From positions 124,001 to 188,000 of the IMG/VR virus record IMGVR_UViG_3300050132_000038: DNA of 64,000 bases, one strand, 5' to 3'. The notes beneath the pieces are model-generated. The model was not told the origin of the DNA. It saw only the letters and a list, made by a program, of their open reading frames with translations, and did not search any database. Of this stretch, positions 1-64,000 are shown one piece after another. The position numbers and the translations under genes are program-made. This stretch comes from a virus. Every line of letters begins with the position of its first letter. Position 1 is the stretch's first letter.

Positions 1-294
1 TTTGCTTCCGTTAGCATCCTCTCGGAGTTCAAGCTTAATAGGAAACGGGTTATCTGCTGTCACTACCCAATCGCCCAATGGAGTGCTGGCCACCACGGCT
101 CTTGGATGTTGCATGGGCACACCCACGGAGACTTTGATTACGAGAAAGCCAACCTTGCAGATAAACGAATCTTGGACGTAGGCTTCGACAATGCCTATAG
201 GGTACTGGGCACCCATCGCCCTTTCTCCTTTGAGGACATTACTATACTATTTGAAGATCGGGTATCGATCGAACACCACGGGAAGGCAGACTAA
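1..294 (+). CDS. Metallophosphoesterase, C-terminal part (5' end outside window)
   Basis: The frame is open from the first base and ends at 294, so only the C-terminal 97 codons are visible. Two features of calcineurin-like phosphoesterases can be seen: CHYPIAQW (codons 20-27) and the metal-binding HGHTH (codons 38-42). These enzymes use two metal ions to hydrolyse phosphoesters. The substrate cannot be told from this fragment. Phage copies are often free-standing and may act on nucleotides, DNA or phosphoprotein. The stop lies 2 nt before the next start, suggesting co-transcription. Confidence 0.75.
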   Translation, partial: FASVSILSEFKLNRKRVICCHYPIAQWSAGHHGSWMLHGHTHGDFDYEKANLADKRILDVGFDNAYRVLGTHRPFSFEDITILFEDRVSIEHHGKAD

Positions 295-296
295 TC

Positions 297-647
297 ATGG
301 GTACTCTACACTACGGTATAAATCTTAGCCGTAAAGAAATCTTCTGCCTTGGTAAGTACAGTAAGTATTCCATAGTACAGCCAATGTGGGACGGGGCCAC
401 AGATGAGGAGATTATCAAGCAGGCGATGGGAAGCGAGACTTCTGCTATTACGCGGACACACTTCACCTCCCTAGTTGCACGAATTCGGGTCTTTAATATT
501 CACAAGGTAATTCATGAAGACGATCTGGATCTGGATGGTGCGTGCACTGAGTACGAGGACTACATCTACAAAGACTCTGTGTACGTCAACGACTCCGATA
601 TGTTTGGCAAGACTGTTAGGCAACATAGTGATGAAAACGGGTATTAA
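297..647 (+). CDS. Hypothetical protein, 116 aa
   Basis: I do not recognise this protein. It starts 2 nt after the preceding phosphoesterase stop, in the same direction, which supports translation. The sequence is soluble-looking and mixed alpha/beta, with an acidic C-terminal third rich in Asp, Glu and Tyr. No metal-binding cluster, signal or membrane segment is visible. Confidence 0.6.
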   Translation: MGTLHYGINLSRKEIFCLGKYSKYSIVQPMWDGATDEEIIKQAMGSETSAITRTHFTSLVARIRVFNIHKVIHEDDLDLDGACTEYEDYIYKDSVYVNDSDMFGKTVRQHSDENGY

Positions 648-669
648 GATCACTACATAGGAGGGTAGT

Positions 670-942
670 ATGAACCACCAGATACTAATAGACTTTGCAG
701 TTGTAGTGGCCGGAACCTGCTTATACATAGTGGTCACCCGGCTGTTCTCTATGAACAGCACTACCAGCAAGGTCAACTTATACAACCGAGGTTACGTCCA
801 CGCCGCGTCAACACTACTCCGGAACGAGAGTACCCCAGACTCCCTGCTAGAGCTTGCACATAATCCCTTCCACCAAAATGAATTCGACGAAGGTATAAAA
901 CAAGCAGTGCATGACTTTATACACTATAGGGATATCTCATGA
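670..942 (+). CDS. Small membrane-anchored hypothetical protein, 90 aa
   Basis: A hydrophobic stretch at residues 5-24 looks like an N-terminal membrane anchor, and the remaining ~60 residues are hydrophilic and would form a small domain. A good RBS (GGAGG) precedes the ATG. The stop overlaps the next start (ATGA), which indicates coupled translation. The family is not recognised; the arrangement (anchor plus short soluble tail) is common among early phage proteins that act at the host membrane. Confidence 0.6.
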   Translation: MNHQILIDFAVVVAGTCLYIVVTRLFSMNSTTSKVNLYNRGYVHAASTLLRNESTPDSLLELAHNPFHQNEFDEGIKQAVHDFIHYRDIS

Positions 943-1433
943 CTGATCTTGAATTCAATCAAGATGGTTGCCCTCTGCTACCCGACACCGTCGCCGAGAT
1001 ACAGCGTAGAATTACCGAAGCGCTTGCTGTCCCTAACATCATGCTAGAGCCTTCCCACGGACCACTAACTGAATGGCTGATGGAAGTTTCTGAGCACTAC
1101 CTGGAGTCTATGAAGAACCAGAAGTCTATTGAGGACTTCTCAGTTAATGTGGGTACCCCTTACGTCGTCTACAAGTTTCGGATCACCAAGAAGGGTTATG
1201 TGATTGAGCACCGCCGGGATACCATAACGGGAGCTCTATCTGAACACCGTGCGGATTACTGGGCTTTGAAAGGCCGCCAAGGGCCGCATAAGAGTCGTAG
1301 GCTTCTACGTAGGCTTGCACGTCATACACTCGGTGAGTACGCACCTGTGGATATGTTTTTCACACCTGTAAAGCCTGCTGAGTATATTACCTTAAACCTA
1401 ACCATTGATAAAGACGGAGCAACGTATGAGTGA
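939..1433 (+). CDS. Hypothetical protein, 164 aa
   Basis: Unrecognised. It starts within the stop of the previous gene (ATGA overlap) and its own end overlaps the next start by 8 nt, so it sits in a tightly coupled operon. A basic patch rich in Arg, Lys and His lies at about residues 105-130 and could contact nucleic acid, but no domain is identifiable. Confidence 0.6.
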   Translation: MTDLEFNQDGCPLLPDTVAEIQRRITEALAVPNIMLEPSHGPLTEWLMEVSEHYLESMKNQKSIEDFSVNVGTPYVVYKFRITKKGYVIEHRRDTITGALSEHRADYWALKGRQGPHKSRRLLRRLARHTLGEYAPVDMFFTPVKPAEYITLNLTIDKDGATYE

Positions 1434-1713
1434 CGACGCTGGCCTAGCAAAGATTAACCTCCTGGGCGCCTTACCCTACTTTCGGCACGCTGTTTCCGAA
1501 GCGAAGAAGCTCGGTCCGGCGCAGCTAGGTATAATCGCTGTACTACCTGATGGTTCTAAGAAGCTTGAAATCAGTTTCGACTGCGAGGAGTTCTTTAAGG
1601 ACCTCGCAATTGTTTTAGGTGCCGGCCCACAGACTGAGGAAGAAACAGTCAAAGCCGACGCCCTAAAGTTCGTACAAATCCACAACATTACATCCGGAGA
1701 AGCACATGAGTAA
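1426..1713 (+). CDS. Hypothetical protein, 95 aa
   Basis: Unrecognised small soluble protein. An upstream in-frame ATG exists at 1405, but the start at 1426 is preferred because it overlaps the previous stop by only 8 nt, as is usual for neighbours. Its end overlaps the next gene by 8 nt. The sequence reads as a compact alpha/beta domain with no cysteine cluster or membrane segment. Confidence 0.55.
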   Translation: MSDDAGLAKINLLGALPYFRHAVSEAKKLGPAQLGIIAVLPDGSKKLEISFDCEEFFKDLAIVLGAGPQTEEETVKADALKFVQIHNITSGEAHE

Positions 1714-2191
1714 CGCAAGTAACTTGACCGCAATGATCGACAAGCTGGTAACGGAAAAGACCTTCACGATGGATGCTCTCCAGGCAATCCAGGAGCTGAA
1801 GGTTAAGGCAGAGCACCTTGAAGACTCCAATCTAAAGTTGGAAGCTCAACTCAAGGATTCCAAGGCAGAACGTAGCACCCTCAGTAACCAACTCGCGATG
1901 GCTAATGGTCTAGTAATAGACTGGAAGACCCGTGAGCAAGAATTGGTTAAGCGTGAACTGAAGGTCACTGAGCACGAGAAGACTGCAGCTGTTGCTAACG
2001 CAGTATCGGCAGCATACAAGGATGCCCTCAAGACGGTGTTCGCTCCTAACGTTGTTCGCCAACAAGTTATGACTAGCCGGAACTACACCAATGCCAATGG
2101 TCAGTACACATCGGATGGTGGGTGCGATACCACGACAACTGCAGAGGGCTACGAGACTCCTGGTATCCCCGGTATCCCTAGCTCACTGTAA
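1706..2191 (+). CDS. Coiled-coil protein, 161 aa
   Basis: Residues about 20-95 are rich in Leu, Glu and Lys in heptad-like spacing (QELKVKAEHLEDSNLKLEA), which predicts a coiled coil. The C-terminal third is low-complexity, rich in Gly, Thr, Asn and Pro and ending in a GIPGIP repeat. The function is unknown; such proteins commonly oligomerise. It overlaps the previous gene by 8 nt and is followed after 3 nt by the next small gene. Confidence 0.6.
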   Translation: MSNASNLTAMIDKLVTEKTFTMDALQAIQELKVKAEHLEDSNLKLEAQLKDSKAERSTLSNQLAMANGLVIDWKTREQELVKRELKVTEHEKTAAVANAVSAAYKDALKTVFAPNVVRQQVMTSRNYTNANGQYTSDGGCDTTTTAEGYETPGIPGIPSSL

Positions 2192-2194
2192 CCT

Positions 2195-2389
2195 ATGTTC
2201 TTCCTAGAGCGGGACGAAATACAAATGGAGCACATGAGGCAAAGTGGTAAGTACGAGGTACCAGATTCCTATCGAGTAGGCGGAGATAACTTGTGTGTAA
2301 TTTGTGGCTACAAATATTACGATCACCCTCGACATGTCCCTTACAATTATCTAACTTGTCTTTGTGATGGTAGAGTAGTCAAACTCTAA
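2195..2389 (+). CDS. Small Cys/His-rich protein, 64 aa
   Basis: Residues CVICGYKYYDHP and a later LTCLC place four cysteines and two histidines in a pattern compatible with a zinc ribbon or knuckle. The family is not recognised. It begins 3 nt after the coiled-coil gene, and the spacing supports translation. Small zinc proteins recur in this genome (21748, 26310, 34597 and 59677). Confidence 0.55.
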   Translation: MFFLERDEIQMEHMRQSGKYEVPDSYRVGGDNLCVICGYKYYDHPRHVPYNYLTCLCDGRVVKL

Positions 2390-2395
2390 TTTTAT
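2388..2395 (+). promoter_or_regulatory. AATTTTAT box upstream of the papain-like gene
   Basis: This AT-rich octamer lies 24 nt before the start at 2420. Closely similar AATTTYAT boxes occur in several other intergenic gaps (5816, 33668, 41156, 41286 and 51657). It is a promoter-like candidate only; the start site is not established. Confidence 0.25.
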
Positions 2396-2419
2396 CCTGT
2401 CTACCACAGGAGTAACACT

Positions 2420-2872
2420 ATGACATTCCAAGCAGCGTTCTTTAAGGGCACATCTACCGGCCTAGGTGCTATTCTTGATTGGGCTATACAGACCCAGACA
2501 GCCGGCACGTACACCCATTGTGAACTTGTATTCTCAGACGGCCGTTCAGCTTCCTCTGTTCCCGGTGCCGGTGTACGATTTACTACTCCTGGTTCTATCG
2601 ACTTCACTGATACGACGCAGTGGGAATTGATGGACCTTGACGGCCTAGATGAACAAGCAGCTATAGACTGGTTCACTGCCAACGAAGGTAAGGGGTATAG
2701 CTATTGGGGCGATGCACGTTTCGTCTTAGGTATCCTCCGTCCCGATACTAAGGATGACTTCTGCAGTGAAGCCTGTGCCTATGCTCTAGGCTTTGTCGAA
2801 GGCTGGCGCTTCGACCCTAACTGTCTCAACGTTGTACTCACACGTTTGATGCAAGCTGTTCAACCTATGTAA
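2420..2872 (+). CDS. Permuted papain-like (NlpC/P60-superfamily) peptidase or amidase
   Basis: This 150-aa protein carries the hallmarks of circularly permuted NlpC/P60 (YiiX-like) enzymes. The His comes first, in THCELVFSDG (about residues 32-41), and the Cys later, in DDFCSEACAYALG (about residues 112-124). GVRF and YSYWGDARF between them are also typical. Family members hydrolyse amide bonds in peptidoglycan or lipid substrates, and they are frequent in large phages, usually of unknown role. RBS AGGAG lies upstream (2408-2412). The motif match is good; the substrate is unknown. Confidence 0.75.
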   Translation: MTFQAAFFKGTSTGLGAILDWAIQTQTAGTYTHCELVFSDGRSASSVPGAGVRFTTPGSIDFTDTTQWELMDLDGLDEQAAIDWFTANEGKGYSYWGDARFVLGILRPDTKDDFCSEACAYALGFVEGWRFDPNCLNVVLTRLMQAVQPM

Positions 2873-2875
2873 ATA
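2868..2875 (+). promoter_or_regulatory. TGTAAATA box just upstream of the structured RNA candidate
   Basis: The box overlaps the stop codon of the papain-like gene and ends 6 nt before the first G of the 13-bp stem at 2882. That is the distance expected between a T4-late-type -10 element and its start site. It is one of nine TGTAAATA copies found on the plus strand of this window. Confidence 0.35.
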
Positions 2876-2881
2876 GTAACT

Positions 2882-2978
2882 GGGGAGCATCTGCACTAAG
2901 TCTGCGGTGATGTTAGGTAAGGCTTGGCGGTCATTGCCCAATTAACCCTAGACCGACTGAGGCACGTAGATGCTCCCC
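2882..2978 (+). ncRNA. Structured RNA candidate (97 nt, closed by 13-bp stem)
   Basis: GGGGAGCATCTGC (2882-2894) pairs with GTAGATGCTCCCC (2966-2978) over 13 positions, including one G-C to G-T change. Further pairing is possible inside, for example TTAGG with CCTA. There is no T-rich tail, so it does not look like a simple terminator. It lacks a TTCRANY loop, so it is not a tRNA. A TGTAAATA box ends 6 nt upstream. It could be a small RNA or an mRNA leader; no known family is recognised. Confidence 0.45.
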
Positions 2979-2993
2979 ACCCCATTAGCCTTA

Positions 2994-3198
2994 TTGAGAA
3001 CCCCCAGCACTAGGGACCTACTGGAAACATTCTAATGGCAACGAGTACCGAGTGCTAATAATTACCAACATTGAGACAAAGGACGCCTCTAAGTACCCGA
3101 CCACTGTTGTGTACATTAACGATGGTAACGGTAAAGCGTATTCCCGCCCGTTGTCCCGTTGGTACGCAAGTATGACCCTGGTTACTAATCCAAAATGA
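2994..3198 (+). pseudogene. DUF1653-like gene with missing start or frameshift
   Basis: The frame from 2998 to 3198 reads GTYWKHSNGNEYRVL, then VVYIND and SRPLSRW, matching the DUF1653 pattern (YrHyKG..Y.Vl, VvY, RPl..F). A stop lies at 2995 and no ATG, GTG or TTG precedes the conserved part in this frame. A TTG at 2994 would join the frame if the CCCCC run at 3001-3005 were one base shorter. No clear RBS is visible. It is either a decayed gene or a homopolymer sequence error. Its end overlaps the next start (ATGA), consistent with a once-functional gene. Confidence 0.5.
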
Positions 3199-3368
3199 GA
3201 TTAACTAATCGACTCAGCTTCAGCTACTGGGGTAAATGGGTTGGCCTGTACTATACCAACTACGACTACTACCAAGGTGACAAACCTCCTCGTTGGAGTG
3301 GGTTCCATCTTGGTCTAGGGTTCTCTACTCTTATGTACCATTTGCCTAGACACCTATTAGAAGCCTAG
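3195..3368 (+). CDS. Small hypothetical protein, 57 aa
   Basis: The ATG at 3195 overlaps the stop of the DUF1653-like frame (ATGA). The product is rich in Tyr, Trp and Gly (YYTNYDYYQG, FHLGLGFS) and ends MYHLPRHLLEA. A shorter, internally deleted version of the same protein is encoded at 3904-3975 (VRIANRLNF...VYHLPSHLLEA). The conservation of both ends argues that this is a real gene. Function unknown. Confidence 0.55.
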   Translation: MRLTNRLSFSYWGKWVGLYYTNYDYYQGDKPPRWSGFHLGLGFSTLMYHLPRHLLEA

Positions 3369-3369
3369 A

Positions 3370-3573
3370 ATGAAAAAGAAAGCTATGACTCTCGAAGCGC
3401 TGTTCAACAAGATTAAACCGCTCATTAACTCTGGGTTAGGTGACGCCTTGGTACACTGGCATACAGAAGTACATCTAGGCAATCCTAATGTCACCTGGGG
3501 CGACGTAGAAGATGTTCAACTAGTTGATTCTGAAAAATACGTGCGTCTAGTTATAGACCTCAATCACCCATAA
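3370..3573 (+). CDS. Hypothetical protein, 67 aa
   Basis: Unrecognised. It starts 1 nt after the previous stop. It is a small mixed protein with a basic N-terminus (MKKKAM) and an HWHTEVH segment that could bind metal, though this is weak evidence. It is co-directional with its neighbours. Confidence 0.5.
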   Translation: MKKKAMTLEALFNKIKPLINSGLGDALVHWHTEVHLGNPNVTWGDVEDVQLVDSEKYVRLVIDLNHP

Positions 3574-3593
3574 TGTGGTGACGAAAGTCTATC

Positions 3594-3620
3594 GTGATTC
3601 AAATCCAGCTCGGCCTACCA
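3594..3620 (+). other. tRNA 3'-end-like sequence (no complete tRNA)
   Basis: GATTCAAATC followed by CAGCTCGGCCTACCA resembles a T-loop (TTCAAAT), the 3' acceptor strand and CCA of a tRNA. No matching 5' acceptor strand (AGGCCGA) lies upstream at tRNA distance, and the T-stem pairs at only two of five positions. It is best read as a remnant or a chance match. Integrase attachment sites often match tRNA 3' ends, but no integrase is seen. Confidence 0.25.
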
Positions 3621-3636
3621 ATAACAGAGGAGAGTT

Positions 3637-3894
3637 ATGCCGTCAATAGATGAATACATGAAACAAGATAACCTAGATGGTACTTCTAAGCGTAGGGCAT
3701 CAAAGGTCAGTATCGAACTAACTCCGGGCAGCCGGGATCTACTTGAAAGCCTTGTTGATAAGGCGGATGCCTCGAGCATCCACGAAGTTGTTAAGACTGC
3801 GCTTCGTTTGTATGACTTCGTATTATCACAACCTGCTGGTAGCCAGCTTTTCAGTAAGCACCAAGATATTGAAACTAAGATTGTACTAGTGTAG
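3637..3894 (+). CDS. Ribbon-helix-helix (CopG/Arc-like) DNA-binding protein
   Basis: This 85-aa protein contains KVSIELTPGSRDLLESLVDK followed by SIHEVVKTALRLYDFVL (about residues 23-65), matching an RHH fold: a beta strand, helix A, turn and helix B. RHH proteins dimerise and insert the strand pair into the DNA major groove, usually as repressors. Good RBS (GAGGAGAG). The target is unknown; it may regulate this early accessory region. Confidence 0.7.
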   Translation: MPSIDEYMKQDNLDGTSKRRASKVSIELTPGSRDLLESLVDKADASSIHEVVKTALRLYDFVLSQPAGSQLFSKHQDIETKIVLV

Positions 3895-3903
3895 GAGCAC
3901 ATA

Positions 3904-3975
3904 GTGCGTATAGCTAATCGATTGAATTTTGCCACTCCTGTGTACCATTTGCCTAGCCACCTTTTAGAAGCATAA
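3904..3975 (+). CDS. 23-aa peptide, internally deleted copy of the 57-aa protein
   Basis: GTG start with AGGAG 5-9 nt upstream. The peptide VRIANRLNF...VYHLPSHLLEA aligns with both termini of the 57-aa product of 3195-3368 (MRLTNRLSF...MYHLPRHLLEA) but lacks the ~34 central residues. It may still be translated, because both frame and RBS are intact, or it may be the relic of a tandem duplication that lost its middle. Confidence 0.4.
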   Translation: MRIANRLNFATPVYHLPSHLLEA

Positions 3976-3994
3976 CTCAAACTGGAGAACTACC

Positions 3995-4378
3995 ATGATT
4001 ACCAAGTCGCATCATATTCACCAAGGAACCCTTAACACAGAAGGTTCCCTTGTGGACGTCTTTACCGCAGTCAGCTGTGCCCATCAACGAGTCTTGAAGT
4101 CGTTAGTACTCTCTAACGAGGTGTATGCTTTGTTGGTTGCGCGTATGTTCTCCGAAGAAGCCGAGTTCCCTGAACCTGCCTGCCCACTTGCCGAGTCCTT
4201 TGTAAACACAATGGATATAGTGACTAAGTTCTCGGAGATTGATAAGGCACGCCCCGGTGAGAAGTATCTAGGGGTTGCGTTCGGTGTTGACGTCTATTAC
4301 GAAACACCTGATGTACCTCCTCTCCTCGCACTTGAGGGCTTGTCCTACGTAGTGAACTACGTAGACTTTATTGGCTAA
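3995..4378 (+). CDS. Hypothetical protein, 127 aa
   Basis: Unrecognised. Residues about 20-36 (VDVFTAVSCAHQRVLKSL) resemble the start of the next gene product (LEVFNAVSSRSEQVAKAL), so the two may be tandem paralogues. No catalytic motif, signal or membrane segment is visible. RBS CTGGAG upstream. Confidence 0.55.
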   Translation: MITKSHHIHQGTLNTEGSLVDVFTAVSCAHQRVLKSLVLSNEVYALLVARMFSEEAEFPEPACPLAESFVNTMDIVTKFSEIDKARPGEKYLGVAFGVDVYYETPDVPPLLALEGLSYVVNYVDFIG

Positions 4379-4391
4379 CCGGGAGTACCCC

Positions 4392-4781
4392 ATGATTGAT
4401 GCACATTTTCTTGAAGTATTTAATGCAGTATCTTCAAGGTCCGAGCAAGTTGCGAAAGCTCTACCTGAGGGGACAGATCTACTTGTTACCCTAGTTGTTG
4501 ACACGGACGAATCTTTAGAAGCTGCCTGCGCGCGTCTAGGGCTTAACCTTAACATTCCCCACACCCGTCCTGAGATTATCAACGTCAATAATTTGAAATC
4601 TGACTTTGCCCCTACGCTTCGTGGAGCTACCCGACTACTAGTAGTGGTAGAGAATAGCATTTACGATAAATTCAAAGGGCCAGTTGAGTATGAATTTGGT
4701 TACTCTTTATCACTATCCTTGAAGTCTAGTGCTAACGTCCAAGGCTATGATTCTGCTGCAGACATTTTCTTCTTAGCATAG
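4392..4781 (+). CDS. Hypothetical protein, 129 aa, possible paralogue of preceding gene
   Basis: The ATG at 4392 has a well-placed CGGGAG, whereas the frame's earlier TTG at 4371 overlaps the previous gene without a clear RBS, so 4392 is preferred. The N-terminal helix resembles that of the 3995-4378 product. The rest is unrecognised. Confidence 0.55.
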   Translation: MIDAHFLEVFNAVSSRSEQVAKALPEGTDLLVTLVVDTDESLEAACARLGLNLNIPHTRPEIINVNNLKSDFAPTLRGATRLLVVVENSIYDKFKGPVEYEFGYSLSLSLKSSANVQGYDSAADIFFLA

Positions 4782-4820
4782 CCGCACTGACTCCCTAAGC
4801 TCAAACTGGAGTATTAAAGA

Positions 4821-5810
4821 ATGCCAACTAAACTAAGTGGGGCCGCACGTCTTCACGTTGTAGCGGTCTACTTCAATCACAATCACAGCAAGAACATACT
4901 GAATAACTTTCGTAAGTTTGAAGCTCATATGAAGGAACTTGGGGTCACTCTCTACAGTGTAGAGGTTGTACTCAATGATGCGGACTTCGAGGTAACGGAA
5001 GCCAGTAATCCGTACCACATTCAAAAGCGGGCCAAGTACGAATTGTTCCGCAAAGAAAACATGATTAACCTTGGTGTTCATCGCGCTATTGAACTCCACG
5101 GTGATGACGTTAAGTATCTGGCCTGGATTGATGCTGACATTACCTTCATCAACCCGAATATCGTTGAAGACACTATCTCTCAGCTGCAACGCTACAAAGT
5201 AGTGCAGATGTGGAACACTGCTGTTGACCTCGGTCCTGATGGACAACCACTGGTCTTCCCTGAGAAGGGTGGTTCGGTTATCAAGAGTTTTGCCTACGTC
5301 TATCAGACTGTAGGCTTAGAGCCACGTGAGAAACATTACAATCTCTACAGACACCCAGGATATTGTTGGGCAGCACGTCGTTCTGTTTGGGAGCAAACTG
5401 ATGGCCTCCTTGACATCTCGGTCTTAGGCACTGCTGACCACCAGATGGCGTGGGCTTGTGTAGGTGACATTGAAGTAGGCATCCACGGGGAAACCTCAGA
5501 CAACTATAAGCAACGAGTACGCGAGCACCTCACTAAGTTTAAGAATGTAGTGAACGGCGACCTCGGTGCAGTACAAGGCATGATCGTTCACTCCTGGCAT
5601 GGTACGAAGGAAAGCCGCCGCTACGGTGAGCGGTGGTCTGTGTTCACCGAAAACAACTTTGAACCAGATTTCGATTTGGTTCGTCGCCATGATGGTCTTA
5701 TCGAACTGACAGAACGTAACCCAGAACTCCGCAATGGCATTCGCCGTTACTTCTCACTCCGCAATGACGATTGCAACGTGACGCAGGACTTCTTCAAGCT
5801 TAAGCTTTAA
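4821..5810 (+). CDS. GT-A fold glycosyltransferase
   Basis: The 329-aa protein starts with a strand typical of GT-A enzymes (LHVVAVYFNHNHSKNI) and carries the metal/nucleotide-sugar DxD motif in WIDADITF (Asp104 and Asp106). A later segment GYCWAARRSVWEQTDGLLD with ADHQMAW matches the acceptor-site region of such enzymes. These enzymes transfer a sugar from a nucleotide donor to an acceptor. Phage copies may modify DNA bases, virion proteins or host envelope; the acceptor cannot be inferred here. RBS CTGGAG upstream. Confidence 0.8.
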   Translation: MPTKLSGAARLHVVAVYFNHNHSKNILNNFRKFEAHMKELGVTLYSVEVVLNDADFEVTEASNPYHIQKRAKYELFRKENMINLGVHRAIELHGDDVKYLAWIDADITFINPNIVEDTISQLQRYKVVQMWNTAVDLGPDGQPLVFPEKGGSVIKSFAYVYQTVGLEPREKHYNLYRHPGYCWAARRSVWEQTDGLLDISVLGTADHQMAWACVGDIEVGIHGETSDNYKQRVREHLTKFKNVVNGDLGAVQGMIVHSWHGTKESRRYGERWSVFTENNFEPDFDLVRRHDGLIELTERNPELRNGIRRYFSLRNDDCNVTQDFFKLKL

Positions 5811-5815
5811 CTAAC

Positions 5816-5823
5816 AATTTTAT
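5816..5823 (+). promoter_or_regulatory. AATTTTAT box in the gap after the glycosyltransferase
   Basis: An AT-rich octamer in a 64-nt gap, one of several AATTTYAT copies in intergenic positions. It is a promoter-like candidate for the gene at 5875, with nothing further to support it. Confidence 0.2.
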
Positions 5824-5874
5824 CGTAGGCGCATTATTTAGACTCATCGACAGCTTCACTGAGGAATAAGCACT

Positions 5875-6156
5875 ATGGTCTACTCCCGTTGGTCTGACTC
5901 GTTTTTCTATACTGCTGCCCAGACGGGAGCACCCCATATTTCAGCATCGAAGTTACAAATAAACCCAAGGATCGGTGATTCCAGGACAGTCCGTTATGAT
6001 TTTCTAGCGGACATAGACTCACATTGGGTTGCTCTTAATTTCCCTGATACCCCTATGCACCTACTTTCACAGCTAGTTAAGCTCGTGAAAGAATTTAGGT
6101 TCGACATGGAGCACAACGTTTATCCGTATAAGGGCTTTAAGCAACCCACCTGGTAA
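5875..6156 (+). CDS. Hypothetical protein, 93 aa
   Basis: Unrecognised. Soluble, rich in aromatic residues; the second half (PMHLLSQLVKLVKEFRFDME) is a likely amphipathic helix. RBS GAGGAA upstream. No domain call. Confidence 0.55.
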   Translation: MVYSRWSDSFFYTAAQTGAPHISASKLQINPRIGDSRTVRYDFLADIDSHWVALNFPDTPMHLLSQLVKLVKEFRFDMEHNVYPYKGFKQPTW

Positions 6157-6184
6157 CTGATCCATCATACCTGGAGTTGTCGTC

Positions 6185-6553
6185 GTGAGTACTATTTTAG
6201 CACCCTATGTTATTGTTCCTCCTGTTGACCAACCGCAGGCCCGCAGAGGTTTCAACGATAAGCCCGTAGAGATTTATACCAACGGAAAGCTCACTCAATC
6301 CTATATGTCGTATGTTCAAGTAGGACAACCGTGGCACGCTCTAGAAGGTAATGCGAAAGACAAGTGGTTCGTATGCCTAACCCCTGTCAAGCTCGATTAT
6401 TCGCGTGACCCGAAGAACCCTACACTTATCCTCGGTGCAATGAATGTACTGCAGGCAGACTCCCTGGATTCTAAGGTCCACAAAGCGCCTAAGGCTGTTC
6501 ACCGTCTTGGTGTCGAAGCACTAGCAGACGTACTAGACGTAGAATTTAAGTAA
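6185..6553 (+). CDS. Hypothetical protein, 122 aa (GTG start)
   Basis: The frame begins with GTG at 6185, preceded by CTGGAG. No family is recognised; the sequence is mixed beta/alpha with no cysteine cluster. A strong terminator follows directly, so this is probably the last gene of the first transcription unit. Confidence 0.55.
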   Translation: MSTILAPYVIVPPVDQPQARRGFNDKPVEIYTNGKLTQSYMSYVQVGQPWHALEGNAKDKWFVCLTPVKLDYSRDPKNPTLILGAMNVLQADSLDSKVHKAPKAVHRLGVEALADVLDVEFK

Positions 6554-6559
6554 GACAAT

Positions 6560-6596
6560 AAGCCGCCCGACTTCAACAGGTCGAGGCGGCTTTTTC
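6560..6596 (+). terminator. Rho-independent terminator
   Basis: AAGCCGCCCGAC pairs with GTCGAGGCGGCTT around an 8-nt loop (one bulged A), followed by TTTTTCGTTT. It separates the first gene block from the DNA polymerase gene. Confidence 0.85.
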
Positions 6597-6606
6597 GTTT
6601 GTGTCT

Positions 6607-6614
6607 TGTAAATA
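6607..6614 (+). promoter_or_regulatory. TGTAAATA box upstream of DNA polymerase
   Basis: The box lies directly after the terminator and 28 nt before the preferred polymerase start at 6643. That is consistent with a phage promoter restarting transcription for the replication genes. Confidence 0.35.
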
Positions 6615-6642
6615 TAGTCATATACCTTTAAGGTTCCGTTCC

Positions 6643-9600
6643 ATGTTAGATTCAAAATTTCAATTCCCCTTCTCAGAGGCAGCAGCCGGTAAACGAGATC
6701 CATATGACCTCGTGCTCAAGCGCTGCTATAACTGGGATAATTCTAAACGTCGTATTCTAATTGTTCTCCAAACGGTAGACGGGCGTGACCTTAAAGCAGA
6801 AGAACTGTTAGGTGATCGTTCAGTCAAGACTGCCTTCCACTCGTCCATTGACTACACCCGCAAGTTAGCAGGGGCCTACAAGGAAGATGGAGTACCAGAA
6901 GCAGCTTACGCTGTACTCAACTATAATGGTTGGCGCCACTTGCACATGAAGGGCACTGCCAAGCACGAATCCGAACAAGCATTCGCTGCTCGTATCAATC
7001 AGGCTATCAAGAAGCTCAAGCCAACTCATATCCTGGTCTCTGGCGACCAAGCAATGAAGTCAATCTTCCCTCAGGTGGAGAACTCCGAATTCAAACGGGG
7101 CTGGGTTCATAACTTGACCTCCGGTGATCTTAAGTTCAAGGTGACCTCTACTTTAGACTTCGCACGGCTTCTGGAAAAGGGTGGCGAGAAAGCCAACCTG
7201 TTAGGCTTCTGGTGTAGACACTTCTCTTACTTGATGCTGGGTAAGAATCCTCATGACTTATCGCACATACAGAGTACCCCACGTTACATCGACACGCTTG
7301 AGAAGTTCGATAGACTGATGCAGCGATTTGATGACGCAGAGGTGTGTGCGGTCGATACTGAAACACGTAACCTATCCGTACTCCACAATAAGATCTACAC
7401 GATTCAGATGGCGACCAATCACAATGAGGAAGTCGGCTATGTATTAGCAGTTGACCATCCTCTGTGTCACTGGTCTGTAGAAGATAGGAAATATATCAAG
7501 AAGGAATTGCGTAAGCGATTCTCGGCTAAAACAGGTCCTGAGCTAGTCACGTTCAACGGTATGTTTGATCTTCGGGTTATACGACGCTGCCTAAAGATCC
7601 CTATCATCTGGTTAAAGGTGTGGGAGATTATGTACGGTGAGCAGTCACTTGATGATAACTTCGTTGATCTGTCCTCGCAGGGCGTGAAGGTCGGTAACTT
7701 AGCTGCCATACTCTGCTCATACGGGGATGACTTCTATTATACCAAGGAAGGATTCAGTAAGGCTGATCGGAGTACTACAGGTACCGTTGACCCACGAGAC
7801 AAAGGATTCCTACAGTATGGAGCAAAGGACGTTACCTGTCTGTTGGCAATGCGAAAGCAGCAGATAGCAATGGCTTCGCACATAACTATCGGGGGCAAGA
7901 ACTTCAAGCCTTACTTTGTCCGGCACATGTTACACCAGATGTCCGATACGGCACACCAGCTGTCACATCTTCGTGAAGACGGTTCAAATGTATCCCGGTC
8001 ATACCTCAAGCACTTGCTGTCTTCTGAGTCGCCATTACTGGCAGAACTGAAACGCACTGAGGGTGAGTTCAAGGTGTTCAAGGAAGTCCAACAGGCTAAC
8101 AAAGAGCTATTGGCTAACTCTGGATTTAAGGCAGGCTCTCTATTTGCTTCTGCAAGTCCCTCGTGGATGTTTAGCTTAGGTAAGAGTGCCCACAAGCAGA
8201 AGCTATTCGTTGAGATCTTGGGGCTCCCCGCACTGTCTAAGACTAAATCAGGTGCGGATCAGATTGACTCGAACTACATCGACTTCTACAAGGATAAGAA
8301 CAAGGTGGTCTCCTTGTATGGTGACCATCAAAAGTTATCCAAGTTGCGGTCAACTTACGTTAAGGGATTCTACAAGAAGATCACCACCAATCTCGATGGC
8401 GCAACCGATGACCACCTTCGTGCAGACTACGAGATTGTTACCACAGGTCGTACCTCGTCTAAGAATCCTAACCTACAGAACATTGTCAACCGAGGACCTC
8501 TGGCGAAGATCATCAAGCGCATGTTTGTGGCCCCCGAGGGTTACCTCCTAATCCGTTATGACTATTCAGCACATGAAGTTCGTGTATGGTCTATTATCGC
8601 TAACGACAAGGTACTGGCAGAGACATTTAAGGCAGGACAGAAACTTCGTAGGGCATTCATTCAAGACCCATCCGATGCAAACAAGAAGGCTATCAAAGAG
8701 AAGGGCGACGTTCATATCTTGAACGTCTTACGATTCTTTGGTCAGCTGGTCGATAAAGAACACCCATTGCGTGACGCAGTGAAAGCCGTTGTGTTTGGGG
8801 TGTTATACGGTAAGGGGCCAGAGGCCTTGGGCCAAGACACTAAGCAAGGCGAACTTAGTGAACTCAAAGGTAAGATCTCCGCACTCTACAATGAGACCCT
8901 GGTGTCGAAGGATAAGAAGCGCATTGTTGAGATAAATCGTATGCTCGAAGAACTAGACTTGAAGCTCACGGCATTGCTTGAGGAAGATCGTTCGGCATAC
9001 GCTCAGAATATTATCGATAAGATGTTCAATGAGTTCCGCGCCGGTGCTAAGTGGACGGAGCGCATGAGTGAATCGGCAGAAAACGAATACCAAGTGTACT
9101 CCCCAATTGGTAGGCGCAAGTATCTGCCCGCTGCCCTCACCAAAGATCGAATGATTGTTGCCAAGCAAGTACGTCGTGGTTCTAATGCGCCAGTCCAGGG
9201 CATGGCCTCGGAAGTAGGGATGAAGGCCGGGCGACTTATCTTCACCGAGTACTATAAGAATCTGAAAATCTTCAAAGAGAAGTTGGGTATTACCAAGAAG
9301 GAATGGGAGTTACGTGTGCCGTTTAATCGTAGTGTTCATGATGCGAATTACTATGCAGTGCCGTACTCTATGGTTATTCCATTCATCCATGTTCTGCAAT
9401 ACCAAGCAACGTATGGTGTTACTAAGGCATACAAGGATGAGTTCAACGTGGACTTTACCGTCGAGCCTGAGATCGAGTTAGAGGTATCGGCTAGGGATGA
9501 CTTGAGTTACAAATGGGACTGGGCGTTACCTAATCTGGTTGCCAATCTCAAGAAGGCAGTCCACGATGCTAATGAACTAGGCGTGCTCGTTGGTACAGAG

Positions 9601-9726
9601 GACGAAGTTATGGACGAGATACTAAAGCCGTGGAGAGATAAAGATATGCGGAACTTCCTGCAAAAGAAATTCCCACTTCTGAATGTGCTCAACTTGGATA
9701 AACAAATTGCGGAGGCAGTAGCATGA
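6643..9726 (+). CDS. polA: Family A DNA polymerase with 3'-5' exonuclease
   Basis: The main replicative polymerase candidate, 1027 aa. The 3'-5' exonuclease site shows VDTET (Asp238, Glu240), FNGMFD (Asp309) and YGAKD (Asp396). Polymerase motif A is RYDYSAHEVR (Asp640), motif B begins at Lys714 with YGKG, and motif C is VHDANYY (His899-Asp900). The ~200 residues before the exonuclease (TAFHSSIDYTRKL, KPTHILVSGDQAM) resemble the uracil-DNA-glycosylase-like domain fused to some phage Pol A enzymes; this is inference. A GTG at 6601 is in frame, but the ATG at 6643 is preferred because 6601 would place the TGTAAATA box inside the gene. Charged helical insertions lie around motif B. Confidence 0.95.
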   Translation: MLDSKFQFPFSEAAAGKRDPYDLVLKRCYNWDNSKRRILIVLQTVDGRDLKAEELLGDRSVKTAFHSSIDYTRKLAGAYKEDGVPEAAYAVLNYNGWRHLHMKGTAKHESEQAFAARINQAIKKLKPTHILVSGDQAMKSIFPQVENSEFKRGWVHNLTSGDLKFKVTSTLDFARLLEKGGEKANLLGFWCRHFSYLMLGKNPHDLSHIQSTPRYIDTLEKFDRLMQRFDDAEVCAVDTETRNLSVLHNKIYTIQMATNHNEEVGYVLAVDHPLCHWSVEDRKYIKKELRKRFSAKTGPELVTFNGMFDLRVIRRCLKIPIIWLKVWEIMYGEQSLDDNFVDLSSQGVKVGNLAAILCSYGDDFYYTKEGFSKADRSTTGTVDPRDKGFLQYGAKDVTCLLAMRKQQIAMASHITIGGKNFKPYFVRHMLHQMSDTAHQLSHLREDGSNVSRSYLKHLLSSESPLLAELKRTEGEFKVFKEVQQANKELLANSGFKAGSLFASASPSWMFSLGKSAHKQKLFVEILGLPALSKTKSGADQIDSNYIDFYKDKNKVVSLYGDHQKLSKLRSTYVKGFYKKITTNLDGATDDHLRADYEIVTTGRTSSKNPNLQNIVNRGPLAKIIKRMFVAPEGYLLIRYDYSAHEVRVWSIIANDKVLAETFKAGQKLRRAFIQDPSDANKKAIKEKGDVHILNVLRFFGQLVDKEHPLRDAVKAVVFGVLYGKGPEALGQDTKQGELSELKGKISALYNETLVSKDKKRIVEINRMLEELDLKLTALLEEDRSAYAQNIIDKMFNEFRAGAKWTERMSESAENEYQVYSPIGRRKYLPAALTKDRMIVAKQVRRGSNAPVQGMASEVGMKAGRLIFTEYYKNLKIFKEKLGITKKEWELRVPFNRSVHDANYYAVPYSMVIPFIHVLQYQATYGVTKAYKDEFNVDFTVEPEIELEVSARDDLSYKWDWALPNLVANLKKAVHDANELGVLVGTEDEVMDEILKPWRDKDMRNFLQKKFPLLNVLNLDKQIAEAVA

Positions 9727-9905
9727 TTAATACTATCACGGGTACTACGGTGGCCGCCTGGCTTGTAGGCAAGACTATAAAAGAAGTCACCAATAATGAC
9801 CAAGGTGACATACACATTGTCTTAACGGATGGATCTAGTTTCGAAGTAGGTTGCATAGGGGCTGTCCTGTACTACAGTCTGATTGTTAATGATGGTCCAG
9901 CATGA
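9723..9905 (+). CDS. Hypothetical protein, 60 aa
   Basis: Coupled to the polymerase by an ATGA overlap and to the next gene by another. It is a small, probably beta-rich protein (IHIVLTDGSSFEVGC). Not recognised; the position suggests an accessory of the replication operon. Confidence 0.55.
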   Translation: MINTITGTTVAAWLVGKTIKEVTNNDQGDIHIVLTDGSSFEVGCIGAVLYYSLIVNDGPA

Positions 9906-10273
9906 GCGAACGCTACTCTCTCGATCGAGTTGGCGATGCTGAATGGGTTATGTTTGACCGAGAGAGACGGGGTACTCCGCATACGTACTTGCTGTTCCTT
10001 GTTCCCTTGGTTAAAGGCCCGTACAACTACCAACTGGTACTGACTGCCTACGATGCAGCCTCAGCCTCCAAAACCGCATTCCCCATTTTTACTGAGGAAC
10101 TGTTCTCCACCTTCTTCTATTCTGTACCGGAGGGTGTGGAGGACTTTGTATACTGTACGCATCAAGCACTACAAGACTTAGAGATCGATGACCCTATTGA
10201 CCTGCCTCACTTCCTCGGAGGTACGGTACGGTCTAGGGCTATCATGACTCCTGTAGTTCTAAACTCAAACTGA
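9902..10273 (+). CDS. Hypothetical protein, 123 aa
   Basis: ATGA overlap with the preceding gene. Unrecognised soluble protein rich in aromatics, without motif clusters. Part of the run between polymerase and primase. Confidence 0.55.
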   Translation: MSERYSLDRVGDAEWVMFDRERRGTPHTYLLFLVPLVKGPYNYQLVLTAYDAASASKTAFPIFTEELFSTFFYSVPEGVEDFVYCTHQALQDLEIDDPIDLPHFLGGTVRSRAIMTPVVLNSN

Positions 10274-10298
10274 TGTACCCGACCCTAGAGGTTCTGCA

Positions 10299-10994
10299 AT
10301 GTCACTTATATACGGCTCGCTAGTTCTAGCAGCCACCACACCCGTTCAAGACTTTCCTGTCTTCCTTGACCCTAACACGCTTAAGGGTAGCCATGCTCTC
10401 CATCCATTCAAAGGTCAATACTTGTTATTGATTGATGGGGACTTTGAAGAACTGGAAGTCCCACTCCCCACCCGCAACAAGTACCTTACGGTTACGGTGT
10501 TATCTGAGTACGAGGAAGATAGAGTCCATCTGGTTAACTTCTGCGAAGACAAGCTGTTGGCAATTGACTCTATGTTTGAAGGCGCACGTCACCTCTACAA
10601 GATGCAGATGCTCATGGATGACATAGCTTATGATGAACCCTACACCATCTGTATCAACAATCAAAGCAACCACAGCTACTTCACGCTGCTCACTAACGGG
10701 CATACGCTATACGTCTACGGCATCTACGATACTGTAAATAGAAGTGTACGGTTAGTATGGACCAACGATCCTAAGTTCTTGGACAACACCAAGGAGGGTA
10801 CCCGTTATGTGTTCTATAGATACCCAGTGTTGAAGGATCGTCCTATGTTCATATACTCACAAGCAATCATTTCCAAGTGGGCTGAGTGGGTTAAGATATT
10901 CAATCAACCAGATGGTCTCCTACGATCTTTCAACGCCCTGGAACAGTTTTTATATAAGGACCCCACGGTCGCCAATCTAAGTATTCCGGGTTAG
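10299..10994 (+). CDS. Hypothetical protein, 231 aa
   Basis: Not recognised. The composition is that of a beta-rich soluble protein with scattered aromatics; no catalytic motif is visible. It lies 4 nt upstream of the primase and is co-directional, so a role in replication is possible but unproven. A TGTAAATA box occurs inside it (10733-10740). Confidence 0.55.
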   Translation: MSLIYGSLVLAATTPVQDFPVFLDPNTLKGSHALHPFKGQYLLLIDGDFEELEVPLPTRNKYLTVTVLSEYEEDRVHLVNFCEDKLLAIDSMFEGARHLYKMQMLMDDIAYDEPYTICINNQSNHSYFTLLTNGHTLYVYGIYDTVNRSVRLVWTNDPKFLDNTKEGTRYVFYRYPVLKDRPMFIYSQAIISKWAEWVKIFNQPDGLLRSFNALEQFLYKDPTVANLSIPG

Positions 10995-10998
10995 TCTC

Positions 10999-12009
10999 AT
11001 GGATGCGGTCTTCAAACAGAAGAAGTTAGATTTCATAAAGACCCAGCTATCAACATATGGTGGAGAGAAGAAGGAGTACGGCGAACGAGTAATGATTCGC
11101 TGCCCATTCCACAATGATGGGACACCCAGCGGTTCTCTATCACTATCTCAAACGTGGCCCGGGTCGTTTCGTTGTTATGCGTGTGGGACCAAAGCTAGTT
11201 GGGACGAATTGGCACCTAAGCTCAATCTTCAACCCTTCAAGAGGGGTGAACCCAAAGAGGAGTTTGCGATTGACCTAGTGGCAGCCGCTACTCAGTACTT
11301 TGAGAGCAAAGAGAATTTCCGTCACGATAAATTCAAGTTCAGTCCCCTCCCGAAGAACAAGAAGTGGCGAGGCTTATCCACTAACCTCTTGATTGAGTTG
11401 GGTGGGCAGTTGTGTGTGAAGTGGAGTGACGAGTACCAGCACTGGAATTCCACAAAGTTCATACACCTTCCAGTTACTATTAACGACGAGCAGGTGGGAT
11501 TCTTTAGAGCACGGCTCAAGAAGGAAGCAGACCAGCCCTCGTATCTTAATGCAGCAGGTAAGTGGAGTCGTACACACGGTCTCTTTCCCTTCGACCATTC
11601 ACTGCAGCTTATGAAGGACATAGGCTCCAAGTCTATGGTCTTGGTAGAAGGTCAACGTGACGCCCTTCGCTTAGTATCTCATGGTATTCCGGCCATGTGT
11701 ATCTTCGGCACACAGAGTATAAGCATCAAGAAGATCGAACATCTGGAGCTGGCTGGTGTTAAGCGGTTAATAATTTTAATGGACGGGGACGAAGCAGGTA
11801 TAACTGCAACAGAGAAAATAAATGAGCTAGCACATACGATGTTTGATGTGCGTGTAGTAAAGTTGTGGAATATGAGGGGCTCTCCGTATCGTCAATTCGA
11901 GAATCACGATGACCCTACAAAGGCAGCTAAGGCCGCAGGCATGGAGCCCTGGGACCCCGGCTGTTGTCCTCAGCGTATCTTGGATAGAATCAAAGCGCAG
12001 TACTTTTAA
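10999..12009 (+). CDS. DnaG-type DNA primase (zinc-binding plus TOPRIM)
   Basis: The 336-aa protein has a CHC2-like zinc site (CPFH, Cys35 and His38; CYAC, Cys59 and Cys62). A TOPRIM core follows, with the catalytic Glu217 in VLVEGQRDA and the metal-binding DGDEAG (Asp262 and Asp264). It would make RNA primers for the family A polymerase upstream. It is shorter than bacterial DnaG (about 600 aa) and lacks a helicase-binding C-terminus and a helicase fusion. No DnaB-type helicase gene is recognised in this window. Confidence 0.92.
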   Translation: MDAVFKQKKLDFIKTQLSTYGGEKKEYGERVMIRCPFHNDGTPSGSLSLSQTWPGSFRCYACGTKASWDELAPKLNLQPFKRGEPKEEFAIDLVAAATQYFESKENFRHDKFKFSPLPKNKKWRGLSTNLLIELGGQLCVKWSDEYQHWNSTKFIHLPVTINDEQVGFFRARLKKEADQPSYLNAAGKWSRTHGLFPFDHSLQLMKDIGSKSMVLVEGQRDALRLVSHGIPAMCIFGTQSISIKKIEHLELAGVKRLIILMDGDEAGITATEKINELAHTMFDVRVVKLWNMRGSPYRQFENHDDPTKAAKAAGMEPWDPGCCPQRILDRIKAQYF

Positions 12010-12032
12010 CCAGCCTTAATGAGGAGCATAGT

Positions 12033-12446
12033 ATGCTTGAAGCAGCATTAGTTAAATACGGAATCATCGGCCTAGCAGTTCTAGCCCTAGTTGGAGCGGC
12101 CTCGGTGTTAGCGTACAACCACGGATACTCCACAGGCTACAAGAGTGGATGGGATGCACAGCAAAAGACAATCGACAAGATGGTTACTGACGAGAACACT
12201 CAGCGCACTGCACAGAATACGGCTATCACTAGCCTGGAGCAGTCCGCTGCCAAAGCAGCCGGTGATGCATTCGCAGCTAAAGCAAAGGCAGCCTTGGTAA
12301 CGACCCAGATCATCACGCAATACAAAACCAAGTATGTGAAGATCGCAGCCTCGTGTGGTTGGTCGATTCCCACAGTTCAAACTATCAACAGCGTGCTCAA
12401 CGCTAATTCACTTGCACAACCAGCAATCGTAGGAGAAGCACAATGA
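12033..12446 (+). CDS. Inner-membrane spanin (Rz-like)
   Basis: The 137-aa protein has one N-terminal transmembrane segment (residues about 9-28), then a helical, Ala/Lys/Gln-rich periplasmic region, as in i-spanins. It overlaps the o-spanin gene by ATGA, the usual Rz/Rz1 arrangement. Spanins fuse the inner and outer membranes in the last step of lysis of Gram-negative hosts. The call rests on topology plus gene order, not on sequence identity. Confidence 0.75.
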   Translation: MLEAALVKYGIIGLAVLALVGAASVLAYNHGYSTGYKSGWDAQQKTIDKMVTDENTQRTAQNTAITSLEQSAAKAAGDAFAAKAKAALVTTQIITQYKTKYVKIAASCGWSIPTVQTINSVLNANSLAQPAIVGEAQ

Positions 12447-12781
12447 AAAAGCTAATCATCATTTCATCCTTAGTGTTTTCTGGATGTGCTATTGCTCCGA
12501 AGAACTTACCGAAGCCCCTACCGCTTGTGCACCAAGACCAGACGGTAGTTATTCCTCCGTCACTCCTTGTAGACTGTACTCCATTGACACAACTTGATCC
12601 AACACACACCTACTCGCAAGGTGACTCAGTTACTGTGGCCTCGACGTGGGCAGCAGAACACCAAGACTGTATGCTCCGTTTCCAGAAGCTCCGTGATATA
12701 ACGGCCAAGGCGTTTAATATCAGCATCGACGGGCCTGGAAATACGGTTATTCCGGCGTCTTCGGTGGCAGCTTCAAAGTAG
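12443..12781 (+). CDS. Outer-membrane lipoprotein spanin (Rz1-like)
   Basis: MKKLIIISSLVFSGC is a short signal peptide with a lipobox (FSGC, Cys15). The mature 98-aa part is Pro-rich near its start (KNLPKPLPLV), as in many o-spanins. It overlaps the preceding i-spanin by 4 nt. It would be lipidated, sent to the outer membrane and bind the i-spanin across the periplasm. It is somewhat longer than classical Rz1 proteins. No holin or free endolysin is adjacent. Confidence 0.78.
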   Translation: MKKLIIISSLVFSGCAIAPKNLPKPLPLVHQDQTVVIPPSLLVDCTPLTQLDPTHTYSQGDSVTVASTWAAEHQDCMLRFQKLRDITAKAFNISIDGPGNTVIPASSVAASK

Positions 12782-12790
12782 ATTTACTCC

Positions 12791-12798
12791 TGTAAATA
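12791..12798 (+). promoter_or_regulatory. TGTAAATA box in the 70-nt gap after the spanins
   Basis: It lies 53 nt before the start at 12852, in a true intergenic gap. It is one of nine plus-strand copies and a candidate phage promoter element. Confidence 0.35.
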
Positions 12799-12851
12799 AC
12801 TAGTGTAGATACAAAGAATAACCCTTCCCAAATTTTCTGTAGAGGATCCTC

Positions 12852-14042
12852 ATGAGTATTTCTAACCTGCTCTCTCTGTTAACCCCCGGCGCTGTGTTTC
12901 TCAACGAGAAAGGCCGCACCGTAAAGTTTTTGATGTTGACCAATATGGACCTTCCGGCAAAGGTTCAGGTTAAGCACCCACCGCAAGTTGTGTATGCAGA
13001 CGACCAAGGTAACTTCTACAATCGTGACGTGGATAACTTCCTGGAATACTACAAGTTCTACAACGTTGATCCGGAATTGGAAGCACGTATTGAAAACCTG
13101 TTGGTGTTCAACGAGGACGACACGGATGAAGTGGAAGAGCCTGCAGAAGGTGAACCGCTGATTCAACTTACTGCAAAGGGGCTGGCAGAGATAGACGCAT
13201 TTGACGCTCGAGATCAGGCGCGTGCCGAACGCTTTGCCGATAAAGTTCAGCAGAGTAATGTTCCGCAAGCTACAACGATTCTTGCCCAAGCCCTGTCTGT
13301 CGAAACGGACGACGGCCTGTTGCTCCCACCGGAGAAAGTAACGGCTACAAAGAAGAAGTCGCCGTTGAAGGTTGAGTTCAGCACAATGAGCAGCACGGAG
13401 CGCACGGTTCCTCTGGTTCTCGATCCGGCCCAGCTTACTGCCTCACTGGTTGCGTATTCGCAGTACCCGGATACTGTACAGAGCATGATTATGCATCGCC
13501 TTACGTTTGCCCTCAGCGAGCAGGTAACTATCAAGGCGTTGCAAGACCTGTTCCAGCCTAACGATCCCGCTAAAGCACAGCGTCACACGATGGACATTGT
13601 GGACGTACACACGACATTGACAGAAGACCGTATTGTTTGGACTTCATACGTTGGTGTATTCCCTGAGTTCCGTATCGATGGTTTGTACGCCACGGTGATC
13701 CTGGGTACGGATGAATTCCGTGATGCAGAACCTGTAGACGAGCTGGCTGGTGACATCACTGATGCGAGCGATTTTATCGCAGCGCTCCGAGCAGAAGCAC
13801 CTGCGGTAGAATTGGACTCAGACCTCCGGGATGCAACCCAACGTGTTATGGACAGCATGAGTACTCAGGTGCAAGGCACGACTATCCATATCAACCCGGA
13901 CAACTTGGTTAGCCAGAATACTACAGCGCAGTTCAATACGGATAGTCTGACCCAGGAGCAGCGGGATACCGTTATTCAGATGACTCCCTCGTCCGAGCAG
14001 TTGTTCGATCAAAGTGGTACGGATGTTCCCGGTGCTCTGTAA
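12852..14042 (+). CDS. Hypothetical protein, 396 aa
   Basis: Unrecognised acidic protein. The N-terminal ~85 residues look like a compact domain (GAVFLNEKGRTVKFLMLTNM). A Glu/Asp-rich linker follows (DDTDEVEEPAEGE), then a larger region with repeated TT/TL pairs. RBS AGAGGA upstream. It forms its own unit, with a gap and candidate promoter before it and a terminator after it, which suggests high or separately timed expression. Confidence 0.65.
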   Translation: MSISNLLSLLTPGAVFLNEKGRTVKFLMLTNMDLPAKVQVKHPPQVVYADDQGNFYNRDVDNFLEYYKFYNVDPELEARIENLLVFNEDDTDEVEEPAEGEPLIQLTAKGLAEIDAFDARDQARAERFADKVQQSNVPQATTILAQALSVETDDGLLLPPEKVTATKKKSPLKVEFSTMSSTERTVPLVLDPAQLTASLVAYSQYPDTVQSMIMHRLTFALSEQVTIKALQDLFQPNDPAKAQRHTMDIVDVHTTLTEDRIVWTSYVGVFPEFRIDGLYATVILGTDEFRDAEPVDELAGDITDASDFIAALRAEAPAVELDSDLRDATQRVMDSMSTQVQGTTIHINPDNLVSQNTTAQFNTDSLTQEQRDTVIQMTPSSEQLFDQSGTDVPGAL

Positions 14043-14075
14043 AGAAACCACTGGTTAAGACTTAAGTAGTATATG

Positions 14076-14116
14076 AGCCCACCTGAGCTAACTAACGGCT
14101 GGGTGGGCTTTTTTTC
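14076..14116 (+). terminator. Rho-independent terminator
   Basis: GAGCCCACC pairs with GGTGGGCTT; a run of seven T follows. The hairpin can be extended by GAGC/GCT pairing. It ends the 12852 gene unit. Confidence 0.85.
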
Positions 14117-14152
14117 ATTCCGCCCACCTAGCATCATTGAGGATTTAAGATT

Positions 14153-15178
14153 ATGGAGAAGGGACAGTATGCCATCGGGTTAGCCCGGTCAAACGAAGGT
14201 AAAGCAAAACCCTTCTTATTCAAAGTAACAGGACAGCATAAAGGTATCGTCTCTGGGTTTCTTACTAAGGACTCACACATATCAAGTCTCAAGTCTAGTG
14301 TAGAAGTTCCTATCAAAGACGTTATCATCAACCTTGGTGCAGAACCCTACCCTGGTAAAGTCCATGGCTGTGACTTGAACAACCTGTACACGGGGAAGAA
14401 GCTCCACACTCACTTCGGACAGATTCACTTCTTCTACAAGCCTGCTCCTGAGGTAGGTCAGAACCTCTTCGCTGCACTAGATAAAGTGTACAAGGTGTTA
14501 AAGCAGAATCGGTTAGAGTTCGTCGTCCAGCCTGATACCTGCATGTGGGAAGTGCTACCCTTCCACGGAGAGAAATACGCTGGTATGTACTGTCGATCCA
14601 AGAAGCCGGAGACTAGTCCCCATCGTCTCCAGATTCGCCCGGAGATCATGCCGTCCTCTGACTACCCATACGTTATCTACCATGAGCTCGCGCACCACCT
14701 CCACAAAGAGTTTGCTACAGGTTCCAAGCTTCAAGCCGCATGGATTCAACTATACAGCTCTACCATCAAGGTATCGTCAATCCGTAAGGATCAGTCCACT
14801 GAGATGCTTGAGGCATTGCTTACTCAGGAAGATCCCCCGTCTGCATATAAGAGTGTGCTGAGCGAGGAAGACGCTCAGATCTACAAACTAATATTGAAGA
14901 ACATTCAACAGAATCACCAGATCTCAGTTAAAGAATTGGACCTACTGTTTGAAGCTGACTACCGTGATGACATTCGCAGCGTGTGGCCGACCCGTGGCAT
15001 TGCTAAGAAGGACTTAGCTCCTGTAGTAAGTGAGTACGCCTTGACCAAGTGGACTGAACTTGTGGCAGAGAGCGTGGCCTACAGGCTTACGGGTAAGAAG
15101 CTGCCCAAGGAAGTTGAAGCACTTGTGGACAAGACATTCTCGTATGCCAGATCCAATCACGAGAAGCGGAGCAACTAA
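14153..15178 (+). CDS. Zinc metallopeptidase-like protein (HExxH)
   Basis: In this 341-aa protein, YHELAHHLHKEF provides HExxH at residues 177-181. A downstream WTELVAESVAYRLTG could supply the third, acidic zinc ligand of a gluzincin. The first ~130 residues contain beta-rich text and GQIHFFYK, possibly a binding domain. No signal peptide is visible, so it probably acts in the host cytoplasm or within virions. It overlaps the following gene by one base (TAATG). The substrate is unknown. Confidence 0.7.
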   Translation: MEKGQYAIGLARSNEGKAKPFLFKVTGQHKGIVSGFLTKDSHISSLKSSVEVPIKDVIINLGAEPYPGKVHGCDLNNLYTGKKLHTHFGQIHFFYKPAPEVGQNLFAALDKVYKVLKQNRLEFVVQPDTCMWEVLPFHGEKYAGMYCRSKKPETSPHRLQIRPEIMPSSDYPYVIYHELAHHLHKEFATGSKLQAAWIQLYSSTIKVSSIRKDQSTEMLEALLTQEDPPSAYKSVLSEEDAQIYKLILKNIQQNHQISVKELDLLFEADYRDDIRSVWPTRGIAKKDLAPVVSEYALTKWTELVAESVAYRLTGKKLPKEVEALVDKTFSYARSNHEKRSN

Positions 15179-15513
15179 TGTTCCTCGATAGACTTACTGA
15201 CGCAGGGATCATGATTCACGGGGATGGGTCAAAGGTTAGCGATCGTGTGCAGAGCATTGCGGATTCCACCGTATCGCTACTCCCTAAGATGGGTTCAGCT
15301 ATGATGGTCTCGGTCAATAAGAGTACCCTCCAGCTATTCTGGCAATCACGAGATAGGTCTATGCAGGTGTTGATTGATAGCGCCCTTAGGGTAGCCGTGA
15401 AGGTTAGTGACGGGACTATCAATCGCACTCATTATTGTGCAGGCGAGTCTAGTGCTCTGGGTGCATGCCTGGAGAAGGGGCTAACCATCTATCGAACTGT
15501 AAATAGGGTGTAG
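15178..15513 (+). CDS. Hypothetical protein, 111 aa
   Basis: The start codon shares a base with the stop of the metallopeptidase gene (TAATG), so the two are translationally coupled. Unrecognised; a predicted alpha/beta protein with a cysteine pair near the C-terminus. A TGTAAATA box (15498) lies at its 3' end, 25 nt before queD. Confidence 0.55.
   Translation: MFLDRLTDAGIMIHGDGSKVSDRVQSIADSTVSLLPKMGSAMMVSVNKSTLQLFWQSRDRSMQVLIDSALRVAVKVSDGTINRTHYCAGESSALGACLEKGLTIYRTVNRV
15498..15505 (+). promoter_or_regulatory. TGTAAATA box upstream of queD
   Basis: It lies inside the last codons of the preceding gene, 24 nt before the queD start. The RBS AAGGAG is downstream, so a start site about 7 nt after the box would leave a short usable leader. 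Candidate only. Confidence 0.3.
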
Positions 15514-15529
15514 TTAAGGAGAATTAATT

Positions 15530-16024
15530 ATGGAACAACAGGGCCTCGGCAAGATCACCAAACAGATTTATCGGTCAACGAAGACGTACGGCCACAACGA
15601 AGGTCTCTCCTGCGCCTTCCGTCAGTGGCGTGCAACTCATTCGCACTGTAGCCTCATCCATGGCTATGCCTTGTCATTCAAATTCGTGTTCGCATGTTCT
15701 GTCCTGGATGAGCGCCATTGGGTTCAGGACTTTGGCGCACTAGCTGAACTTAAGGACGGGCTGAAGCAGCACTTCGATCACAAGACAGTAGTTGCGATGG
15801 ACGATCCTCTCCTAGACTCTTTCGAGGAGATGGAGCGTCTGGGACTACTGCGCTTAACCATCCTTCACTCCGTAGGATGTGAGGAGTTTGCCCAATTTGG
15901 ATGGCAACTAGCCAATGCCTTAGTTACTAAAGCTCATCCAGACGGCCGGGTGTGGGTGGAATCCTGTGAAGTTGCAGAGCACGGTGCCAATTCAGCTATC
16001 TATACGGTGGAGCCAGTATTGTAA
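15530..16024 (+). CDS. queD: 6-pyruvoyl-tetrahydropterin/6-carboxytetrahydropterin synthase-like, QueD
   Basis: The 164-aa protein belongs to the divergent QueD subfamily marked by CAFRQWRATHSHC (Cys28-Cys40) and IHGYALSF, with DFGAL, FDHKTVVAMDDP and EHGANSAIY further on. It converts dihydroneopterin triphosphate to 6-carboxytetrahydropterin in preQ0 synthesis. The classical HGH zinc pair is HGY here; I believe the CAFRQW variant is common in this subfamily, so loss of function should not be assumed. RBS AAGGAG. Its TAATG junction couples it to the kinase gene. Confidence 0.85.
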   Translation: MEQQGLGKITKQIYRSTKTYGHNEGLSCAFRQWRATHSHCSLIHGYALSFKFVFACSVLDERHWVQDFGALAELKDGLKQHFDHKTVVAMDDPLLDSFEEMERLGLLRLTILHSVGCEEFAQFGWQLANALVTKAHPDGRVWVESCEVAEHGANSAIYTVEPVL

Positions 16025-16707
16025 TGCGTAAGACAATTGTTTTGATCCAGGGCTTGCCTGGATCTGGTAAGACCACGCTTGCAGATATTCTGTCGGAGAA
16101 GACGGGTGGGGCTCGTGTTAATGCCGACTACGTGCGTAACAATGTCAACACTGATCTGGGATTTTCTCCAGAGGATCGTATTACCCAAGCACATCGCATG
16201 GGGAAGATTGCTAACATTGCACTATCAGGGGCAAACGATTTAGCCATCGTAGACTTTGTGTGCCCCACACCTGCTACACGTAAAGCGTTCAAGCAGGCAA
16301 CCGACTATCGCATCTTCAATGTATGGATGGACACTATTCAAATCGGTCGCTTTGAGGATACCAATAAGCTTTACGTAGGTCCCCAAGACGTGGACTACAA
16401 GGTTGAGATCTATCTGTCGGAAGAGGGCTTCCACAAGATCGCTGAGGACATAGCGTTTCAACTTGCCCTTGCTAGTAATCGAAAGACTAAACGCTATTAC
16501 CTGCGTTACAACACCTTGGTAGGGGACACTGATCTTCGCTGGCGAGTTATAGACGCTGACACCAAAGAGGAGCAGTTAGCAAAGAGCTTTAGAGTGGACG
16601 GCCTTACACTATTCCCCGCATCTTCAATAGAGCATGGGGTAGTCAAGTGGAATGTGGCAGTTGATGGTCAAGCTGTCTGGACTGATAACTCTGTATTTTT
16701 CAAGTGA
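16024..16707 (+). CDS. P-loop kinase, adenylylsulfate (APS) kinase-like, with C-terminal extension
   Basis: Walker A is GLPGSGKTT (residues 10-18). NADYVRNNVNTDLGFS followed by EDRITQAHRMG matches the APS-kinase signature (D..R..L..dLGFs..dR). APS kinase phosphorylates adenylyl sulfate to the sulfate donor PAPS, although relatives phosphorylate other small molecules. The kinase part covers about 150 residues, and a ~70-residue extension of unknown role follows. The start is coupled to queD, and a sulfotransferase-like gene follows directly, which favours a sulfate-related role. Confidence 0.7.
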   Translation: MRKTIVLIQGLPGSGKTTLADILSEKTGGARVNADYVRNNVNTDLGFSPEDRITQAHRMGKIANIALSGANDLAIVDFVCPTPATRKAFKQATDYRIFNVWMDTIQIGRFEDTNKLYVGPQDVDYKVEIYLSEEGFHKIAEDIAFQLALASNRKTKRYYLRYNTLVGDTDLRWRVIDADTKEEQLAKSFRVDGLTLFPASSIEHGVVKWNVAVDGQAVWTDNSVFFK

Positions 16708-16709
16708 CC

Positions 16710-17546
16710 ATGAAAATTCATATCGTTAGTCTACAACGCTCAGGCTCTAAGAGTCTGTACAACTCTATCCACAGTGCACTAAATAAGCCCCTCACATTCT
16801 CTAACGGAGACTCGTTGGGCGAGTATCTGCACTGCTGGTCGGAGTACGGCTACAAGTTTAGCTTTAGCGCTACGAAACCCTTCGATCCTACGGCCTGCAT
16901 ACTGTTTAGGACTCACCCAGAGTTTGGGGGCTACGTGGGTTCCAATTTCACGCCTGCCTACCATCAAGGTGTGCTCAGTTGGAAACCCACAGATTACAAA
17001 GAAGTCCTTAGCTACGCAGACATAGAGCACCGCCTAAAGGCGATCCACCTTAGCCGTAGTTTGGTGGTAAAGACCCAGCTTGCCTCACTCCTCGAGGAGT
17101 TCGACCCTGCACAGCGTGTATGTATTAAGAATGCCGTGTTGGATCCGAGCCTATTCAACCGAACCATATTCTTGGTTCCTGATGATCTCGAACGCTGGCT
17201 ATGCTCGAATTATCTGTGCGACCATTCAGGCGTGTTTGTACAGTGCAAGTCTCAGGCGGAGGCAGCGGCTGCTTTCAAGGCAACCCCTGTTACGATTCCC
17301 ACTGAATACTTAGACTTGTTGAGCTCTAGGTATCGAGTACATAAAAATCTTGCGTGTGGGGCTGATGGGTTAGTAATCCACACGTCTGCCCTTACTAGTG
17401 AAAGTACCCGTACGCTACTTGAGTTTACTCTCGGTATAAAAGTACACGTTAAAGACGAAAAGGAATTCTCCGCCTTTGACTACTCAACCATGATTAAGAA
17501 TTACGACGGGGTTATCCATGCGGCAGATCAGTTACGACGAGCTTAA
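16710..17546 (+). CDS. Sulfotransferase-like P-loop protein
   Basis: The N-terminus MKIHIVSLQRSGSKSLYNSI (LQRSGSKSL, residues 8-16) resembles the 5'-phosphosulfate-binding loop of PAPS-dependent sulfotransferases. FRTHPEF and VPDDLERWLCSNYL later are compatible with the fold (278 aa is a usual length). A GTG at 16704 is an alternative start; the ATG is preferred. It sits directly after the APS-kinase-like gene. The family call is from one motif plus context, so a related P-loop role is possible. It overlaps the next gene by 29 nt. Confidence 0.6.
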   Translation: MKIHIVSLQRSGSKSLYNSIHSALNKPLTFSNGDSLGEYLHCWSEYGYKFSFSATKPFDPTACILFRTHPEFGGYVGSNFTPAYHQGVLSWKPTDYKEVLSYADIEHRLKAIHLSRSLVVKTQLASLLEEFDPAQRVCIKNAVLDPSLFNRTIFLVPDDLERWLCSNYLCDHSGVFVQCKSQAEAAAAFKATPVTIPTEYLDLLSSRYRVHKNLACGADGLVIHTSALTSESTRTLLEFTLGIKVHVKDEKEFSAFDYSTMIKNYDGVIHAADQLRRA

Positions 17547-18003
17547 GATCATTGCGAAGAACGTGGCAAAGAGTATTTCTACGAAGGGCGGTACTTATAG
17601 GCTAGTAGCAGTAGCTCGTGGTGGACTAACCTTTGCCCAACTAGTGTCCTACTACTTGTCAAAGCCCCTAGAATTCTTTATCCCCGCATACTCAGAGATG
17701 ACTGGTAGTGACTATTGGGAAATGTACACCCACTTCATTTTTCTTGAGGACGTCATTGCAGAAGGTCGTACCTTCCGTATCATCGACGACTATGTTACCC
17801 GCCAGGGGTTACCTAGCTGGGAAATGATACCTGTGGTCCTGGATAGTAACGCCCCTGCCGATATACAGGACCGTGTAAATACATATGGAATGAAGACGTC
17901 CGACTGGATTGTGTTTCCCCATGAAGACGTTGCACACACAGTTGAAGGCGATCGTGGATTGTTCCGCGCTGGCACGTCTGCAAATTCCAACCCTATCATT
18001 TAA
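17518..18003 (+). CDS. Phosphoribosyltransferase (type I PRTase)
   Basis: The 161-aa protein shows VAVARGGLTFAQLVSYYL (residues 30-47) and the PRPP-binding loop FLEDVIAEGRTF (residues 75-86, acidic pair Glu77-Asp78). It is of the purine/xanthine PRTase type. It would join a base to PRPP or the reverse. Its location inside the preQ0 cluster raises the possibility that it acts on a deazapurine base, which is inference. The start lies 29 nt inside the previous gene and queC follows after 4 nt. Confidence 0.8.
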   Translation: MRQISYDELKIIAKNVAKSISTKGGTYRLVAVARGGLTFAQLVSYYLSKPLEFFIPAYSEMTGSDYWEMYTHFIFLEDVIAEGRTFRIIDDYVTRQGLPSWEMIPVVLDSNAPADIQDRVNTYGMKTSDWIVFPHEDVAHTVEGDRGLFRAGTSANSNPII

Positions 18004-18007
18004 GACC

Positions 18008-18778
18008 ATGAAGATCCTTATCTTATTCAGTGGTGGGCTCGATAGCCTTATTATGAAACGCTACGCAGAGGTTAACTACCCAGACGCTGAGGTAGTCTGT
18101 GCGTTCTACGATATTGGACAGGAGTACAATCATAAAGAGGTTGCAGCTCTCCCACCATTCGTTGAACAGTTAACGTTGGACTGGCTTACACCAAACGTCG
18201 AAGCCCAGAGTAAAGATGGCTCGGACTCGGGTAACATCTATATTCCTGGTCGCAACCTTGTTCTTGCAGTTGCCGCAGCCTGCAAGTACCTACCGGATCA
18301 AGTTTGGCTCGGTGCCCTGCTCGGTGAAGTACACGAGAGTGCTACCGATAAGAACTGGAAGTTCCTGGATCAAGCAAGTGACACGCTATCCTACGTGTTG
18401 TCTCCGTTCAAGCCTAACGGTGTACAGGTTAAGTTCCCCTTAGCTAACGCTGGATTCAACAAGCTGACGGCCACCAAGTGGGCATTAGACAATGGCGTTC
18501 CAGTTGAGGCAATCCTGAAATCTAGCTCCTGTCTATCTGGTGAGCACGGTAACTGCGGCAAGTGTGTAGTGTGCTTTAGACGTTGGGGAATCTTCAAACA
18601 ACTCGGAATACCCGAAGAACAGTACAATGTTCATCCCTTAGAATCTACAGAGAATGAATTGATAGCAGCCGAGATGCTGCTTGGAACTTATTACGATGAA
18701 CACCGCATCCAAGAAATTGTCCCCGCCCTCCCCGACTGGTACAAAGAAAAAGTTATCGAAAAGTACAGAACAAAATAA
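18008..18778 (+). CDS. queC: 7-cyano-7-deazaguanine (preQ0) synthase QueC
   Basis: PP-loop ATPase motif SGGLDS (residues 8-13) and a zinc site Cys175, Cys183, Cys186 and Cys189 in the SCLSGEHGNCGKCVVC segment identify QueC. It turns 7-carboxy-7-deazaguanine into preQ0 with ATP and ammonia. Length 256 aa, close to bacterial QueC. The ATG at 18008 is chosen because the signature starts right after it and it follows the PRTase stop by 4 nt; the frame continues upstream but overlaps the PRTase. Confidence 0.92.
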   Translation: MKILILFSGGLDSLIMKRYAEVNYPDAEVVCAFYDIGQEYNHKEVAALPPFVEQLTLDWLTPNVEAQSKDGSDSGNIYIPGRNLVLAVAAACKYLPDQVWLGALLGEVHESATDKNWKFLDQASDTLSYVLSPFKPNGVQVKFPLANAGFNKLTATKWALDNGVPVEAILKSSSCLSGEHGNCGKCVVCFRRWGIFKQLGIPEEQYNVHPLESTENELIAAEMLLGTYYDEHRIQEIVPALPDWYKEKVIEKYRTK

Positions 18779-20177
18779 GGTTGAAATCCTTCCTGCATCC
18801 GTTAACAGTCTGGCATTGAATGAGTTCATTGGCGTTAAGTACGGTCGGCCCAAACAGAAGGTATGGACTGCAGAACGTGTTAAGGGATTGTTCACGATCT
18901 ATCTACCTGATCGTACCGTTATGATAGGCCGTGGTAACTCAAACACGCTAGGCATTACCACTGAGGATCTGGACTCGTACTTCATGACCTCCCCAATGTC
19001 GAATCCCTCTATGCTGAAAGCTATTGGGTACAAGTACATGATGGTGACACCAGAGCGTCAGGCCACTTCGGATTACATGCGCCGGAATGGTATCATCAAG
19101 GTGTTCAGTGACTCCGGTGGGTTCCAGATGTCCAAGGGTGTTACTGAGTTCGTAGACCCCGACTTCGTTGCTTCCTTTTACAAGCAGCGTATAGACTACG
19201 GCATTGGCCTGGATGTACCACTGCCCAAGCATCTGCAGAACACCGATTGGTTCATGCGTATGTGTGACGTGCAGATCGCGAACAACAAGTACATCGCTGA
19301 ACGTCTTAAAGGTAGCCCCTGTGAATTGTATGATGTTAGCCATGGTCTTACACTAGAGAATAGAAAGCGATTCACTCACAAGGTGCTGGATAACAAAGTA
19401 GGTGTTGGCCTATCGCTAGGTGGTATTGGTCAAGCCAACTATGATACGTTGCACACGTCTACTATCATGGCCGTGCTTAATCTATGCTACGTACTGGACG
19501 CGTCAAAGGGCGTGTACGATAGATTCCACGTGCTGGGTACTACAGCCCCCTTCATGATCTCGGCGTATCACATCTTAACCGCGCTAGGAGTAGCTCCTTT
19601 CATTAGTGCGGATTCTTCGACGTACGCGCAGACCGGCCTAGCTATGAATACCAGGGGTACCATTTACCATAATGGGGCTGCCACTATCCCAAGCTTTCCT
19701 TTGGAGGATGAACACGTGTCCTATGGACTCCCTTGCTCCTGCCCGGTGTGTAGTATTGCTGGCTATCCGCAGGTGTATAGGTTGTCTGGCCCAGCTAATG
19801 GTATCCATACTCTGCACATAATGTATAAGTTGTCTGAAGTGGTTGGGGAGTACACTAAGCAGATGCTAGAGGGTCGTCCTACGCTAGAGCACCTACTTAC
19901 CCTAGTGGCTCCAAATAAATCCCAGTATCCAGTGTATCGCGCCCTCTACAAATTCTTGTTGTCGATGGACAAGGGCTTTAACAAGGCATGGGCTCTGCAT
20001 AAGGATTTCCTGCAACCGTATCTCCGCAAATCTAAGGAAGCTGACGGCCTGTTTAGTGCGTACTCTAAAATGCCAGAAGCTTTGAAGAAGGCGGAAGAGA
20101 ACACTACTAAGGCTATCTTGAGGTACGAGAAATTCCACGGCATTGGTCCTCAGGTAAAGACGAAGGGGAAGAAGTAA
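18696..20177 (+). CDS. dpdA: DpdA-like DNA/tRNA-guanine transglycosylase
   Basis: A TGT-superfamily enzyme, 493 aa. FSDSGGFQMSKG carries the catalytic-type Asp139 and GLDVPLP a second Asp173. The zinc site is CSCPVC (Cys347, Cys349, Cys352) with a His near 371-374. In phages with QueC/D/E and FolE, DpdA-type proteins swap guanine in DNA for preQ0 or derivatives. The start is uncertain: the first ATG (18696) lies 83 nt inside queC, and no start codon lies just after queC except a TTG near 18819. It overlaps the next start by TAATG. Confidence 0.85.
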   Translation: MNTASKKLSPPSPTGTKKKLSKSTEQNKVEILPASVNSLALNEFIGVKYGRPKQKVWTAERVKGLFTIYLPDRTVMIGRGNSNTLGITTEDLDSYFMTSPMSNPSMLKAIGYKYMMVTPERQATSDYMRRNGIIKVFSDSGGFQMSKGVTEFVDPDFVASFYKQRIDYGIGLDVPLPKHLQNTDWFMRMCDVQIANNKYIAERLKGSPCELYDVSHGLTLENRKRFTHKVLDNKVGVGLSLGGIGQANYDTLHTSTIMAVLNLCYVLDASKGVYDRFHVLGTTAPFMISAYHILTALGVAPFISADSSTYAQTGLAMNTRGTIYHNGAATIPSFPLEDEHVSYGLPCSCPVCSIAGYPQVYRLSGPANGIHTLHIMYKLSEVVGEYTKQMLEGRPTLEHLLTLVAPNKSQYPVYRALYKFLLSMDKGFNKAWALHKDFLQPYLRKSKEADGLFSAYSKMPEALKKAEENTTKAILRYEKFHGIGPQVKTKGKK

Positions 20178-20617
20178 TGCGTGAACTGAAATACATAGAC
20201 TTAGAGAACGTATACGGCTATCCCTCGTTATCTCCTACCTTTATCAAGTGGCTGAAAGCTCGTGGTAACGTTCAACTTGTTATAGCCTTACACAACTTGG
20301 AAAAGGTTGAGCGCACAAAAGAGTTCATCATAGTGGTAACTGGGCTACCTTATCTGGAGTCGTGTGGTGTACCCATCTTAGGGTATAACTGCACTGAGGT
20401 AGGTCTGTGGCATCGAGGTGATCTTCCAACTAAGTTGAGACCTAATAAGGTACACATCTTACTCCCCAAGTTCCAAGGGGAGATGGCGGACACAAAGACT
20501 CTATACAACTTGTATGTAAATGATGTTATGAGCGAAACTTTCAGTCCTCGCTTCACTACGTACCATACCACGGAATGCTTGAACGACCGAGTATTCCGTC
20601 ACAAGAGAAAGACATGA
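20177..20617 (+). CDS. Hypothetical protein in the deazaguanine cluster, 146 aa
   Basis: Unrecognised. It is coupled on both sides (TAATG with dpdA, ATGA with queE), which strongly suggests a role with the preQ0 genes. The sequence has alternating beta strands (VQLVIALHN, EFIIVVTGL, KVHILLP) like a small Rossmann-type domain, but no nucleotide-binding motif is evident. Confidence 0.6.
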   Translation: MRELKYIDLENVYGYPSLSPTFIKWLKARGNVQLVIALHNLEKVERTKEFIIVVTGLPYLESCGVPILGYNCTEVGLWHRGDLPTKLRPNKVHILLPKFQGEMADTKTLYNLYVNDVMSETFSPRFTTYHTTECLNDRVFRHKRKT

Positions 20618-21414
20618 TTCCAATTATCCAGCACCGCGACAAGGCTATAACTCCAGCGAAGTATAAGCCATTCAAGGACAACCTACTTATAACTTCCGTG
20701 TTCCGCACGATTCAGTCCGAAGGTCCGTTCTCAGGTCACCCAGCGGTATTCGTCCGTACCGCTGGTTGTAACTTCGGAGCAAAAGATCCCAAAGGAATGT
20801 GCTCGTGGTGTGACACGGCCTTCGAGTTCGACAAAGGCTTACTGTACTCGCCTGAGAAGCTCCTAGAGGTTGTGCTGACCTTGCCTGGGTATAACTCTAA
20901 GGACATCTTGGTATTAACTGGTGGGGAGCCTACCCTCCAGCATAACCTGATTAAGTTCATGGAGATCGCGCAGCCTTGCTTCCGGGCTATTCAGATTGAG
21001 ACTAACGGGACACAACCCTCATTCTTCTTGGCACTCCTCAGTACTCAGGTACACCTCCCCCATGTAGTAGTGAGTCCTAAGGCATCGTCTACGACAGGGA
21101 CGTATCCAATGATCTCAGACAGAGTTCTAGGTGCGACTCGAGCACTCAAGTTTGTAGTCACGGCAGACCCTAGTGATCCGCAGCACGTAGTTCCTGAGTG
21201 GGCATTTAGGAATCAACACTATGGATACGAGCTTTACGTCTCCCCGATGGCTATATACAAACGAGCTTACGACGGTGAAGTATCCAACGCCTGGGACCCA
21301 ACGCTGATCGACCAAGAAGCAACCGCCCGCAACTATGCCTATGCTGCAAAGTACGCAATGGAACATAACTGCTTGCTTTCAATCCAGGGTCATCTCTTCA
21401 CGGCAGTTCCCTGA
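20614..21414 (+). CDS. queE: 7-carboxy-7-deazaguanine synthase QueE (radical SAM)
   Basis: Iron-sulfur cysteines Cys52, Cys63 and Cys66 (C-x10-C-x2-C) form the expanded radical-SAM motif of QueE, followed by LTGGEPTL and QIETNGTQ. It converts 6-carboxytetrahydropterin to CDG using SAM. The ATG at 20614 overlaps the previous stop, and the upstream in-frame ATG at 20575 would overlap far more. 266 aa, slightly longer than typical bacterial QueE. Confidence 0.92.
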   Translation: MIPIIQHRDKAITPAKYKPFKDNLLITSVFRTIQSEGPFSGHPAVFVRTAGCNFGAKDPKGMCSWCDTAFEFDKGLLYSPEKLLEVVLTLPGYNSKDILVLTGGEPTLQHNLIKFMEIAQPCFRAIQIETNGTQPSFFLALLSTQVHLPHVVVSPKASSTTGTYPMISDRVLGATRALKFVVTADPSDPQHVVPEWAFRNQHYGYELYVSPMAIYKRAYDGEVSNAWDPTLIDQEATARNYAYAAKYAMEHNCLLSIQGHLFTAVP

Positions 21415-21421
21415 GGCTGAT

Positions 21422-21751
21422 ATGCGCAAATTTCTGGTTACGGCTGATGGCAACGAGTATGAGTTGAGCCCACTCACGCAAGAAGAATTCACAAAAATCA
21501 ATCTGTGGTGCGGCGGTGACGATATGGCATTCGATGCTTGGCTGCGTGCCAACCGCCTGCATGAACTAGACAGCTTTCGTAGCGAAGTACTTCAGCAAAG
21601 CGTTATTGAGATGCGCAACGAAACTGTCGACCTCCTGTTCGATCCGTCGGGTGAGAATTTCATTCCCTATTCCGAAGTTCGCGCACAGTCCATTTCCTCT
21701 CAGACGTTTCAGAACAAACTCAACCAACAGCTCAGGGATGCGTACTCATGA
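21422..21751 (+). CDS. Hypothetical protein, 109 aa
   Basis: Unrecognised small acidic protein. The ATG at 21422 (MRKFLVTADGNEYEL) lies 7 nt after queE with GAGGC upstream; earlier in-frame ATGs overlap queE. It reads like the small capsid/tail chaperone-type proteins often seen in phages, but no assignment is made. ATGA overlap with the next gene. Confidence 0.6.
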   Translation: MRKFLVTADGNEYELSPLTQEEFTKINLWCGGDDMAFDAWLRANRLHELDSFRSEVLQQSVIEMRNETVDLLFDPSGENFIPYSEVRAQSISSQTFQNKLNQQLRDAYS

Positions 21752-22071
21752 ACCCAAAGTGCAAAGTATGCGGTACACCGATGCCCTTGCGAGATGGTAA
21801 GTTTGGGCCTTTCTATTTCTGCCCTAGGTCGAAAGGATTCGTTAAGCACGGGACAATAACTAAAGCAGCCTACGACGCTCAACTTACTGCAGGTCTTGCT
21901 AAGGTATATAAACGAGACACAGAAGATCAGCAGATGGTGGATCATTTCAAGCGGGTAGAAGCCGCGGGTGCTGGCTCACTGTCGTCCTCAGTAATAGATT
22001 TCTATGTAGACCACTCACTGTCTTCCGATGAGAGCGATCCTGAGTGGGATAACATTTTACCTCTAGGTTAG
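21748..22071 (+). CDS. Zinc-ribbon protein, 107 aa
   Basis: KCKVCGTPMPLRDGKFGPFY then FCP gives a CxxC...C zinc-ribbon half similar to the C-terminal zinc domains of topoisomerase I. The last cysteine ligand is not obvious. The remainder is acidic. Probably nucleic-acid binding. It lies between queE and folE, in the same operon. Confidence 0.6.
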   Translation: MNPKCKVCGTPMPLRDGKFGPFYFCPRSKGFVKHGTITKAAYDAQLTAGLAKVYKRDTEDQQMVDHFKRVEAAGAGSLSSSVIDFYVDHSLSSDESDPEWDNILPLG

Positions 22072-22074
22072 ATT

Positions 22075-22728
22075 ATGACTTATTCAAAAGATAAAGATGT
22101 AGGTTTCGCAGTTCACCAGCACCTTGTAGAAGTTGGTGTTGAAACCCCGTTCACTCAGAAGAAGATCGACAAGACAAATCTTGAATATCTGTTCACCCAG
22201 ATCATGCGTGAGGTCGGGCTTGATCTAAAGGATGATTCTCTGAACGAGACCCCGCGCCGTCTTGCTAAGCTGTACTCAGACGAGTACTTCTACGGCCTGG
22301 ACTACAATAACTTTCCCAAGGCTACCGTAGTAGCGAACAAGTTTAACTATGACGAGATGCTTATCGAGCGTAACGTTAAAGTTAACTCGCTGTGCGAACA
22401 TCATTTTTTAAGTATCCTAGGTGGTGCCTTCATTGCATACATTCCCGAGAAGAAAGTATTAGGCTTGTCTAAGCTCAACCGCATTGTGGACTTCTTCTGC
22501 CGGCGTCCTCAGATTCAAGAGCGACTTACTGCCCAGATCTATCACGCACTATCCTTCCTTCTTGAGACAGAGAACGTTGCCGTGGTTATTGAAGCGGAGC
22601 ACCTCTGTGTCAAGACCCGCGGTATTATGGACGCGTGCTCGGATACCGTTACCTCGCAGTTAGGCGGCTCATTCAGGATTCCTGAGGTGCGTGCTGAGTT
22701 CATCTCCTTGTCTAAGGGGCTACGATGA
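22075..22728 (+). CDS. folE: GTP cyclohydrolase I
   Basis: A 217-aa FolE with zinc ligands Cys107, His110 (LCEHHFL) and Cys178 (LCVKTRG), plus GLSKLNRIVDFF. It opens GTP to dihydroneopterin triphosphate, the first step of preQ0 and folate synthesis. With QueD, QueE and QueC it gives a complete GTP-to-preQ0 route in the phage. ATGA overlap with the next gene. Confidence 0.94.
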   Translation: MTYSKDKDVGFAVHQHLVEVGVETPFTQKKIDKTNLEYLFTQIMREVGLDLKDDSLNETPRRLAKLYSDEYFYGLDYNNFPKATVVANKFNYDEMLIERNVKVNSLCEHHFLSILGGAFIAYIPEKKVLGLSKLNRIVDFFCRRPQIQERLTAQIYHALSFLLETENVAVVIEAEHLCVKTRGIMDACSDTVTSQLGGSFRIPEVRAEFISLSKGLR

Positions 22729-22922
22729 ATATTCAAGCAATCGCTACTGGTGTAATGATAGCCGAGTTTGAAGGTGCTGGGACAGTATTCAACGGTGAAG
22801 AGAAGATCGGTCTGCGGTTAGTCGGCCCAGAAGGCGTCTTCATTGCTTACCTACCCAACGATGCCGCAGCCGATCTCTCCGATCTTATTAAATCCTCACT
22901 AGAAACCGGTCGTATCGTCTAG
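22725..22922 (+). CDS. Hypothetical protein, 65 aa
   Basis: Overlaps folE by ATGA, which supports translation. Small and probably beta-rich in its first half; not recognised. Confidence 0.5.
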   Translation: MNIQAIATGVMIAEFEGAGTVFNGEEKIGLRLVGPEGVFIAYLPNDAAADLSDLIKSSLETGRIV

Positions 22923-22931
22923 AGGATTGAA

Positions 22932-22964
22932 ATGAGGAACATTGTAGTCTTCGATAAGGAATGA
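22932..22964 (+). other. 10-codon mini-ORF repeating the start of the next gene
   Basis: ATG at 22932 reads MRNIVVFDKE then stops at 22962-22964; two nucleotides later the HAD gene begins MGRRNLVVFDIDG. The shared DNA (GTAGTCTTCGATA) is a direct repeat. It may be a recombination or insertion scar, or act as a translational leader for the HAD gene. Confidence 0.45.
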
Positions 22965-22965
22965 T

Positions 22966-23433
22966 ATGGGTCGCCGTAATCTCGTAGTCTTCGATATAGA
23001 TGGTGTACTTATGGACTCAGAGCATCGCCTACCTCATATGCTGGCAGGTGACTTCCCTAAGTACTTCAAGATGTGGCAGTACGATACACCTCTACCCCCA
23101 GGTATTGCAGTGTGCAAAATGTTTATTGCTAATCCTGAGTACCGTGTGATCTTCTGTACAGGAAGAAGCGACACGCTTGTGCACAGGATTGGTACCCTAA
23201 CTCAGTTGCAAAACAATATTAGCCCCAAGATCCGTGACTCGCAACTGTTAATGCGGGAGTATCCAGAGGTTGGTCCTCACCTGCACGATACAGTGAAGAA
23301 GCCGTTGATGATTGAACAGGCAGGCTACTCACTCGATAACATCTTCATGGTATTTGAAGACCGGAATTCAATAGTAGATATGTGGAGGGAACGGGGTATT
23401 ACTGTCTATCATACACAGGACGGAGATTTCTAA
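22966..23433 (+). CDS. HAD-superfamily phosphatase
   Basis: FDIDGVLMDSE (motif I, residues about 9-19), FCTGRSDT (motif II) and FEDRNSIVDMWRERGI (motif IV) are all present in 155 aa. This resembles the phosphatase part of T4-type polynucleotide kinase and small nucleotidases. It would remove a 3' or 5' phosphate from a nucleotide or nucleic-acid end. No kinase domain is fused. The gene start is preceded by a duplicated start segment (22932-22964). Confidence 0.8.
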   Translation: MGRRNLVVFDIDGVLMDSEHRLPHMLAGDFPKYFKMWQYDTPLPPGIAVCKMFIANPEYRVIFCTGRSDTLVHRIGTLTQLQNNISPKIRDSQLLMREYPEVGPHLHDTVKKPLMIEQAGYSLDNIFMVFEDRNSIVDMWRERGITVYHTQDGDF

Positions 23434-23943
23434 ATGAAAGCTGTCGACATAAACAAAGGGAGTTGGCACTTCTGGTTGGCCTCCCAGGTTAGCTGGAAGC
23501 AGACCTACTACAGTAACAAACTTTGTAAGCGAGTACCTACTGACTTCTGTTACTATGTGCGCCGAGTCATCCTAGGATTTATTTGGGTAGCTATCTTAGC
23601 TTCAGTTGCACTAGCTCTAGCTGGTCTCTACCTGTACTCTGGGTACTACACAGTACAGTGGGTGCTAGATATGATCCACCAGGGTAAGTTCTTCCAAGGT
23701 CCAGGTGAGGCTGGCCCCTTCCTATTCATCACCAGCATGACCTTGGCCGTAGGTATAGCACTAGGTGTTATATTGTGTATCGCTCAAGCACTAAAGTGGC
23801 GTGATACTAGGTGCTATTTGGCACGAGAGCTTGCTCGTAGTAGAGCTGAGCCAACACTCCTTCTTAAAGAACCCTCCTTCGTACAAGTTGCGTATCGTTC
23901 TATCAAAGACAAAGTGTGTTTCCGTATTAACATCGTGGAGTAA
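23434..23943 (+). CDS. Two-pass membrane protein, 169 aa
   Basis: Two hydrophobic segments (about residues 45-70, VILGFIWVAILASVALALAG, and 96-118, LFITSMTLAVGIALGVILC) predict an integral membrane protein with both ends on one side and basic flanks. The family is not recognised. It could modify the host membrane or work in superinfection exclusion or lysis; context gives no choice. It directly abuts the HAD gene. Confidence 0.6.
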   Translation: MKAVDINKGSWHFWLASQVSWKQTYYSNKLCKRVPTDFCYYVRRVILGFIWVAILASVALALAGLYLYSGYYTVQWVLDMIHQGKFFQGPGEAGPFLFITSMTLAVGIALGVILCIAQALKWRDTRCYLARELARSRAEPTLLLKEPSFVQVAYRSIKDKVCFRINIVE

Positions 23944-23947
23944 GACA

Positions 23948-24856
23948 TTGGACAATAAACTATTCACCGGCAAGCAGTGCTCCGTTACAATTATCGAAGA
24001 CTCAGTGTCGCAGTTGACTCGTAAGAGACTGACTACCCTGCAGTTGCGCTACTGGCGTGCTGTACACTCGGAGTTCATGACGCACCGGATGTTCTCCCGT
24101 AACGCTAGTTCGAGCCGTGCTATTCCTACTGAGAGGTTGCTTTATCAAGTTGAGGAATTTCCTGCGTGTCCTGTACACTGGGGTAAGAACGAGTCAGGTA
24201 TGCAGGCGCGCGAAGAGCACAATGAGTTGGTGAAGCACCCTGTAACCGGAGAGTTCATGTCCCGCGAGGAAGCCTGGCGAGAAGCTTCTCGCAGCTCTAG
24301 TGCCTGGGCTCGTACCTTCGCTGATGCTGGTTATCATAAGCAAATCGTTAACCGCTTGGTTGAGCCTGCGTCCTTCATCTCTGTTGTAGTGACTGCGAGT
24401 GAGTGGGATAACTTCTTTGCCTTGCGTGACCACGAGGACGCACAGCCTGAGATTCAAGACTTAGCACGAACCATGAAGAAGGCAATGGATGCTTCTTCGG
24501 CGCGTGTTATTCATCCGGGTAAGCTTAGTGACCCTCGCACTTGGCATCTCCCCTACATTCAGATGTACGAGCGCCAGGCTTATACCGTTCCTCAGCTTCT
24601 CGGAATGTCTGCTGCACGTAATGCTCGGGTATCCTACCTGACTCACGACAATCAGAACCCGAAGATCGAAAATGACATTGGGTTGTATCGTCGTCTGGTG
24701 GAGTCGAAGCCCTTGCATGCTTCACCCTTGGAGCACCAAGCGTACTGTTCTGCATCCAAGGAACCCTCGGCTAACTTCACCGGTGGTTGGATTCAGCATC
24801 GTCGCTTGCTGGAAAACGCAGGGTCGATTGACAACCTAGCAGTAGCTCTTAAGTAA
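23948..24856 (+). CDS. thyX: Flavin-dependent thymidylate synthase ThyX
   Basis: The ThyX signature is seen in THRMFSRNASSSRAIP (residues 45-60, equivalent to RHRxxSxNxxSxR), with ASPLEHQAYC near the C-terminus. It makes dTMP from dUMP using FADH2 and methylene-tetrahydrofolate, supplying phage DNA synthesis. At 302 aa it is longer than many bacterial ThyX proteins, with a central insertion. The TTG at 23948 is chosen: GTGGAG lies just before it, and longer readings overlap the membrane-protein gene. Confidence 0.88.
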   Translation: MDNKLFTGKQCSVTIIEDSVSQLTRKRLTTLQLRYWRAVHSEFMTHRMFSRNASSSRAIPTERLLYQVEEFPACPVHWGKNESGMQAREEHNELVKHPVTGEFMSREEAWREASRSSSAWARTFADAGYHKQIVNRLVEPASFISVVVTASEWDNFFALRDHEDAQPEIQDLARTMKKAMDASSARVIHPGKLSDPRTWHLPYIQMYERQAYTVPQLLGMSAARNARVSYLTHDNQNPKIENDIGLYRRLVESKPLHASPLEHQAYCSASKEPSANFTGGWIQHRRLLENAGSIDNLAVALK

Positions 24857-24862
24857 AGACTA

Positions 24863-24911
24863 GGGTGCTCCATAAATTTTAGTAGTGTAAATAGTTATAT
24901 AAGGAGCACCC
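24863..24911 (+). promoter_or_regulatory. RBS-masking hairpin before the SWIM/sigma operon
   Basis: GGGTGCTCC (24863-24871) is exactly complementary to GGAGCACCC (24903-24911), which contains the ribosome-binding site of the gene starting at 24913. The loop (24872-24902) holds a TGTAAATA box. Read-through RNA would hide the RBS, while RNA started from the box would not contain the 5' arm. This is the layout known from several T4 late genes. Confidence 0.6.
24886..24893 (+). promoter_or_regulatory. TGTAAATA box inside the hairpin loop
   Basis: It lies 20 nt before the ATG at 24913, leaving room for a start site near 24900 and an AAGGAG RBS at 24901-24906. It is the best-placed of the nine copies and similar to the T4 late box TATAAATA. 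Confidence 0.45.
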
Positions 24912-24912
24912 A

Positions 24913-25335
24913 ATGCTAACGCTTAAACAGATTGTACAAAAGGTAGATGCTTTTCGCAAAGAAGGTTCCCGGTACGTGCGTATAGTGCAGGTCAAGAAGG
25001 GCTTCGATAGCCTAGGGAGAGGCTTCATAGCGGCCGCCTCATACTCAACACACATCATAGGACCTGACGGTAAGCCTAAGGTCAACAGAGGTCCTCACCG
25101 TTACGTAACCGTTATAACGTTCCTCGATAAGAAGCTACACGTCCAGTGCTCGTGCTCATGCGATGACCAGCAGTACAGGTGGGAAGTTGCTCTAGCAGAG
25201 AAGGGTGCCGCAGAGATTGAATATTCGGATGGCTCTATGCCCAATACTACAAACCCATCTCGGCGCGCTGCCTGCTGCAAGCACCTCCGGGCCCTATACG
25301 ACCAGAAGCTAGCAGGTAAGATCCCAGGACTATAG
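24913..25335 (+). CDS. SWIM-type zinc finger protein, 140 aa
   Basis: VQCSCSCDDQQYRWE (about residue 78 on) followed by AACCKHLRALY gives the CxCx(n)CxH pattern of SWIM zinc domains, which bind DNA or protein. The basic N-terminal half may also bind nucleic acid. Its RBS lies in a predicted hairpin (24863-24911). The sigma-like gene follows after 3 nt, so it may help late transcription. Confidence 0.7.
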   Translation: MLTLKQIVQKVDAFRKEGSRYVRIVQVKKGFDSLGRGFIAAASYSTHIIGPDGKPKVNRGPHRYVTVITFLDKKLHVQCSCSCDDQQYRWEVALAEKGAAEIEYSDGSMPNTTNPSRRAACCKHLRALYDQKLAGKIPGL

Positions 25336-25338
25336 ACT

Positions 25339-26307
25339 ATGAGTTACCAGCACAGCAAAAGCTTTGAACAGCTAAAGGGCATCAACGAGTCGATCACCGG
25401 GAACCTTACTAGTCTGCAGTACCTACAGACTTTGGATATGTTTCTGTGGCGTGCTCTGGAACCTATTCACTCTGAGTGCCCCTCGCTGTTCAACAACTAT
25501 CTGGCTAAGGTGGTTGCGCACCAATCACTAAGAGCCTCAACCAAGTTTAGCTCAGATGACAGGACGAAGTTGCCTATCCTGTTGTTCAACCTGTTGTCTG
25601 AGCCGGACCCGAAGAAAGCACACGAGCATGCCAAGTCTATGCACATTAATCGTGGCATACTCTTCGGCTTCATCTCCATGTTCCTTAACAAGCTAAAGTA
25701 CTACGAAACGCTTAACTCCCCCTTCGTAGAGCTTGATGGTGTTTTCCGTAAGTCAGAGATGTATCGTATCGAGCAGGAGATGGGCTTACGCACAGGTGGT
25801 TCCCTCTACGCAGCAATGCAGCAGGTTCGCTACTGGGACGAGAAGGCTCGTGACTTCAAAGGTAAGATAATCCAGAAGTACACGCGCATGGCCCTGTTAA
25901 ACGCTAAGGCGGCCTATGCAGATTACAACCACTACGTTAAGCTAGACGACGTGGTACAAGTATATCTTATGATCGTCTCCAAGGCCATTGATCGCTGCGA
26001 TGCACGCCAGGGAGTACTTACTACCTTCATTCAGAGTTGGTTCAAGAGTGCCAAGTCGGAAGTCGCAAACATGGCTAAGGGTCAACTAGATCAATCCTAT
26101 GAAGCCTTATCAGAAGAACATGGTGATGCAGTCTCCGATATTATCGGATTCTCGTTACCCGATACAACCTCAGAGCTAGAGCAGCATATCTCATACGTTG
26201 CGAAGCAGATGGATCGACAAGGGTACATTAGAGCAGCCTTGCATATTCCTGAGTTCATGACGTTGGATCAGAAAGCTATTCTAGAACGCCACGCAGTGAG
26301 GAGCTAG
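25339..26307 (+). CDS. Sigma-70 region 2-like transcription factor
   Basis: In this 322-aa protein, residues about 195-245 (KLDDVVQVYLMIVSKAIDRC, DARQGVLTTFIQSWFKSAKS) match sigma region 2: L.DL.Q.g...l..A..rfD...g..F.Tya..wi...i. The rest is poorly conserved; a promoter-recognising region 4 is not obvious, although the last ~50 residues are helical. It could be a divergent phage sigma that directs host RNA polymerase to late promoters, like T4 gp55. The TGTAAATA boxes are candidate targets. Confidence 0.65.
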   Translation: MSYQHSKSFEQLKGINESITGNLTSLQYLQTLDMFLWRALEPIHSECPSLFNNYLAKVVAHQSLRASTKFSSDDRTKLPILLFNLLSEPDPKKAHEHAKSMHINRGILFGFISMFLNKLKYYETLNSPFVELDGVFRKSEMYRIEQEMGLRTGGSLYAAMQQVRYWDEKARDFKGKIIQKYTRMALLNAKAAYADYNHYVKLDDVVQVYLMIVSKAIDRCDARQGVLTTFIQSWFKSAKSEVANMAKGQLDQSYEALSEEHGDAVSDIIGFSLPDTTSELEQHISYVAKQMDRQGYIRAALHIPEFMTLDQKAILERHAVRS

Positions 26308-26309
26308 CT

Positions 26310-26513
26310 ATGCGAAAGACGATGACACCTGAGGCTGCGAGCGCCTACCTAGCTGATGATTCTAACTTCTGGCCGAATGACGAACTGTGTTACGTGTGCG
26401 GCGACCTGTACGATTCGCTCTCGGTGGAGTATCGAGGTAAGATTTTCTGTCGAGACAAATGTTGCCGAGATTACATGCGTGTGGTTTCCGCCGCTAGACT
26501 AACTAGGAATTAA
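26310..26513 (+). CDS. Small zinc-finger protein, 67 aa
   Basis: LCYVCGDLYDSL then FCRDKCCRDYM gives a CxxC...CxxxC treble-clef or ribbon-like site. It is similar in layout to the minus-strand protein at 59677-59907 (CYYCGSDVH...FCDSECAKDY). It starts 2 nt after the sigma-like gene. It may bind nucleic acid or polymerase. Confidence 0.6.
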   Translation: MRKTMTPEAASAYLADDSNFWPNDELCYVCGDLYDSLSVEYRGKIFCRDKCCRDYMRVVSAARLTRN

Positions 26514-26515
26514 AT

Positions 26516-26653
26516 ATGGAACACGAACAAACAGAAGTCCTTGAAGTAACCCCGCAGGAATTTCAAAAGTTGACTGACGCTCTGGAAAAGTATTCGGAGC
26601 CGAATAATGCGCTAAAGAAAGCAATGGCAAGGGTTCGCAATGCAGAACATTGA
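26516..26653 (+). CDS. 45-aa peptide resembling the C-terminal half of DUF1778 antitoxins
   Basis: MEHEQTEVLEVTPQEFQKLT, then DALEKYSEPNNALKKAMARV. The pattern L....f..l...L..p.epN.aLk.am.r resembles the toxin-neutralising tail of TacA-type (DUF1778) antitoxins, but without the DNA-binding RHH half. It starts 2 nt after the previous stop and overlaps the next start by 14 nt. The match is by eye and needs a profile search. Confidence 0.5.
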   Translation: MEHEQTEVLEVTPQEFQKLTDALEKYSEPNNALKKAMARVRNAEH

Positions 26654-27005
26654 AAGCTTGAACATGAGTATAACGGTGCTCAAGTCTTTGCTGTCGGACT
26701 ATGCACTACGAGCTAATCAGGCGGAGGCTATCACAGGCCGTCTCATGTCCGACAAATTAGATGACAAACAATTTAAGGCATTGATCTTGGCAATGAATGA
26801 GCAGATGGATGTACGTTCAAAGGAACGGGCGGTTCATCAACAGGCATTGATACAGGCTACCATCATTAGTCTGGAGGCAGCATCCAAAGAGGATGATGCT
26901 AAGTTTAGGGCTAGTGTGCAGGAGGTAGTGAAGCAGCTAGTTACTGCCCAATCAAACATGAATCCTTCGTCAAAAGCTCCTGTAAATAAACAGACAAACG
27001 TTTAA
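26640..27005 (+). CDS. Helical hypothetical protein, 121 aa
   Basis: Almost entirely predicted helix, rich in Ala, Gln, Lys and Met, probably a short coiled coil. It overlaps the preceding peptide gene by 14 nt. Its last codons contain a TGTAAATA box. Function unknown. Confidence 0.55.
   Translation: MQNIESLNMSITVLKSLLSDYALRANQAEAITGRLMSDKLDDKQFKALILAMNEQMDVRSKERAVHQQALIQATIISLEAASKEDDAKFRASVQEVVKQLVTAQSNMNPSSKAPVNKQTNV
26981..26988 (+). promoter_or_regulatory. TGTAAATA box upstream of the SSB-like gene
   Basis: It lies 41 nt before the start at 27030, inside the last codons of the preceding gene. A candidate promoter for the recombination genes. Confidence 0.3.
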
Positions 27006-27029
27006 CCCTTTCCCTAGTTGGAGTGAACA

Positions 27030-28547
27030 ATGGCAAAGCAGCAAGGTACAGATTTCGATAGCGTGAAGACGAACAATCGTCAAGACAAGCAAAGCGTACT
27101 CGATAAGGTTACGCTTCTGAAATTTCCAGACGGTGACAAGTGGACAACTATTCGCCCAGCAGGTGGACTGTTTAGCTACGTGACGTACTGGTGCAAGATC
27201 GATGCAAAGGATATGAGTCCTAAGGCAAAGCGATTCCCGGTTATCAGTCCGTCATGGGATCCGAGCACCCAGCAATTCGATTCGACGATTTACGATCCTT
27301 GGCTCGAGCTCGCTAACGGCCAGACATTTGACAAGGACGACAAGGACGCACGTAACAAGCAACTAGTTCAGATTCAGAAAACGTTTTACATCAACGCAAT
27401 CTCCCGCGCTCTACAGAAGAGCGCACCTGCACGTTTGCCAAAGCCTACAGCTGCCGAACGTAAGAGTGGGTTTAAGGAGAAGGATTCAGAAACGTTTACT
27501 CCTTGGGCAGCTGTTGCAATGGGTACTGGTTTGGTTGGGAAGGTCAAGGACCTAATGGGTTTGAACGTAGTAGAGAGTAAGAAGACCGGAGCCTCTAAGG
27601 CATACCCGGTGTCACATGAGAAGTTTGGTTGTGAAATCCGTATCAAGTTTGACAACAGCAAGGCACCTGCTGATAAGTATTCTGTGCAACTCGGACAACG
27701 TGTTGCACTGACCGAAGAAGAACTGGCTAGTCTCAAATGGGACTTGTCAGAACTTGTAACCCCTGTGACGGACGAAGAAGCGAACCGTCGCGACTACGAA
27801 GGATGGGCAAAGAGAATGGGTCTCAAAACTAACAAGAAGCGGAAGCACGAAGTAGAAGAATTCGATGACGAAGATGTTGATAGCGACATTGAAGACGACG
27901 AGGACGACGAAGACGAAGCCCCGAAATCGAAAAAGAAAGCACCGGCTAAGAAGGCACCTGCTAAGGGTAAGAAGAAAATCGTTGAAGAGGATGACGACGA
28001 AGATGAAGAAGAGTTGGATGAAGAAGATGATGATTCGGACTTCGACGATGAAGAAGAAGACGAAGACGATGAACCCGTAAGCAAGAAGAAAGCCCCTGCC
28101 AAGAAAGCACCGGCCAAAGGCAAGAAGAAGCCTGTCGATGATGAAGACGAAGAAGACGAAGACGATTCGGACGATGAAGATGACTCGGACTTCGACGACG
28201 AGGATGAGGAAGACGAGCCAGTAAGCAAGAAGAAGACACCGGCTAAGAAGGCTCCCGCAAAGAAAGCACCGGCCAAAGGCAAGAAGAAAGTCGTAGAAGA
28301 CGACGAGGATGAGGAAGACGACGACCTCGATGATGAAGACGACGAGGATGAAGACGAAGCTCCAAAGTCGAAAAAGAAAGCACCTGCCAAAAAGCCTGTA
28401 GCCAAAGGCAAGAAGAAAGTCGTAGAAGAGGATGACGACGAAGATGAGGAGGACGACTCGGATGACTTCGACGATGAAGAGGATGACGACGAAGATGAAC
28501 CGGCTCCGAAAAAGAAGCCTGTAGCGAAGAAGAAAGCACGTCGGTAA
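27030..28547 (+). CDS. SSB-like protein with alternating acidic and KKAPAKK-type basic tail
   Basis: The N-terminal ~270 residues (FPDGDKWTTIRPAGGLFSYV, MGTGLVGKVKDLMGLN) resemble phage single-stranded DNA-binding proteins of the gp32 functional type. From about residue 275 to 505 the chain alternates four blocks of Asp/Glu with five basic blocks built on SKKKAPAKKAPAKGKKK. Most SSBs have one short acidic tail that recruits partners; this one repeats it with basic modules like histone H1 tails. The DNA repeats make this stretch prone to slippage. A terminator and the recombinase gene follow. Confidence 0.75.
   Translation: MAKQQGTDFDSVKTNNRQDKQSVLDKVTLLKFPDGDKWTTIRPAGGLFSYVTYWCKIDAKDMSPKAKRFPVISPSWDPSTQQFDSTIYDPWLELANGQTFDKDDKDARNKQLVQIQKTFYINAISRALQKSAPARLPKPTAAERKSGFKEKDSETFTPWAAVAMGTGLVGKVKDLMGLNVVESKKTGASKAYPVSHEKFGCEIRIKFDNSKAPADKYSVQLGQRVALTEEELASLKWDLSELVTPVTDEEANRRDYEGWAKRMGLKTNKKRKHEVEEFDDEDVDSDIEDDEDDEDEAPKSKKKAPAKKAPAKGKKKIVEEDDDEDEEELDEEDDDSDFDDEEEDEDDEPVSKKKAPAKKAPAKGKKKPVDDEDEEDEDDSDDEDDSDFDDEDEEDEPVSKKKTPAKKAPAKKAPAKGKKKVVEDDEDEEDDDLDDEDDEDEDEAPKSKKKAPAKKPVAKGKKKVVEEDDDEDEEDDSDDFDDEEDDDEDEPAPKKKPVAKKKARR
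27840..28545 (+). repeat. Tandem charged modules in the SSB-like gene
   Basis: GAC/GAA/GAT-rich runs alternate with AAGAAGAAAGCACCGGC-type runs. Basic modules of 12-22 residues recur five times with near-identical codons, so the block behaves as an imperfect long repeat. Copy number may vary between relatives. Confidence 0.75.
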
Positions 28548-28573
28548 TACCTAACGTTGTATAGTTGAGCCCG

Positions 28574-28609
28574 AGACCCGACCTTGGTTATGCCTCGGTC
28601 GGGTTTTCT
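28574..28609 (+). terminator. Rho-independent terminator after the SSB-like gene
   Basis: ACCCGACC (28576-28583) pairs with GGTCGGGT (28597-28604), followed by TTTCT. The gap to the recombinase gene also contains a short AT-rich stretch. Confidence 0.75.
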
Positions 28610-28641
28610 CACTTGTGTTCTCACATTTAGGTATATAGACA

Positions 28642-30219
28642 ATGGCAACAAAGAAACCAATTAAAAAGCCTGTAGCAGCGAAGAAAGCTCCGGCGAAGAA
28701 AGCAATGGAAGTCACTATCAAGGAAGCTCCTCTTAGGAAGACTAAGGGTAGAGCTAAGCCTGTAGCTGACGACGTAGAGGAAGCTATCGAAGAAGCAGTG
28801 GGTACCAAGCGTAAGGGTAAAGCAGGACTCGACACTACCAAGTTTGACGTTAAATCCCTATACGCTTCTACAGTAGATGAAGTTGCACGTAAGCAGGACT
28901 TCGATAGTGACCTGCTGGAAGACACACCACCCATGAGCACCGGCATTCTAATGCTTGACCTTATCGAAGGTGGCGGTATTCGACCGGCATGGTACACGCA
29001 CTTTGGGCCGGAGCAATCGTGTAAGACCACAGGTGCTCTCACCATTATGGCGGCGGCTATCCAGGCTGAGGTGCCTATCATCGCCCTCGCCGATTATGAA
29101 GGTAGTACCCGCAACAGTCGTCCGTATGTAGGTAACATTCTCAAGACGTCTGGCCTAAAGGTTTCTATCAAGGACGTGTTCGGTAAGAAAGATCCTAATA
29201 CGGGTAAGTGGCTGATTGAGCCCCTGGTTCGCTATCGTTCAGAGACTCTCGGTGAGAAGTTCTTCGACTACATGGCTGACCTGCTGCGTAAGCTACCGGA
29301 TAAGAAGTTCATTGCGGGTAAGTGGTGGCTTGTGTTCGACGATGATAAGGCCAACAAAGCAAAGCTTGGCGATCACATTGTACCCTCGATGGCAAAGAAG
29401 TACGGTAAAGGTTTGTGGGTCGAAGCTCCGGACGGTAACTTGCAAGCACTGGTATTGGTAGACTCGTACCCGGCAATGAACCCTACGGCTAACGACGATG
29501 ACGATGCTAACAACAGCTTGGCATTGCAGGCACGTATGTTTAGTAAGCACCTGCCACGTGTTAAGGGTCGTATGGCTGCGAAGATGGTTGCCGTTATCGG
29601 TATCAATCAATTACGTGCTGTTCCTATGGCTATGTACGGTCCGAAGGAAACCGAACCAGGTGGTGTAGCTCTCAAGTTCAACTCTGACGTTCGTATTCAG
29701 TGGACACCGATTGGCTCTAACCTTCCGTTTATTCCGAAGTTCGATGCTGACGATCGCTTAGAGCATGAGCTCTCTGTAACTGGTAGTGGTAAGGATCGCT
29801 ATCGTTACATACGAATGAAGGCGATTAAGAACAAACTATGGACACCTGGTCGTAAGGGCTTTGTTCGTCTTTGGGTTGAAGACGGTACCGGCGAGGCTCG
29901 TGGTTTCGATCCCTTCTTCGACACGGTGATGTACCTGAAAGAAACAGGGCAGCTTAAAGGGAGCTCCTCGCGTAAGCCATTCCAACTGGATCTCGATGGT
30001 TTCGGTAAGGCCAAGAAGCCTGTTAGCTGGATGACACTAAAGCAGTGGGTGTTGGGTACGAAGGAAGAGAAGGTTAAGATTTGTACCACCCTTGGCTACA
30101 AACCCCTGGACTTGCGTAAGTACTGCTTCAAGCAAATGTCCACAGGTAAGGCAGAGGAATTGTTTGTTGCACTACGTGGTAGTAACACTAAGATTGCTGA
30201 CGACGAAGGCGACGAGTAA
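28642..30219 (+). CDS. RecA/UvsX-like recombinase with basic N-terminal extension
   Basis: In this 525-aa protein the RecA-like core starts after ~85 residues. Walker A is GPEQSCKTT (residues 122-130), with Cys127 where RecA has Gly (GPESSGKTT). ALVLVDSYPAMN is a Walker B-type strand and VAVIGINQLRAVPMAM an L2-like segment. It would form filaments on ssDNA for recombination-dependent replication and repair. The first ~20 residues (KKPVAAKKAPAKK) echo the basic modules of the neighbouring SSB-like tail, suggesting a shared partner or charge pairing with the acidic runs. Confidence 0.82.
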   Translation: MATKKPIKKPVAAKKAPAKKAMEVTIKEAPLRKTKGRAKPVADDVEEAIEEAVGTKRKGKAGLDTTKFDVKSLYASTVDEVARKQDFDSDLLEDTPPMSTGILMLDLIEGGGIRPAWYTHFGPEQSCKTTGALTIMAAAIQAEVPIIALADYEGSTRNSRPYVGNILKTSGLKVSIKDVFGKKDPNTGKWLIEPLVRYRSETLGEKFFDYMADLLRKLPDKKFIAGKWWLVFDDDKANKAKLGDHIVPSMAKKYGKGLWVEAPDGNLQALVLVDSYPAMNPTANDDDDANNSLALQARMFSKHLPRVKGRMAAKMVAVIGINQLRAVPMAMYGPKETEPGGVALKFNSDVRIQWTPIGSNLPFIPKFDADDRLEHELSVTGSGKDRYRYIRMKAIKNKLWTPGRKGFVRLWVEDGTGEARGFDPFFDTVMYLKETGQLKGSSSRKPFQLDLDGFGKAKKPVSWMTLKQWVLGTKEEKVKICTTLGYKPLDLRKYCFKQMSTGKAEELFVALRGSNTKIADDEGDE

Positions 30220-30465
30220 GCTGTAGTTCCCTAGCAGTACTGATAGCGACAATGAGCAGGCCAGCAACATTGAGAAATTAGTAGTTCTGATACCCACAGA
30301 GGTTCCTCCACTGGACTTCTGATCTTCTCTCTGCTTGACCCAGGGTTCCCTAGGAATCCCCCTCATATACTGCGAACCTCAGGCGTACCTGAGCACGCAC
30401 TGTCCAGATTCATTATCCCCAGCACCACTGAGACTTGATCTCCACCCTACTCTAAGGAGCAATCC
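30220..30465 (+). other. 246-nt non-coding leader with small hairpins
   Basis: No convincing gene is present. A hairpin CTCAGGCGTACCTGAG and a partly palindromic TTCCCTAGGAATC are visible. It ends with RBS TAAGGAG before the gene at 30466. It is likely the untranslated leader of the packaging operon. Confidence 0.4.
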
Positions 30466-30744
30466 ATGGACCTCAAAGGCCGAAAGCTAGTAGCAGTTGA
30501 TCCCGCACGTTACTATCAATACGCAGAGAACCTAATCACGATGGAGCTTCTTACTGGGCCTATCCGCACAATAGGTCCCTCTGCGTATTGGATGCGCGTA
30601 CTGCATGTAGATAAGAATACTCTCACATATGACTCATTCATTCAGAAGAAGGGCGGTGTTATAAAGCAGCTTTCCTCCAATCGAGTTCGTGAGCTTTCTG
30701 AGGTTCTTAGCTCTATTGCCTGCGGGCATCTTACCGTTGAATAA
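30466..30744 (+). CDS. Hypothetical protein, 92 aa
   Basis: Unrecognised. RBS TAAGGAG well placed. It is a beta-rich N-terminal domain (KLVAVDPARYYQY, YWMRVLHVDKNTLTY) with a helical end. First gene of the packaging operon. Confidence 0.55.
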   Translation: MDLKGRKLVAVDPARYYQYAENLITMELLTGPIRTIGPSAYWMRVLHVDKNTLTYDSFIQKKGGVIKQLSSNRVRELSEVLSSIACGHLTVE

Positions 30745-30745
30745 T

Positions 30746-31393
30746 ATGGAAAAAGAATCACTACTCCTAACCGATATTAAGAAAGAGGAGGAGGCTGATG
30801 ACTTGATGGCCTCCCTCACTAATATAGCGTATGCAACACCAAAAGAATTCCAACCAGAGGTTCAGCAACCCTCAGGCAAGCACAGGTCTCGCTTCTTCTA
30901 CAAGCCTACTCGTTCCTTCACCACTTCTATAGAGCAGAGTAAGAAGTCTCAAGAGCGTGATGACTCAGCAGTCACTGTTCTGGATAAGGAAGTAGAGGCA
31001 CGACGAAAGACCTACTCCAAGGAACTACCTAAAGCCCTGCAGTCTAACATTGCTCAGGTTCGTGAGTTCTTTCTCAAGGAGATTGCCCCACTCACACTAG
31101 CGGCCCAGGCAGGCACAGCACAAGCGCGAGAGGTAGCCCAGCGTGTACTAAGCACCGAGATTGATAACACTGGGTTCTTACAATTTGAACGTATGGTGAG
31201 CCGGGCATCCACTATTAAGATGGCTCGGTTCATTGCTGCTTACCTAAAGCTCCCAGTACGCACAGTAGAAGAGCTACTGGAAATAGTCAAACCGCAGGTC
31301 CCCAAAGAAATGATACTAGTGAACAACGACCCACTAAATGAGCGTAGGATACCCAAGGCCAAGGAAAAGCCAGAAACACCCCTAGGAGATTGA
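30746..31393 (+). CDS. Hypothetical helical protein upstream of terminase, 215 aa
   Basis: It starts 1 nt after the previous stop; longer readings overlap that gene. Mostly helical, charged, with a basic-acidic C-terminus. Its place directly before the terminase large subunit is where a small terminase subunit usually lies, but no helix-turn-helix is evident, so this is only a positional guess. Confidence 0.6.
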   Translation: MEKESLLLTDIKKEEEADDLMASLTNIAYATPKEFQPEVQQPSGKHRSRFFYKPTRSFTTSIEQSKKSQERDDSAVTVLDKEVEARRKTYSKELPKALQSNIAQVREFFLKEIAPLTLAAQAGTAQAREVAQRVLSTEIDNTGFLQFERMVSRASTIKMARFIAAYLKLPVRTVEELLEIVKPQVPKEMILVNNDPLNERRIPKAKEKPETPLGD

Positions 31394-31401
31394 CCTAGGG
31401 G
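31379..31401 (+). promoter_or_regulatory. 8-bp hairpin across the stop codon before terminase
   Basis: CCCCTAGG (31379-31386) and CCTAGGGG (31394-31401) form a perfect stem enclosing the stop codon of the 215-aa gene. No T-run follows, so it is probably not a terminator. It may set translation or mRNA processing before the terminase gene. Confidence 0.45.
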
Positions 31402-31424
31402 TAGTACGTAGTAGAGGGTGTACC

Positions 31425-33662
31425 ATGAAAGCTGTAAACTATGATAAGGTAAATGATGCTACTTCTAGACTTGAGCGGATTAAGGCAGACTCCTTGTTCC
31501 CCGGACTCCTTAGTGATCGCCAACTAGATGAGATTCAGCAGCGTAGGGTTAAGAAAGAAGCAATCAAGCGGAAGAAGACTGGCGTAAAGACAAAAGTAAA
31601 AGACGTTACGCCAAACGAGTATATAGTCAAAGGTGGCGGAGTCGATGATAACGGTATCATCGTAGACGACTTCAATATTGTTCAATACATGAATGATGCA
31701 GAAGACCCAGCTACAGGTACACTCCGTGACTTCAACGTAGACACGCGTGATCTACACCACGCTAAGAACTTCTACGACTTCACAATGAACATTCTAGCCC
31801 CAGATGCTCCTAAGTACAGCATCCCGTGGGCACGGCAGATGTGGATCGGTATCATGCTATTCGCTGAGGCATGTCCTTGCTGCTCGGACAAACGAGTGTT
31901 CGACGTTCATAACATCCCCAAGAATTTAGAACCTGACCGTATGCTTAAGCGTATGGTGCTTCTTGAGTACGGCATATGCCCCAAGTGTGGTCGGCACAAA
32001 TGGGAGCTTATTAAGAAGCACGGGCTGCGGAACTACCGCCAGCTAGTGAACGTGTTGGGTCAGCGAAGCGGAAAATCAAGTAGTGCTGCTCAGTACTACG
32101 CATACCTAACCCACCAGTACTTGATGTTCCCTAACATAGCGGAACTCGCACCGTCTATGTTCCAGGCGTCAACGCAGTTGACATGTACTATGGTGAGTCT
32201 AAACTTCGCTAAAGCGTTAGGCGTCATGTGGGTACCGTACAAGAAGCTAATAGAGAACTCTAGTTGGTTTGGGCAGTATTTCCAAATTCTTGATCGTGGT
32301 AAGGAGCGTACTGGGCACGAGATGTACCGTAATAGCTCGCAGTACATAACGTTCTACCACAAGAACATTAAGTTCTACCCTTCTGGTCCTAATAGCACCA
32401 CTTTGCGGGGCGACACGCGGATCGGAGCCGGTCTCGACGAGCTCGGCCTCTTCCCGCTCCCAAAAGGTAATGACGAGGAAGACGAGCAGAGTGAACGGGC
32501 TAACGCAGACGAAGCACACAAGTCATTGATGAACTCGTTACTCACTGCACAGACGATTAACACTAAGCTATTGAAGGACGGGTATTCCTCAGCACCGTCC
32601 CCTCTCCTGCTTTGCGTATCTTCCCCTATTAGCCAACGAGATAAGGTGATGCGGCTTTTGAAGGAGTCGAAGACAGAGATTGGCTCGCAGTTCATTCTAG
32701 GCGTTAATCTCCCTACCTGGGAAATGAACCCAGGTATGGATCGTGACTTCCCCGAAATTGTGATGGCCTACGCCTCCAATCCCGAGAAGGCAGAGCGAGA
32801 CTTTGGCGCTAACCCTCCATCTGTTCACTCACGATTCATCTATCCTAAGACTATTGAGGAGGGTGTGTTCATTAATGGGCAGAACTCACATACGCTTACT
32901 CACCAGTTCGATAAGCCAGGTGAGATCTATGGCAAGCTAGATAAGTTCCGTAACTTTAGGTATCCTGCATTGGTTACTATTGATGCAGGTGCAGTTGATA
33001 ACTCCTTTACCTTGATTGGCGGTCATTACGACTTCGACAATGCAAAGACGGTTATCACCACGGTACTAGAATGTGTACCCCAGGAAGACCGTAGGGTAAA
33101 CTTCAATATGATGTATCTGCATATCATACTCCCGATACTACGGGATCTTAATGCAGTAGCTCTGCTAGCTGACCAGTGGCAGTCATTAGATCTATTGAAT
33201 AGGGCTCAGGATGACATGGGATTAAACCCATTGGGTAAACCTCGATGCAGAGCACGTCAATACAGCCCACGTCGTAAGGACTTCAACACCACAGTAGCAA
33301 TGCTACAGAACAAGAACTTGATACTACCTTCCGTTACTAAGCAGGAGCAGGAATTTGTTCTCAGCGGTCAGGTGGATAACTACAAGGTGGACATGCTGAA
33401 TAAACCTGTACCCCACTTGATGCTACAGATGGTTACTGTTAAAGACGTTGGAGAACTTCGTTGTCCTGAGAAAGGTGACGGATTCACCGATGACATCTTT
33501 AGGGCATGTGTACTGTTTGCCTCTAAAATCCACGACGCCCGTATAATGGAACGCTTGGTGGAGGCAAAGCACTGGACTTACGGTGAAGCTAACCAGGCGA
33601 TCATGCCAGCACCTGTCTATGTGTCTCGCGGCGGCCGCGGGGCTTTCCAAGGTCTTCGTTGA
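31425..33662 (+). CDS. terL: Terminase large subunit
   Basis: The 745-aa packaging motor. Walker A is GQRSGKSS (212-219, Lys217) and Walker B GLDELG (Asp338-Glu339). The nuclease domain acidic residues are Asp520 (TIDAGAVDN), Asp583 (ADQW) and Asp689 (FTDD). Two CxxC pairs (CPCCSDK and CPKCGRH) before Walker A suggest a zinc-binding insertion, not typical of T4 gp17. It cuts concatemeric DNA and pumps it through the portal. Confidence 0.93.
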   Translation: MKAVNYDKVNDATSRLERIKADSLFPGLLSDRQLDEIQQRRVKKEAIKRKKTGVKTKVKDVTPNEYIVKGGGVDDNGIIVDDFNIVQYMNDAEDPATGTLRDFNVDTRDLHHAKNFYDFTMNILAPDAPKYSIPWARQMWIGIMLFAEACPCCSDKRVFDVHNIPKNLEPDRMLKRMVLLEYGICPKCGRHKWELIKKHGLRNYRQLVNVLGQRSGKSSSAAQYYAYLTHQYLMFPNIAELAPSMFQASTQLTCTMVSLNFAKALGVMWVPYKKLIENSSWFGQYFQILDRGKERTGHEMYRNSSQYITFYHKNIKFYPSGPNSTTLRGDTRIGAGLDELGLFPLPKGNDEEDEQSERANADEAHKSLMNSLLTAQTINTKLLKDGYSSAPSPLLLCVSSPISQRDKVMRLLKESKTEIGSQFILGVNLPTWEMNPGMDRDFPEIVMAYASNPEKAERDFGANPPSVHSRFIYPKTIEEGVFINGQNSHTLTHQFDKPGEIYGKLDKFRNFRYPALVTIDAGAVDNSFTLIGGHYDFDNAKTVITTVLECVPQEDRRVNFNMMYLHIILPILRDLNAVALLADQWQSLDLLNRAQDDMGLNPLGKPRCRARQYSPRRKDFNTTVAMLQNKNLILPSVTKQEQEFVLSGQVDNYKVDMLNKPVPHLMLQMVTVKDVGELRCPEKGDGFTDDIFRACVLFASKIHDARIMERLVEAKHWTYGEANQAIMPAPVYVSRGGRGAFQGLR

Positions 33663-33667
33663 GTAGC

Positions 33668-33675
33668 AATTTCAT
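33668..33675 (+). promoter_or_regulatory. AATTTCAT box between terminase and the resolvase gene
   Basis: It lies in the 38-nt gap, 33 nt before the next start. One of the intergenic AATTTYAT copies. Weak promoter-like candidate. Confidence 0.2.
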
Positions 33676-33700
33676 ACTATATAGAAGTATGGAGCTATAG

Positions 33701-34315
33701 ATGGCTAAGAAGAAGGGTAAAGAAAAGAAGGCTAACGCGGAATACGAGTTGAAGCCTGTACAGTTTAAATCGGGTACCCGGTGTATAGTAGGCTTCGATC
33801 CAGGGTCTCGCAATATGGGAGTGGCGTGCGTAGCAGTTAATGAGGAGATGCAGGTCAAGGTAGTGGCGAACTCGATCATCACTAATCCAGTTAACGATCT
33901 GGTAGCCTTTACCTCTTCCAGTGAAAAGTTTATGGCTGAGGTAGATCGCTGGACTTCCTGTTACTCGCCGCACGCTCTTATAGCAGAACGATTCCAGACC
34001 AGGGGAAATTCCGGCCCGCTGATTGAGTACTGCTCAGCTATGCTGGCGCTAATTCGGGGTATAAATAGAACGATACCCTTCAAGGCTATTACAGCTGCTA
34101 CCTGGAAGAACGCTTGGCACCGACGCTTCGAGCCCTTGCAGCTAGACGATATGTACAAGTTGACTCTGACTACCCCGCACCAGCTAGACGCTATCTTCAT
34201 TGGGATCTTTGGGCTAGAGCAGGGTCTACAGGTTGAGCTAGATTACGACCCATTCGATATTGTTAAGCAAGCAGAAGCAAGCTCTGCTGTGCGATTAATA
34301 AACAAGCGGAGATGA
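33701..34315 (+). CDS. RuvC-like Holliday junction resolvase
   Basis: RNase H-fold nuclease of 204 aa: VGFDPGSRNMGVACV (Asp33), ALIAERFQTRG (Glu96) and TPHQLDAIFIG (His160 and Asp163) match the RuvC active site order. It would resolve branched DNA before or during packaging, the role of T4 gp49, and its position next to terminase fits. The first ~20 residues are Lys-rich. Confidence 0.85.
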   Translation: MAKKKGKEKKANAEYELKPVQFKSGTRCIVGFDPGSRNMGVACVAVNEEMQVKVVANSIITNPVNDLVAFTSSSEKFMAEVDRWTSCYSPHALIAERFQTRGNSGPLIEYCSAMLALIRGINRTIPFKAITAATWKNAWHRRFEPLQLDDMYKLTLTTPHQLDAIFIGIFGLEQGLQVELDYDPFDIVKQAEASSAVRLINKRR

Positions 34316-34317
34316 AC

Positions 34318-34587
34318 ATGAGTATTACCTCAATGCTGCAAAAGAGCCTAGGCGCACAACTACTACTTGATCCTGGTAAGGCCGCTAGAGTTGGCGATCG
34401 TATGGCAACTGAGGTTCACTGTCGGTGCGAAGTCGAGGCGGGCGCGTCCGACAACGAAATAGTAAAGCAGTTAACTCTGGCCGCGAAGCGGGCGCACAAA
34501 GGCCGCATCGTAACGTTCCGCGGAGTCGAGCTATACAATGTTGATGGTGGCAAGAAGATCGCAGTCGCCTGTGTTGGATTTATTTAA
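34318..34587 (+). CDS. Hypothetical protein, 89 aa
   Basis: Two nearby ATGs (34312 and 34318); the second has GGAG at a normal distance, the first overlaps the previous stop. Soluble, alpha/beta, with CRCEVEAG and RIVTFRGVELY segments. Not recognised. Confidence 0.55.
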   Translation: MSITSMLQKSLGAQLLLDPGKAARVGDRMATEVHCRCEVEAGASDNEIVKQLTLAAKRAHKGRIVTFRGVELYNVDGGKKIAVACVGFI

Positions 34588-34596
34588 GGAGCACAC

Positions 34597-34854
34597 ATGA
34601 TTAAGATCCCTAAAGCATTTATGGATGCTCCGGCCACTAAGACCGAGGCTAAGAAAAAGCAGGAAGCTACTAAACAAGTACAGGCTAAGACGGAAGTGAA
34701 GTCCCGTGTTGATATGAGCGCAGAGGTAGCCGGTGCTGGCCTGTGTCCTGACTGCCGCAAGCCTATGATCCCTTCGCATGCTAACGGCCACAAGGTAGTA
34801 ATCTGCCAACCGTGCCGAATCGTTATTCCGGTTAAGGACGAGGAGGTTGTGTGA
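34597..34854 (+). CDS. Zinc-ribbon protein, 85 aa
   Basis: LCPDCRKPM and VICQPCRIV form a CxxC...CxxC zinc ribbon at about residues 50-75. A Lys/Ala-rich N-terminal half precedes it. RBS AAGGAG. It may bind DNA or a packaging protein. It overlaps the following GTG start. Confidence 0.6.
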   Translation: MIKIPKAFMDAPATKTEAKKKQEATKQVQAKTEVKSRVDMSAEVAGAGLCPDCRKPMIPSHANGHKVVICQPCRIVIPVKDEEVV

Positions 34855-35657
34855 AGGCCCAGATGAAGAAAACAAACAAGCCCCATGCTCCCAAGGGTGG
34901 GGTAAAGAAAGACCTTAGGGTAACTGTGAAACCGAAGACACAGACTCAGAGCATGGAGTTTACGATCTCCGAGGATCGAAAGAAAAGTGTAGTTAAAACT
35001 CCTAAGCTTAAGTCTATAGAAGAACCTATCAAAAAGAAAAAGAAGAAGCCAATCGTAGTCGATGAACTCGATGACGTTGAAGACTATAGTGAGCCAAGCA
35101 CCGCACTAGTCCCGGTATCCGTTACTCTGCCTAAAGCTCCGCTAGACCTAAAGAATATCTCGAAGCTAAAGACCAAGGGCATGCGGTCGATCATTGGGGA
35201 TTCGGCTGAGGACATTCAACAGCTACTTGAAGTCGGGGATAATGATAACGCTACTGCTCTGATGTTAAAGCGTATGCTACAAGCCTTAGTAGACTTGGTC
35301 CCCTACGCAGAGCATAACGTCCGCAAGAGCAAGGGTCAGCGTGGTGTGTACCAAATCAACTCATTGATTTCTTCTATTCGTGAGTTAATGATTGATCTCC
35401 AATCCGCACAGGATCGCGGGGCTATCGGAGAGGCTTTGAACGAGAAGGTGTTACGTCCTGCATTCCTAGACGTGGCAATGGAGTTGGTTAAGGAAACCGC
35501 GATGCTGTCTTCAGATGTTAAAGACCTGCTCTCAGTTGAGGACTACAATAATAAGTTTAGACCGTTAGTTCTGGCACAGCGTACTCGTATCGGTCAATTC
35601 GTACAGAAGCGCTACGAGGAGGCAGCCACCGCTACCAAACAATTCATGCAGCGCTAA
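34851..35657 (+). CDS. Hypothetical basic/helical protein, 268 aa (GTG start)
   Basis: GTG at 34851 overlaps the previous stop (GTGTGA). The first ~90 residues are basic and disordered (KKKKKKP), and the rest is helical (LMLKRMLQALVDLVPYAEHN). It lies between terminase and portal genes, so a capsid-assembly or packaging role is possible. Not recognised. Confidence 0.6.
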   Translation: MKAQMKKTNKPHAPKGGVKKDLRVTVKPKTQTQSMEFTISEDRKKSVVKTPKLKSIEEPIKKKKKKPIVVDELDDVEDYSEPSTALVPVSVTLPKAPLDLKNISKLKTKGMRSIIGDSAEDIQQLLEVGDNDNATALMLKRMLQALVDLVPYAEHNVRKSKGQRGVYQINSLISSIRELMIDLQSAQDRGAIGEALNEKVLRPAFLDVAMELVKETAMLSSDVKDLLSVEDYNNKFRPLVLAQRTRIGQFVQKRYEEAATATKQFMQR

Positions 35658-35675
35658 CCGCGTGCTGAGGTAACT

Positions 35676-35906
35676 ATGAAAGCGCAACTTATGTTAGACG
35701 AAGATGAAGTATCTATCGAGGATCTTATAGAGAAGTATAAGCTGTCTATAGACTACACTCACAGAGACGGCGAGCTGCTTCCCTTCTGGACAGCTAATCT
35801 AATTAGTCCTCAAGGGGTTACTCTGGCTATAGCGGCAGGTAATACTCTTCGCGATGCCGTTGAGGGTATGGTAGGTATTATAGGCAGTATGGACCTTACC
35901 GTTTAG
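35676..35906 (+). CDS. Hypothetical protein, 76 aa
   Basis: Small acidic protein, unrecognised (MLDEDEVSIEDLIEKYKLSI start, then beta strands). RBS TGAGGT. Co-directional within the packaging operon. Confidence 0.55.
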   Translation: MKAQLMLDEDEVSIEDLIEKYKLSIDYTHRDGELLPFWTANLISPQGVTLAIAAGNTLRDAVEGMVGIIGSMDLTV

Positions 35907-35919
35907 GAATATAGAACGT

Positions 35920-36372
35920 ATGTTGGCGCATAAATTAAAGACCGCTGTGGAGAAATACTTCCTGAAGAAGCGGATGGCCGTAACCTTCGAGCTAGGGTTA
36001 TGCAGGGGCGGAAGGCTACGCGCTGACGTACTCGCTGTATCCATGAGCCGCAAGATTATCTGTATAGAAACGAAGAGTGGGGTCCAGGATTTTCGTAGAG
36101 ACTCCAAGTGGCCTAAGTACAAGGACTTCTGTGACCAGTTGTACTTTGCTGTTGACCATGAAACATACCTGAAAATTAAATCAGAGATCCCAAAGGGTAT
36201 AGGCATCCTAGTTGTTAAGGAAGTACCTAACCGCACAAGCACTCGCACACTACTAAAGGCGTCCGTAGTGCAGAAAGCCAAGTGGGAACCTATAGATGAT
36301 GAACTTAGAATGGACTTGTTTGTTCGCATGGTGTTCCGCACTGCTGACTCCAATAGATACAGGAAGAATTAA
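35920..36372 (+). CDS. MmcB-like PD-(D/E)XK nuclease
   Basis: RADVLAVS (Asp36) and ICIETKSGVQDFRR (Glu50-x-Lys52), then WPKYKDFCDQLYFAVD, match the MmcB family of putative DNA-repair nucleases (PD-(D/E)XK fold, about 150 aa). It would cut or process DNA. Its place between terminase and portal suggests use in DNA maturation or in attack on host DNA; the exact activity is unknown. The portal start follows immediately. Confidence 0.75.
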   Translation: MLAHKLKTAVEKYFLKKRMAVTFELGLCRGGRLRADVLAVSMSRKIICIETKSGVQDFRRDSKWPKYKDFCDQLYFAVDHETYLKIKSEIPKGIGILVVKEVPNRTSTRTLLKASVVQKAKWEPIDDELRMDLFVRMVFRTADSNRYRKN

Positions 36373-38247
36373 ATGTTTGCCAGATCTCAAATCGTAGGTG
36401 TCAACGGAGGGGCTATCAGTTATGCTAACGGGGGCGACAGCGCTCCCTTAGCATCGACTACAACCCGCGGATTCGCCCAGAAGCAAAAGATTACGGCTAG
36501 TGTGGGCGCAGGGTACGGCTCTGGTGGTGGTTCCTCCATGAGTATTAACTCATTCTACCAATCAAGTTATCAATATTACCTTACCGGAATCCTCCCAGCC
36601 GATCCTCACCTTATAGACACATCGACACTGGCGCTGTTTTATCGTGACATCTATCTGTTCGACAGTACAGCTGGTTCAGCTGTAGATATCCAATCTAGCT
36701 TTCCATTCTCTGGGTGGGAACTACGTGGTCTACCAGAAGACGAACTTCAACCGTTCAACACTGCATTAGAGCGTTTGAATCTTCAAACCATGATGCCGTT
36801 TCTTAGTACTGCCTACCTTACTGACGGCTTTTTCTGCGGCTCTCTAATCTTTGATCCACGATCTAAAGAGTTCATCGACACGTTAATTCACGATGCGCTG
36901 TCAGTAGCTGCCATTCCCTCCCCGTTCTTCAACATTGATCCGACAATCAACGTTCGGGTGGGTCAAGCAGCACAGCAGTTCATGCACGATACGTCAGAGT
37001 ATGCACGGCGTTACCTGGATGCAATGCCGAAGGACTTCATCGAGATGCTGAAGAGCGGAGCATTTACCCTAGACCCTGTTACCACGCTATTCATTCCTCG
37101 GCGTAGTACAACAGATCGGGCGTACACCTCATGGCTACATCGTATTCTTCCAATATACATGATTGAGAAGACGCTGTTCCGTGGAACACTAGTTGAAGCA
37201 CAGCGTCGCCAACGTGCTATGACTCATGTTACAGCAGGTGATGATACGTGGACGCCTAGCCCCCAGGAGCTGAATGCCTTAATTGGTGCATTCCAACAGG
37301 CTGAGATGGATCCTATGGGTGGTTGGATTGCTACTAGAGGTTCTGTTGCATCTAATGATTTGAGACCTGGAGGTGACTTCTGGAAGTTTACAGATATGGC
37401 GGATGTGCTTGTTCCCTACAAGCTGCGGGCTCTGGGTATCAGTGAAGGCTTCTTGTCCGGAGATGCCAGCTATGGGGTGGCCGAGTCTGCTTACTCTACT
37501 TTCCTAGAGAGCATGAATTCCTACCGGACTGGTTTAACTGAGAGAGTATTCTACTCCAAACTGTTCCCATTGATTGCAGTAGTAAATGATCTGTACAAAG
37601 ACGGAGCTGATAAGGCGAAGGCAGGTAAGATCGTAGAGTTCTTATTCAACAAGAGTAATCGTAGTAACCTGAAGATGCCTGAACTCCATTGGCACAAGGA
37701 GCTGGAAGCTAAGGGCGAAGAGAACATGGCAGAACTCTTGGAGACTGCTAGTCAGAAGGGCGTGCCAATTCCACTAAAGATGTGGATGGCAGCAGCGAAA
37801 ATTGATCCTGATTTGCTCCTACGTGAGCTATCGGAAGACGCGGCTCTACGCAAGGAGCTAGAGCAATTCACTGGTAAAGATACTTCACATGAAGGGGAGG
37901 AAGAAAGCCATGAATTTGATGATGACTACCAAGGTGCAGGAGACGTTCGTAATGAAACTACTGCAGGACTAGGTAAGATTATTCGCGGCCTACCTACACA
38001 ATCTTTAGTACACGGTCATCCTTCGTACAAGCAACCACTGTTGGCCCGTGAATTCGGAGACTCAGGTGATAACTTTGCACTTACCAAGACGGGTAAGATT
38101 AAGTATGTTCCTAACAGTAGGAACTTAAACAAGCAGATGAATGATAACATCTTGAAGATTGCAGCTAAGGCCGATAAGGATCCTAACTATCGTGCAGAGT
38201 TGAAGAAACGTAATCAAGAAAAACTTGGGCGCACGACCCTTCGTTAA
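36373..38247 (+). CDS. Portal protein
   Basis: A 624-aa protein starting on the base after the nuclease stop. The length, an N-terminal Gly/Ser-rich region, central helical parts (LPIYMIEKTLFRGTLVEAQ) and GDFWKFTDMADVLVPYKL are typical of myovirus portal proteins. An acidic segment lies near residue 510 (EGEEESHEFDDDYQ). The portal forms the dodecameric ring where terminase docks. The call is from overall pattern and context; no short diagnostic motif exists. Confidence 0.8.
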   Translation: MFARSQIVGVNGGAISYANGGDSAPLASTTTRGFAQKQKITASVGAGYGSGGGSSMSINSFYQSSYQYYLTGILPADPHLIDTSTLALFYRDIYLFDSTAGSAVDIQSSFPFSGWELRGLPEDELQPFNTALERLNLQTMMPFLSTAYLTDGFFCGSLIFDPRSKEFIDTLIHDALSVAAIPSPFFNIDPTINVRVGQAAQQFMHDTSEYARRYLDAMPKDFIEMLKSGAFTLDPVTTLFIPRRSTTDRAYTSWLHRILPIYMIEKTLFRGTLVEAQRRQRAMTHVTAGDDTWTPSPQELNALIGAFQQAEMDPMGGWIATRGSVASNDLRPGGDFWKFTDMADVLVPYKLRALGISEGFLSGDASYGVAESAYSTFLESMNSYRTGLTERVFYSKLFPLIAVVNDLYKDGADKAKAGKIVEFLFNKSNRSNLKMPELHWHKELEAKGEENMAELLETASQKGVPIPLKMWMAAAKIDPDLLLRELSEDAALRKELEQFTGKDTSHEGEEESHEFDDDYQGAGDVRNETTAGLGKIIRGLPTQSLVHGHPSYKQPLLAREFGDSGDNFALTKTGKIKYVPNSRNLNKQMNDNILKIAAKADKDPNYRAELKKRNQEKLGRTTLR

Positions 38248-38257
38248 GGAGTTCACT

Positions 38258-38530
38258 ATGTACAGCTTTCTAACAGTAGCACGTAGGGTAGACGTAGAGG
38301 CCGCAATCAAATCTGAGGACGTGTACTCTTTCTTCACCTTCAAAGGTAGCAAGCCAGTTGCCCTGAACTTCCGAGGCAAAGAGGAGTATATCGAGAAGGG
38401 CGATAAGTTTGGTGTACGTAAGTCCGCTAACGGTAAGCAGATTCGGCTAATCCGCCCGGGTGCGGAGACTCGCGTGTTTACGCTTACGATGGATCAGGCG
38501 AATGCGTTGGCCCGAGGTATAAAGAAATGA
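38258..38530 (+). CDS. Hypothetical protein, 90 aa
   Basis: The ATG at 38258 has AAGGAG upstream; an in-frame ATG at 38225 lies inside the portal gene. Small, probably an SH3-like beta barrel (FGVRKSANGKQIRLIRPG). Not recognised. Confidence 0.55.
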   Translation: MYSFLTVARRVDVEAAIKSEDVYSFFTFKGSKPVALNFRGKEEYIEKGDKFGVRKSANGKQIRLIRPGAETRVFTLTMDQANALARGIKK

Positions 38531-38542
38531 AGGAGAAGTCTC

Positions 38543-39360
38543 ATGAGCTCTACAGTTGTTAGTCTCCAACCCAAGAAAGGATTTAAGCCTCAGTACTTTG
38601 GTGTAGTCTTCGACGCATACAACCCCCAGGTAGAAGCGCAGATGATGCGTGACTGCTTGGCAATGCAGAGGGTACTTCAAAATCATAAGCGCGAGCTAGT
38701 TATTGTGTGTGAGTCTGAAGCCCCTGACCGTATGCTCCGGGGTTTAAGTATTCGTAGAGTACCTACGCCTACGCTAACAAAGTCCTGGGCGATGTACAAG
38801 ACGAAAGCCGACTGGATGCCCGAACCAGAAGGTGCTGACGTGGTTGTACCCCGTGATCTGTATCAACCACTGAAGAAGAATACACTTCGAGTATTAGACG
38901 AGGCACACACTAATGGGTACTATTTACCGCCTTTGGAAACATTCCTTAGGGCCGCTTGACCGTGAGGTCATGTGATAAGGTTTTGAATTGTCTGGAAACT
39001 CCTTAGAGCCGTGTAGACCACAACGTAGCTATGAAATATGGGCAAGCGTGAGGGTTAAGAACTATACGGATTGGGCAACCAGCAGCGAAGTCCCGAATAG
39101 GGAAACGTTCAACGACTAGAGCGCAAGCTCGTACCCTCAAGTGAGGGGAAGCGGAACCCGTCTCTGTGAGACGAAGATATAGTCTGACCGTCTAGGGAAA
39201 TCCTAGAGCAGTTCATAAGAGAACGCTTGAGTACTAACGACACTCAGGGAACACAGTGCAAGGAAGATTGAGTCCAGAAACAGTTTCACTACTTAGACCA
39301 GCACCTAATGGTTTTTCTGTAGGCTACGGTGATAACTGGTTGAGCGCGCTCTATAGTTAG
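38543..39360 (+). CDS. Unknown protein, intron-split: exon 1 38543-38956, exon 2 39259-39360
   Basis: Unspliced, translation stops at TGA 38957-38959, the first bases of the group I intron. Removing 38957-39258 joins GCC GCT to CAA GGA in frame and adds 33 residues (starts QGRLSPETVSLLRPAPNG, ends YS), giving 171 aa. Exon 1 ends in T and the intron ends in G, as group I introns require. RBS AAGGAG. The protein is not recognised. If unspliced, a 138-aa form would result. Confidence 0.65.
38957..39258 (+). other. Group I self-splicing intron (302 nt)
   Basis: Core elements in order: CAACCAGCAGCGAAGTCCC (P4 region, near 39078-39096), TTCAACGACTAGAGCGCAAGCTC (P7 5' strand at 39109 on, then a short hairpin) and GAAGATATAGTCTGACC (P7 3' strand; TAGTC pairs with GACTA). 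A small perfect hairpin TGACCGTGAGGTCA starts the intron. It has no internal ORF. Boundaries are inferred from terminal U/G rules and reading frame; the exon-intron guide pairing (P1) is not clear by eye. Confidence 0.85.
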
Positions 39361-39383
39361 GGTCGAACACCCTACAATTTCAC

Positions 39384-39451
39384 AGTGAGCATAAAGCGAA
39401 AAGGTTTAGCGGCCCTGTCATGCCAATACATGACTAGCTTTATGTCTCACT
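39384..39451 (+). ncRNA. Structured leader RNA of the first GIY-YIG gene
   Basis: AGTGAGCATAAAGC pairs with GCTTTATGTCTCACT over 14 bp with one bulged T; inside it GTCATG-CCAATA-CATGAC forms a hairpin. The same layout recurs at 47315-47386, before the second GIY-YIG gene, with changes that keep pairing. About 25 nt after the stem are also conserved up to the ATG. Role unknown. Confidence 0.65.
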
Positions 39452-39475
39452 TCTTAAACCTATTGGGGTTGCCAA

Positions 39476-40582
39476 ATGTCTTCATCTAAAGAGCATACTT
39501 ATGCTTTCCGTGTGCCATCGTCCTCACTTTTCGATAAAGCACTCACCAAATTAGTAAAACAAGTAGAGACGAAGGCTGCCTCTACTGACTCCGAGCTCGA
39601 CCCAGATCCAATCTACTATGTGTACGTACTGCTTGATCCACGAAAACCTGGAGCATTTGAGTACACACTTCCCGGTAGCAAGCTAATCGCTTTTAAGTAT
39701 CAACCCTTCTACGTGGGTAAGGGTAAAGGCGACAGGCTGAAGACTCATGTGAAGTCTACTCGTAAGCGTGTGGCTAGGGGTCGGAAGCTCACACATAAAG
39801 AAAACACGATTAAGAAGATCGAAAGTTTGGGTCTTAAAGTAATTGAGAAGCGTATAAGTTTCGACCTCCCTGAGGCAGTATCATTTGCCAAAGAGATAAT
39901 GTTAATCTCCACAATTGGTAGAGTCGATCTGGGTACAGGATTACTTACTAATTGGTCAGGCGGCGGTGAGGGCGTTATAGATTTATCCCCTGAGACGATT
40001 CGGAAACATAGTGAATCGCAGAAGGCCGTACGTGCTGCGTTAACTCCTAAGCAAAATGCAAAGCGTAATAAGCTCACCAGCGAAAGCGTAGCAGCTGAGT
40101 GGAAAGCTAGATCACCTGACGCTAAGAAAGTCCACGCACAGAAGACCATTGCCCAGATGGAAGCACTAACGGATAAAGAGCGGCGACAACTTACTGCCCC
40201 TGCCCGTAAAGCATACAAGAAAGTTCTAGATTCCCTAACTGATGAAGAGCGCAACAAGCTATTAGGTAGTGGATCTAAAGCTTGGTGGGCCTCTATGACA
40301 GACGAGGAACGAGAGTCACAGAACAAGAAGGCAGGTACTGCTCTGAGTAAGAGTCTACAGGCGAGATCCCCTGAGGCAAAAGCCAAGCACTATAACAATC
40401 AGCGTAACGCGCAGCTAGCTCGAATAGCTAATATGACTCCGGAAGAGCGGGAAGCTGAACGAGCACGAAAGCGCGCCCAACTTGACGCGCTACCTATACA
40501 GCAGTGTCCTCACTGTGGATATGAGGGTAAGGGGCCTAACATGAAGAAGTATCATTTTGATAGATGCAAGTATAAGTCTTAA
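39476..40582 (+). CDS. GIY-YIG homing endonuclease, first copy
   Basis: In this 368-aa protein, IYYVYVLLDPRKPG (residues 46-59) and FYVGKGKGDRLKTH (78-91) form the GIY-YIG catalytic domain. The middle has NUMOD-like repeats (KARSPDAKK, TDEERE), and the C-terminus a zinc finger Cys344, Cys347, His360, Cys364. It cuts DNA at a target site to spread its own gene, and possibly the group I intron just upstream. Upstream leader 39384-39451 is shared with the paralogue at 47412. GGGG 8-11 nt before ATG is a weak RBS. Confidence 0.88.
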   Translation: MSSSKEHTYAFRVPSSSLFDKALTKLVKQVETKAASTDSELDPDPIYYVYVLLDPRKPGAFEYTLPGSKLIAFKYQPFYVGKGKGDRLKTHVKSTRKRVARGRKLTHKENTIKKIESLGLKVIEKRISFDLPEAVSFAKEIMLISTIGRVDLGTGLLTNWSGGGEGVIDLSPETIRKHSESQKAVRAALTPKQNAKRNKLTSESVAAEWKARSPDAKKVHAQKTIAQMEALTDKERRQLTAPARKAYKKVLDSLTDEERNKLLGSGSKAWWASMTDEERESQNKKAGTALSKSLQARSPEAKAKHYNNQRNAQLARIANMTPEEREAERARKRAQLDALPIQQCPHCGYEGKGPNMKKYHFDRCKYKS

Positions 40583-40604
40583 TGTATACCTAAGGAGAAA
40601 ACTC

Positions 40605-40886
40605 ATGGCAATGTTCCGCAAGAAGCCTGTCGTAGTAGAAGCCATTACCTTTGATGAACTAGTAGCGTATGGTATAGACTCAGGTGCAACTATTGTCGAT
40701 AGAATGCCTTGGTCGTTCCGATACAACGGTCACCCTATTACTCACGAGAACGACAACTGCTATTTGATCCTTACCTTAGAAGGTACTATGAACTTCACTA
40801 GGGAGGATATGCTAATCACCGGTGTTCAAGGTGAGATATACCCGTGTAAGCTCGACATCTTCAACGCTACATACGAGCCCACCTAA
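40605..40886 (+). CDS. PGDYG-type phage protein, 93 aa
   Basis: MFRKKPVVVEAITFDELV start and REDMLITGVQGEIYPCKLDIFNATYEP end match the widespread phage PGDYG protein family (REDML replaces PGDYI). The function is unknown. RBS AAGGAG; the true start is the ATG at 40605, as the longer frame overlaps the endonuclease gene. Confidence 0.75.
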   Translation: MAMFRKKPVVVEAITFDELVAYGIDSGATIVDRMPWSFRYNGHPITHENDNCYLILTLEGTMNFTREDMLITGVQGEIYPCKLDIFNATYEPT

Positions 40887-40895
40887 GGAGAAATC

Positions 40896-41150
40896 ATGTC
40901 CCTAAAACTAAAGGCGGCGTCAAGACTGTTAGCTGCGGAGTACACGGGTGGCATTTCAGTAGGTGACTTCGTTGAGGTCGTTCCGCAGGTTCATGGTAGG
41001 ACTTACGGTCGGGTGCGTGAGATCAAAGGTGACAGATTGGTGATCCTCCTAGCTGATAGCAAGTCTAATCTCCGCTTCGGTCATGGGGTAGTAGAGGAGA
41101 TCCCCCGTGCACAATGTACCCGAGTCAATGTCACTGACCTCCCAAGTTAA
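40896..41150 (+). CDS. Hypothetical protein, 84 aa
   Basis: SH3-like beta barrel probable (GDFVEVVPQVHGRTYGRVREI). RBS AAGGAG. Unrecognised; last gene before a terminator. Confidence 0.55.
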   Translation: MSLKLKAASRLLAAEYTGGISVGDFVEVVPQVHGRTYGRVREIKGDRLVILLADSKSNLRFGHGVVEEIPRAQCTRVNVTDLPS

Positions 41151-41155
41151 CCCTC

Positions 41156-41163
41156 AATTTTAT
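41156..41163 (+). promoter_or_regulatory. AATTTTAT box after the 84-aa gene
   Basis: In the 250-nt gap before the tail genes, 70 nt before the terminator. One of the intergenic AATTTYAT copies. Low confidence. Confidence 0.2.
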
Positions 41164-41232
41164 TATGTAAGTCCCATACGGCGTACTCTGAGTTTTCTTC
41201 GGGAAGGGTGCTTGAAGTACGATTCGTAATTT

Positions 41233-41278
41233 GGGGCAGCTGCTAATAGGTGGGACCTTAGGCTGCCCTAATTTTTTA
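41233..41278 (+). terminator. Rho-independent terminator before the tail genes
   Basis: GGGGCAGC with GCTGCCC, extended by CTAATAGGT/ACCTTAG pairing, then ATTTTTT. It separates the packaging/head operon from the tail operon. The rest of the 250-nt gap holds a second AATTTCAT box (41286) and the inverted repeat TACGGTATTCCGTA. Confidence 0.85.
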
Positions 41279-41285
41279 GTTACCA

Positions 41286-41293
41286 AATTTCAT
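41286..41293 (+). promoter_or_regulatory. AATTTCAT box upstream of the tail operon
   Basis: It lies just after the terminator and about 107 nt before the tail gene start; TACGGTATTCCGTA follows. Candidate promoter region for the tail operon. Confidence 0.3.
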
Positions 41294-41400
41294 ATACGGT
41301 ATTCCGTACATAGTACTTCATATAGCCCTGGAGCCCTGGCTGGCTTCCAAGAGGTTCGCAAGTCGGCCGTTCTCCAGTGCTCTGCTTTTAGGAGCACACA

Positions 41401-42366
41401 GTGTCCCTCTCAGATGCAATAAGCAGTGCTACAGCTTCATTCAATCCTAGTGCGTTTGCTTCAACGTTTGCTCCTGCGGCCGCTACTGGTGCTTTGTCCT
41501 TCTTAGGATCTAAGTTAGCGAGTGTAGCAGGCCCAGGTGCTCTTGGTACACTAGGTGCAGGTATGGCTCCTGGCAACGATTTGGCTGGCATACAAGCACG
41601 TAGTGATCCACTCCTATCCTTCTGTTGGTATGCACAGCTACCCACAATAACTCCTAACCCAACTAGTAGCAATACAGTCAATCAGAACACTGGATCTATA
41701 CTAGGTGGTATTCAGGCAGCAGCCTCATCTATAGCAGGTGCCGCAGTGTCTAGCTTGGCCTCTACTCTAGGTGGTTCCGTGTTTGCCTCAGGGTCAGCTG
41801 TTAGTCTTCCTTGGTACTACGTTGAAGAAGCACAGCTACCCTTCAGAAACTTTAGCTCGAAGCCCATCTTTAGGGAAGGTCGTGATAGACACTACGTAGA
41901 TAAGTACAGTGTAGATAACCTAACACTCCACTTCTATCTGGACTCGTCGAACACAGTACTACAGTATTTGCAAGCATGGCAGAACGCAATGATCTCCCCC
42001 TTTGCGGCTAACTCAGCAGCTACATCGGGTGGCGGATTCGGTAGACCCTCGCAGTACAAGCAGCCGATTTACATTTACATTTTAGACGTTACGAAAAGCC
42101 AGATGGCTATTGTTGAGTACACCGAATGTTGGCCTACTAATCTTAGTGCCTTACAGTTAGACTCCGGTGCCTCTAACAGATTGATAGCGCAAGTCCCTTT
42201 CTCAGTTGGTGACGTGTTTGTAAACATAGTAGGTGTAGCCCAATCGCTAGTTAATGGGGTTCTAGCCAACCCCTCACAATTCAAAAACCTGTTAAGTGCA
42301 GCAGGATCAAAGGTAATGGGGAATGCAGCTTCCTCAGTTAGCAGTTCCATCGGGTCCATGATCTAA
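41401..42366 (+). CDS. Tail tube-like / baseplate structural protein (GTG start)
   Basis: In this 321-aa protein, residues ~155-290 (FREGRDRHYVDKYSVDNLTL, LQYLQAWQNAMISPF, YIYILDVTKSQMAIVEYTEC, PFSVGDVF) follow the strand pattern of T4 gp19-type tube proteins. An Ala/Gly-rich N-terminal extension is unusual for a tube protein. It may be the tube or a tube-like baseplate protein such as gp54. RBS AGGAG precedes GTG. Confidence 0.6.
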   Translation: MSLSDAISSATASFNPSAFASTFAPAAATGALSFLGSKLASVAGPGALGTLGAGMAPGNDLAGIQARSDPLLSFCWYAQLPTITPNPTSSNTVNQNTGSILGGIQAAASSIAGAAVSSLASTLGGSVFASGSAVSLPWYYVEEAQLPFRNFSSKPIFREGRDRHYVDKYSVDNLTLHFYLDSSNTVLQYLQAWQNAMISPFAANSAATSGGGFGRPSQYKQPIYIYILDVTKSQMAIVEYTECWPTNLSALQLDSGASNRLIAQVPFSVGDVFVNIVGVAQSLVNGVLANPSQFKNLLSAAGSKVMGNAASSVSSSIGSMI

Positions 42367-42389
42367 CCCTTCCGCCGTAGGAGTACTAA

Positions 42390-43493
42390 ATGAATAACGA
42401 AACAACAACTACAACGCAGAACTTTGCGTTTCCTCCTGAGCGACAAGCTCAGATTGAAGCCTTAACTAAAGCACGGCAAGCCCAGTCTCAACCGTTTCAA
42501 CGGCAAGACCCGCGTCAGCAGGCAGCCCAACAGTCTAATCAACAGCCACAGCCACAGCAACCGTACCAGCATCCTTATTTAGGTCAGCAGGTTGCACAAC
42601 AGCCAGTAGTACATCAGTCCCCTGTAGCACGTCCTGGTATTACTATGCCTGTGTCGAAAGAATTCCCTTCGGTGCCTAACGTAATGCCCGGGTTCACTGC
42701 ACCTGTTGCTGATCCAGAAGGTGTTTCGTTAACCTTACCGTCGAAGTTTGCTTACTACGCATTTAAGGATGTGTACGTTAAACCGTTTAAGGGTAAGCAC
42801 CTTTCCAAGCTGAGTCGCGCACACGCAGAGGGCTCACTGCAGCAACTAGTCGAAGCCGTGTCCTCGGTGTTGAGCACCACGACTCCTGGTGTAGGTCCAT
42901 TAGGTTTTGAATTAACGCTTCCTGACTTCACCTATGTGTTGTACTGGTTGCGTCAGAACTCATACACTAAATCGTCCTTCATTCATAAGACTCAGTGTAA
43001 TAACCCTGCACACATCGCACAGGTTCGAGAAGGTAAGCTAGCTCCTGAAACACTCCAGATTGCTGAGATCATTCGTAAGGGTGATCTTACTGTTGTGGAA
43101 TTGGATCAACTGCCAGACCCTGATTACTTCAAGTTCCCTGCTGACGTCCCCTTCTACTTCACTCCGCCTACAATGCGTACTGCTATTGAGTTCGCAGAAA
43201 GCCCGAGGATGCAGGCGGAAGATCATGAGGAGTTTGAGTACTTAGCCCAGCTTGGTTCCTTCATTCAGCGTACATCCTTCCTAACCGATCCACAAACTTA
43301 CTGGACAGTAGATCAACGGGCGCAGGCTATGGAGGAAGCAGAAGGCGGAGAGATTCAACTGATTAAAGAATTTGAAGAGGCTCTGAAAGGCTACGGCGTG
43401 GAAGAGAAGATTAACGTAACTTGCAAGGTGTGTGGCGCATCCAGGATGACGAAAGTCGTTCTCGATGCGCATTCATTTCTTTCCGCTAACTGA
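42390..43493 (+). CDS. Baseplate hub assembly / tail chaperone-like protein
   Basis: The 367-aa protein has a Gln/Pro-rich disordered N-terminus (about residues 25-85), then VYVKPFKGKHLSKLSRAH and later CKVCGASRM (zinc-knuckle half). This pattern is like the gp26/gp51-type baseplate hub assembly proteins of T4-like phages. A small gene overlaps its end in the +1 frame. Not proven by sequence here. Confidence 0.5.
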   Translation: MNNETTTTTQNFAFPPERQAQIEALTKARQAQSQPFQRQDPRQQAAQQSNQQPQPQQPYQHPYLGQQVAQQPVVHQSPVARPGITMPVSKEFPSVPNVMPGFTAPVADPEGVSLTLPSKFAYYAFKDVYVKPFKGKHLSKLSRAHAEGSLQQLVEAVSSVLSTTTPGVGPLGFELTLPDFTYVLYWLRQNSYTKSSFIHKTQCNNPAHIAQVREGKLAPETLQIAEIIRKGDLTVVELDQLPDPDYFKFPADVPFYFTPPTMRTAIEFAESPRMQAEDHEEFEYLAQLGSFIQRTSFLTDPQTYWTVDQRAQAMEEAEGGEIQLIKEFEEALKGYGVEEKINVTCKVCGASRMTKVVLDAHSFLSAN

Positions 43494-43659
43494 CCCTAAA
43501 GAGATACTGGATAGGCACACGCTCATAGCTCAGGAGTTTCACTTTGCTGTGGATGACGAAATGCCTATCTACAGGTTCATGCAGCTCTCGGAGATTGCGT
43601 ACTCTAGGGCTGAAGCACGGAAAGAAGCAGCAAGGAATGGCCAACAGTACATAGGCTGA
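43465..43659 (+). CDS. Small protein overlapping the preceding gene, 64 aa
   Basis: Starts 29 nt before the stop of the previous gene, in the +1 frame. It resembles the small partners of baseplate-hub/tail chaperone genes by position only (HFFPLTDPKEILDRHTLIA). The RBS is weak; translation by coupling is likely. See rejected frameshift note. Confidence 0.5.
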   Translation: MRIHFFPLTDPKEILDRHTLIAQEFHFAVDDEMPIYRFMQLSEIAYSRAEARKEAARNGQQYIG

Positions 43660-43678
43660 CTAAGTAAGGATACGTGTC

Positions 43679-45769
43679 ATGGCTGACAAACCAAAAACCC
43701 CTAAGTTTAGAAGTGACGCAGAACGGAAGAAATGGGACGCGCTGCAGCACAACGCTGGCCACTCTATATCTAAGATTGCCGAGGGTAAGGGCCAACCTCA
43801 AGACTTCCAGAAAATTGAGAAGACTCTTGAGGGCCTAAGTAAGTTAGCCAAGCGCGTATTCTCCGATGCAGTGAAGGCAGCTGAAGCACAGGTTAACATA
43901 GTACAAAAGGCTAACCTTAAGAAGACTAAAGAAGATCAGGCAGAGTTCTCCAAAGCAGTAGGGGAAGTTCTTAAGGAGCAGATGCCTGAGATCCTTGCTA
44001 AGATCAAAGACATTATTGAGATTGAGTCTCTGGATCAAGACACCCGTTTCGAGAAGACTCTTAGCTCTCAGTTGAATTCCTTTGCTTCGTTCCTGCCTCC
44101 TAAGGATATTCCCACCACAGACGATGTGATGGCTATCCACGAGGCTTCGCTAGAGCAGCAAGGTACTACCGATGATCGTAAGTGGGACAGTCGCCAACGT
44201 AAGCTAGTTGACTCCATTACTGATAGTGTGGCAGCTGTTATCAAAGCCACCATCCTTAGTGCGGCTATGGCTAGTGTTAGTCCTGCAGCTGCAGCTAGGT
44301 ACAGCACACCGTTACTAGGAGCACCTCAGGCATCCTCAAGTAGGGCAGCTTCTCAAGATTGGGACTTAGACGATGAACCTACAGTAGGTCGTCGTGGTTC
44401 GTCTATGCTGAGTGGGGCACATACTAGGGACACAGCTAGTTCTCCTTGGGAATTGACGGACGATGAACCTAGAGCTCAGACCAAATATAATACCGGGCTA
44501 ACCACTGTGCATGACGTAGGGAATGCGCTGGTGAAGTCTGGTGCTCCTGGCGGTGGCCAGAGTACGGCACTAACCTCTATAGCGCAAAGCTTAGGCACCC
44601 TAGCCCTAGCTGGCCCGGCTACGGCAGCTACAGCAGCTACCACAGGAGCACCTGCAGCAGCCGGTGCAGCTGCTGAGGACGATGAAAAGACCGCAGATGT
44701 ATGGTGGAGATCGTTTGGTACGTGGATTGGTGATAAGTATGAGTCTGTAGCCTCTAAAGCGGATACTGCTAAGGGTTGGCTAGCCGCTTTGGGTACTGGC
44801 TTGATGAGCATACTATTAGCTCCTCAGTTATACGAAACAATAGCGAAGAAGGCCAAGGAACTATTGACCTGGGATAACATTAAGAAGAGTGCCGAAGGTG
44901 CGTGGAACTTAATGTACGACAAGGGCAGTGAGCTTATAAAATGGGTCACTGATAAACTCGGACTAGGACCGGCTATCGATAAAGCAAAAGACGTATTTAA
45001 AGATATATCGGATGCCGTAGGTTGGGTCGCCAGTAAGTTAGGGTTCAGCAGTAAGAAAGAACCTACGAAGTTTAACTCTCGGCAGGCCACCGGAGGTAAG
45101 GGAACGACTGCCGGAGGGGGTGGTGGGGGTCGACAAGCAGTACAACCACTCACACAGGCACAGCAAGCCTCAGTTAACAAGAGTAATGCTGCAACTCTTG
45201 CTAAAGGTGAGTCATCTGTTGCTAGCGGAGCAAAACTGGTAGGTAGCGCCATAGGGAAAGGGGTATCCGCAGTAGGTCGTGGTGCAGCCACAGTTGGTAA
45301 GGCCCTGGTGGGTAGTAACGTGCCTGAATCCTCAATAGGCGGAGGGGACATAGGGGCACTGGGTACAGCTCTGGCTCCTGGATTAAAGTCTGCGGGTTCC
45401 TCTGTTGCCTCGGGAGCTAGCGCCTTAGTAAACGCTAAGAGTAGCACAGGCTTCGTCTCCCGACAGGGCGGGGCACGCCCTCCAGTAGTCAGCCAACCTG
45501 TTCCTACTTTGCCCACCTCGAGTGCTCCTGCTACCAGCTTTGGTACCTCAGGTATTACTAAAACCACTAGTGTCCCAGGTACTGCCGTAAGAACTACCCC
45601 AGCTGTTACTCATCCAGTTGCCGGGGCGGGTACTACTAGTACTGTAGGCGGGGCCTCAGGTGCTCCTAAAACTAATAGCACTAGCACGGTCGGCCTTGAT
45701 TCATTCAAGATTAGCTCTGGAGTAGATGATTCATTAGCCTTAATGAATATGAGTGTTATCACAGGCTAA
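43679..45769 (+). CDS. Large Ala/Gly-rich tail protein, possible tape measure or hub component
   Basis: The 696-aa protein is charged and helical at the N-terminus. A hydrophobic Ala-rich centre (WLAALGTGLMSILLAPQLYE, about 362-381) follows, and the C-terminal ~230 residues are low-complexity Gly/Ser/Ala/Thr. By position, before a lysozyme-bearing protein and baseplate genes, it could be the tape measure or gp29-like hub protein. It has no diagnostic motif. Confidence 0.55.
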   Translation: MADKPKTPKFRSDAERKKWDALQHNAGHSISKIAEGKGQPQDFQKIEKTLEGLSKLAKRVFSDAVKAAEAQVNIVQKANLKKTKEDQAEFSKAVGEVLKEQMPEILAKIKDIIEIESLDQDTRFEKTLSSQLNSFASFLPPKDIPTTDDVMAIHEASLEQQGTTDDRKWDSRQRKLVDSITDSVAAVIKATILSAAMASVSPAAAARYSTPLLGAPQASSSRAASQDWDLDDEPTVGRRGSSMLSGAHTRDTASSPWELTDDEPRAQTKYNTGLTTVHDVGNALVKSGAPGGGQSTALTSIAQSLGTLALAGPATAATAATTGAPAAAGAAAEDDEKTADVWWRSFGTWIGDKYESVASKADTAKGWLAALGTGLMSILLAPQLYETIAKKAKELLTWDNIKKSAEGAWNLMYDKGSELIKWVTDKLGLGPAIDKAKDVFKDISDAVGWVASKLGFSSKKEPTKFNSRQATGGKGTTAGGGGGGRQAVQPLTQAQQASVNKSNAATLAKGESSVASGAKLVGSAIGKGVSAVGRGAATVGKALVGSNVPESSIGGGDIGALGTALAPGLKSAGSSVASGASALVNAKSSTGFVSRQGGARPPVVSQPVPTLPTSSAPATSFGTSGITKTTSVPGTAVRTTPAVTHPVAGAGTTSTVGGASGAPKTNSTSTVGLDSFKISSGVDDSLALMNMSVITG

Positions 45770-45772
45770 CCT

Positions 45773-47233
45773 ATGAACTCTCTAACAGACGCAGCAGCAC
45801 TAGTACCTACGCCTAGAGAGCGCACTAGCGATTCTACTAAGGACCTAGAAGACCAGATTGATAACGCAGATCTCTCTACACTATTAGCAGCCTTGGAAAC
45901 TCCAGCAGTGGAAGAACACTTGACTGAAGGTGTTCAGGGGTTGGTGAACAAGTATCAGAAGAAGCAAAGCCCACCCCTTGCTGCCATTACTCTAGGGGTT
46001 GTTGAAACCTTCAGGGAGATGCAGGACTTAGAGGAGAAGTTCTCAAACGTAGAGGGTGAGGGCATTCACCTACTGAAGCGTGTAGCTAAGTGGGGAATAC
46101 ATAAGATCGTTAAGTACGTGTTCAAACTAGCATTAAAGCTAACGCTCAAGTTTGTACGCTGGATAGTTAAAAAGGTAATCGTGCAGGGTCTAAAGGCTCT
46201 AGTGGAATGGGTTGTACGCCCCATTCTTACGGAAGCCTTAGGATTCATCGGAGTCAACCCTGAACTGTGGCCGTTCATCGCAATAGCAGGGGGTGTTGCT
46301 GGTATCGGTCTCGCTAGTTGGAAGATGTTTTTCGATAAGCCAGCCTCTGACAAGACGGACTCTATAGATCCCACTACTGATGAGTTCCTGTCAGGTGCTC
46401 TACGTGATGTGCAGAAGGGGGAGACCGCCGGAGAGCCTACAGGAGAAACTACTGTAGCAGCTCAGGGTCAGGGTATGGTTGCTGCACCTCCTATTGCAGC
46501 AGGGTCTGTGGCAGTACCCCCAACGGGTGACGATAAAGCTATCATGGCAATGATTATGCGCCATGAGGGAGTAAAGCTGACGCCCTACAAAGACTCATTA
46601 GGATTATGGACAGTCGGTGTAGGTCACTTAATTGGAGATGGGCATAGCTTACCCCCTGAGTGGAACCGCACGTTCACTATGGATGAGATCCAGGCCTTGT
46701 TTGCCCAGGACTACCTCAAGCATAAGAAAGCTGCTATGAACATTCCAAACTTTGCACGCCTAAGTTCCGGCGGGCAGGCAGCCCTTATTGATATGACGTA
46801 CAATATGGGTCCGACTTGGTGGCATGGCTGGCCGACCTTTACTAAGTTCATGCAAGATCTGGACATAGCAGACGCAGCTGCAAGTCTGGAAAGCAGTAAG
46901 TGGTACACACAGGTTGGCGCACGTGCTCAGGAAGTGGTGGCACTGTTGAAGTCCAGTACGATTAACAGCGGAAGTACAGTAGCAGCCTCGGCTAATAAGC
47001 TTAGTGGTGCGCCTCCGGCCACCGCACCTACTACACAGATTGCTAGTAGTACACGCTCAGCTCCTAGTTATCCAGTGAAGCAGACCACCGCAGTTACCGT
47101 GGCATCGACTAATGTGCCTAGCGCACAGAGTACCCAGCAGTCCTCCGGTGCTTCAGGTGGTATTGTTAATCCACCACCAGCAGATAAGAATTACATCCAG
47201 GGTGCTAAAGGCACTCTGATAGCAGTAAGTTAA
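45773..47233 (+). CDS. Virion protein with T4-type lysozyme domain
   Basis: The T4 lysozyme triad is present with exact spacing: Glu265 (RHEGVKL), Asp274 (YKDSLG) and Thr280 (WTVGVGH), as E11/D20/T26 in T4. The N-terminal ~190 residues include a long basic amphipathic stretch (KLALKLTLKFVRWIVKK) and a hydrophobic segment (WPFIAIAGGVAGIGLA). It cleaves peptidoglycan locally, probably at entry. Starts 3 nt after the previous gene. In T4 the lysozyme domain is in gp5; here it is fused to another structural protein. Confidence 0.85.
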   Translation: MNSLTDAAALVPTPRERTSDSTKDLEDQIDNADLSTLLAALETPAVEEHLTEGVQGLVNKYQKKQSPPLAAITLGVVETFREMQDLEEKFSNVEGEGIHLLKRVAKWGIHKIVKYVFKLALKLTLKFVRWIVKKVIVQGLKALVEWVVRPILTEALGFIGVNPELWPFIAIAGGVAGIGLASWKMFFDKPASDKTDSIDPTTDEFLSGALRDVQKGETAGEPTGETTVAAQGQGMVAAPPIAAGSVAVPPTGDDKAIMAMIMRHEGVKLTPYKDSLGLWTVGVGHLIGDGHSLPPEWNRTFTMDEIQALFAQDYLKHKKAAMNIPNFARLSSGGQAALIDMTYNMGPTWWHGWPTFTKFMQDLDIADAAASLESSKWYTQVGARAQEVVALLKSSTINSGSTVAASANKLSGAPPATAPTTQIASSTRSAPSYPVKQTTAVTVASTNVPSAQSTQQSSGASGGIVNPPPADKNYIQGAKGTLIAVS

Positions 47234-47247
47234 GGAGTACCTAATGT

Positions 47248-47289
47248 CGAATATAAATCCGAACTACATGGTGACTATCGCCCCTTAGA
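47248..47289 (+). pseudogene. Displaced N-terminus of the baseplate gene at 48476
   Basis: The RBS TAAGGAG plus start at 47244 reads MSNINPNYMVTIAP then TAG (47287-47289). The gene at 48476 begins MSNINPAYQVTIMQSH. The 5' end of that gene was separated by the endonuclease cassette and then rebuilt in different codons downstream. The old start remains as a 14-codon leftover. Confidence 0.6.
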
Positions 47290-47314
47290 CAACTTGCTAC
47301 CCTGTCAATTTAAT

Positions 47315-47386
47315 AGTGAGCATAGAGCGAAAGGGCCGGCCAGCCTCCGTCAGATCCATATCATCTGACTAGCTTTATGTTTCACT
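47315..47386 (+). ncRNA. Structured leader RNA of the second GIY-YIG gene
   Basis: AGTGAGCATAGAGC pairs with GCTTTATGTTTCACT (14 bp, two G-U, one bulged T); inside it GTCAGAT-CCATATC-ATCTGAC is a 7-bp hairpin. Base changes relative to the 39384 copy keep the pairing. This pair of elements is the main evidence for a conserved RNA fold. Confidence 0.65.
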
Positions 47387-47411
47387 TCTTAAATCGATAT
47401 GGGGTTGTCAA

Positions 47412-48473
47412 ATGTCCACGAACTACCAGGAGCTCGCTGAGCTCTACTTCCACGAGTACGACCAAAATTCCCTTGAAGACCCGTATGAAAAGAAGCGGCG
47501 CAAAGTCTTTAAAGAATTAGCAGCCGCTATAATAACCTCGGAATTCCCAGAGCTAGAAGCTCAGATCGCAATAGCTGCCTGGAACTTAACCGCAGAGTTA
47601 GCCGTTACTGGTAACAAAGGTAAAGGACGTAGACTTAAGTTAGATAAAATCTTCTACGTGTACGTTCTTATGGATCCCCGTAAGCCAGGCCAGTGGATTA
47701 TAGATCTCCCAGGTGGGAAAATTATTGAGCTTCCTTTCCTACCTTTCTACGTAGGAAAAGGGTACGGTGGTAGAATGAAGGCACACGCCCGACACGCCAG
47801 AGCTAAGCCCACTCCTGTAGCAGGTGAGCATAAAGCTAACACTATTCGTAGTCTTCATCGCCTTGGCCTAGAACCTATAGAGAAACGAGTCAGTGGATTC
47901 TCTATAGAGGCCGTAGCACTAATGAAGGAAGTGGGGTTAGTGAAAGCTGTTGGTCGTGGTAGGAATGGACCACTTACTAATCTTAGTGACGCCGGGGAGG
48001 GCCTAAGCGGCTACAAGCCCACTGAGGAAACTAAAGCTAAAATAGCTGCTAAGCTAGATCAGATCGTAGCCAAAAGAAAAGCTACCTATGCGGGCAAGAG
48101 TCAAGAAGAGTTAGACGCTATCAACGAGAAGAATAGCCTAGCGCATCGTGGTAAGAAACAGAGTGTTGAAACACTTGAGAAGCGAGTAGCACAATTACGT
48201 GGTACCACCCGCCCGACGGAAGTAGGTACTAAAATTAGTGCTTCTAAGATGGGGCATGAGACCTCAGTAGAAACACGGGCAAAGCAGAGCGCTGCAAAGA
48301 AAGGTCGACCGGCGCTCAATAAGGGTACTACTCATACTGAGGAAACTAAAGCTAAGATGCGCGCAGCTAAAGCTGCTCAGCCTATAAAAATTTGTGAGCA
48401 CTGTGGCACAGAAAGTAAAGGTACTGCCTTTACTAGATGGCATGGTGACAACTGTAAGTTTAAGAAGGATTAG
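47412..48473 (+). CDS. GIY-YIG homing endonuclease, second copy
   Basis: In this 353-aa protein, IFYVYVLMDPRKPGQW and FYVGKGYGGRMKAHAR give the GIY-YIG domain. The middle holds NUMOD3-like repeats (PTEETKAKIAAK, GKKQSVETLEKRV, HTEETKAKMRAAK), and the C-terminus a zinc finger Cys328, Cys331, His344, Cys348. It is a paralogue of the 39476 gene, sharing domain order and leader. It is inserted inside the start region of the baseplate gene; AAGGATT near its end serves the rebuilt downstream start. Confidence 0.88.
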   Translation: MSTNYQELAELYFHEYDQNSLEDPYEKKRRKVFKELAAAIITSEFPELEAQIAIAAWNLTAELAVTGNKGKGRRLKLDKIFYVYVLMDPRKPGQWIIDLPGGKIIELPFLPFYVGKGYGGRMKAHARHARAKPTPVAGEHKANTIRSLHRLGLEPIEKRVSGFSIEAVALMKEVGLVKAVGRGRNGPLTNLSDAGEGLSGYKPTEETKAKIAAKLDQIVAKRKATYAGKSQEELDAINEKNSLAHRGKKQSVETLEKRVAQLRGTTRPTEVGTKISASKMGHETSVETRAKQSAAKKGRPALNKGTTHTEETKAKMRAAKAAQPIKICEHCGTESKGTAFTRWHGDNCKFKKD

Positions 48474-48475
48474 TT

Positions 48476-49372
48476 ATGAGCAATATTAACCCTGCGTATC
48501 AAGTCACAATTATGCAAAGCCATGTTCCAGCAGGGCAGACACCAATTATAGTACAGGCACCCTTACCTGAGACCTTTGCCTTCGACTCCAATGCTAGTTA
48601 CGCTCAATCACTACCTCAGGGTCCTACCTCTGGTGCAGTTGCTCAGGTAGCCTCGGCCTTTGGTATTCGATTAGCAGTACCAGCAATGACAGCCCAGTTG
48701 TGGCAGGGTGCCTCAGAGACTACCTTAACCCTTGCTCTTGAATTTCATACAGAGAGTGATCCAGTAGCAGACGTACAAACACCTATTCTCAACTTGAATA
48801 GGTTGACCATGCCCTCTGTTAGTTCTAGTACAGGGATGTTGCAGTCTCCGGGGCCTTCCTTGAATGTGTCGCAGATAACTACACTGGTTAAGAATGCCGG
48901 TACGCAGTTAGTTAACACCGCAACGGCCGTAGGTAACGGGCAGGTGCAACCTACCGCAGCGTCGATGACAAACACCTCTGTTAGTGCTAACCAAGGTTCT
49001 AACACTCCGGTTACTCAGTCGAACACACAGAACCCGCAGTTGGGTAGCTCTCAGTATTGGAAGTCACAGGTAGCCAATCAGATTTCAATTCGGATTGGTA
49101 ACTATATGTTCTTTGACTCGGTTGTTATAACAAACGTCCAGCAGACGTTCATGTCAAACATAGATGCTGCAACCGGATTGCCGCATCATGCTACGGTGAA
49201 CATAACGTTCAAGCCGTTCTTCATGCTGACTCAAGAAGACCTGTCCTCCGTGTTCATTAACAATCAGTCGAAGGCGGGCCTACCAACTACTAGTAACATA
49301 GGTAGTGGCATTATGGGCCCTCCTGTCTCCTTGTCCCAAGCTGCACTACTAGCACAGACTACTATTCGATAG
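48476..49372 (+). CDS. Baseplate protein (gp48/gp54-like)
   Basis: In this 298-aa protein, QLWQGASETTLTLALEFHTE and SDPVADVQTPILNLNRLTMP near the middle are characteristic of baseplate-tube junction proteins of myoviruses. The start has been rebuilt after insertion of the endonuclease cassette (see 47244 onwards). The C-terminal part is beta-rich (ISIRIGNYMFFDSVVITNVQ). Confidence 0.65.
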   Translation: MSNINPAYQVTIMQSHVPAGQTPIIVQAPLPETFAFDSNASYAQSLPQGPTSGAVAQVASAFGIRLAVPAMTAQLWQGASETTLTLALEFHTESDPVADVQTPILNLNRLTMPSVSSSTGMLQSPGPSLNVSQITTLVKNAGTQLVNTATAVGNGQVQPTAASMTNTSVSANQGSNTPVTQSNTQNPQLGSSQYWKSQVANQISIRIGNYMFFDSVVITNVQQTFMSNIDAATGLPHHATVNITFKPFFMLTQEDLSSVFINNQSKAGLPTTSNIGSGIMGPPVSLSQAALLAQTTIR

Positions 49373-49381
49373 GGGTACGAG

Positions 49382-49726
49382 ATGGCTATTGATACCGATT
49401 ACGACTGGACTAACTACACAGTAGTAGATAACACAGGTACCGACTGGGATGTGTTCAGTTCAGCTTACAAGAATTTGAGGTTCAACGTACCAACCAACCA
49501 GCAGGTACAGCTCACTGCCTCGACAGCAGCTAACCTTCCAGGGCTTGCTTATCTGTACTACGGGGATACGTCCTTGTGGCGTGCCCTCTTGGCGTACAAC
49601 GGCTGGTCTGATCCGCTCTCGGAGGTTGCGCCGGGAGTAGTAATGAACATTCCTACAAAGGCAGCACTCCTGCAATACCTGTCTTCACAGAAGGCTACTA
49701 ACGTCCCTGTGACAATTACGATCTAA
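49382..49726 (+). CDS. Baseplate wedge protein with LysM-like domain (gp53-like)
   Basis: In this 114-aa protein, LAYLYYGDTSLWRALLAYNG (about residues 56-75) with VMNIP is a LysM-like motif, as in T4 gp53 and P2 gpX. It would join wedges to the hub. RBS AGGGGTAC is weak; it follows the previous gene by 9 nt. Confidence 0.7.
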   Translation: MAIDTDYDWTNYTVVDNTGTDWDVFSSAYKNLRFNVPTNQQVQLTASTAANLPGLAYLYYGDTSLWRALLAYNGWSDPLSEVAPGVVMNIPTKAALLQYLSSQKATNVPVTITI

Positions 49727-49734
49727 GGTATAGT

Positions 49735-50856
49735 ATGTCCTATATTATTAAGGATCGCATAGAGATCAGCATTAGCATCAACGGTACTGACTACCCTATA
49801 AGCCCTGGCACAAACACGTTAAACTTTTTGCAGATGGGGTGTTCAGCGCGTCAGAAGCTTCCCACCTGTCACTTCATGGTGACAGACAATACGAAAGCCT
49901 TGGACAAGGTGTTCCTGCAGGATGGTATACCCCTCACAATAACTACTAAGGCGTATAAGTTCCCGACCCACACTTATACCTTCCGCCTGTTCCATAAGAG
50001 GAAGACGTTCGATGGTTCTTCCTTTAGGTATGAGATAGACGGCTATTGGGACTCCCCTATCTACTGGGCAGGTACTTCCGAAGCAGGGATGCAGGGAACC
50101 TCCAGTACGGTGTTGCAGACCATTGCAACACTGAGCGGCCTACAGTACAGGGGGATTACCACTAATGATCCACAGCTATGGATGCAGCGTAATCGTAGCT
50201 ATGGTGACTTCGTTAAAACCGTTTATCAACACGGGTACATCTCTGATAGCTCATACACCGTAGCCGGAGTGGATTTAACCGGAACCCTAATCTATGTAGA
50301 TGCTAACAATCTGCCTAAGCCTACGACTACATTAGTAGCGTATCAGAACATCGAGGGCATGTACACCGTAGCGGATTACAAGGCAACTACTAAGTCTGGA
50401 TTGAACAATAACCTAACGGGTTACAATAACGCTAGGTACACACAGAGTCAGACAGGGGTGCTCTCGACGGCTAACGACCAGCTAGCATTCACGCCGGACA
50501 CTACTTCACCGGCGTTCAACACCACAGTGAAGACGCAGGCTGCTCGTGGTTATCAGAGCTACGGCCCGATCGATGTAGGTAACGTTCATTCAAAGTACGA
50601 ACGTGCTGCCTACCAGAACATGCGGTATGCTAACCTACTTTCAATGGACGTGGACTTCCTGGTGTACACTCCGACCCCGCTAACGTTGTTCGACAAGTTT
50701 ACGTTCAGCTTGGAGACGGAGAATCACAAGCAAGATCCTGCATACTCCGGCGTATACACGGTATCAGGGTATGCTATGTTTGTACAGGGCACCACATATG
50801 CGCAGAAGATCAGCGCGTGCAGATCTGGCGTGGACGTCCCCTATACCAACGGATAA
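49735..50856 (+). CDS. Baseplate hub protein (gp27/gpD-like)
   Basis: In this 373-aa protein, SYIIKDRIEISISINGTDYP then WMQRNRSYGDFVKTVYQHG (around 148-166) match the hub fold of P2 gpD / T4 gp27. It would form the trimeric ring that holds the spike encoded next. Its position between LysM protein and spike is standard. Confidence 0.7.
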   Translation: MSYIIKDRIEISISINGTDYPISPGTNTLNFLQMGCSARQKLPTCHFMVTDNTKALDKVFLQDGIPLTITTKAYKFPTHTYTFRLFHKRKTFDGSSFRYEIDGYWDSPIYWAGTSEAGMQGTSSTVLQTIATLSGLQYRGITTNDPQLWMQRNRSYGDFVKTVYQHGYISDSSYTVAGVDLTGTLIYVDANNLPKPTTTLVAYQNIEGMYTVADYKATTKSGLNNNLTGYNNARYTQSQTGVLSTANDQLAFTPDTTSPAFNTTVKTQAARGYQSYGPIDVGNVHSKYERAAYQNMRYANLLSMDVDFLVYTPTPLTLFDKFTFSLETENHKQDPAYSGVYTVSGYAMFVQGTTYAQKISACRSGVDVPYTNG

Positions 50857-50867
50857 CGGAGAACTTC

Positions 50868-51650
50868 ATGGGATTGAATAGTACCAACGATGCAGTAAAG
50901 CATGGCGAGGATTATGGTGACGGCTACTACTTAGGAACCGTTACTAACAATGTAGATCCTCTAGGTATCGGTCGAGTGCAGGCTAGTGTACCCGGCTTGT
51001 ACAATCCGGCCAAGGGGCCTGTGCCTTGGGTTGGCCCTATTAAGGATTCCCCATTTGGTTTCGGAACAGGACCTAAAGGCCCCTACGGTGTGTACGGCAG
51101 CCCTTACGTAGGTTCCCAACTCATGGTGGAGTTGCAGAAAGGTGACGAGAACAACGCCCTGTACTCCCCTATACCAACTGCCCCTTCTGCTAACCCGGCG
51201 TTCGCTAATCCGTTGACCTGGGGCTTTCAAGATCCCTCGGGTAACATCCTCGTGGTCAACATGGAGACCGGGTTATGGATGTGGACTCATAGCTCTGGGG
51301 ATACCATTAGCTATGATGCAGCTGGTGACCGAGTAGTGGTGGTGAAGGGTAATGCCACGGAGAACATTACAGGGAACCTAAACATCACAGTGCAGGGTAA
51401 TGCCTCCTTCGATGTCACCGGCACCGCTACGTACACTGCTGCAGAGCACCAGTTCATGGGTCCTGTTACTATGAGCGAAACACTGATGGTGGCCTCTAGC
51501 ATTACAGACATGACGGGGTCTGGTAATACAGCTACCGTTATGGATATGCGTACATTCTTCGACGAACATATGCACGACGTGGATAATGTCATGCCTGGCA
51601 ACAGTACACTGACCACAACTACGCCTACCCCTCAGATTCCTAATGTGTAG
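50868..51650 (+). CDS. Baseplate spike (gpV/gp5-like)
   Basis: In this 260-aa protein, YGDGYYLGTVTNNVDPLGIG and GRVQASVPGL (OB-fold domain) come first, followed by repeats of GN.TxNI.. that form a beta-helix. EHMHDV near the end (His234 and His236) is like the HxH iron site of P2/phi92 spike tips. It pierces the outer membrane. Start at the ATG 50868 with GGAG upstream; the longer frame overlaps the hub gene. No lysozyme domain is inserted here. Confidence 0.8.
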   Translation: MGLNSTNDAVKHGEDYGDGYYLGTVTNNVDPLGIGRVQASVPGLYNPAKGPVPWVGPIKDSPFGFGTGPKGPYGVYGSPYVGSQLMVELQKGDENNALYSPIPTAPSANPAFANPLTWGFQDPSGNILVVNMETGLWMWTHSSGDTISYDAAGDRVVVVKGNATENITGNLNITVQGNASFDVTGTATYTAAEHQFMGPVTMSETLMVASSITDMTGSGNTATVMDMRTFFDEHMHDVDNVMPGNSTLTTTTPTPQIPNV

Positions 51651-51656
51651 TTCGCA

Positions 51657-51664
51657 AATTTCAT
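51657..51664 (+). promoter_or_regulatory. AATTTCAT box before the gp25-like gene
   Basis: It lies in the 39-nt gap after the spike gene, 26 nt before the GTG start. One of the intergenic AATTTYAT copies; low confidence. Confidence 0.2.
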
Positions 51665-51689
51665 AGTAACAAAACACTAGGAGTATATA

Positions 51690-52106
51690 GTGGCAGCCCT
51701 AACAAATTTTCAAATCTCTCTCCAAGGTGCGACCTGGATTGATGTAAACTCATTGTTTACGATGAACACCTTACCTGATAGGTTACCCGATGCCTTGAGT
51801 CTACAGTACGGAAGTTTATATAATTTGTTCAACTGTAGCATCGGGGAAAGGAGTAGGACGTTCCAGCCCCAGTACGGTATGTATTGGAAAGAAGCACTTC
51901 AGGAGCCAATAGATAACATCACGGCCACCAAGATGCAGATCGGTATGATACAAGCACTAGCTAGATGGGAGCCTCGGATCACCGTGGACGTCGCTAACTC
52001 CTACGTGACTCCTGACCTTTCACTACCAGGCTATCAAGTGCAGGTTGCCTTCATGTTGAACCTCACCTCACAGCGCCAAGCAGTTTCGTTTGCAGTCACT
52101 ACTTAG
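51690..52106 (+). CDS. gp25/W-like baseplate wedge protein (GTG start)
   Basis: In this 138-aa protein, IGERSRTFQPQYGMYWKEAL then EPIDNITATKMQIGMIQALA match the GPW/gp25 family, which initiates sheath polymerisation. Starts GTG with TAGGAG upstream. Confidence 0.85.
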   Translation: MAALTNFQISLQGATWIDVNSLFTMNTLPDRLPDALSLQYGSLYNLFNCSIGERSRTFQPQYGMYWKEALQEPIDNITATKMQIGMIQALARWEPRITVDVANSYVTPDLSLPGYQVQVAFMLNLTSQRQAVSFAVTT

Positions 52107-52136
52107 CAGAACAATATAGTCCACTGAGATTCTATT

Positions 52137-53945
52137 ATGGCGACATCGACCACAACTAGTGTAACCACTCCTGCCCAAGTACTTTCGTTAAGTCCACTAA
52201 CCGCGGAAGTGACGGACTTTACCGGACAGTTCCATACGTACCTGCAGAACAACCCGACGTGGGTGGGCAACCTTACGACGCAGACTTCTGAGACCCTAGT
52301 TGAGCTGTTGTCTACGATTGGTACATACGCCCAAGCACGTATCACCCGTAAGTACGAGGATGCGTTTGCGGAGACTGCTCAATCAGACGATGCTATTCTA
52401 TCTATCACACAGATGCAGGGCCTCCGTATTACGCGGTACCTTCCTGCACAAGTATCAGTTACACTGACCTCGCCTACTGAGATTTCATTCAACCCTCTAA
52501 CTCAGTTCCAGGGGGCAGGCTCTTACTTCTTCAATCAGCAGCAGATAACGCTGTACGCTAACACTCCCCTCACTGTTACTTTGTGCGAAGGTCAGATCTA
52601 TGCCTATTCCATGAATGGTTTGGGCACAGAGAGACAAACCTATGTAGGGGTTCAGCCTGGGTTCGTTGTATCAGATCAGGATGTGCTAGTCCAGCTGAAC
52701 GGAGTTACCATTCCTAAAGCTTATGGTGGCTTATGGAACTTCGACGGTCTTCCTGGCTACGCAGATTTAACAATGAGTGACGGTCGTCTCCTCCTGCAGT
52801 TCGGTAACTTAGGTGGCCTATCCACTATCGGACAGTTCGGTACTATTCCTAAAGCTACCGATACCGTAGTGGTTAGTTATCCTGTAACTCAGGGCGCAAC
52901 AGGTAACGGTATCGTCTCAATGGGTAACCCTGTTACTGTAGTCGGGTTCCCTATGGTAGCCGGAACATTCCTCGATAATCCTAGTGGCGGTTCTAACGCT
53001 AAACCAACTCTAGTCTACAAGAACGTGGCTTCGGGTGGATTCGGAACATATAGCTCAGGTGTTACCAAGTCACAGTACCTGAGCATACTCGCTACTTATC
53101 CAGGTATTGTTGATATTGTGACGCAGGCGCAGCGGGAGATTAACCCGATGGCGGTGCAGTGGATGAACGTTATCCGCATCTCTGCACTGACCAACAGCCC
53201 GTGGTCGCAAACACAGATTCAGGAGTTCCTGACGTACGCACAATCAGTAACGCAATACGCACCGTACTTCATTTGGGTTGCACCGACAGCAGTTCCGCAG
53301 ACTGTTAATGTTTCGGTGTACGTATTTAACACTGCAGTACCGTCACAGGTGCAATCAGCAGTGCAGACAGCGATGGTGAACCTATTCGCTATCAAGCCAG
53401 GTATCTTAGCCACTGACTTCTTCCTGTCGGACATTGAGAACGCGGTGTTCGCTGCTGCTCCTGGTTTGGTATCCTACGTAGTGGTGAATGAACCTACAGG
53501 GCCGATGATTGTAACTGCTCCTCAATCTCCAATGCCTACTTACACACTGGTTATGGACGGAGGAACATTGGGACCTCTGGTATACGCCTATGCCATATCG
53601 ACCACTCTGATGAACGGTCAAGTTGGGACTCCCGTGAATTGGGTATTTCCGCAGGTTACATCTATGGCAGATAACTACGCAGTTACCCTGACCTGGCCCC
53701 CAGTAGTGAATGCAGCTTCGTATCAGATCTGGGGGCGCTCTGCTGCTATGGTAGGACTACTTGGAACAGTAGAGGCTAATATGCCCTTAACCTTTACGGA
53801 TACAGGGATGGTTATGCCTACTGGTAGCCCACCGAACGGCGTGGCGGATGTGCCCATACAATTTAATTCACTGGCAAGTTTAACGGTGAACGTGTATCCG
53901 TCGACGAGGCAAGCTAAACTCGGTAATACATTGTTTGGGACTTGA
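52137..53945 (+). CDS. Baseplate J-like (gp6-type) protein
   Basis: The 602-aa protein contains the baseplate-J pattern (FTGQFHTYLQNNPTWV, ITQMQGLRITRYLPAQVSVT, AQREINPMAVQWMNVIRISA). A beta-rich Fn3-like C-terminal region (residues ~460-560) is visible. J proteins form the inner baseplate ring and trigger contraction. Directly follows the gp25-like gene. Confidence 0.82.
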   Translation: MATSTTTSVTTPAQVLSLSPLTAEVTDFTGQFHTYLQNNPTWVGNLTTQTSETLVELLSTIGTYAQARITRKYEDAFAETAQSDDAILSITQMQGLRITRYLPAQVSVTLTSPTEISFNPLTQFQGAGSYFFNQQQITLYANTPLTVTLCEGQIYAYSMNGLGTERQTYVGVQPGFVVSDQDVLVQLNGVTIPKAYGGLWNFDGLPGYADLTMSDGRLLLQFGNLGGLSTIGQFGTIPKATDTVVVSYPVTQGATGNGIVSMGNPVTVVGFPMVAGTFLDNPSGGSNAKPTLVYKNVASGGFGTYSSGVTKSQYLSILATYPGIVDIVTQAQREINPMAVQWMNVIRISALTNSPWSQTQIQEFLTYAQSVTQYAPYFIWVAPTAVPQTVNVSVYVFNTAVPSQVQSAVQTAMVNLFAIKPGILATDFFLSDIENAVFAAAPGLVSYVVVNEPTGPMIVTAPQSPMPTYTLVMDGGTLGPLVYAYAISTTLMNGQVGTPVNWVFPQVTSMADNYAVTLTWPPVVNAASYQIWGRSAAMVGLLGTVEANMPLTFTDTGMVMPTGSPPNGVADVPIQFNSLASLTVNVYPSTRQAKLGNTLFGT

Positions 53946-53947
53946 AG

Positions 53948-55213
53948 ATGACGACACCACTTCCACCATCATTATACGAGTACACACTCTCACCTCCCAC
54001 TACTGATAGCAAGGAGAATATTAGGCTAGGCTACAGGACCCCAAGATCCCTGTTGGCTCCTCCGTACATCTACCAAAATCCTTATTTTGTAGCCCTGCTG
54101 GATGCGGTAGACTATGTGTTCGAGACCACCGTCGATATTCCAACAGAAGTTTTAGGTGACCTACGTAAGATGTGGGTCACTAATCCGATGTTGGAAAACA
54201 ATCAGATTGCTAACTCAGAGTTGATCCCCTTCGAGGCATGGTCGCAACCTGAGTGGGAGATTTTGGTTAAGCAGGTCAATATGTTGGGCATGAAGTTGCA
54301 GTCAGCTTCGGTATTGACCAACGATAACTATCAGTCTATAGCTAGGTGGGTTGGTCAATACTGGTTTGGTAAGGGGACCTCAGCATTCATTAATTTTATA
54401 AATTATTGCCTGAGTTCTAGCCTAGCTATAGAACAGCTGTGGACCGCAGACTACATTACGTTTTACCCTACAGGAGATTCCCGCATAGGAACTCCAATAT
54501 GGGAGGGAGGCACTTGGTATCCTACTCCTAATGTAGCAATCACGGCTTCGGGTGGTCTACAATCACTAGATGTGCAGACGTTGACCACATTCTTCTACGA
54601 GATTGCGAATTACAATATAGTGTTGCATGACATAGCACTAACGTTTGATATTCCAATCACTACCACACCTACGGGTACCAATGCCCCTGTAGTAGCGTTA
54701 GGATTGAATATGGTTCAAGCGGTGCCGATCTCTAACTTGTACAGCTACGGTGCGAACTCTCCAGAGCTTACCATAACAGACGAAGTCCCCACCGCAGCGT
54801 GGACGACCAATCCAGGTAATATTGACCTTACTGGTGTGTATATGCTGGCAGCCCCTACGTCATGGATTCAAGATACTATGGGGCGCGTCTTTCCGCTGTA
54901 TGACGGCCCACAGCAAGTACCTGTACTAGAGACAGAACTCCCTACTACCCTATGTGGGCCCGTAGTAGCTGGAGCAACCTCTGTTATATATGGCCCTGTT
55001 ATGTGGCAGGCTATTCCGACCGGCACGTATAGCGGCGGACGCCTTCCGGTGTTCAGCACAATGCCTGTAGCAAAGACCGCAGACCTAGGAGAGGCCCCTA
55101 CTAATCTAGTAGGGTTCCCCACATGCCTATTAGTTAATCCTACAGGCTTTGCTGAGTTTGTGCTAGGCTCCGGTTTATACAGTCCGTATTGGACAGGTTC
55201 CCCAGTACTCTAA
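53948..55213 (+). CDS. Baseplate wedge protein following J
   Basis: The 421-aa protein sits where P2 gpI or T4 gp7/gp8-type wedge proteins lie. NPYFVALLDAVDYVFETT and SAFINFINYCLSSSLAIEQ are helical blocks; the C-terminus is beta-rich. A TTG 6 nt upstream is an alternative start. Family assignment by position mainly. Confidence 0.55.
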   Translation: MTTPLPPSLYEYTLSPPTTDSKENIRLGYRTPRSLLAPPYIYQNPYFVALLDAVDYVFETTVDIPTEVLGDLRKMWVTNPMLENNQIANSELIPFEAWSQPEWEILVKQVNMLGMKLQSASVLTNDNYQSIARWVGQYWFGKGTSAFINFINYCLSSSLAIEQLWTADYITFYPTGDSRIGTPIWEGGTWYPTPNVAITASGGLQSLDVQTLTTFFYEIANYNIVLHDIALTFDIPITTTPTGTNAPVVALGLNMVQAVPISNLYSYGANSPELTITDEVPTAAWTTNPGNIDLTGVYMLAAPTSWIQDTMGRVFPLYDGPQQVPVLETELPTTLCGPVVAGATSVIYGPVMWQAIPTGTYSGGRLPVFSTMPVAKTADLGEAPTNLVGFPTCLLVNPTGFAEFVLGSGLYSPYWTGSPVL

Positions 55214-55225
55214 AAGAGAAATCAG

Positions 55226-56341
55226 ATGGCATACGAACTTCCCACCTTCTATGATTCAATGGCCCAAGTAATCCGATCTATGGATACTGGAGATCAGATT
55301 CCCCCTATGCAGGTGCCCCTTAGTGCCACCATGGGAAACATTCTACAGATCCTTAGTGATGGCCTATACGTGGGGTCAACCTTAGCACTCCCTTCTGTGG
55401 TGTACATCAACAATGTAACTGGTGTAGACGCTCCCGGTAACGGCACTATGGCTATGCCATACGCTACAATCGACTACGCTGTGTCTCAGTTGACAATGGC
55501 TTCGGTCAATCACCAGTTATCGACCTCCACCGTATTGGCATTGCAGGCAGGGCAGACCTTCCCTATAGTAAACGACATTAATCTGTATGGAGGAACCTTA
55601 ACGTTTGCGTTCTACGGTGATATGAACTACGGTGCCTACTCTAGTCCGCCAGTAGGTACGGGTGCTATCCCTGCGATAATGACTGATCTCATGCGCCCGG
55701 TCCTTGTCCCTGCGGTGTCTCTGACGAGCACTAACCTTTGGCACATGTCTGGGGTTAATCTGTACGGAGGTAATATCTCACTGTTAGGTGTAGAGCTTGA
55801 GCTACCTATGGCACCCTCTGGTCCTTCTATCTCGTTGTACTCAGATGCAGCAGACTTTGTACGTTCAATGAACTATGCAACGCCTGGGTACCTAGATTTG
55901 CAAGGGGCTATAGTAAACCAGCAGGATCCAACTGCCTTCTGGGGAGTTCTAGGCGTCCACGCTAGGTCTACCTCATTCTCCTTGATTCAATACGCATCGC
56001 AATTTCAGGTAGCAGGGATGCTTATCGACTTGGCTAATATGTCGACCAGTCCTGAGCTGATGGCGCGTCCGTACTTCATTAAGTTCTACCCGGACTTTAT
56101 TGGTAGCAATCAGCAGCAGGGTGTTCTGTATGATACAGCAATTACGGCAACGTCTGCCTCAGGTCTGCTTAAAGTTTTGTGGGCGGATACACAGAGCTAT
56201 ACAATTGAGAGCACTAAGACTAACCTCATGTCCTTCCCAATTGCTTATGATCTAGTGTACGGCCTCCGCAATTATTTTTATGGAATTACGTATGATTCAC
56301 TAATGCGTCCAGTGAACGTAATCCCCAGTCGAACAATCTAA
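55226..56341 (+). CDS. Probable tail fibre or baseplate-attached protein, 371 aa
   Basis: Beta-rich protein with VYINNVTGVDAPGNGTMAMP (a motif often seen at the start of beta-helix folds) and repeated NLYGG motifs (three times). It probably folds as a parallel beta-helix and links the baseplate to fibres. Unrecognised family. Confidence 0.55.
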   Translation: MAYELPTFYDSMAQVIRSMDTGDQIPPMQVPLSATMGNILQILSDGLYVGSTLALPSVVYINNVTGVDAPGNGTMAMPYATIDYAVSQLTMASVNHQLSTSTVLALQAGQTFPIVNDINLYGGTLTFAFYGDMNYGAYSSPPVGTGAIPAIMTDLMRPVLVPAVSLTSTNLWHMSGVNLYGGNISLLGVELELPMAPSGPSISLYSDAADFVRSMNYATPGYLDLQGAIVNQQDPTAFWGVLGVHARSTSFSLIQYASQFQVAGMLIDLANMSTSPELMARPYFIKFYPDFIGSNQQQGVLYDTAITATSASGLLKVLWADTQSYTIESTKTNLMSFPIAYDLVYGLRNYFYGITYDSLMRPVNVIPSRTI

Positions 56342-56357
56342 CCTTTGAGGTTCTTTC

Positions 56358-58142
56358 ATGAGTGGCACGCCCGTCTTCCAGATCACCTCAATTGGTTTAG
56401 CTACTGCTTCAATAGCTCTACCTACAGGCCCCTATATAAATATCACAAGCTTTGCCATCGGGAGTGGGTATGGTTATACCCCCTTACCTACTGATACCGG
56501 GCTGAGTGGTACTACGCTATTCTCCGGAACTCCCACCTCCTACCAGAACGTAGGTGGGGATACAATCGACATTCTGTGCTCGATACCTCCTAATGCCGGG
56601 CCTTTCCAGTTCGGGGAGATTGCACTGTATCTTCCTGGTAACGTAATGTTCGCCAAGGCGGTGTTCCCCACACCGCAGACCAAATTCAGTGCCCTAGGCT
56701 CTAACGTTGTTTCCTCGTATGAGCTCCACTGCTTGCTGACGTTGGCTCAGGGAACAGCGATCTTCCAGGTCACTACGTCTAGTCCTACTACCCTGTTACA
56801 GGTGTTCAACTGGTCGGATATTTACCCACCAAGCTTGAGTGCTAATCCCACGGTACCCTTACTACAGGTTATGGAGCTCTCGGAGTACGGTGATTCAACA
56901 CTACTCTCTAACTCTAGTGCTGGGACGTGGACGATTGACAGCACGTATGGTCGATATTCTCAGTACAACGATACGCCGTACTTTCAAGTAGCTAATGCCT
57001 CGACCACTTGGATTGAAGTACTAGCAACTGAGTTACACCCACAGGATATAACAAGTGTTAGTGAACGGTTTGTTATTGAAACTTCCAGTGGGTACTTCCG
57101 TTCTGTAAATAGTGTAGTAGCGTCGGGTATGAACTACCGGTTTAACTTGAACGGAGCCCCATTGCAAACTGTACCTATGGCCGGTTCCAACATAACGGTT
57201 TATCGTGATGACCTGGCAAAGGGTACTTCGTACTACTCACAGATTCTTGATCCACTGAACTACGACATCACTAACTATGCCGCAGACACGGGTACAACTA
57301 ATGCGTACGCAGCTACGTATAAGCAGAAGACTCCGGTACCACAAGTCGGGATGATTCGTTCTTTCCTAGTAGCCAATCCTAATACAGGTGCCTCTACTTT
57401 TGCACTAGACGGAGGGGCACCCTACCCGGTTTACGGTATGAACAATACGCCGTTACAGGGTGAAGAAATGAATGGTCGAGTTTGGGTAGAGTTCTCGGCT
57501 ACTAGTAACTGGATTCTAATTAACAGTAGTATGGGTCCCCTACAGATTCCCAATGCACTGTATAGTCAGCAAGCAGTTACCCTAGGGCAAGCGCAGGCGT
57601 TATCTCCTCCAGGGCAGATCATATATATGGCTGCGTCTACGCCCCCTACCGGGTTTCTCGTTGCCAACGGGTCTGCCGTGTCGCGTACTGCTTACGCTAA
57701 TTTATTTGCTACTATCGGTACCTACTACGGTACTGGTGACGGAGCAACGACGTTTAACCTTCCTGACTTACGCGGTGTCGTCCCCCGAGGATGGGATGAC
57801 GGTCGAGGACTAGACACTGGACGGGTCTTTGGTACGTACCAAGCTGACATGTACATGTCTCACAATCACGGAGTTAATGACCCGACGCACAATCACTATG
57901 TTAATGACCCAGAACATACGCATACTATGACGATGGGCAGTCTTGCTCAGTCGGGTAGCTCTACCTACTGCTATGTACCCAGTAGTCTGTATGGGTTTCC
58001 TAATCCCCACACAGAAACTACTAGCCCTGCTGCTACGGGTATCTACCTTAGTGCTGCTTACACTGGTATTAGTATTCAATATTCGGGCGGTAATGAGACC
58101 CGAGGAAAGAATTTTTCACTGCTAGCCTGTGTGAAGTTCTAA
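56358..58142 (+). CDS. Tail fibre with phage tail-collar domain
   Basis: In this 594-aa protein, PPGQIIYMAASTPPTGFLVA then GDGATTFNLPDLRGVVPRGW is the tail-collar signature. The following HNHGVNDPTHNH and DPEHTHTM motifs carry HxH metal sites of a fibre tip. The N-terminal ~130 residues bind the baseplate (FQFGEIALYLPG). It recognises the host receptor. Confidence 0.85.
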   Translation: MSGTPVFQITSIGLATASIALPTGPYINITSFAIGSGYGYTPLPTDTGLSGTTLFSGTPTSYQNVGGDTIDILCSIPPNAGPFQFGEIALYLPGNVMFAKAVFPTPQTKFSALGSNVVSSYELHCLLTLAQGTAIFQVTTSSPTTLLQVFNWSDIYPPSLSANPTVPLLQVMELSEYGDSTLLSNSSAGTWTIDSTYGRYSQYNDTPYFQVANASTTWIEVLATELHPQDITSVSERFVIETSSGYFRSVNSVVASGMNYRFNLNGAPLQTVPMAGSNITVYRDDLAKGTSYYSQILDPLNYDITNYAADTGTTNAYAATYKQKTPVPQVGMIRSFLVANPNTGASTFALDGGAPYPVYGMNNTPLQGEEMNGRVWVEFSATSNWILINSSMGPLQIPNALYSQQAVTLGQAQALSPPGQIIYMAASTPPTGFLVANGSAVSRTAYANLFATIGTYYGTGDGATTFNLPDLRGVVPRGWDDGRGLDTGRVFGTYQADMYMSHNHGVNDPTHNHYVNDPEHTHTMTMGSLAQSGSSTYCYVPSSLYGFPNPHTETTSPAATGIYLSAAYTGISIQYSGGNETRGKNFSLLACVKF

Positions 58143-58164
58143 ACGAATATAAGGATAATAAACA

Positions 58165-58659
58165 ATGACTACCAAAACCGTTTATAACTATGACTCTAAG
58201 TCCTTTCGCTATCTCGGGGAGGGTACTGCCTTTGAATCCCCGCTGGAGGAGGGGGTCTACCACTATCCAGCTAACTCAACCACTGTTGCAGTACCCGAGT
58301 ATACTCCACAAGTTGCTCATGCTGTATGGAATGGTGAACGTTGGAACGTAGTAGCTCTCAGCACCCCAGAGCCAGGTTCAGCTGAGAGTGAGATGACTTC
58401 TTGGCAGCAGTACCAGATGAACGTGGTCAAGGTACTATCTCATAGTGACGCAGTAATGACAGGTATCTTGGATGCAGTGATTCTAGGACTGAACACCTTT
58501 GATAGCCCAGATGTAGTGGCGTTCGTGCAGTGGCGCATGAAGTTGAAAGCAATACTTAATATCCTCGAAGGAGATGCTAATATAGAGGTTCCGAAAATGC
58601 CACCACTACCAAAGGGGCTTACTCCCGAGGCCTTCAACGTATTACCAAAGAAGGGGTAG
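58165..58659 (+). CDS. Tail fibre assembly chaperone
   Basis: The 164-aa protein has the layout of Caudo_TAP proteins: a beta-rich start (VYNYDSKSFRYLGEGTAF), WNGERWNVV, then helical C-terminus (FVQWRMKLKAILN). It helps the preceding collar fibre to trimerise. Position directly after the fibre is standard. Confidence 0.75.
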   Translation: MTTKTVYNYDSKSFRYLGEGTAFESPLEEGVYHYPANSTTVAVPEYTPQVAHAVWNGERWNVVALSTPEPGSAESEMTSWQQYQMNVVKVLSHSDAVMTGILDAVILGLNTFDSPDVVAFVQWRMKLKAILNILEGDANIEVPKMPPLPKGLTPEAFNVLPKKG

Positions 58660-58661
58660 TC

Positions 58662-59174
58662 ATGAACAAACCTGTGTACGCACGCATTCTCTATGATGAA
58701 GTTAAGAATGCTAACCCAGAAGGTGGTCTCTATGTGTGGTGCACGCCTGACTCTAGATCAACGCTGAAACTGCAGAAGCTTATGGCAGGTGCTCCTTTTA
58801 AAACTCGGAATACTACACAGCTGCATTGTACGATTATGTACCACCATGATGTACTTCCTGAATCAGTTGATGTACCTGAAGACCGGGAGATGACAGGATT
58901 ACTAAGGGAGTTGGTGATCTGGGATGAACCTAACGGAGAGTCGATACTGGTGGGTGTTTTGCACTCCGAAGACCTACAGGAGCTCCACCAGGAATTAGAA
59001 GGGCAGGGATTAAAGCATTCTTTCGAGGACTATACTGCTCATATTTCACTAGGTAAGGATTTACAGAAAGATGAGCAGACCTTAGCCTGGATTCAAGAGA
59101 AGAATGAACTGCTAGATGGGCTGCCAATCGTTATTGATTTTGATGCTTGCTTGAAGGGTAGTTCGATCGTGTAG
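58662..59174 (+). CDS. acb1: 2H phosphoesterase, T4 Acb1 (gp57B)-like anti-CBASS protein
   Basis: In this 170-aa protein, two HxT/S motifs define the 2H fold: LHCTIMY (His55-Thr57) and YTAHISLG (His127-Ser129). The segment between them (ELVIWDEPNGESILVGVLHS, then LQELHQEL) and the length match T4 gp57B/Acb1, which degrades cyclic nucleotide signals of CBASS immunity. It starts 2 nt after the fibre chaperone. T4 57B likewise lies beside a fibre chaperone gene (57A). Enzyme specificity is inferred. Confidence 0.75.
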   Translation: MNKPVYARILYDEVKNANPEGGLYVWCTPDSRSTLKLQKLMAGAPFKTRNTTQLHCTIMYHHDVLPESVDVPEDREMTGLLRELVIWDEPNGESILVGVLHSEDLQELHQELEGQGLKHSFEDYTAHISLGKDLQKDEQTLAWIQEKNELLDGLPIVIDFDACLKGSSIV

Positions 59175-59190
59175 TCTAACCAGACGTACA

Positions 59191-59228
59191 AAGAGCCACA
59201 CTACTTTTGATTAGGTAGTGTGGCTCTT
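59191..59228. terminator. Bidirectional terminator between convergent genes
   Basis: AAGAGCCACACTAC (59191-59204) and GTAGTGTGGCTCTT (59215-59228) form a perfect 14-bp stem with a 10-nt loop. It lies between plus-strand genes ending at 59174 and the minus-strand gene ending at 59255. T-tracts are short, but its position strongly suggests termination both ways. Confidence 0.8.
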
Positions 59229-59254
59229 CTGCATTCAACCTGCTGTTGCAGAGC

Positions 59255-59680
59255 TTAACCACTGAAGGTGTACGGTATGTAGGCCAGAAAGCCTGATACC
59301 GTTGAACCCGCAGTAGGATTAACAATGGTGACACCTGATAGCATGTCATCCGTTAAATATAGCTGAGTCATGTACACGGTGTACATTGCAACCACAGGGG
59401 ACTCTAGTGTTCCCGTAGTCTTAGTCAAGTTGAGAACTAGCGGTCCTCCGTTGGATGTAATTAGCAGCCCGGCACTGCCCGTAGGCAATACTAGGCTAGT
59501 AGTAACACTAAACTGCTGGAGTACAGCCCCCTCTGTAGCATCGAATGACGTGTAGAAGTTACCTATGTTCCGCATGATCTGACCTTGCCCTAAGCTCCCC
59601 TTGACAGCGAAGTTCAGAGTGTTAGTCGGAGTAGCGGGTAGGCTAATGATATTACCCGTGGTGCTGAATACTGAACTCAT
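59255..59680 (-). CDS. Hypothetical fibre-region protein, 141 aa
   Basis: Beta-rich, Thr/Ser/Val-rich (NLTKTTGTLESPVVAMYTVY), consistent with a small structural or fibre protein. ATGA overlap with the preceding minus-strand gene. Unrecognised; the last gene before the terminator. Confidence 0.55.
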   Translation of the reverse strand: MSSVFSTTGNIISLPATPTNTLNFAVKGSLGQGQIMRNIGNFYTSFDATEGAVLQQFSVTTSLVLPTGSAGLLITSNGGPLVLNLTKTTGTLESPVVAMYTVYMTQLYLTDDMLSGVTIVNPTAGSTVSGFLAYIPYTFSG

Positions 59681-59907
59681 CTAATCCTCCCTGCAATGGT
59701 TAGGAGCCTCCTCTCGTTCGCGTAATCTTTGGCGCACTCAGAATCGCAGAAAGCTTTTGGTGAATGTACATCCGACCCACAATAGTAGCAGGCTCCTGTG
59801 AATGGTAGGCTTGGCTTCTTTGCTTCCCTCCTAATACGTTGTATCTCATACTCTCTGAGCAAGTCCTCGGTCTCAGCTGAATGATCTATGCTGTCTGAAA
59901 ATCCCAT
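59677..59907 (-). CDS. Zinc-finger protein, 76 aa
   Basis: CYYCGSDVHSPKAFCDSECA is a compact CxxC...CxxxC zinc site near residue 40. Start 59907 is chosen because GAGGAG lies upstream of it; the frame extends to 59946 but with a worse start. Overlaps the next gene by ATGA. Similar in layout to the 26310 protein. Confidence 0.6.
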   Translation of the reverse strand: MGFSDSIDHSAETEDLLREYEIQRIRREAKKPSLPFTGACYYCGSDVHSPKAFCDSECAKDYANERRLLTIAGRIR

Positions 59908-59932
59908 GATGTTTCTCCTCAGTATGGCTAAG

Positions 59933-60220
59933 TTATTCTTCTTCATCTTCTTGTTCTACACTGGAGATATGGGTGTCGTGATCTCCGGCTTGATTCGAGG
60001 GCATTATAGAAGCCTCCTTCTTCAACGTAACTACCAATCGGTGTGCTGCATTTAACTTGAAATTGGTAGCATTCAATAGGATCTCTGATTTAGGATGCAC
60101 TTCGGGCTCCAAGTCTACACCAGTTGGCAAGTAAGGTTCATCTAGGTTGTGATTAGGTGCTACCGTATTGAACGAATAATCTTCTGCTGTTATCTTTAGT
60201 GTACTTCGTATCTTTTTCAT
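59933..60220 (-). CDS. Hypothetical acidic protein, 95 aa
   Basis: Unrecognised; the C-terminus ends with an acidic tail (EQEDEEE). Begins 1 nt after the fibre gene stop (minus strand). Function unknown. Confidence 0.5.
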   Translation of the reverse strand: MKKIRSTLKITAEDYSFNTVAPNHNLDEPYLPTGVDLEPEVHPKSEILLNATNFKLNAAHRLVVTLKKEASIMPSNQAGDHDTHISSVEQEDEEE

Positions 60221-60221
60221 A

Positions 60222-61304
60222 CTAGAGCTCCGCAGAACAGCCTATAAAGAGATAGCCTTCATTGGGTGCACTATTTCTAGACGTTACTGGGTAATACGGA
60301 GAGAGTCCAGTAAACCCGGTTACCTGAGTCCATAAACCATAGGTAGTAGCTGCCCCGTTAGCCAAGACGGGAGGATTTGCTTCCCAATTGGCAGCACCTG
60401 ATCGTATCCAGGCAGGCAAACCCGGTATCAAAGATACAGTCGGTATAGCTCTCATAGGAACTATAAATTTCTCTGCTACACCGACTACCGTGGCAGCTTC
60501 TACAGAACCAAAAAGTCCATTACCTGCTAGTTGGTAGTACCTCTGGCATAACCCTAACTCCGTTGTATACAGTCTGTTCTCAAAAAGGGTTGCTACGGTC
60601 CCTGCTTCTAGCTGGAGATCAGTAACCGCTATGTAGTTACCTATCGTCATTCCCCAGTTAGTAGAACTCGTAGCTGAGAACCAATTTCCTGCCTGCCACG
60701 TGTTCAAAGTTGACGTCGTATAGTTCCCGGCATTCAATGCTCCTATAAGCACGCTTAATCCCATCATATTAGAATTAGGGACGTTAAGCGTTAGAGGTAG
60801 CACACTGATAGGTATTACTACTTTTACGGGTACACTGGCAACTGCCATAAAGGTTGAAACGTAAGAGTTAGTAGCGTTACTATCCTGTATAGTAACGCTA
60901 TACATACCACTAACATCGGTCTCAAATATAAAGGATATTGCTACAGGCTGACCGAGTAGGTCATAACAGTTAAGCCCTTCTATCCGCTGATATACACCAT
61001 ACGTGTAGTAAGCAGTACCTAGGGTAAACGGTGTAGTTACTGTTTGGACTACTGCATTCCTCAGCACTCCATTGTAGGTAATGGCACCCTGGCTCTGTGT
61101 GAACGCACCAGTGGCTAGGCCATCAACTGCGAGGTATCTATCAGGACCTGCGTACCCTTGCGTCATCGTTTGATTAAAGGTCATGCTAGGACGTTGAGCT
61201 ACGTTACATGCCCCATTTATAATACGATTACGGAACGCTACCTGAGTGGTAGCCAAGTTTGATAGTGCTTGCGCGTCCTGCGCTATATTAGCTGAAATTC
61301 CCAT
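60222..61304 (-). CDS. Tail fibre protein, 360 aa
   Basis: RNRIINGACNVAQR near the N-terminus, ITDLQLEAGTVAT-type region (VTDLQLEAG) and LGLCQRYYQL are signatures found in many phage tail fibre or side-fibre proteins with a carbohydrate-binding beta-sandwich. It probably forms a receptor-binding domain. It may be an accessory fibre used with the 763-aa fibre upstream. Confidence 0.75.
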   Translation of the reverse strand: MGISANIAQDAQALSNLATTQVAFRNRIINGACNVAQRPSMTFNQTMTQGYAGPDRYLAVDGLATGAFTQSQGAITYNGVLRNAVVQTVTTPFTLGTAYYTYGVYQRIEGLNCYDLLGQPVAISFIFETDVSGMYSVTIQDSNATNSYVSTFMAVASVPVKVVIPISVLPLTLNVPNSNMMGLSVLIGALNAGNYTTSTLNTWQAGNWFSATSSTNWGMTIGNYIAVTDLQLEAGTVATLFENRLYTTELGLCQRYYQLAGNGLFGSVEAATVVGVAEKFIVPMRAIPTVSLIPGLPAWIRSGAANWEANPPVLANGAATTYGLWTQVTGFTGLSPYYPVTSRNSAPNEGYLFIGCSAEL

Positions 61305-61313
61305 GAGTAATCC

Positions 61314-61703
61314 TTATGTTGCAGGGGTAGCGTTAGGATCAACGAAGGCCGGGATCAATGCTAAAGCCTGGGCTACTGTTGGCATTGCTATCGTCCCTGC
61401 CTTGATCTGAGCCAGCATTGTGTACGCAGTATTCCACACCGTTGATCTCCAGGTTAGGAACGCCATACCCTCTGCTTGGAATGGCTGTCCTACTGCTTGG
61501 GCTGCGTAACTGCAGGCCGAGATAATATCGTTGTAACCCTTCGACTGAGCAGTTGTATCCAATAAGTTTTGTACTGCTGATATAATCGAGGGCTCCAGGA
61601 GAGCTTGAGCCGCTGCAGCTATCTGAGCTTCCGTAGCCGCTACATCTCCTGGAACACAATCACCTTCGTATATTTGCCCTTGTGTGTTTATCCATTGTGT
61701 CAT
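61314..61703 (-). CDS. Hypothetical fibre-associated protein, 129 aa
   Basis: Ala-rich and helical (VAATEAQIAAAAQALL, PFQAEGMAFLTWRSTVWNTA). Similar Ala-rich proteins are frequent next to phage tail fibres, perhaps as assembly factors. Lies between the two fibre genes. Unrecognised family. Confidence 0.55.
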   Translation of the reverse strand: MTQWINTQGQIYEGDCVPGDVAATEAQIAAAAQALLEPSIISAVQNLLDTTAQSKGYNDIISACSYAAQAVGQPFQAEGMAFLTWRSTVWNTAYTMLAQIKAGTIAMPTVAQALALIPAFVDPNATPAT

Positions 61704-63995
61704 TTACCACCTCCTGCGAGTTAGTACACGGTAATATCCAGTGGTAATTACTGTACCAGTACCTGCAACAGTTAGCCCTACGTAATCAGCATCTGTCCAT
61801 ATAGCTGCACTATTTCTGGTGGTAATACCTGCCTGCCAGCCTGTGAGCGCATACCAGTAGTCAATAGCATAGCGTTCGTTAGTACCTACTGCGTCATCCG
61901 CTATGCGAACTTCCGTAGCAAATGCAGTGTACCCTAAGTTATGATTTTTGTTGTACATAGTATTAGTCGCTACCATAAACAACCCACTATCGTACTGGCC
62001 CTTCAACGCATAGCTAATAGCACTAGTAACTAGCGTGGTGCTAGTCATTGCCTCCCCTACATACACCCTGTTCTTCTGAGTAAACATAGGATTAGCTAAG
62101 GCTGTTGTAGATGGTCCACTCACCTGAGTCATCGTCATGTTAGGAACTGAGAAGAAGTCAGACGAGTAACCGACGGTTGCTATGTTGGGAGCGACAGTAG
62201 GAACCGCGTAGGTCATACCATTCGGATGCTGGCAATACGGTAGGAATTCAAACTTGTCGATGTAGCCTGCAAACCACTGGGTATTGTTAGCTCCCGCGCC
62301 GACTGCTATGTATGAGACTGGACATACCTTTATAGTACTGGCGAATGTAAAATCGAGCAGCCCGTTAACGTATCCATAGTACTTACCGTCTACTGAGTCG
62401 TATACGAGCTCTGTAAATTGCCACATTCCGCTGTTAATGGTGTTAGTTCCCGGCGTACCATTCACTATATCCCAGGTAGTCCCTGTAGATGATAAATAGT
62501 ATTGAATCTTACTCTCGTACACTACGATTTGAGCCCCATAGTTTGTAGTCGTACTTGAGCTAGCATCAAAAATATCCTGAACAGTAGTAGTCGCGGCGTT
62601 AGTGGGCCAAATCCAACATCTTAAAGACCAACTACCGTTCCCCAAACTCTTGAAACCTGAGCTCAGTATATAGTTAGATGTACCATTCAAAGCAAAGTTA
62701 GTACCAGTACCTCCTAGTGCCCCTGTACCAAACTTATACTGGGTATTCTGAATAGTTGCACCACCCATCGCAGTCCACATGTTCCCGAAGTCATCCAGGA
62801 TCATCGTAGAGCCAGAGGTACCATTAAACTGCAACACTGATTGAGCACTTTGATTGTAGGAGTACCCGTACTGCACGGGAGCTAACGTAGAGGTCCACGT
62901 AACCGAAGTAGGGCTTGTGTAGTCAGCACTAATGAACGATGTGTTGCTCATAGGTAGTGTAACTATGTTAGGCATATCCGCACTAATAGTTGCCCCATAG
63001 TTAGTAGCCCCTGCAGCAAATGAAATCACCATAGGCTGCATAGTGGCCGAAAGATTCACCGTCATCCCTGTACCCGGGGTCAACATCGAGGCATAACCTA
63101 AACTATTAGTCACCCCCATCTGCACGGTCTGTCTTGTGTAGCCTAGAGCTTGTGCTTGGGCTAATGGAACTAGCTGATTAGAGGAGGTAGCTACCGGACC
63201 CATCACTGGCCCAGTAAAGGTACCGCCAGTTATAGGTACCATATTAGCAACAGTAGAAGACTGCTGACTAATGATCTTAATCTCAGCTCCTAGCATCGCT
63301 GGAACATTCAGCATCACCGAGGTGCCATTACTTGCCGTGTAGTCAGTACTCAGTAATAATGTTCCATTCTCAAACACCTGTACAGCACCCGGAGTGTACC
63401 CTACGTTGAACGTTGTCTGCCCCGCAGTTGCGATGAATTCATAAATCGAGATTGCACCAATAGCAGAGAATGCGCTAAACGCTATCACTGATATTTCATC
63501 GTTCAAATTCAAACCAAACGGAAAGGTGATGTACGCACCTGTGGTCGCTACATAGTCCGTAGCAGGTAACTCTAGACCCATTCGCGTGACGATGATGTTG
63601 CCAGGAGTGTAACTCACATCAATCTGTGTCTGGCCTTGCGTGGTAGCGATAAAGTCATACTTCGTTAGCGTGTTAGCACCCGCAGATGACGCCAGAATAA
63701 CGTTTGTACCATCTGAGTACGCAATGATCGACTTACCTTGCGGAGCCACCGCGGTCATACCTCCACCAGATATAGGTGTCAACTGGAACATAGTCAACAC
63801 ACCGTTACCTGTACCAAACAGCATTGCAGTTACAGTACCTAACCTGCCTTCTGCATCTAGGTAGGTGCCCGTCCAGGTCAACGTATTACCAGTAGTTGGT
63901 GGCAGTGCTAACGTTACCAACCCTCCTGTAGTTATCATGTAGTCAGTGATCGTTACTGCAGTCGCAAATGTCTCAATGTATGAGGTTGCAGCCAT
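61704..63995 (-). CDS. Long tail fibre with LamG-like domain (start may lie beyond window)
   Basis: At 763 aa, the N-terminal half contains two repeats of about 65 residues (YDFIATTQGQTQIDVSYTPG and YEFIATAGQTTFNVGYTPGA). The middle has a concanavalin/LamG-like sandwich (GNGSWSLRCWIWPTN, WQFTELVYDSVDGKYYGYVN), which usually binds sugars. The start ATG is only 5 nt from the window edge, so the RBS and any upstream start cannot be judged. Reads opposite to the main tail operon. Confidence 0.75.
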   Translation of the reverse strand: MAATSYIETFATAVTITDYMITTGGLVTLALPPTTGNTLTWTGTYLDAEGRLGTVTAMLFGTGNGVLTMFQLTPISGGGMTAVAPQGKSIIAYSDGTNVILASSAGANTLTKYDFIATTQGQTQIDVSYTPGNIIVTRMGLELPATDYVATTGAYITFPFGLNLNDEISVIAFSAFSAIGAISIYEFIATAGQTTFNVGYTPGAVQVFENGTLLLSTDYTASNGTSVMLNVPAMLGAEIKIISQQSSTVANMVPITGGTFTGPVMGPVATSSNQLVPLAQAQALGYTRQTVQMGVTNSLGYASMLTPGTGMTVNLSATMQPMVISFAAGATNYGATISADMPNIVTLPMSNTSFISADYTSPTSVTWTSTLAPVQYGYSYNQSAQSVLQFNGTSGSTMILDDFGNMWTAMGGATIQNTQYKFGTGALGGTGTNFALNGTSNYILSSGFKSLGNGSWSLRCWIWPTNAATTTVQDIFDASSSTTTNYGAQIVVYESKIQYYLSSTGTTWDIVNGTPGTNTINSGMWQFTELVYDSVDGKYYGYVNGLLDFTFASTIKVCPVSYIAVGAGANNTQWFAGYIDKFEFLPYCQHPNGMTYAVPTVAPNIATVGYSSDFFSVPNMTMTQVSGPSTTALANPMFTQKNRVYVGEAMTSTTLVTSAISYALKGQYDSGLFMVATNTMYNKNHNLGYTAFATEVRIADDAVGTNERYAIDYWYALTGWQAGITTRNSAAIWTDADYVGLTVAGTGTVITTGYYRVLTRRRW

Positions 63996-64000
63996 CCCGG

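Follow-up and report, generated by a model that had tools for sequence, protein, structure and literature searches.

Which base does a phage make when additional enzyme genes are interleaved with its 7-deazaguanine pathway? The question is raised by a locus in a 219-kb phage record, of which a stretch of 64,000 nucleotides, here called the window, was analysed. The gene run was confirmed as QueD, kinase, protein X, phosphoribosyltransferase (PRTase), QueC-like, DpdA, small protein, QueE and FolE, all on the plus strand, with neighbours that abut or overlap. The tightly coupled run of QueD, QueC, QueE, FolE and a TGT/DpdA-like gene that an earlier note had described from the letters of the DNA is indeed present at its coordinates, the QueC-like gene being non-canonical. 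Comparison of the gene order in related phages, which that note had proposed as a check, was made with L011, L012 and L013, other IMG/VR phages found by alignment-based scans; IMG/VR scans with single proteins (DpdA, kinase, X) returned no relatives. The order from QueD to the small protein is the same in the window, L011 and L012, and the proteins of the six-gene block from QueD to DpdA are 39-70% identical to those of the window; L013 has the same block with one replacement, a glycosyltransferase-like (GT-like) gene plus DUF2264 standing in place of X. Since the block is conserved in divergent phages, the kinase, X and PRTase appear to be part of the pathway. Judged by sequence, the assignment as a DpdA-type 7-deazaguanine DNA-modification locus, extra genes included, is supported. 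The earlier note had overlooked both the non-canonical nature of the QueC and a HAD phosphatase gene of the HAD_PNKP type (22966..23433, plus strand; PF25109, 2.6e-16), which lies outside the coordinates it gave. The ortholog of this phosphatase is within the operon in L011 and beside FolE in L012 and L013, and the gene probably belongs to the set.

Three of the enzymes, namely FolE, QueD and QueE, would make 7-carboxy-7-deazaguanine (CDG). FolE, a GTP cyclohydrolase I (22075..22728), matched PF01227 at 9e-57; the QueD-like 6-carboxytetrahydropterin synthase (15530..16024; PTPS PF01242, 3e-11; phrog_2389, 1.3e-37) is 52-55% identical to the L011, L012 and Motura proteins; and the QueE-like radical SAM 7-carboxy-7-deazaguanine synthase (20614..21414; Radical_SAM, 4.8e-9; phrog_2076, 1.7e-35) has the cluster motif CX14CX2C. 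The PHROGs assignments agree for QueD, QueC, QueE and FolE. A zinc-ribbon-like small protein (21748..22071) is also encoded in L011 and was not found in L012 and L013, and can therefore be regarded as optional.

The earlier note had called this a preQ0 pathway, which is probably wrong at the last step, the QueC belonging to a divergent subfamily. This protein, here named QueC* (18008..18778), is a QueC-family ATP-pyrophosphatase (PF06508, 4e-12) and a proposed CDG ligase; it scored 41.7 bits against the QueC equivalog NCBIfam TIGR00364, below the cut-off of 150.3. Signature comparison revealed that QueC* keeps SGGLDS, IPGRN and the four zinc-site Cys, and is devoid of the Tyr of YGQ and the Tyr of YPDC; in the window protein, the Tyr that follows the first of these Cys is missing as well. 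In QueC, YxQxHxxE, VPxRN, YPDC and the zinc-site residues are essential for preQ0 synthesis, and the tyrosines missing from QueC* are essential residues of the E. coli enzyme (PMC13329287). The Asp of YPDC, which reads the Watson-Crick edge of guanine in QueC/Cap9 (PMC13279940), is retained in QueC* and followed by an invariant Lys-Asn (TDKN). The QueC* sequences, 24 in number, formed a separate phage-only clade (support 100/98), apart from canonical QueC and Gat-QueC. A pattern scan of 84,980 bacterial and archaeal genomes returned no QueC* relatives, although it required exact short patterns and is therefore weak evidence of absence. The AF2 model (pLDDT 92.6) has QueC and Cap9 as its nearest folds, with a fold match of 3.6e-7 to 9nto, the structure of Cap9 with its CDG-protein product.

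The QueC fold is common to QueC*, QatC and Cap9 of type IV CBASS, the last of which links CDG through its carboxylate to an amine (PMC13279940). In a phage, the ATP-dependent ligase CmoY acts on carboxymethylcytosine, using the carboxylate of the base as a handle (PMC12783734). Building on a base carboxylate therefore has precedents, which support a ligase role for QueC*. There are differences, nonetheless: Cap9 keeps both the Tyr and the Asp of YPDC and is found beside a CD-NTase, whereas QueC* has lost the stacking Tyr and is found beside DpdA, its acceptor presumably being a small molecule, and the CmoX/CmoY system involves another base, another ligase family, and ligation once the carboxylate is already in DNA. 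We propose, at roughly an even chance, that the QueC* operon makes a hypermodified 7-deazaguanine, in which the CDG carboxylate is joined to another nucleophile and the product is put in DNA by DpdA. QueC* would activate the carboxylate with ATP as Cap9 does, would not go onward to preQ0 with ammonia, and would join the activated CDG to a sugar- or cyclitol-type group; in this scheme, we infer which substrate is used, what bond is formed, in which order the steps occur, and that DNA is the target. In line with the proposal, neither this genome nor that of phage Moby has a canonical QueC. A DNA base of this type, with a sugar-like group joined to 7-deazaguanine, would be new.

The alternative that survives best is that QueC* is a diverged preQ0 or amide synthase, that the DNA contains dPreQ0 or dADG, and that the kinase, X and PRTase are co-transcribed for unrelated nucleotide work. 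The QueC fold and zinc site are intact in the model, the Asp of YPDC is retained, and canonical QueC was found nowhere else in the 219-kb record, so that preQ0 synthesis, if it occurs, needs some enzyme for its last step. However, the tyrosines essential in QueC (PMC13329287) are lost, the extra genes form a block whose order is conserved, L115 has a canonical QueC in addition to a QueC*-like gene, and QueC* is strongly linked to genes that were seen at none of the canonical loci. This alternative is possible, but we consider it rather unlikely.

The linkage was measured in related phages, where the inositol-phosphate synthase Ino1 was found at 14, the HAD phosphatase at 19 and the PRTase at 13 of the 28 QueC* loci, as opposed to none of the 19 canonical phage QueC loci for each, although QueC* loci supplied the seeds of the HMMs, and detection at the control loci may be lower for that reason. 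The control loci were taken from annotated phages, as a one-sequence scan for controls had returned Motura only. Ino1, HAD and QueC* are often contiguous; Ino1, kinase and GT are all absent at nine of the 28 loci, which counts against the model. Ino1 occurs for the most part within a single QueC* subclade and in L096, and therefore reflects few independent events, and none was found anywhere in the phage clade of the window. In the que locus of Menderavirus (Stenotrophomonas phages Moby, IME-SM1 and Ps15), a QueC* of 45% identity is accompanied by DpdA, QueE, FolE and a HAD-like protein, and the locus encodes inositol-3-phosphate synthase rather than kinase, X and PRTase. The Ps15 locus was read by its authors as one for tRNA queuosine, and Ino1 was treated separately (PMC9025141).

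In the half of the QueC* phages with Ino1 adjoining, the partner of CDG would probably be derived from inositol phosphate; no amine-forming enzyme was seen next to Ino1, and the bond would therefore be an ester, or the amine would come from another source. In the half to which the window phage belongs, a phosphoribosyl- or other sugar-type partner, provided by the variant PRTase, would be more likely, and the kinase, X and HAD phosphatase would finish it. More broadly, and with less than even confidence, QueC* may define a new enzyme family for the deazaguanylation of small molecules, whose members join CDG to sugar or cyclitol partners (inositol phosphate in one branch, a phosphoribosyl-type partner in that of the window), with swappable modules (kinase plus X, or GT plus DUF2264) leading to undescribed bases. 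If the ligase model is right, the known phage 7-deazaguanines (preQ0, preQ1, amide, archaeosine, etc.) would be only part of the set, and an entire phage branch would use a QueC-family ligase to build bases that are larger and sugar-like; hypermodification of phage DNA would be tied to the enzyme fold of the bacterial Cap9 and QatC defence; and annotations as preQ0 synthase or tRNA queuosine genes would be corrected. Menderavirus phages such as Moby, in which Ino1 adjoins QueC*, offer a cultured test case.

The PRTase of the window (17518..18003) is classified by family profile and motif table as a 6-oxopurine-type variant. Its match in Pfam is weak (4e-4); at the level of the family profile, the relation to purine PRTases is firm (6igs, 6e-6; 1vdm, 9e-5, aligned at WIVFPWEE). 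The tail WIVFPH is present, and the PRPP loop, LEDVIAEGRT, has Ala for the catalytic Asp of HPRT/Gpt. Salvage through the PRTase, as raised in the earlier note, is possible in general, but plain guanine salvage is doubtful because this clade has lost that Asp. Such salvage would have the PRTase recover the guanine released by DpdA, pull the exchange forward and refill GTP for FolE, with no part in base building. A purine-type enzyme with a WIVFP tail would suit this role, and PRTases also occur at DpdA loci without QueC* in the stretch examined; nevertheless, such a PRTase is absent from all 19 canonical loci, most of which have DpdA too, and the Ala-type PRTase of the window's clade adjoins QueC* and never co-occurs with Ino1. 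Guanine salvage is therefore improbable here, and it may hold for PRTases that retain the catalytic Asp.

The remaining two interleaved genes had led to the suggestion of a sulfate-bearing base, in which the kinase makes PAPS and X is a sulfotransferase. The P-loop kinase (16024..16707; APS_kinase, 2e-15), with a C-terminal extension of unassigned fold, is related to APS kinase, its family profile matching 2yvu at 1.3e-16; it scored 49.3 bits against NCBIfam apsK, below the cut-off of 138.7, although it passes the looser cut-off of Pfam, and is conserved in L011 and L012 and divergent in L013. Protein X (16704..17546), first called sulfotransferase-like, adjoins the kinase in the window, L011 and L012, has orthologs only in L011 (47%) and L012 (39%), and begins with the P-loop-like SLQRSGSKSL, which is the one feature in keeping with that name. 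No match to X was found in Pfam, PHROGs, NCBIfam or PDB, by the Sulfotransfer_1/3/4 models searched in the phage genomes, or in profile comparison with a Sulfotransfer_4-like protein of Suzuki whose gene adjoins that of a related kinase, and X as a sulfotransferase was rejected. Moreover, tblastn searches of phages and plasmids with X yielded no useful match, a scan of the 84,980 genomes with exact short patterns, weak evidence of absence as for QueC*, gave no relatives, and an AF2 model from three sequences (pLDDT 40) was unusable and excluded from the fold search. Neither ATP sulfurylase nor PAPS reductase was found above cut-off, and a kinase simply feeding PAPS to X was dropped, as L013 retains the kinase without X. 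Since X lacks a sulfotransferase profile or structure match and the kinase is kept in a phage without X, sulfation of the base is weak as a proposal and, in our judgment, very improbable.

For the last step of the proposed ligase pathway, the DpdA-like DNA guanine transglycosylase (18696..20177), which has a zinc site, would replace guanine in DNA with the base in its final or an intermediate form, and the modified base would shield the phage genome from nucleases. The protein had no Pfam match; it matched the archaeosine TGT 1iq8 (arcTGT) at 3e-4, is 33% identical to the TGT of Motura, and has DSGGFQ, D173, D306 and CxCPxC invariant among seven phage homologs. A tRNA target is far-fetched: the TGT lies far from every named family, with an archaeal tRNA enzyme as its best PDB match, but its closest named relative is the Motura enzyme, already read as DNA modification (PMC7824862), and the de novo pathway is complete, as it is in phages whose DNA modification has been proven (PMC6884629). 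The DpdA systems of phages 9g, CAjan and Motura likewise have FolE, QueD, QueE, a QueC-family protein and DpdA in one run; the window differs in its divergent QueC*, in the added kinase, X, variant PRTase and HAD phosphatase, and in having no Gat domain. The earlier note had held that absence of the extra genes from phages with the same modification would refute its reading, and Motura, the nearest isolate, indeed lacks these genes; however, it carries a canonical QueC and an AsnB-like gene and therefore probably makes a different base from the window phage. The small conserved protein of no known family that follows DpdA (20177..20617) has orthologs in L011, L012, L013 and Motura (gp027), always immediately 3' of DpdA.

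The run of genes at 15530-22728 lies entirely on the + strand, with neighbours that overlap or abut, in a 218,861-base IMG/VR virus record of which the window makes up 64 kb. At the DNA level, the public phage collection contained nothing matching the region 14000-24000. Pfam and PHROGs named QueD, an APS-kinase-related kinase, a QueC-family protein, a QueE-like radical SAM protein and FolE, and, weakly, a PRTase. The TGT/DpdA-like transglycosylase (18696-20177, + strand), which had no Pfam match, was recognized by its match to archaeosine TGT, by its similarity to the TGT of Achromobacter phage Motura (33%), and by its DSGGFQ and CxCPxC motifs. A small protein of no known family (20177-20617, + strand) always follows DpdA directly in the clade of the window and in Motura, and is a candidate DpdA partner. 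The locus is real, and it is part of a widespread branch of phage 7-deazaguanine modification that has apparently not been described so far.

The QueC-family protein of the window (18008-18778) belongs to a divergent, phage-only group, termed QueC*. It is 63-70% identical to the QueC of three IMG/VR relatives (L011, L012 and L013), but only 27% identical to Motura QueC, and scored 41.7 bits against the curated QueC model, for which the cut-off is 150.3. Homologs of ~45% identity occur in Menderavirus phages of Stenotrophomonas, and an alignment-based scan of IMG/VR retrieved 33 loci. When the group was aligned with the QueC of CAjan, 9g, KVP40, Dp-1, HVTV-1, Motura and others, it was found to retain SGGLDS, IPGRN and all four cysteines of the zinc site, but to lack the Tyr of YGQ and to carry TDKN (or a near variant) at the position of YPDC, or a motif close to it, in the comparison sequences. 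Three tyrosines of E. coli QueC, Y35, Y131 and Y189, are essential (PMC13329287). The YPDC motif of Cap9 and QueC contacts the base in two ways, its Tyr by stacking on it and its Asp by reading the Watson-Crick edge (PMC13279940). QueC* retains this Asp, with an invariant Lys-Asn added. Phylogenetically, 24 QueC* sequences grouped together in a single clade (100/98), with six related sequences as its sister group, separate from canonical QueC and Gat-QueC. The predicted QueC* model (pLDDT 92.6) had as its nearest folds QueC, and Cap9 with its 7-carboxy-7-deazaguanine (CDG)-protein product. No canonical QueC was found in the genome of the window or in that of phage Moby. In one further locus, L115, a canonical QueC is found next to a QueC*-like gene, and the two types therefore need not be interchangeable; this locus (3800-10865) comprises QueD, QueE, PRTase, FolE, SDR, radical SAM, canonical QueC, HAD phosphatase, QueC*-like and TGT genes.

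The three relatives were obtained by scanning IMG/VR with a DpdA alignment, their DpdA being 59% (L011), 55% (L012) and 51% (L013) identical to that of the window. In L011 and L012, the order of QueD, kinase, X (the protein at 16704-17546), PRTase, QueC, DpdA and small protein is identical to that in the window, while the flanking genes are ordered differently. L013 retains kinase, PRTase, QueC and DpdA, but in place of X it has a protein that matched no profile but bears a DDD motif like that of glycosyltransferases, together with a DUF2264 protein (profile match 3.5e-58). Since the block is kept in two relatives and partly in the third, the extra genes belong to the pathway, with X as the exchangeable piece. 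The idea of the earlier note that these genes modify the base is strengthened. A DpdA locus in L015 (4056-13700) also combines a glycosyltransferase-like protein and DUF2264 with QueD, FolE, QueE and HAD; no QueC of any type was found within the 21 kb examined there.

Neighbours within 9 kb were counted for a set of 28 QueC* loci, made non-redundant at 75% identity, with 19 canonical phage QueC loci as controls. Inositol-3-phosphate synthase (Ino1) was present at 14/28 QueC* loci, HAD phosphatase at 19/28 and PRTase at 13/28, against 0/19 canonical loci in each case (P about 2e-4, 1e-6 and 5e-4, respectively; these values assume independent loci, an assumption that does not fully hold, because Ino1 is found mainly within a single QueC* subclade and in L096). 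DpdA, FolE, QueD and QueE were roughly equally frequent at both. Most Ino1 loci have the order Ino1-HAD-QueC*, with small gaps or none; Ino1 was not found in the genomes of the window, L011, L012 or L013. Motif comparison revealed two types of PRTase. Those of Ino1 loci keep the catalytic Asp (VDDINDTGAT and variants), as in HPRT and Gpt, whereas in those of the window, L011-L013, L093, L029 and L035 it is replaced by Ala (LEDVIAEGRT and variants). The Ala-type gene is located shortly upstream of QueC*, as its immediate neighbour in the window, L011, L012 and L093, and in no case occurs together with Ino1. In the literature searched, no paper was found that ties Ino1 to QueC; the Ps15 paper handles them separately (PMC9025141). 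Moby has a stand-alone cytidyltransferase-like gene (L077 20803-21303) ~8 kb after QueC*, a homolog of which is near QueC* in L107.

QueC-family enzymes activate the CDG carboxylate with ATP, QueC then taking ammonia and Cap9 an N-terminal amine (PMC13279940), and phage CmoY is a precedent for ATP-dependent conjugation through the carboxylate of a base (PMC12783734). From the observed gene content, conservation, QueC* clade and signature, we infer a pathway, including what its substrate is, which bond is formed, in what order the steps occur and that DNA is the target. FolE, QueD and QueE would produce CDG, which QueC* would join to a small nucleophile: possibly an inositol phosphate in one branch, as suggested by Ino1, and a phosphoribosyl-type compound in the other, as suggested by the Ala-type PRTase at the corresponding position. 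Dephosphorylation would fall to the HAD enzyme, and decoration of the product to the kinase and X, or to the glycosyltransferase-like and DUF2264 proteins; DpdA would place the base into DNA.

The sulfated base envisaged earlier has become less plausible, as X lacks a sulfotransferase match, the kinase, although related to APS kinases, falls far under the curated apsK cut-off, and L013 retains the kinase without X. The only recognizable feature of X (+ strand) is a P-loop-like start, SLQRSGSKSL; it had no match in Pfam, PHROGs, further sequence searches or solved structures, nor to the Sulfotransfer_4-like protein that phage Suzuki encodes close to a related kinase. Its assignment as a sulfotransferase is unsupported, no such family having emerged from profile-library scans or direct searches of phage genomes, and no ATP sulfurylase or PAPS reductase scored above cut-off in the phage genomes searched. 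Related kinases occur in the Casjensviridae phages Suzuki (L008 6966-8726), Clavibacter 33 (L150 1523-3226) and AhaSv (L151 1465-3235). In Suzuki and DLP_6 the related kinase forms a fusion with a nucleotidyltransferase (CTP_transf-like) domain; Suzuki also has, just upstream of the fusion, a NADAR gene and the Sulfotransfer_4-like gene.

Motura, whose deazaguanine DNA system is already described (PMC7824862), has QueD, QueC, an AsnB-like protein, TGT, small protein, QueE and FolE in the corresponding place, but not the kinase, X and PRTase of the window. Its AsnB-like gp025 (L002 8730-10010) combines GATase_7 and Asn_synthase domains and is encoded between the canonical QueC and DpdA genes; since it recalls the CmoY amide ligase, Motura may, by analogy, also build on the base carboxylate or amide. 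In the jumbo phages NCTB, Illi-2, GR7B and GR11A, a DpdA-like gene without adjoining que genes is followed by a small, SWIM-like protein and, in the latter three, soon after by a sigma factor. A SWIM-like protein resembling this one is encoded in the window at 24913-25335, apart from DpdA and beside a sigma factor at 25339.
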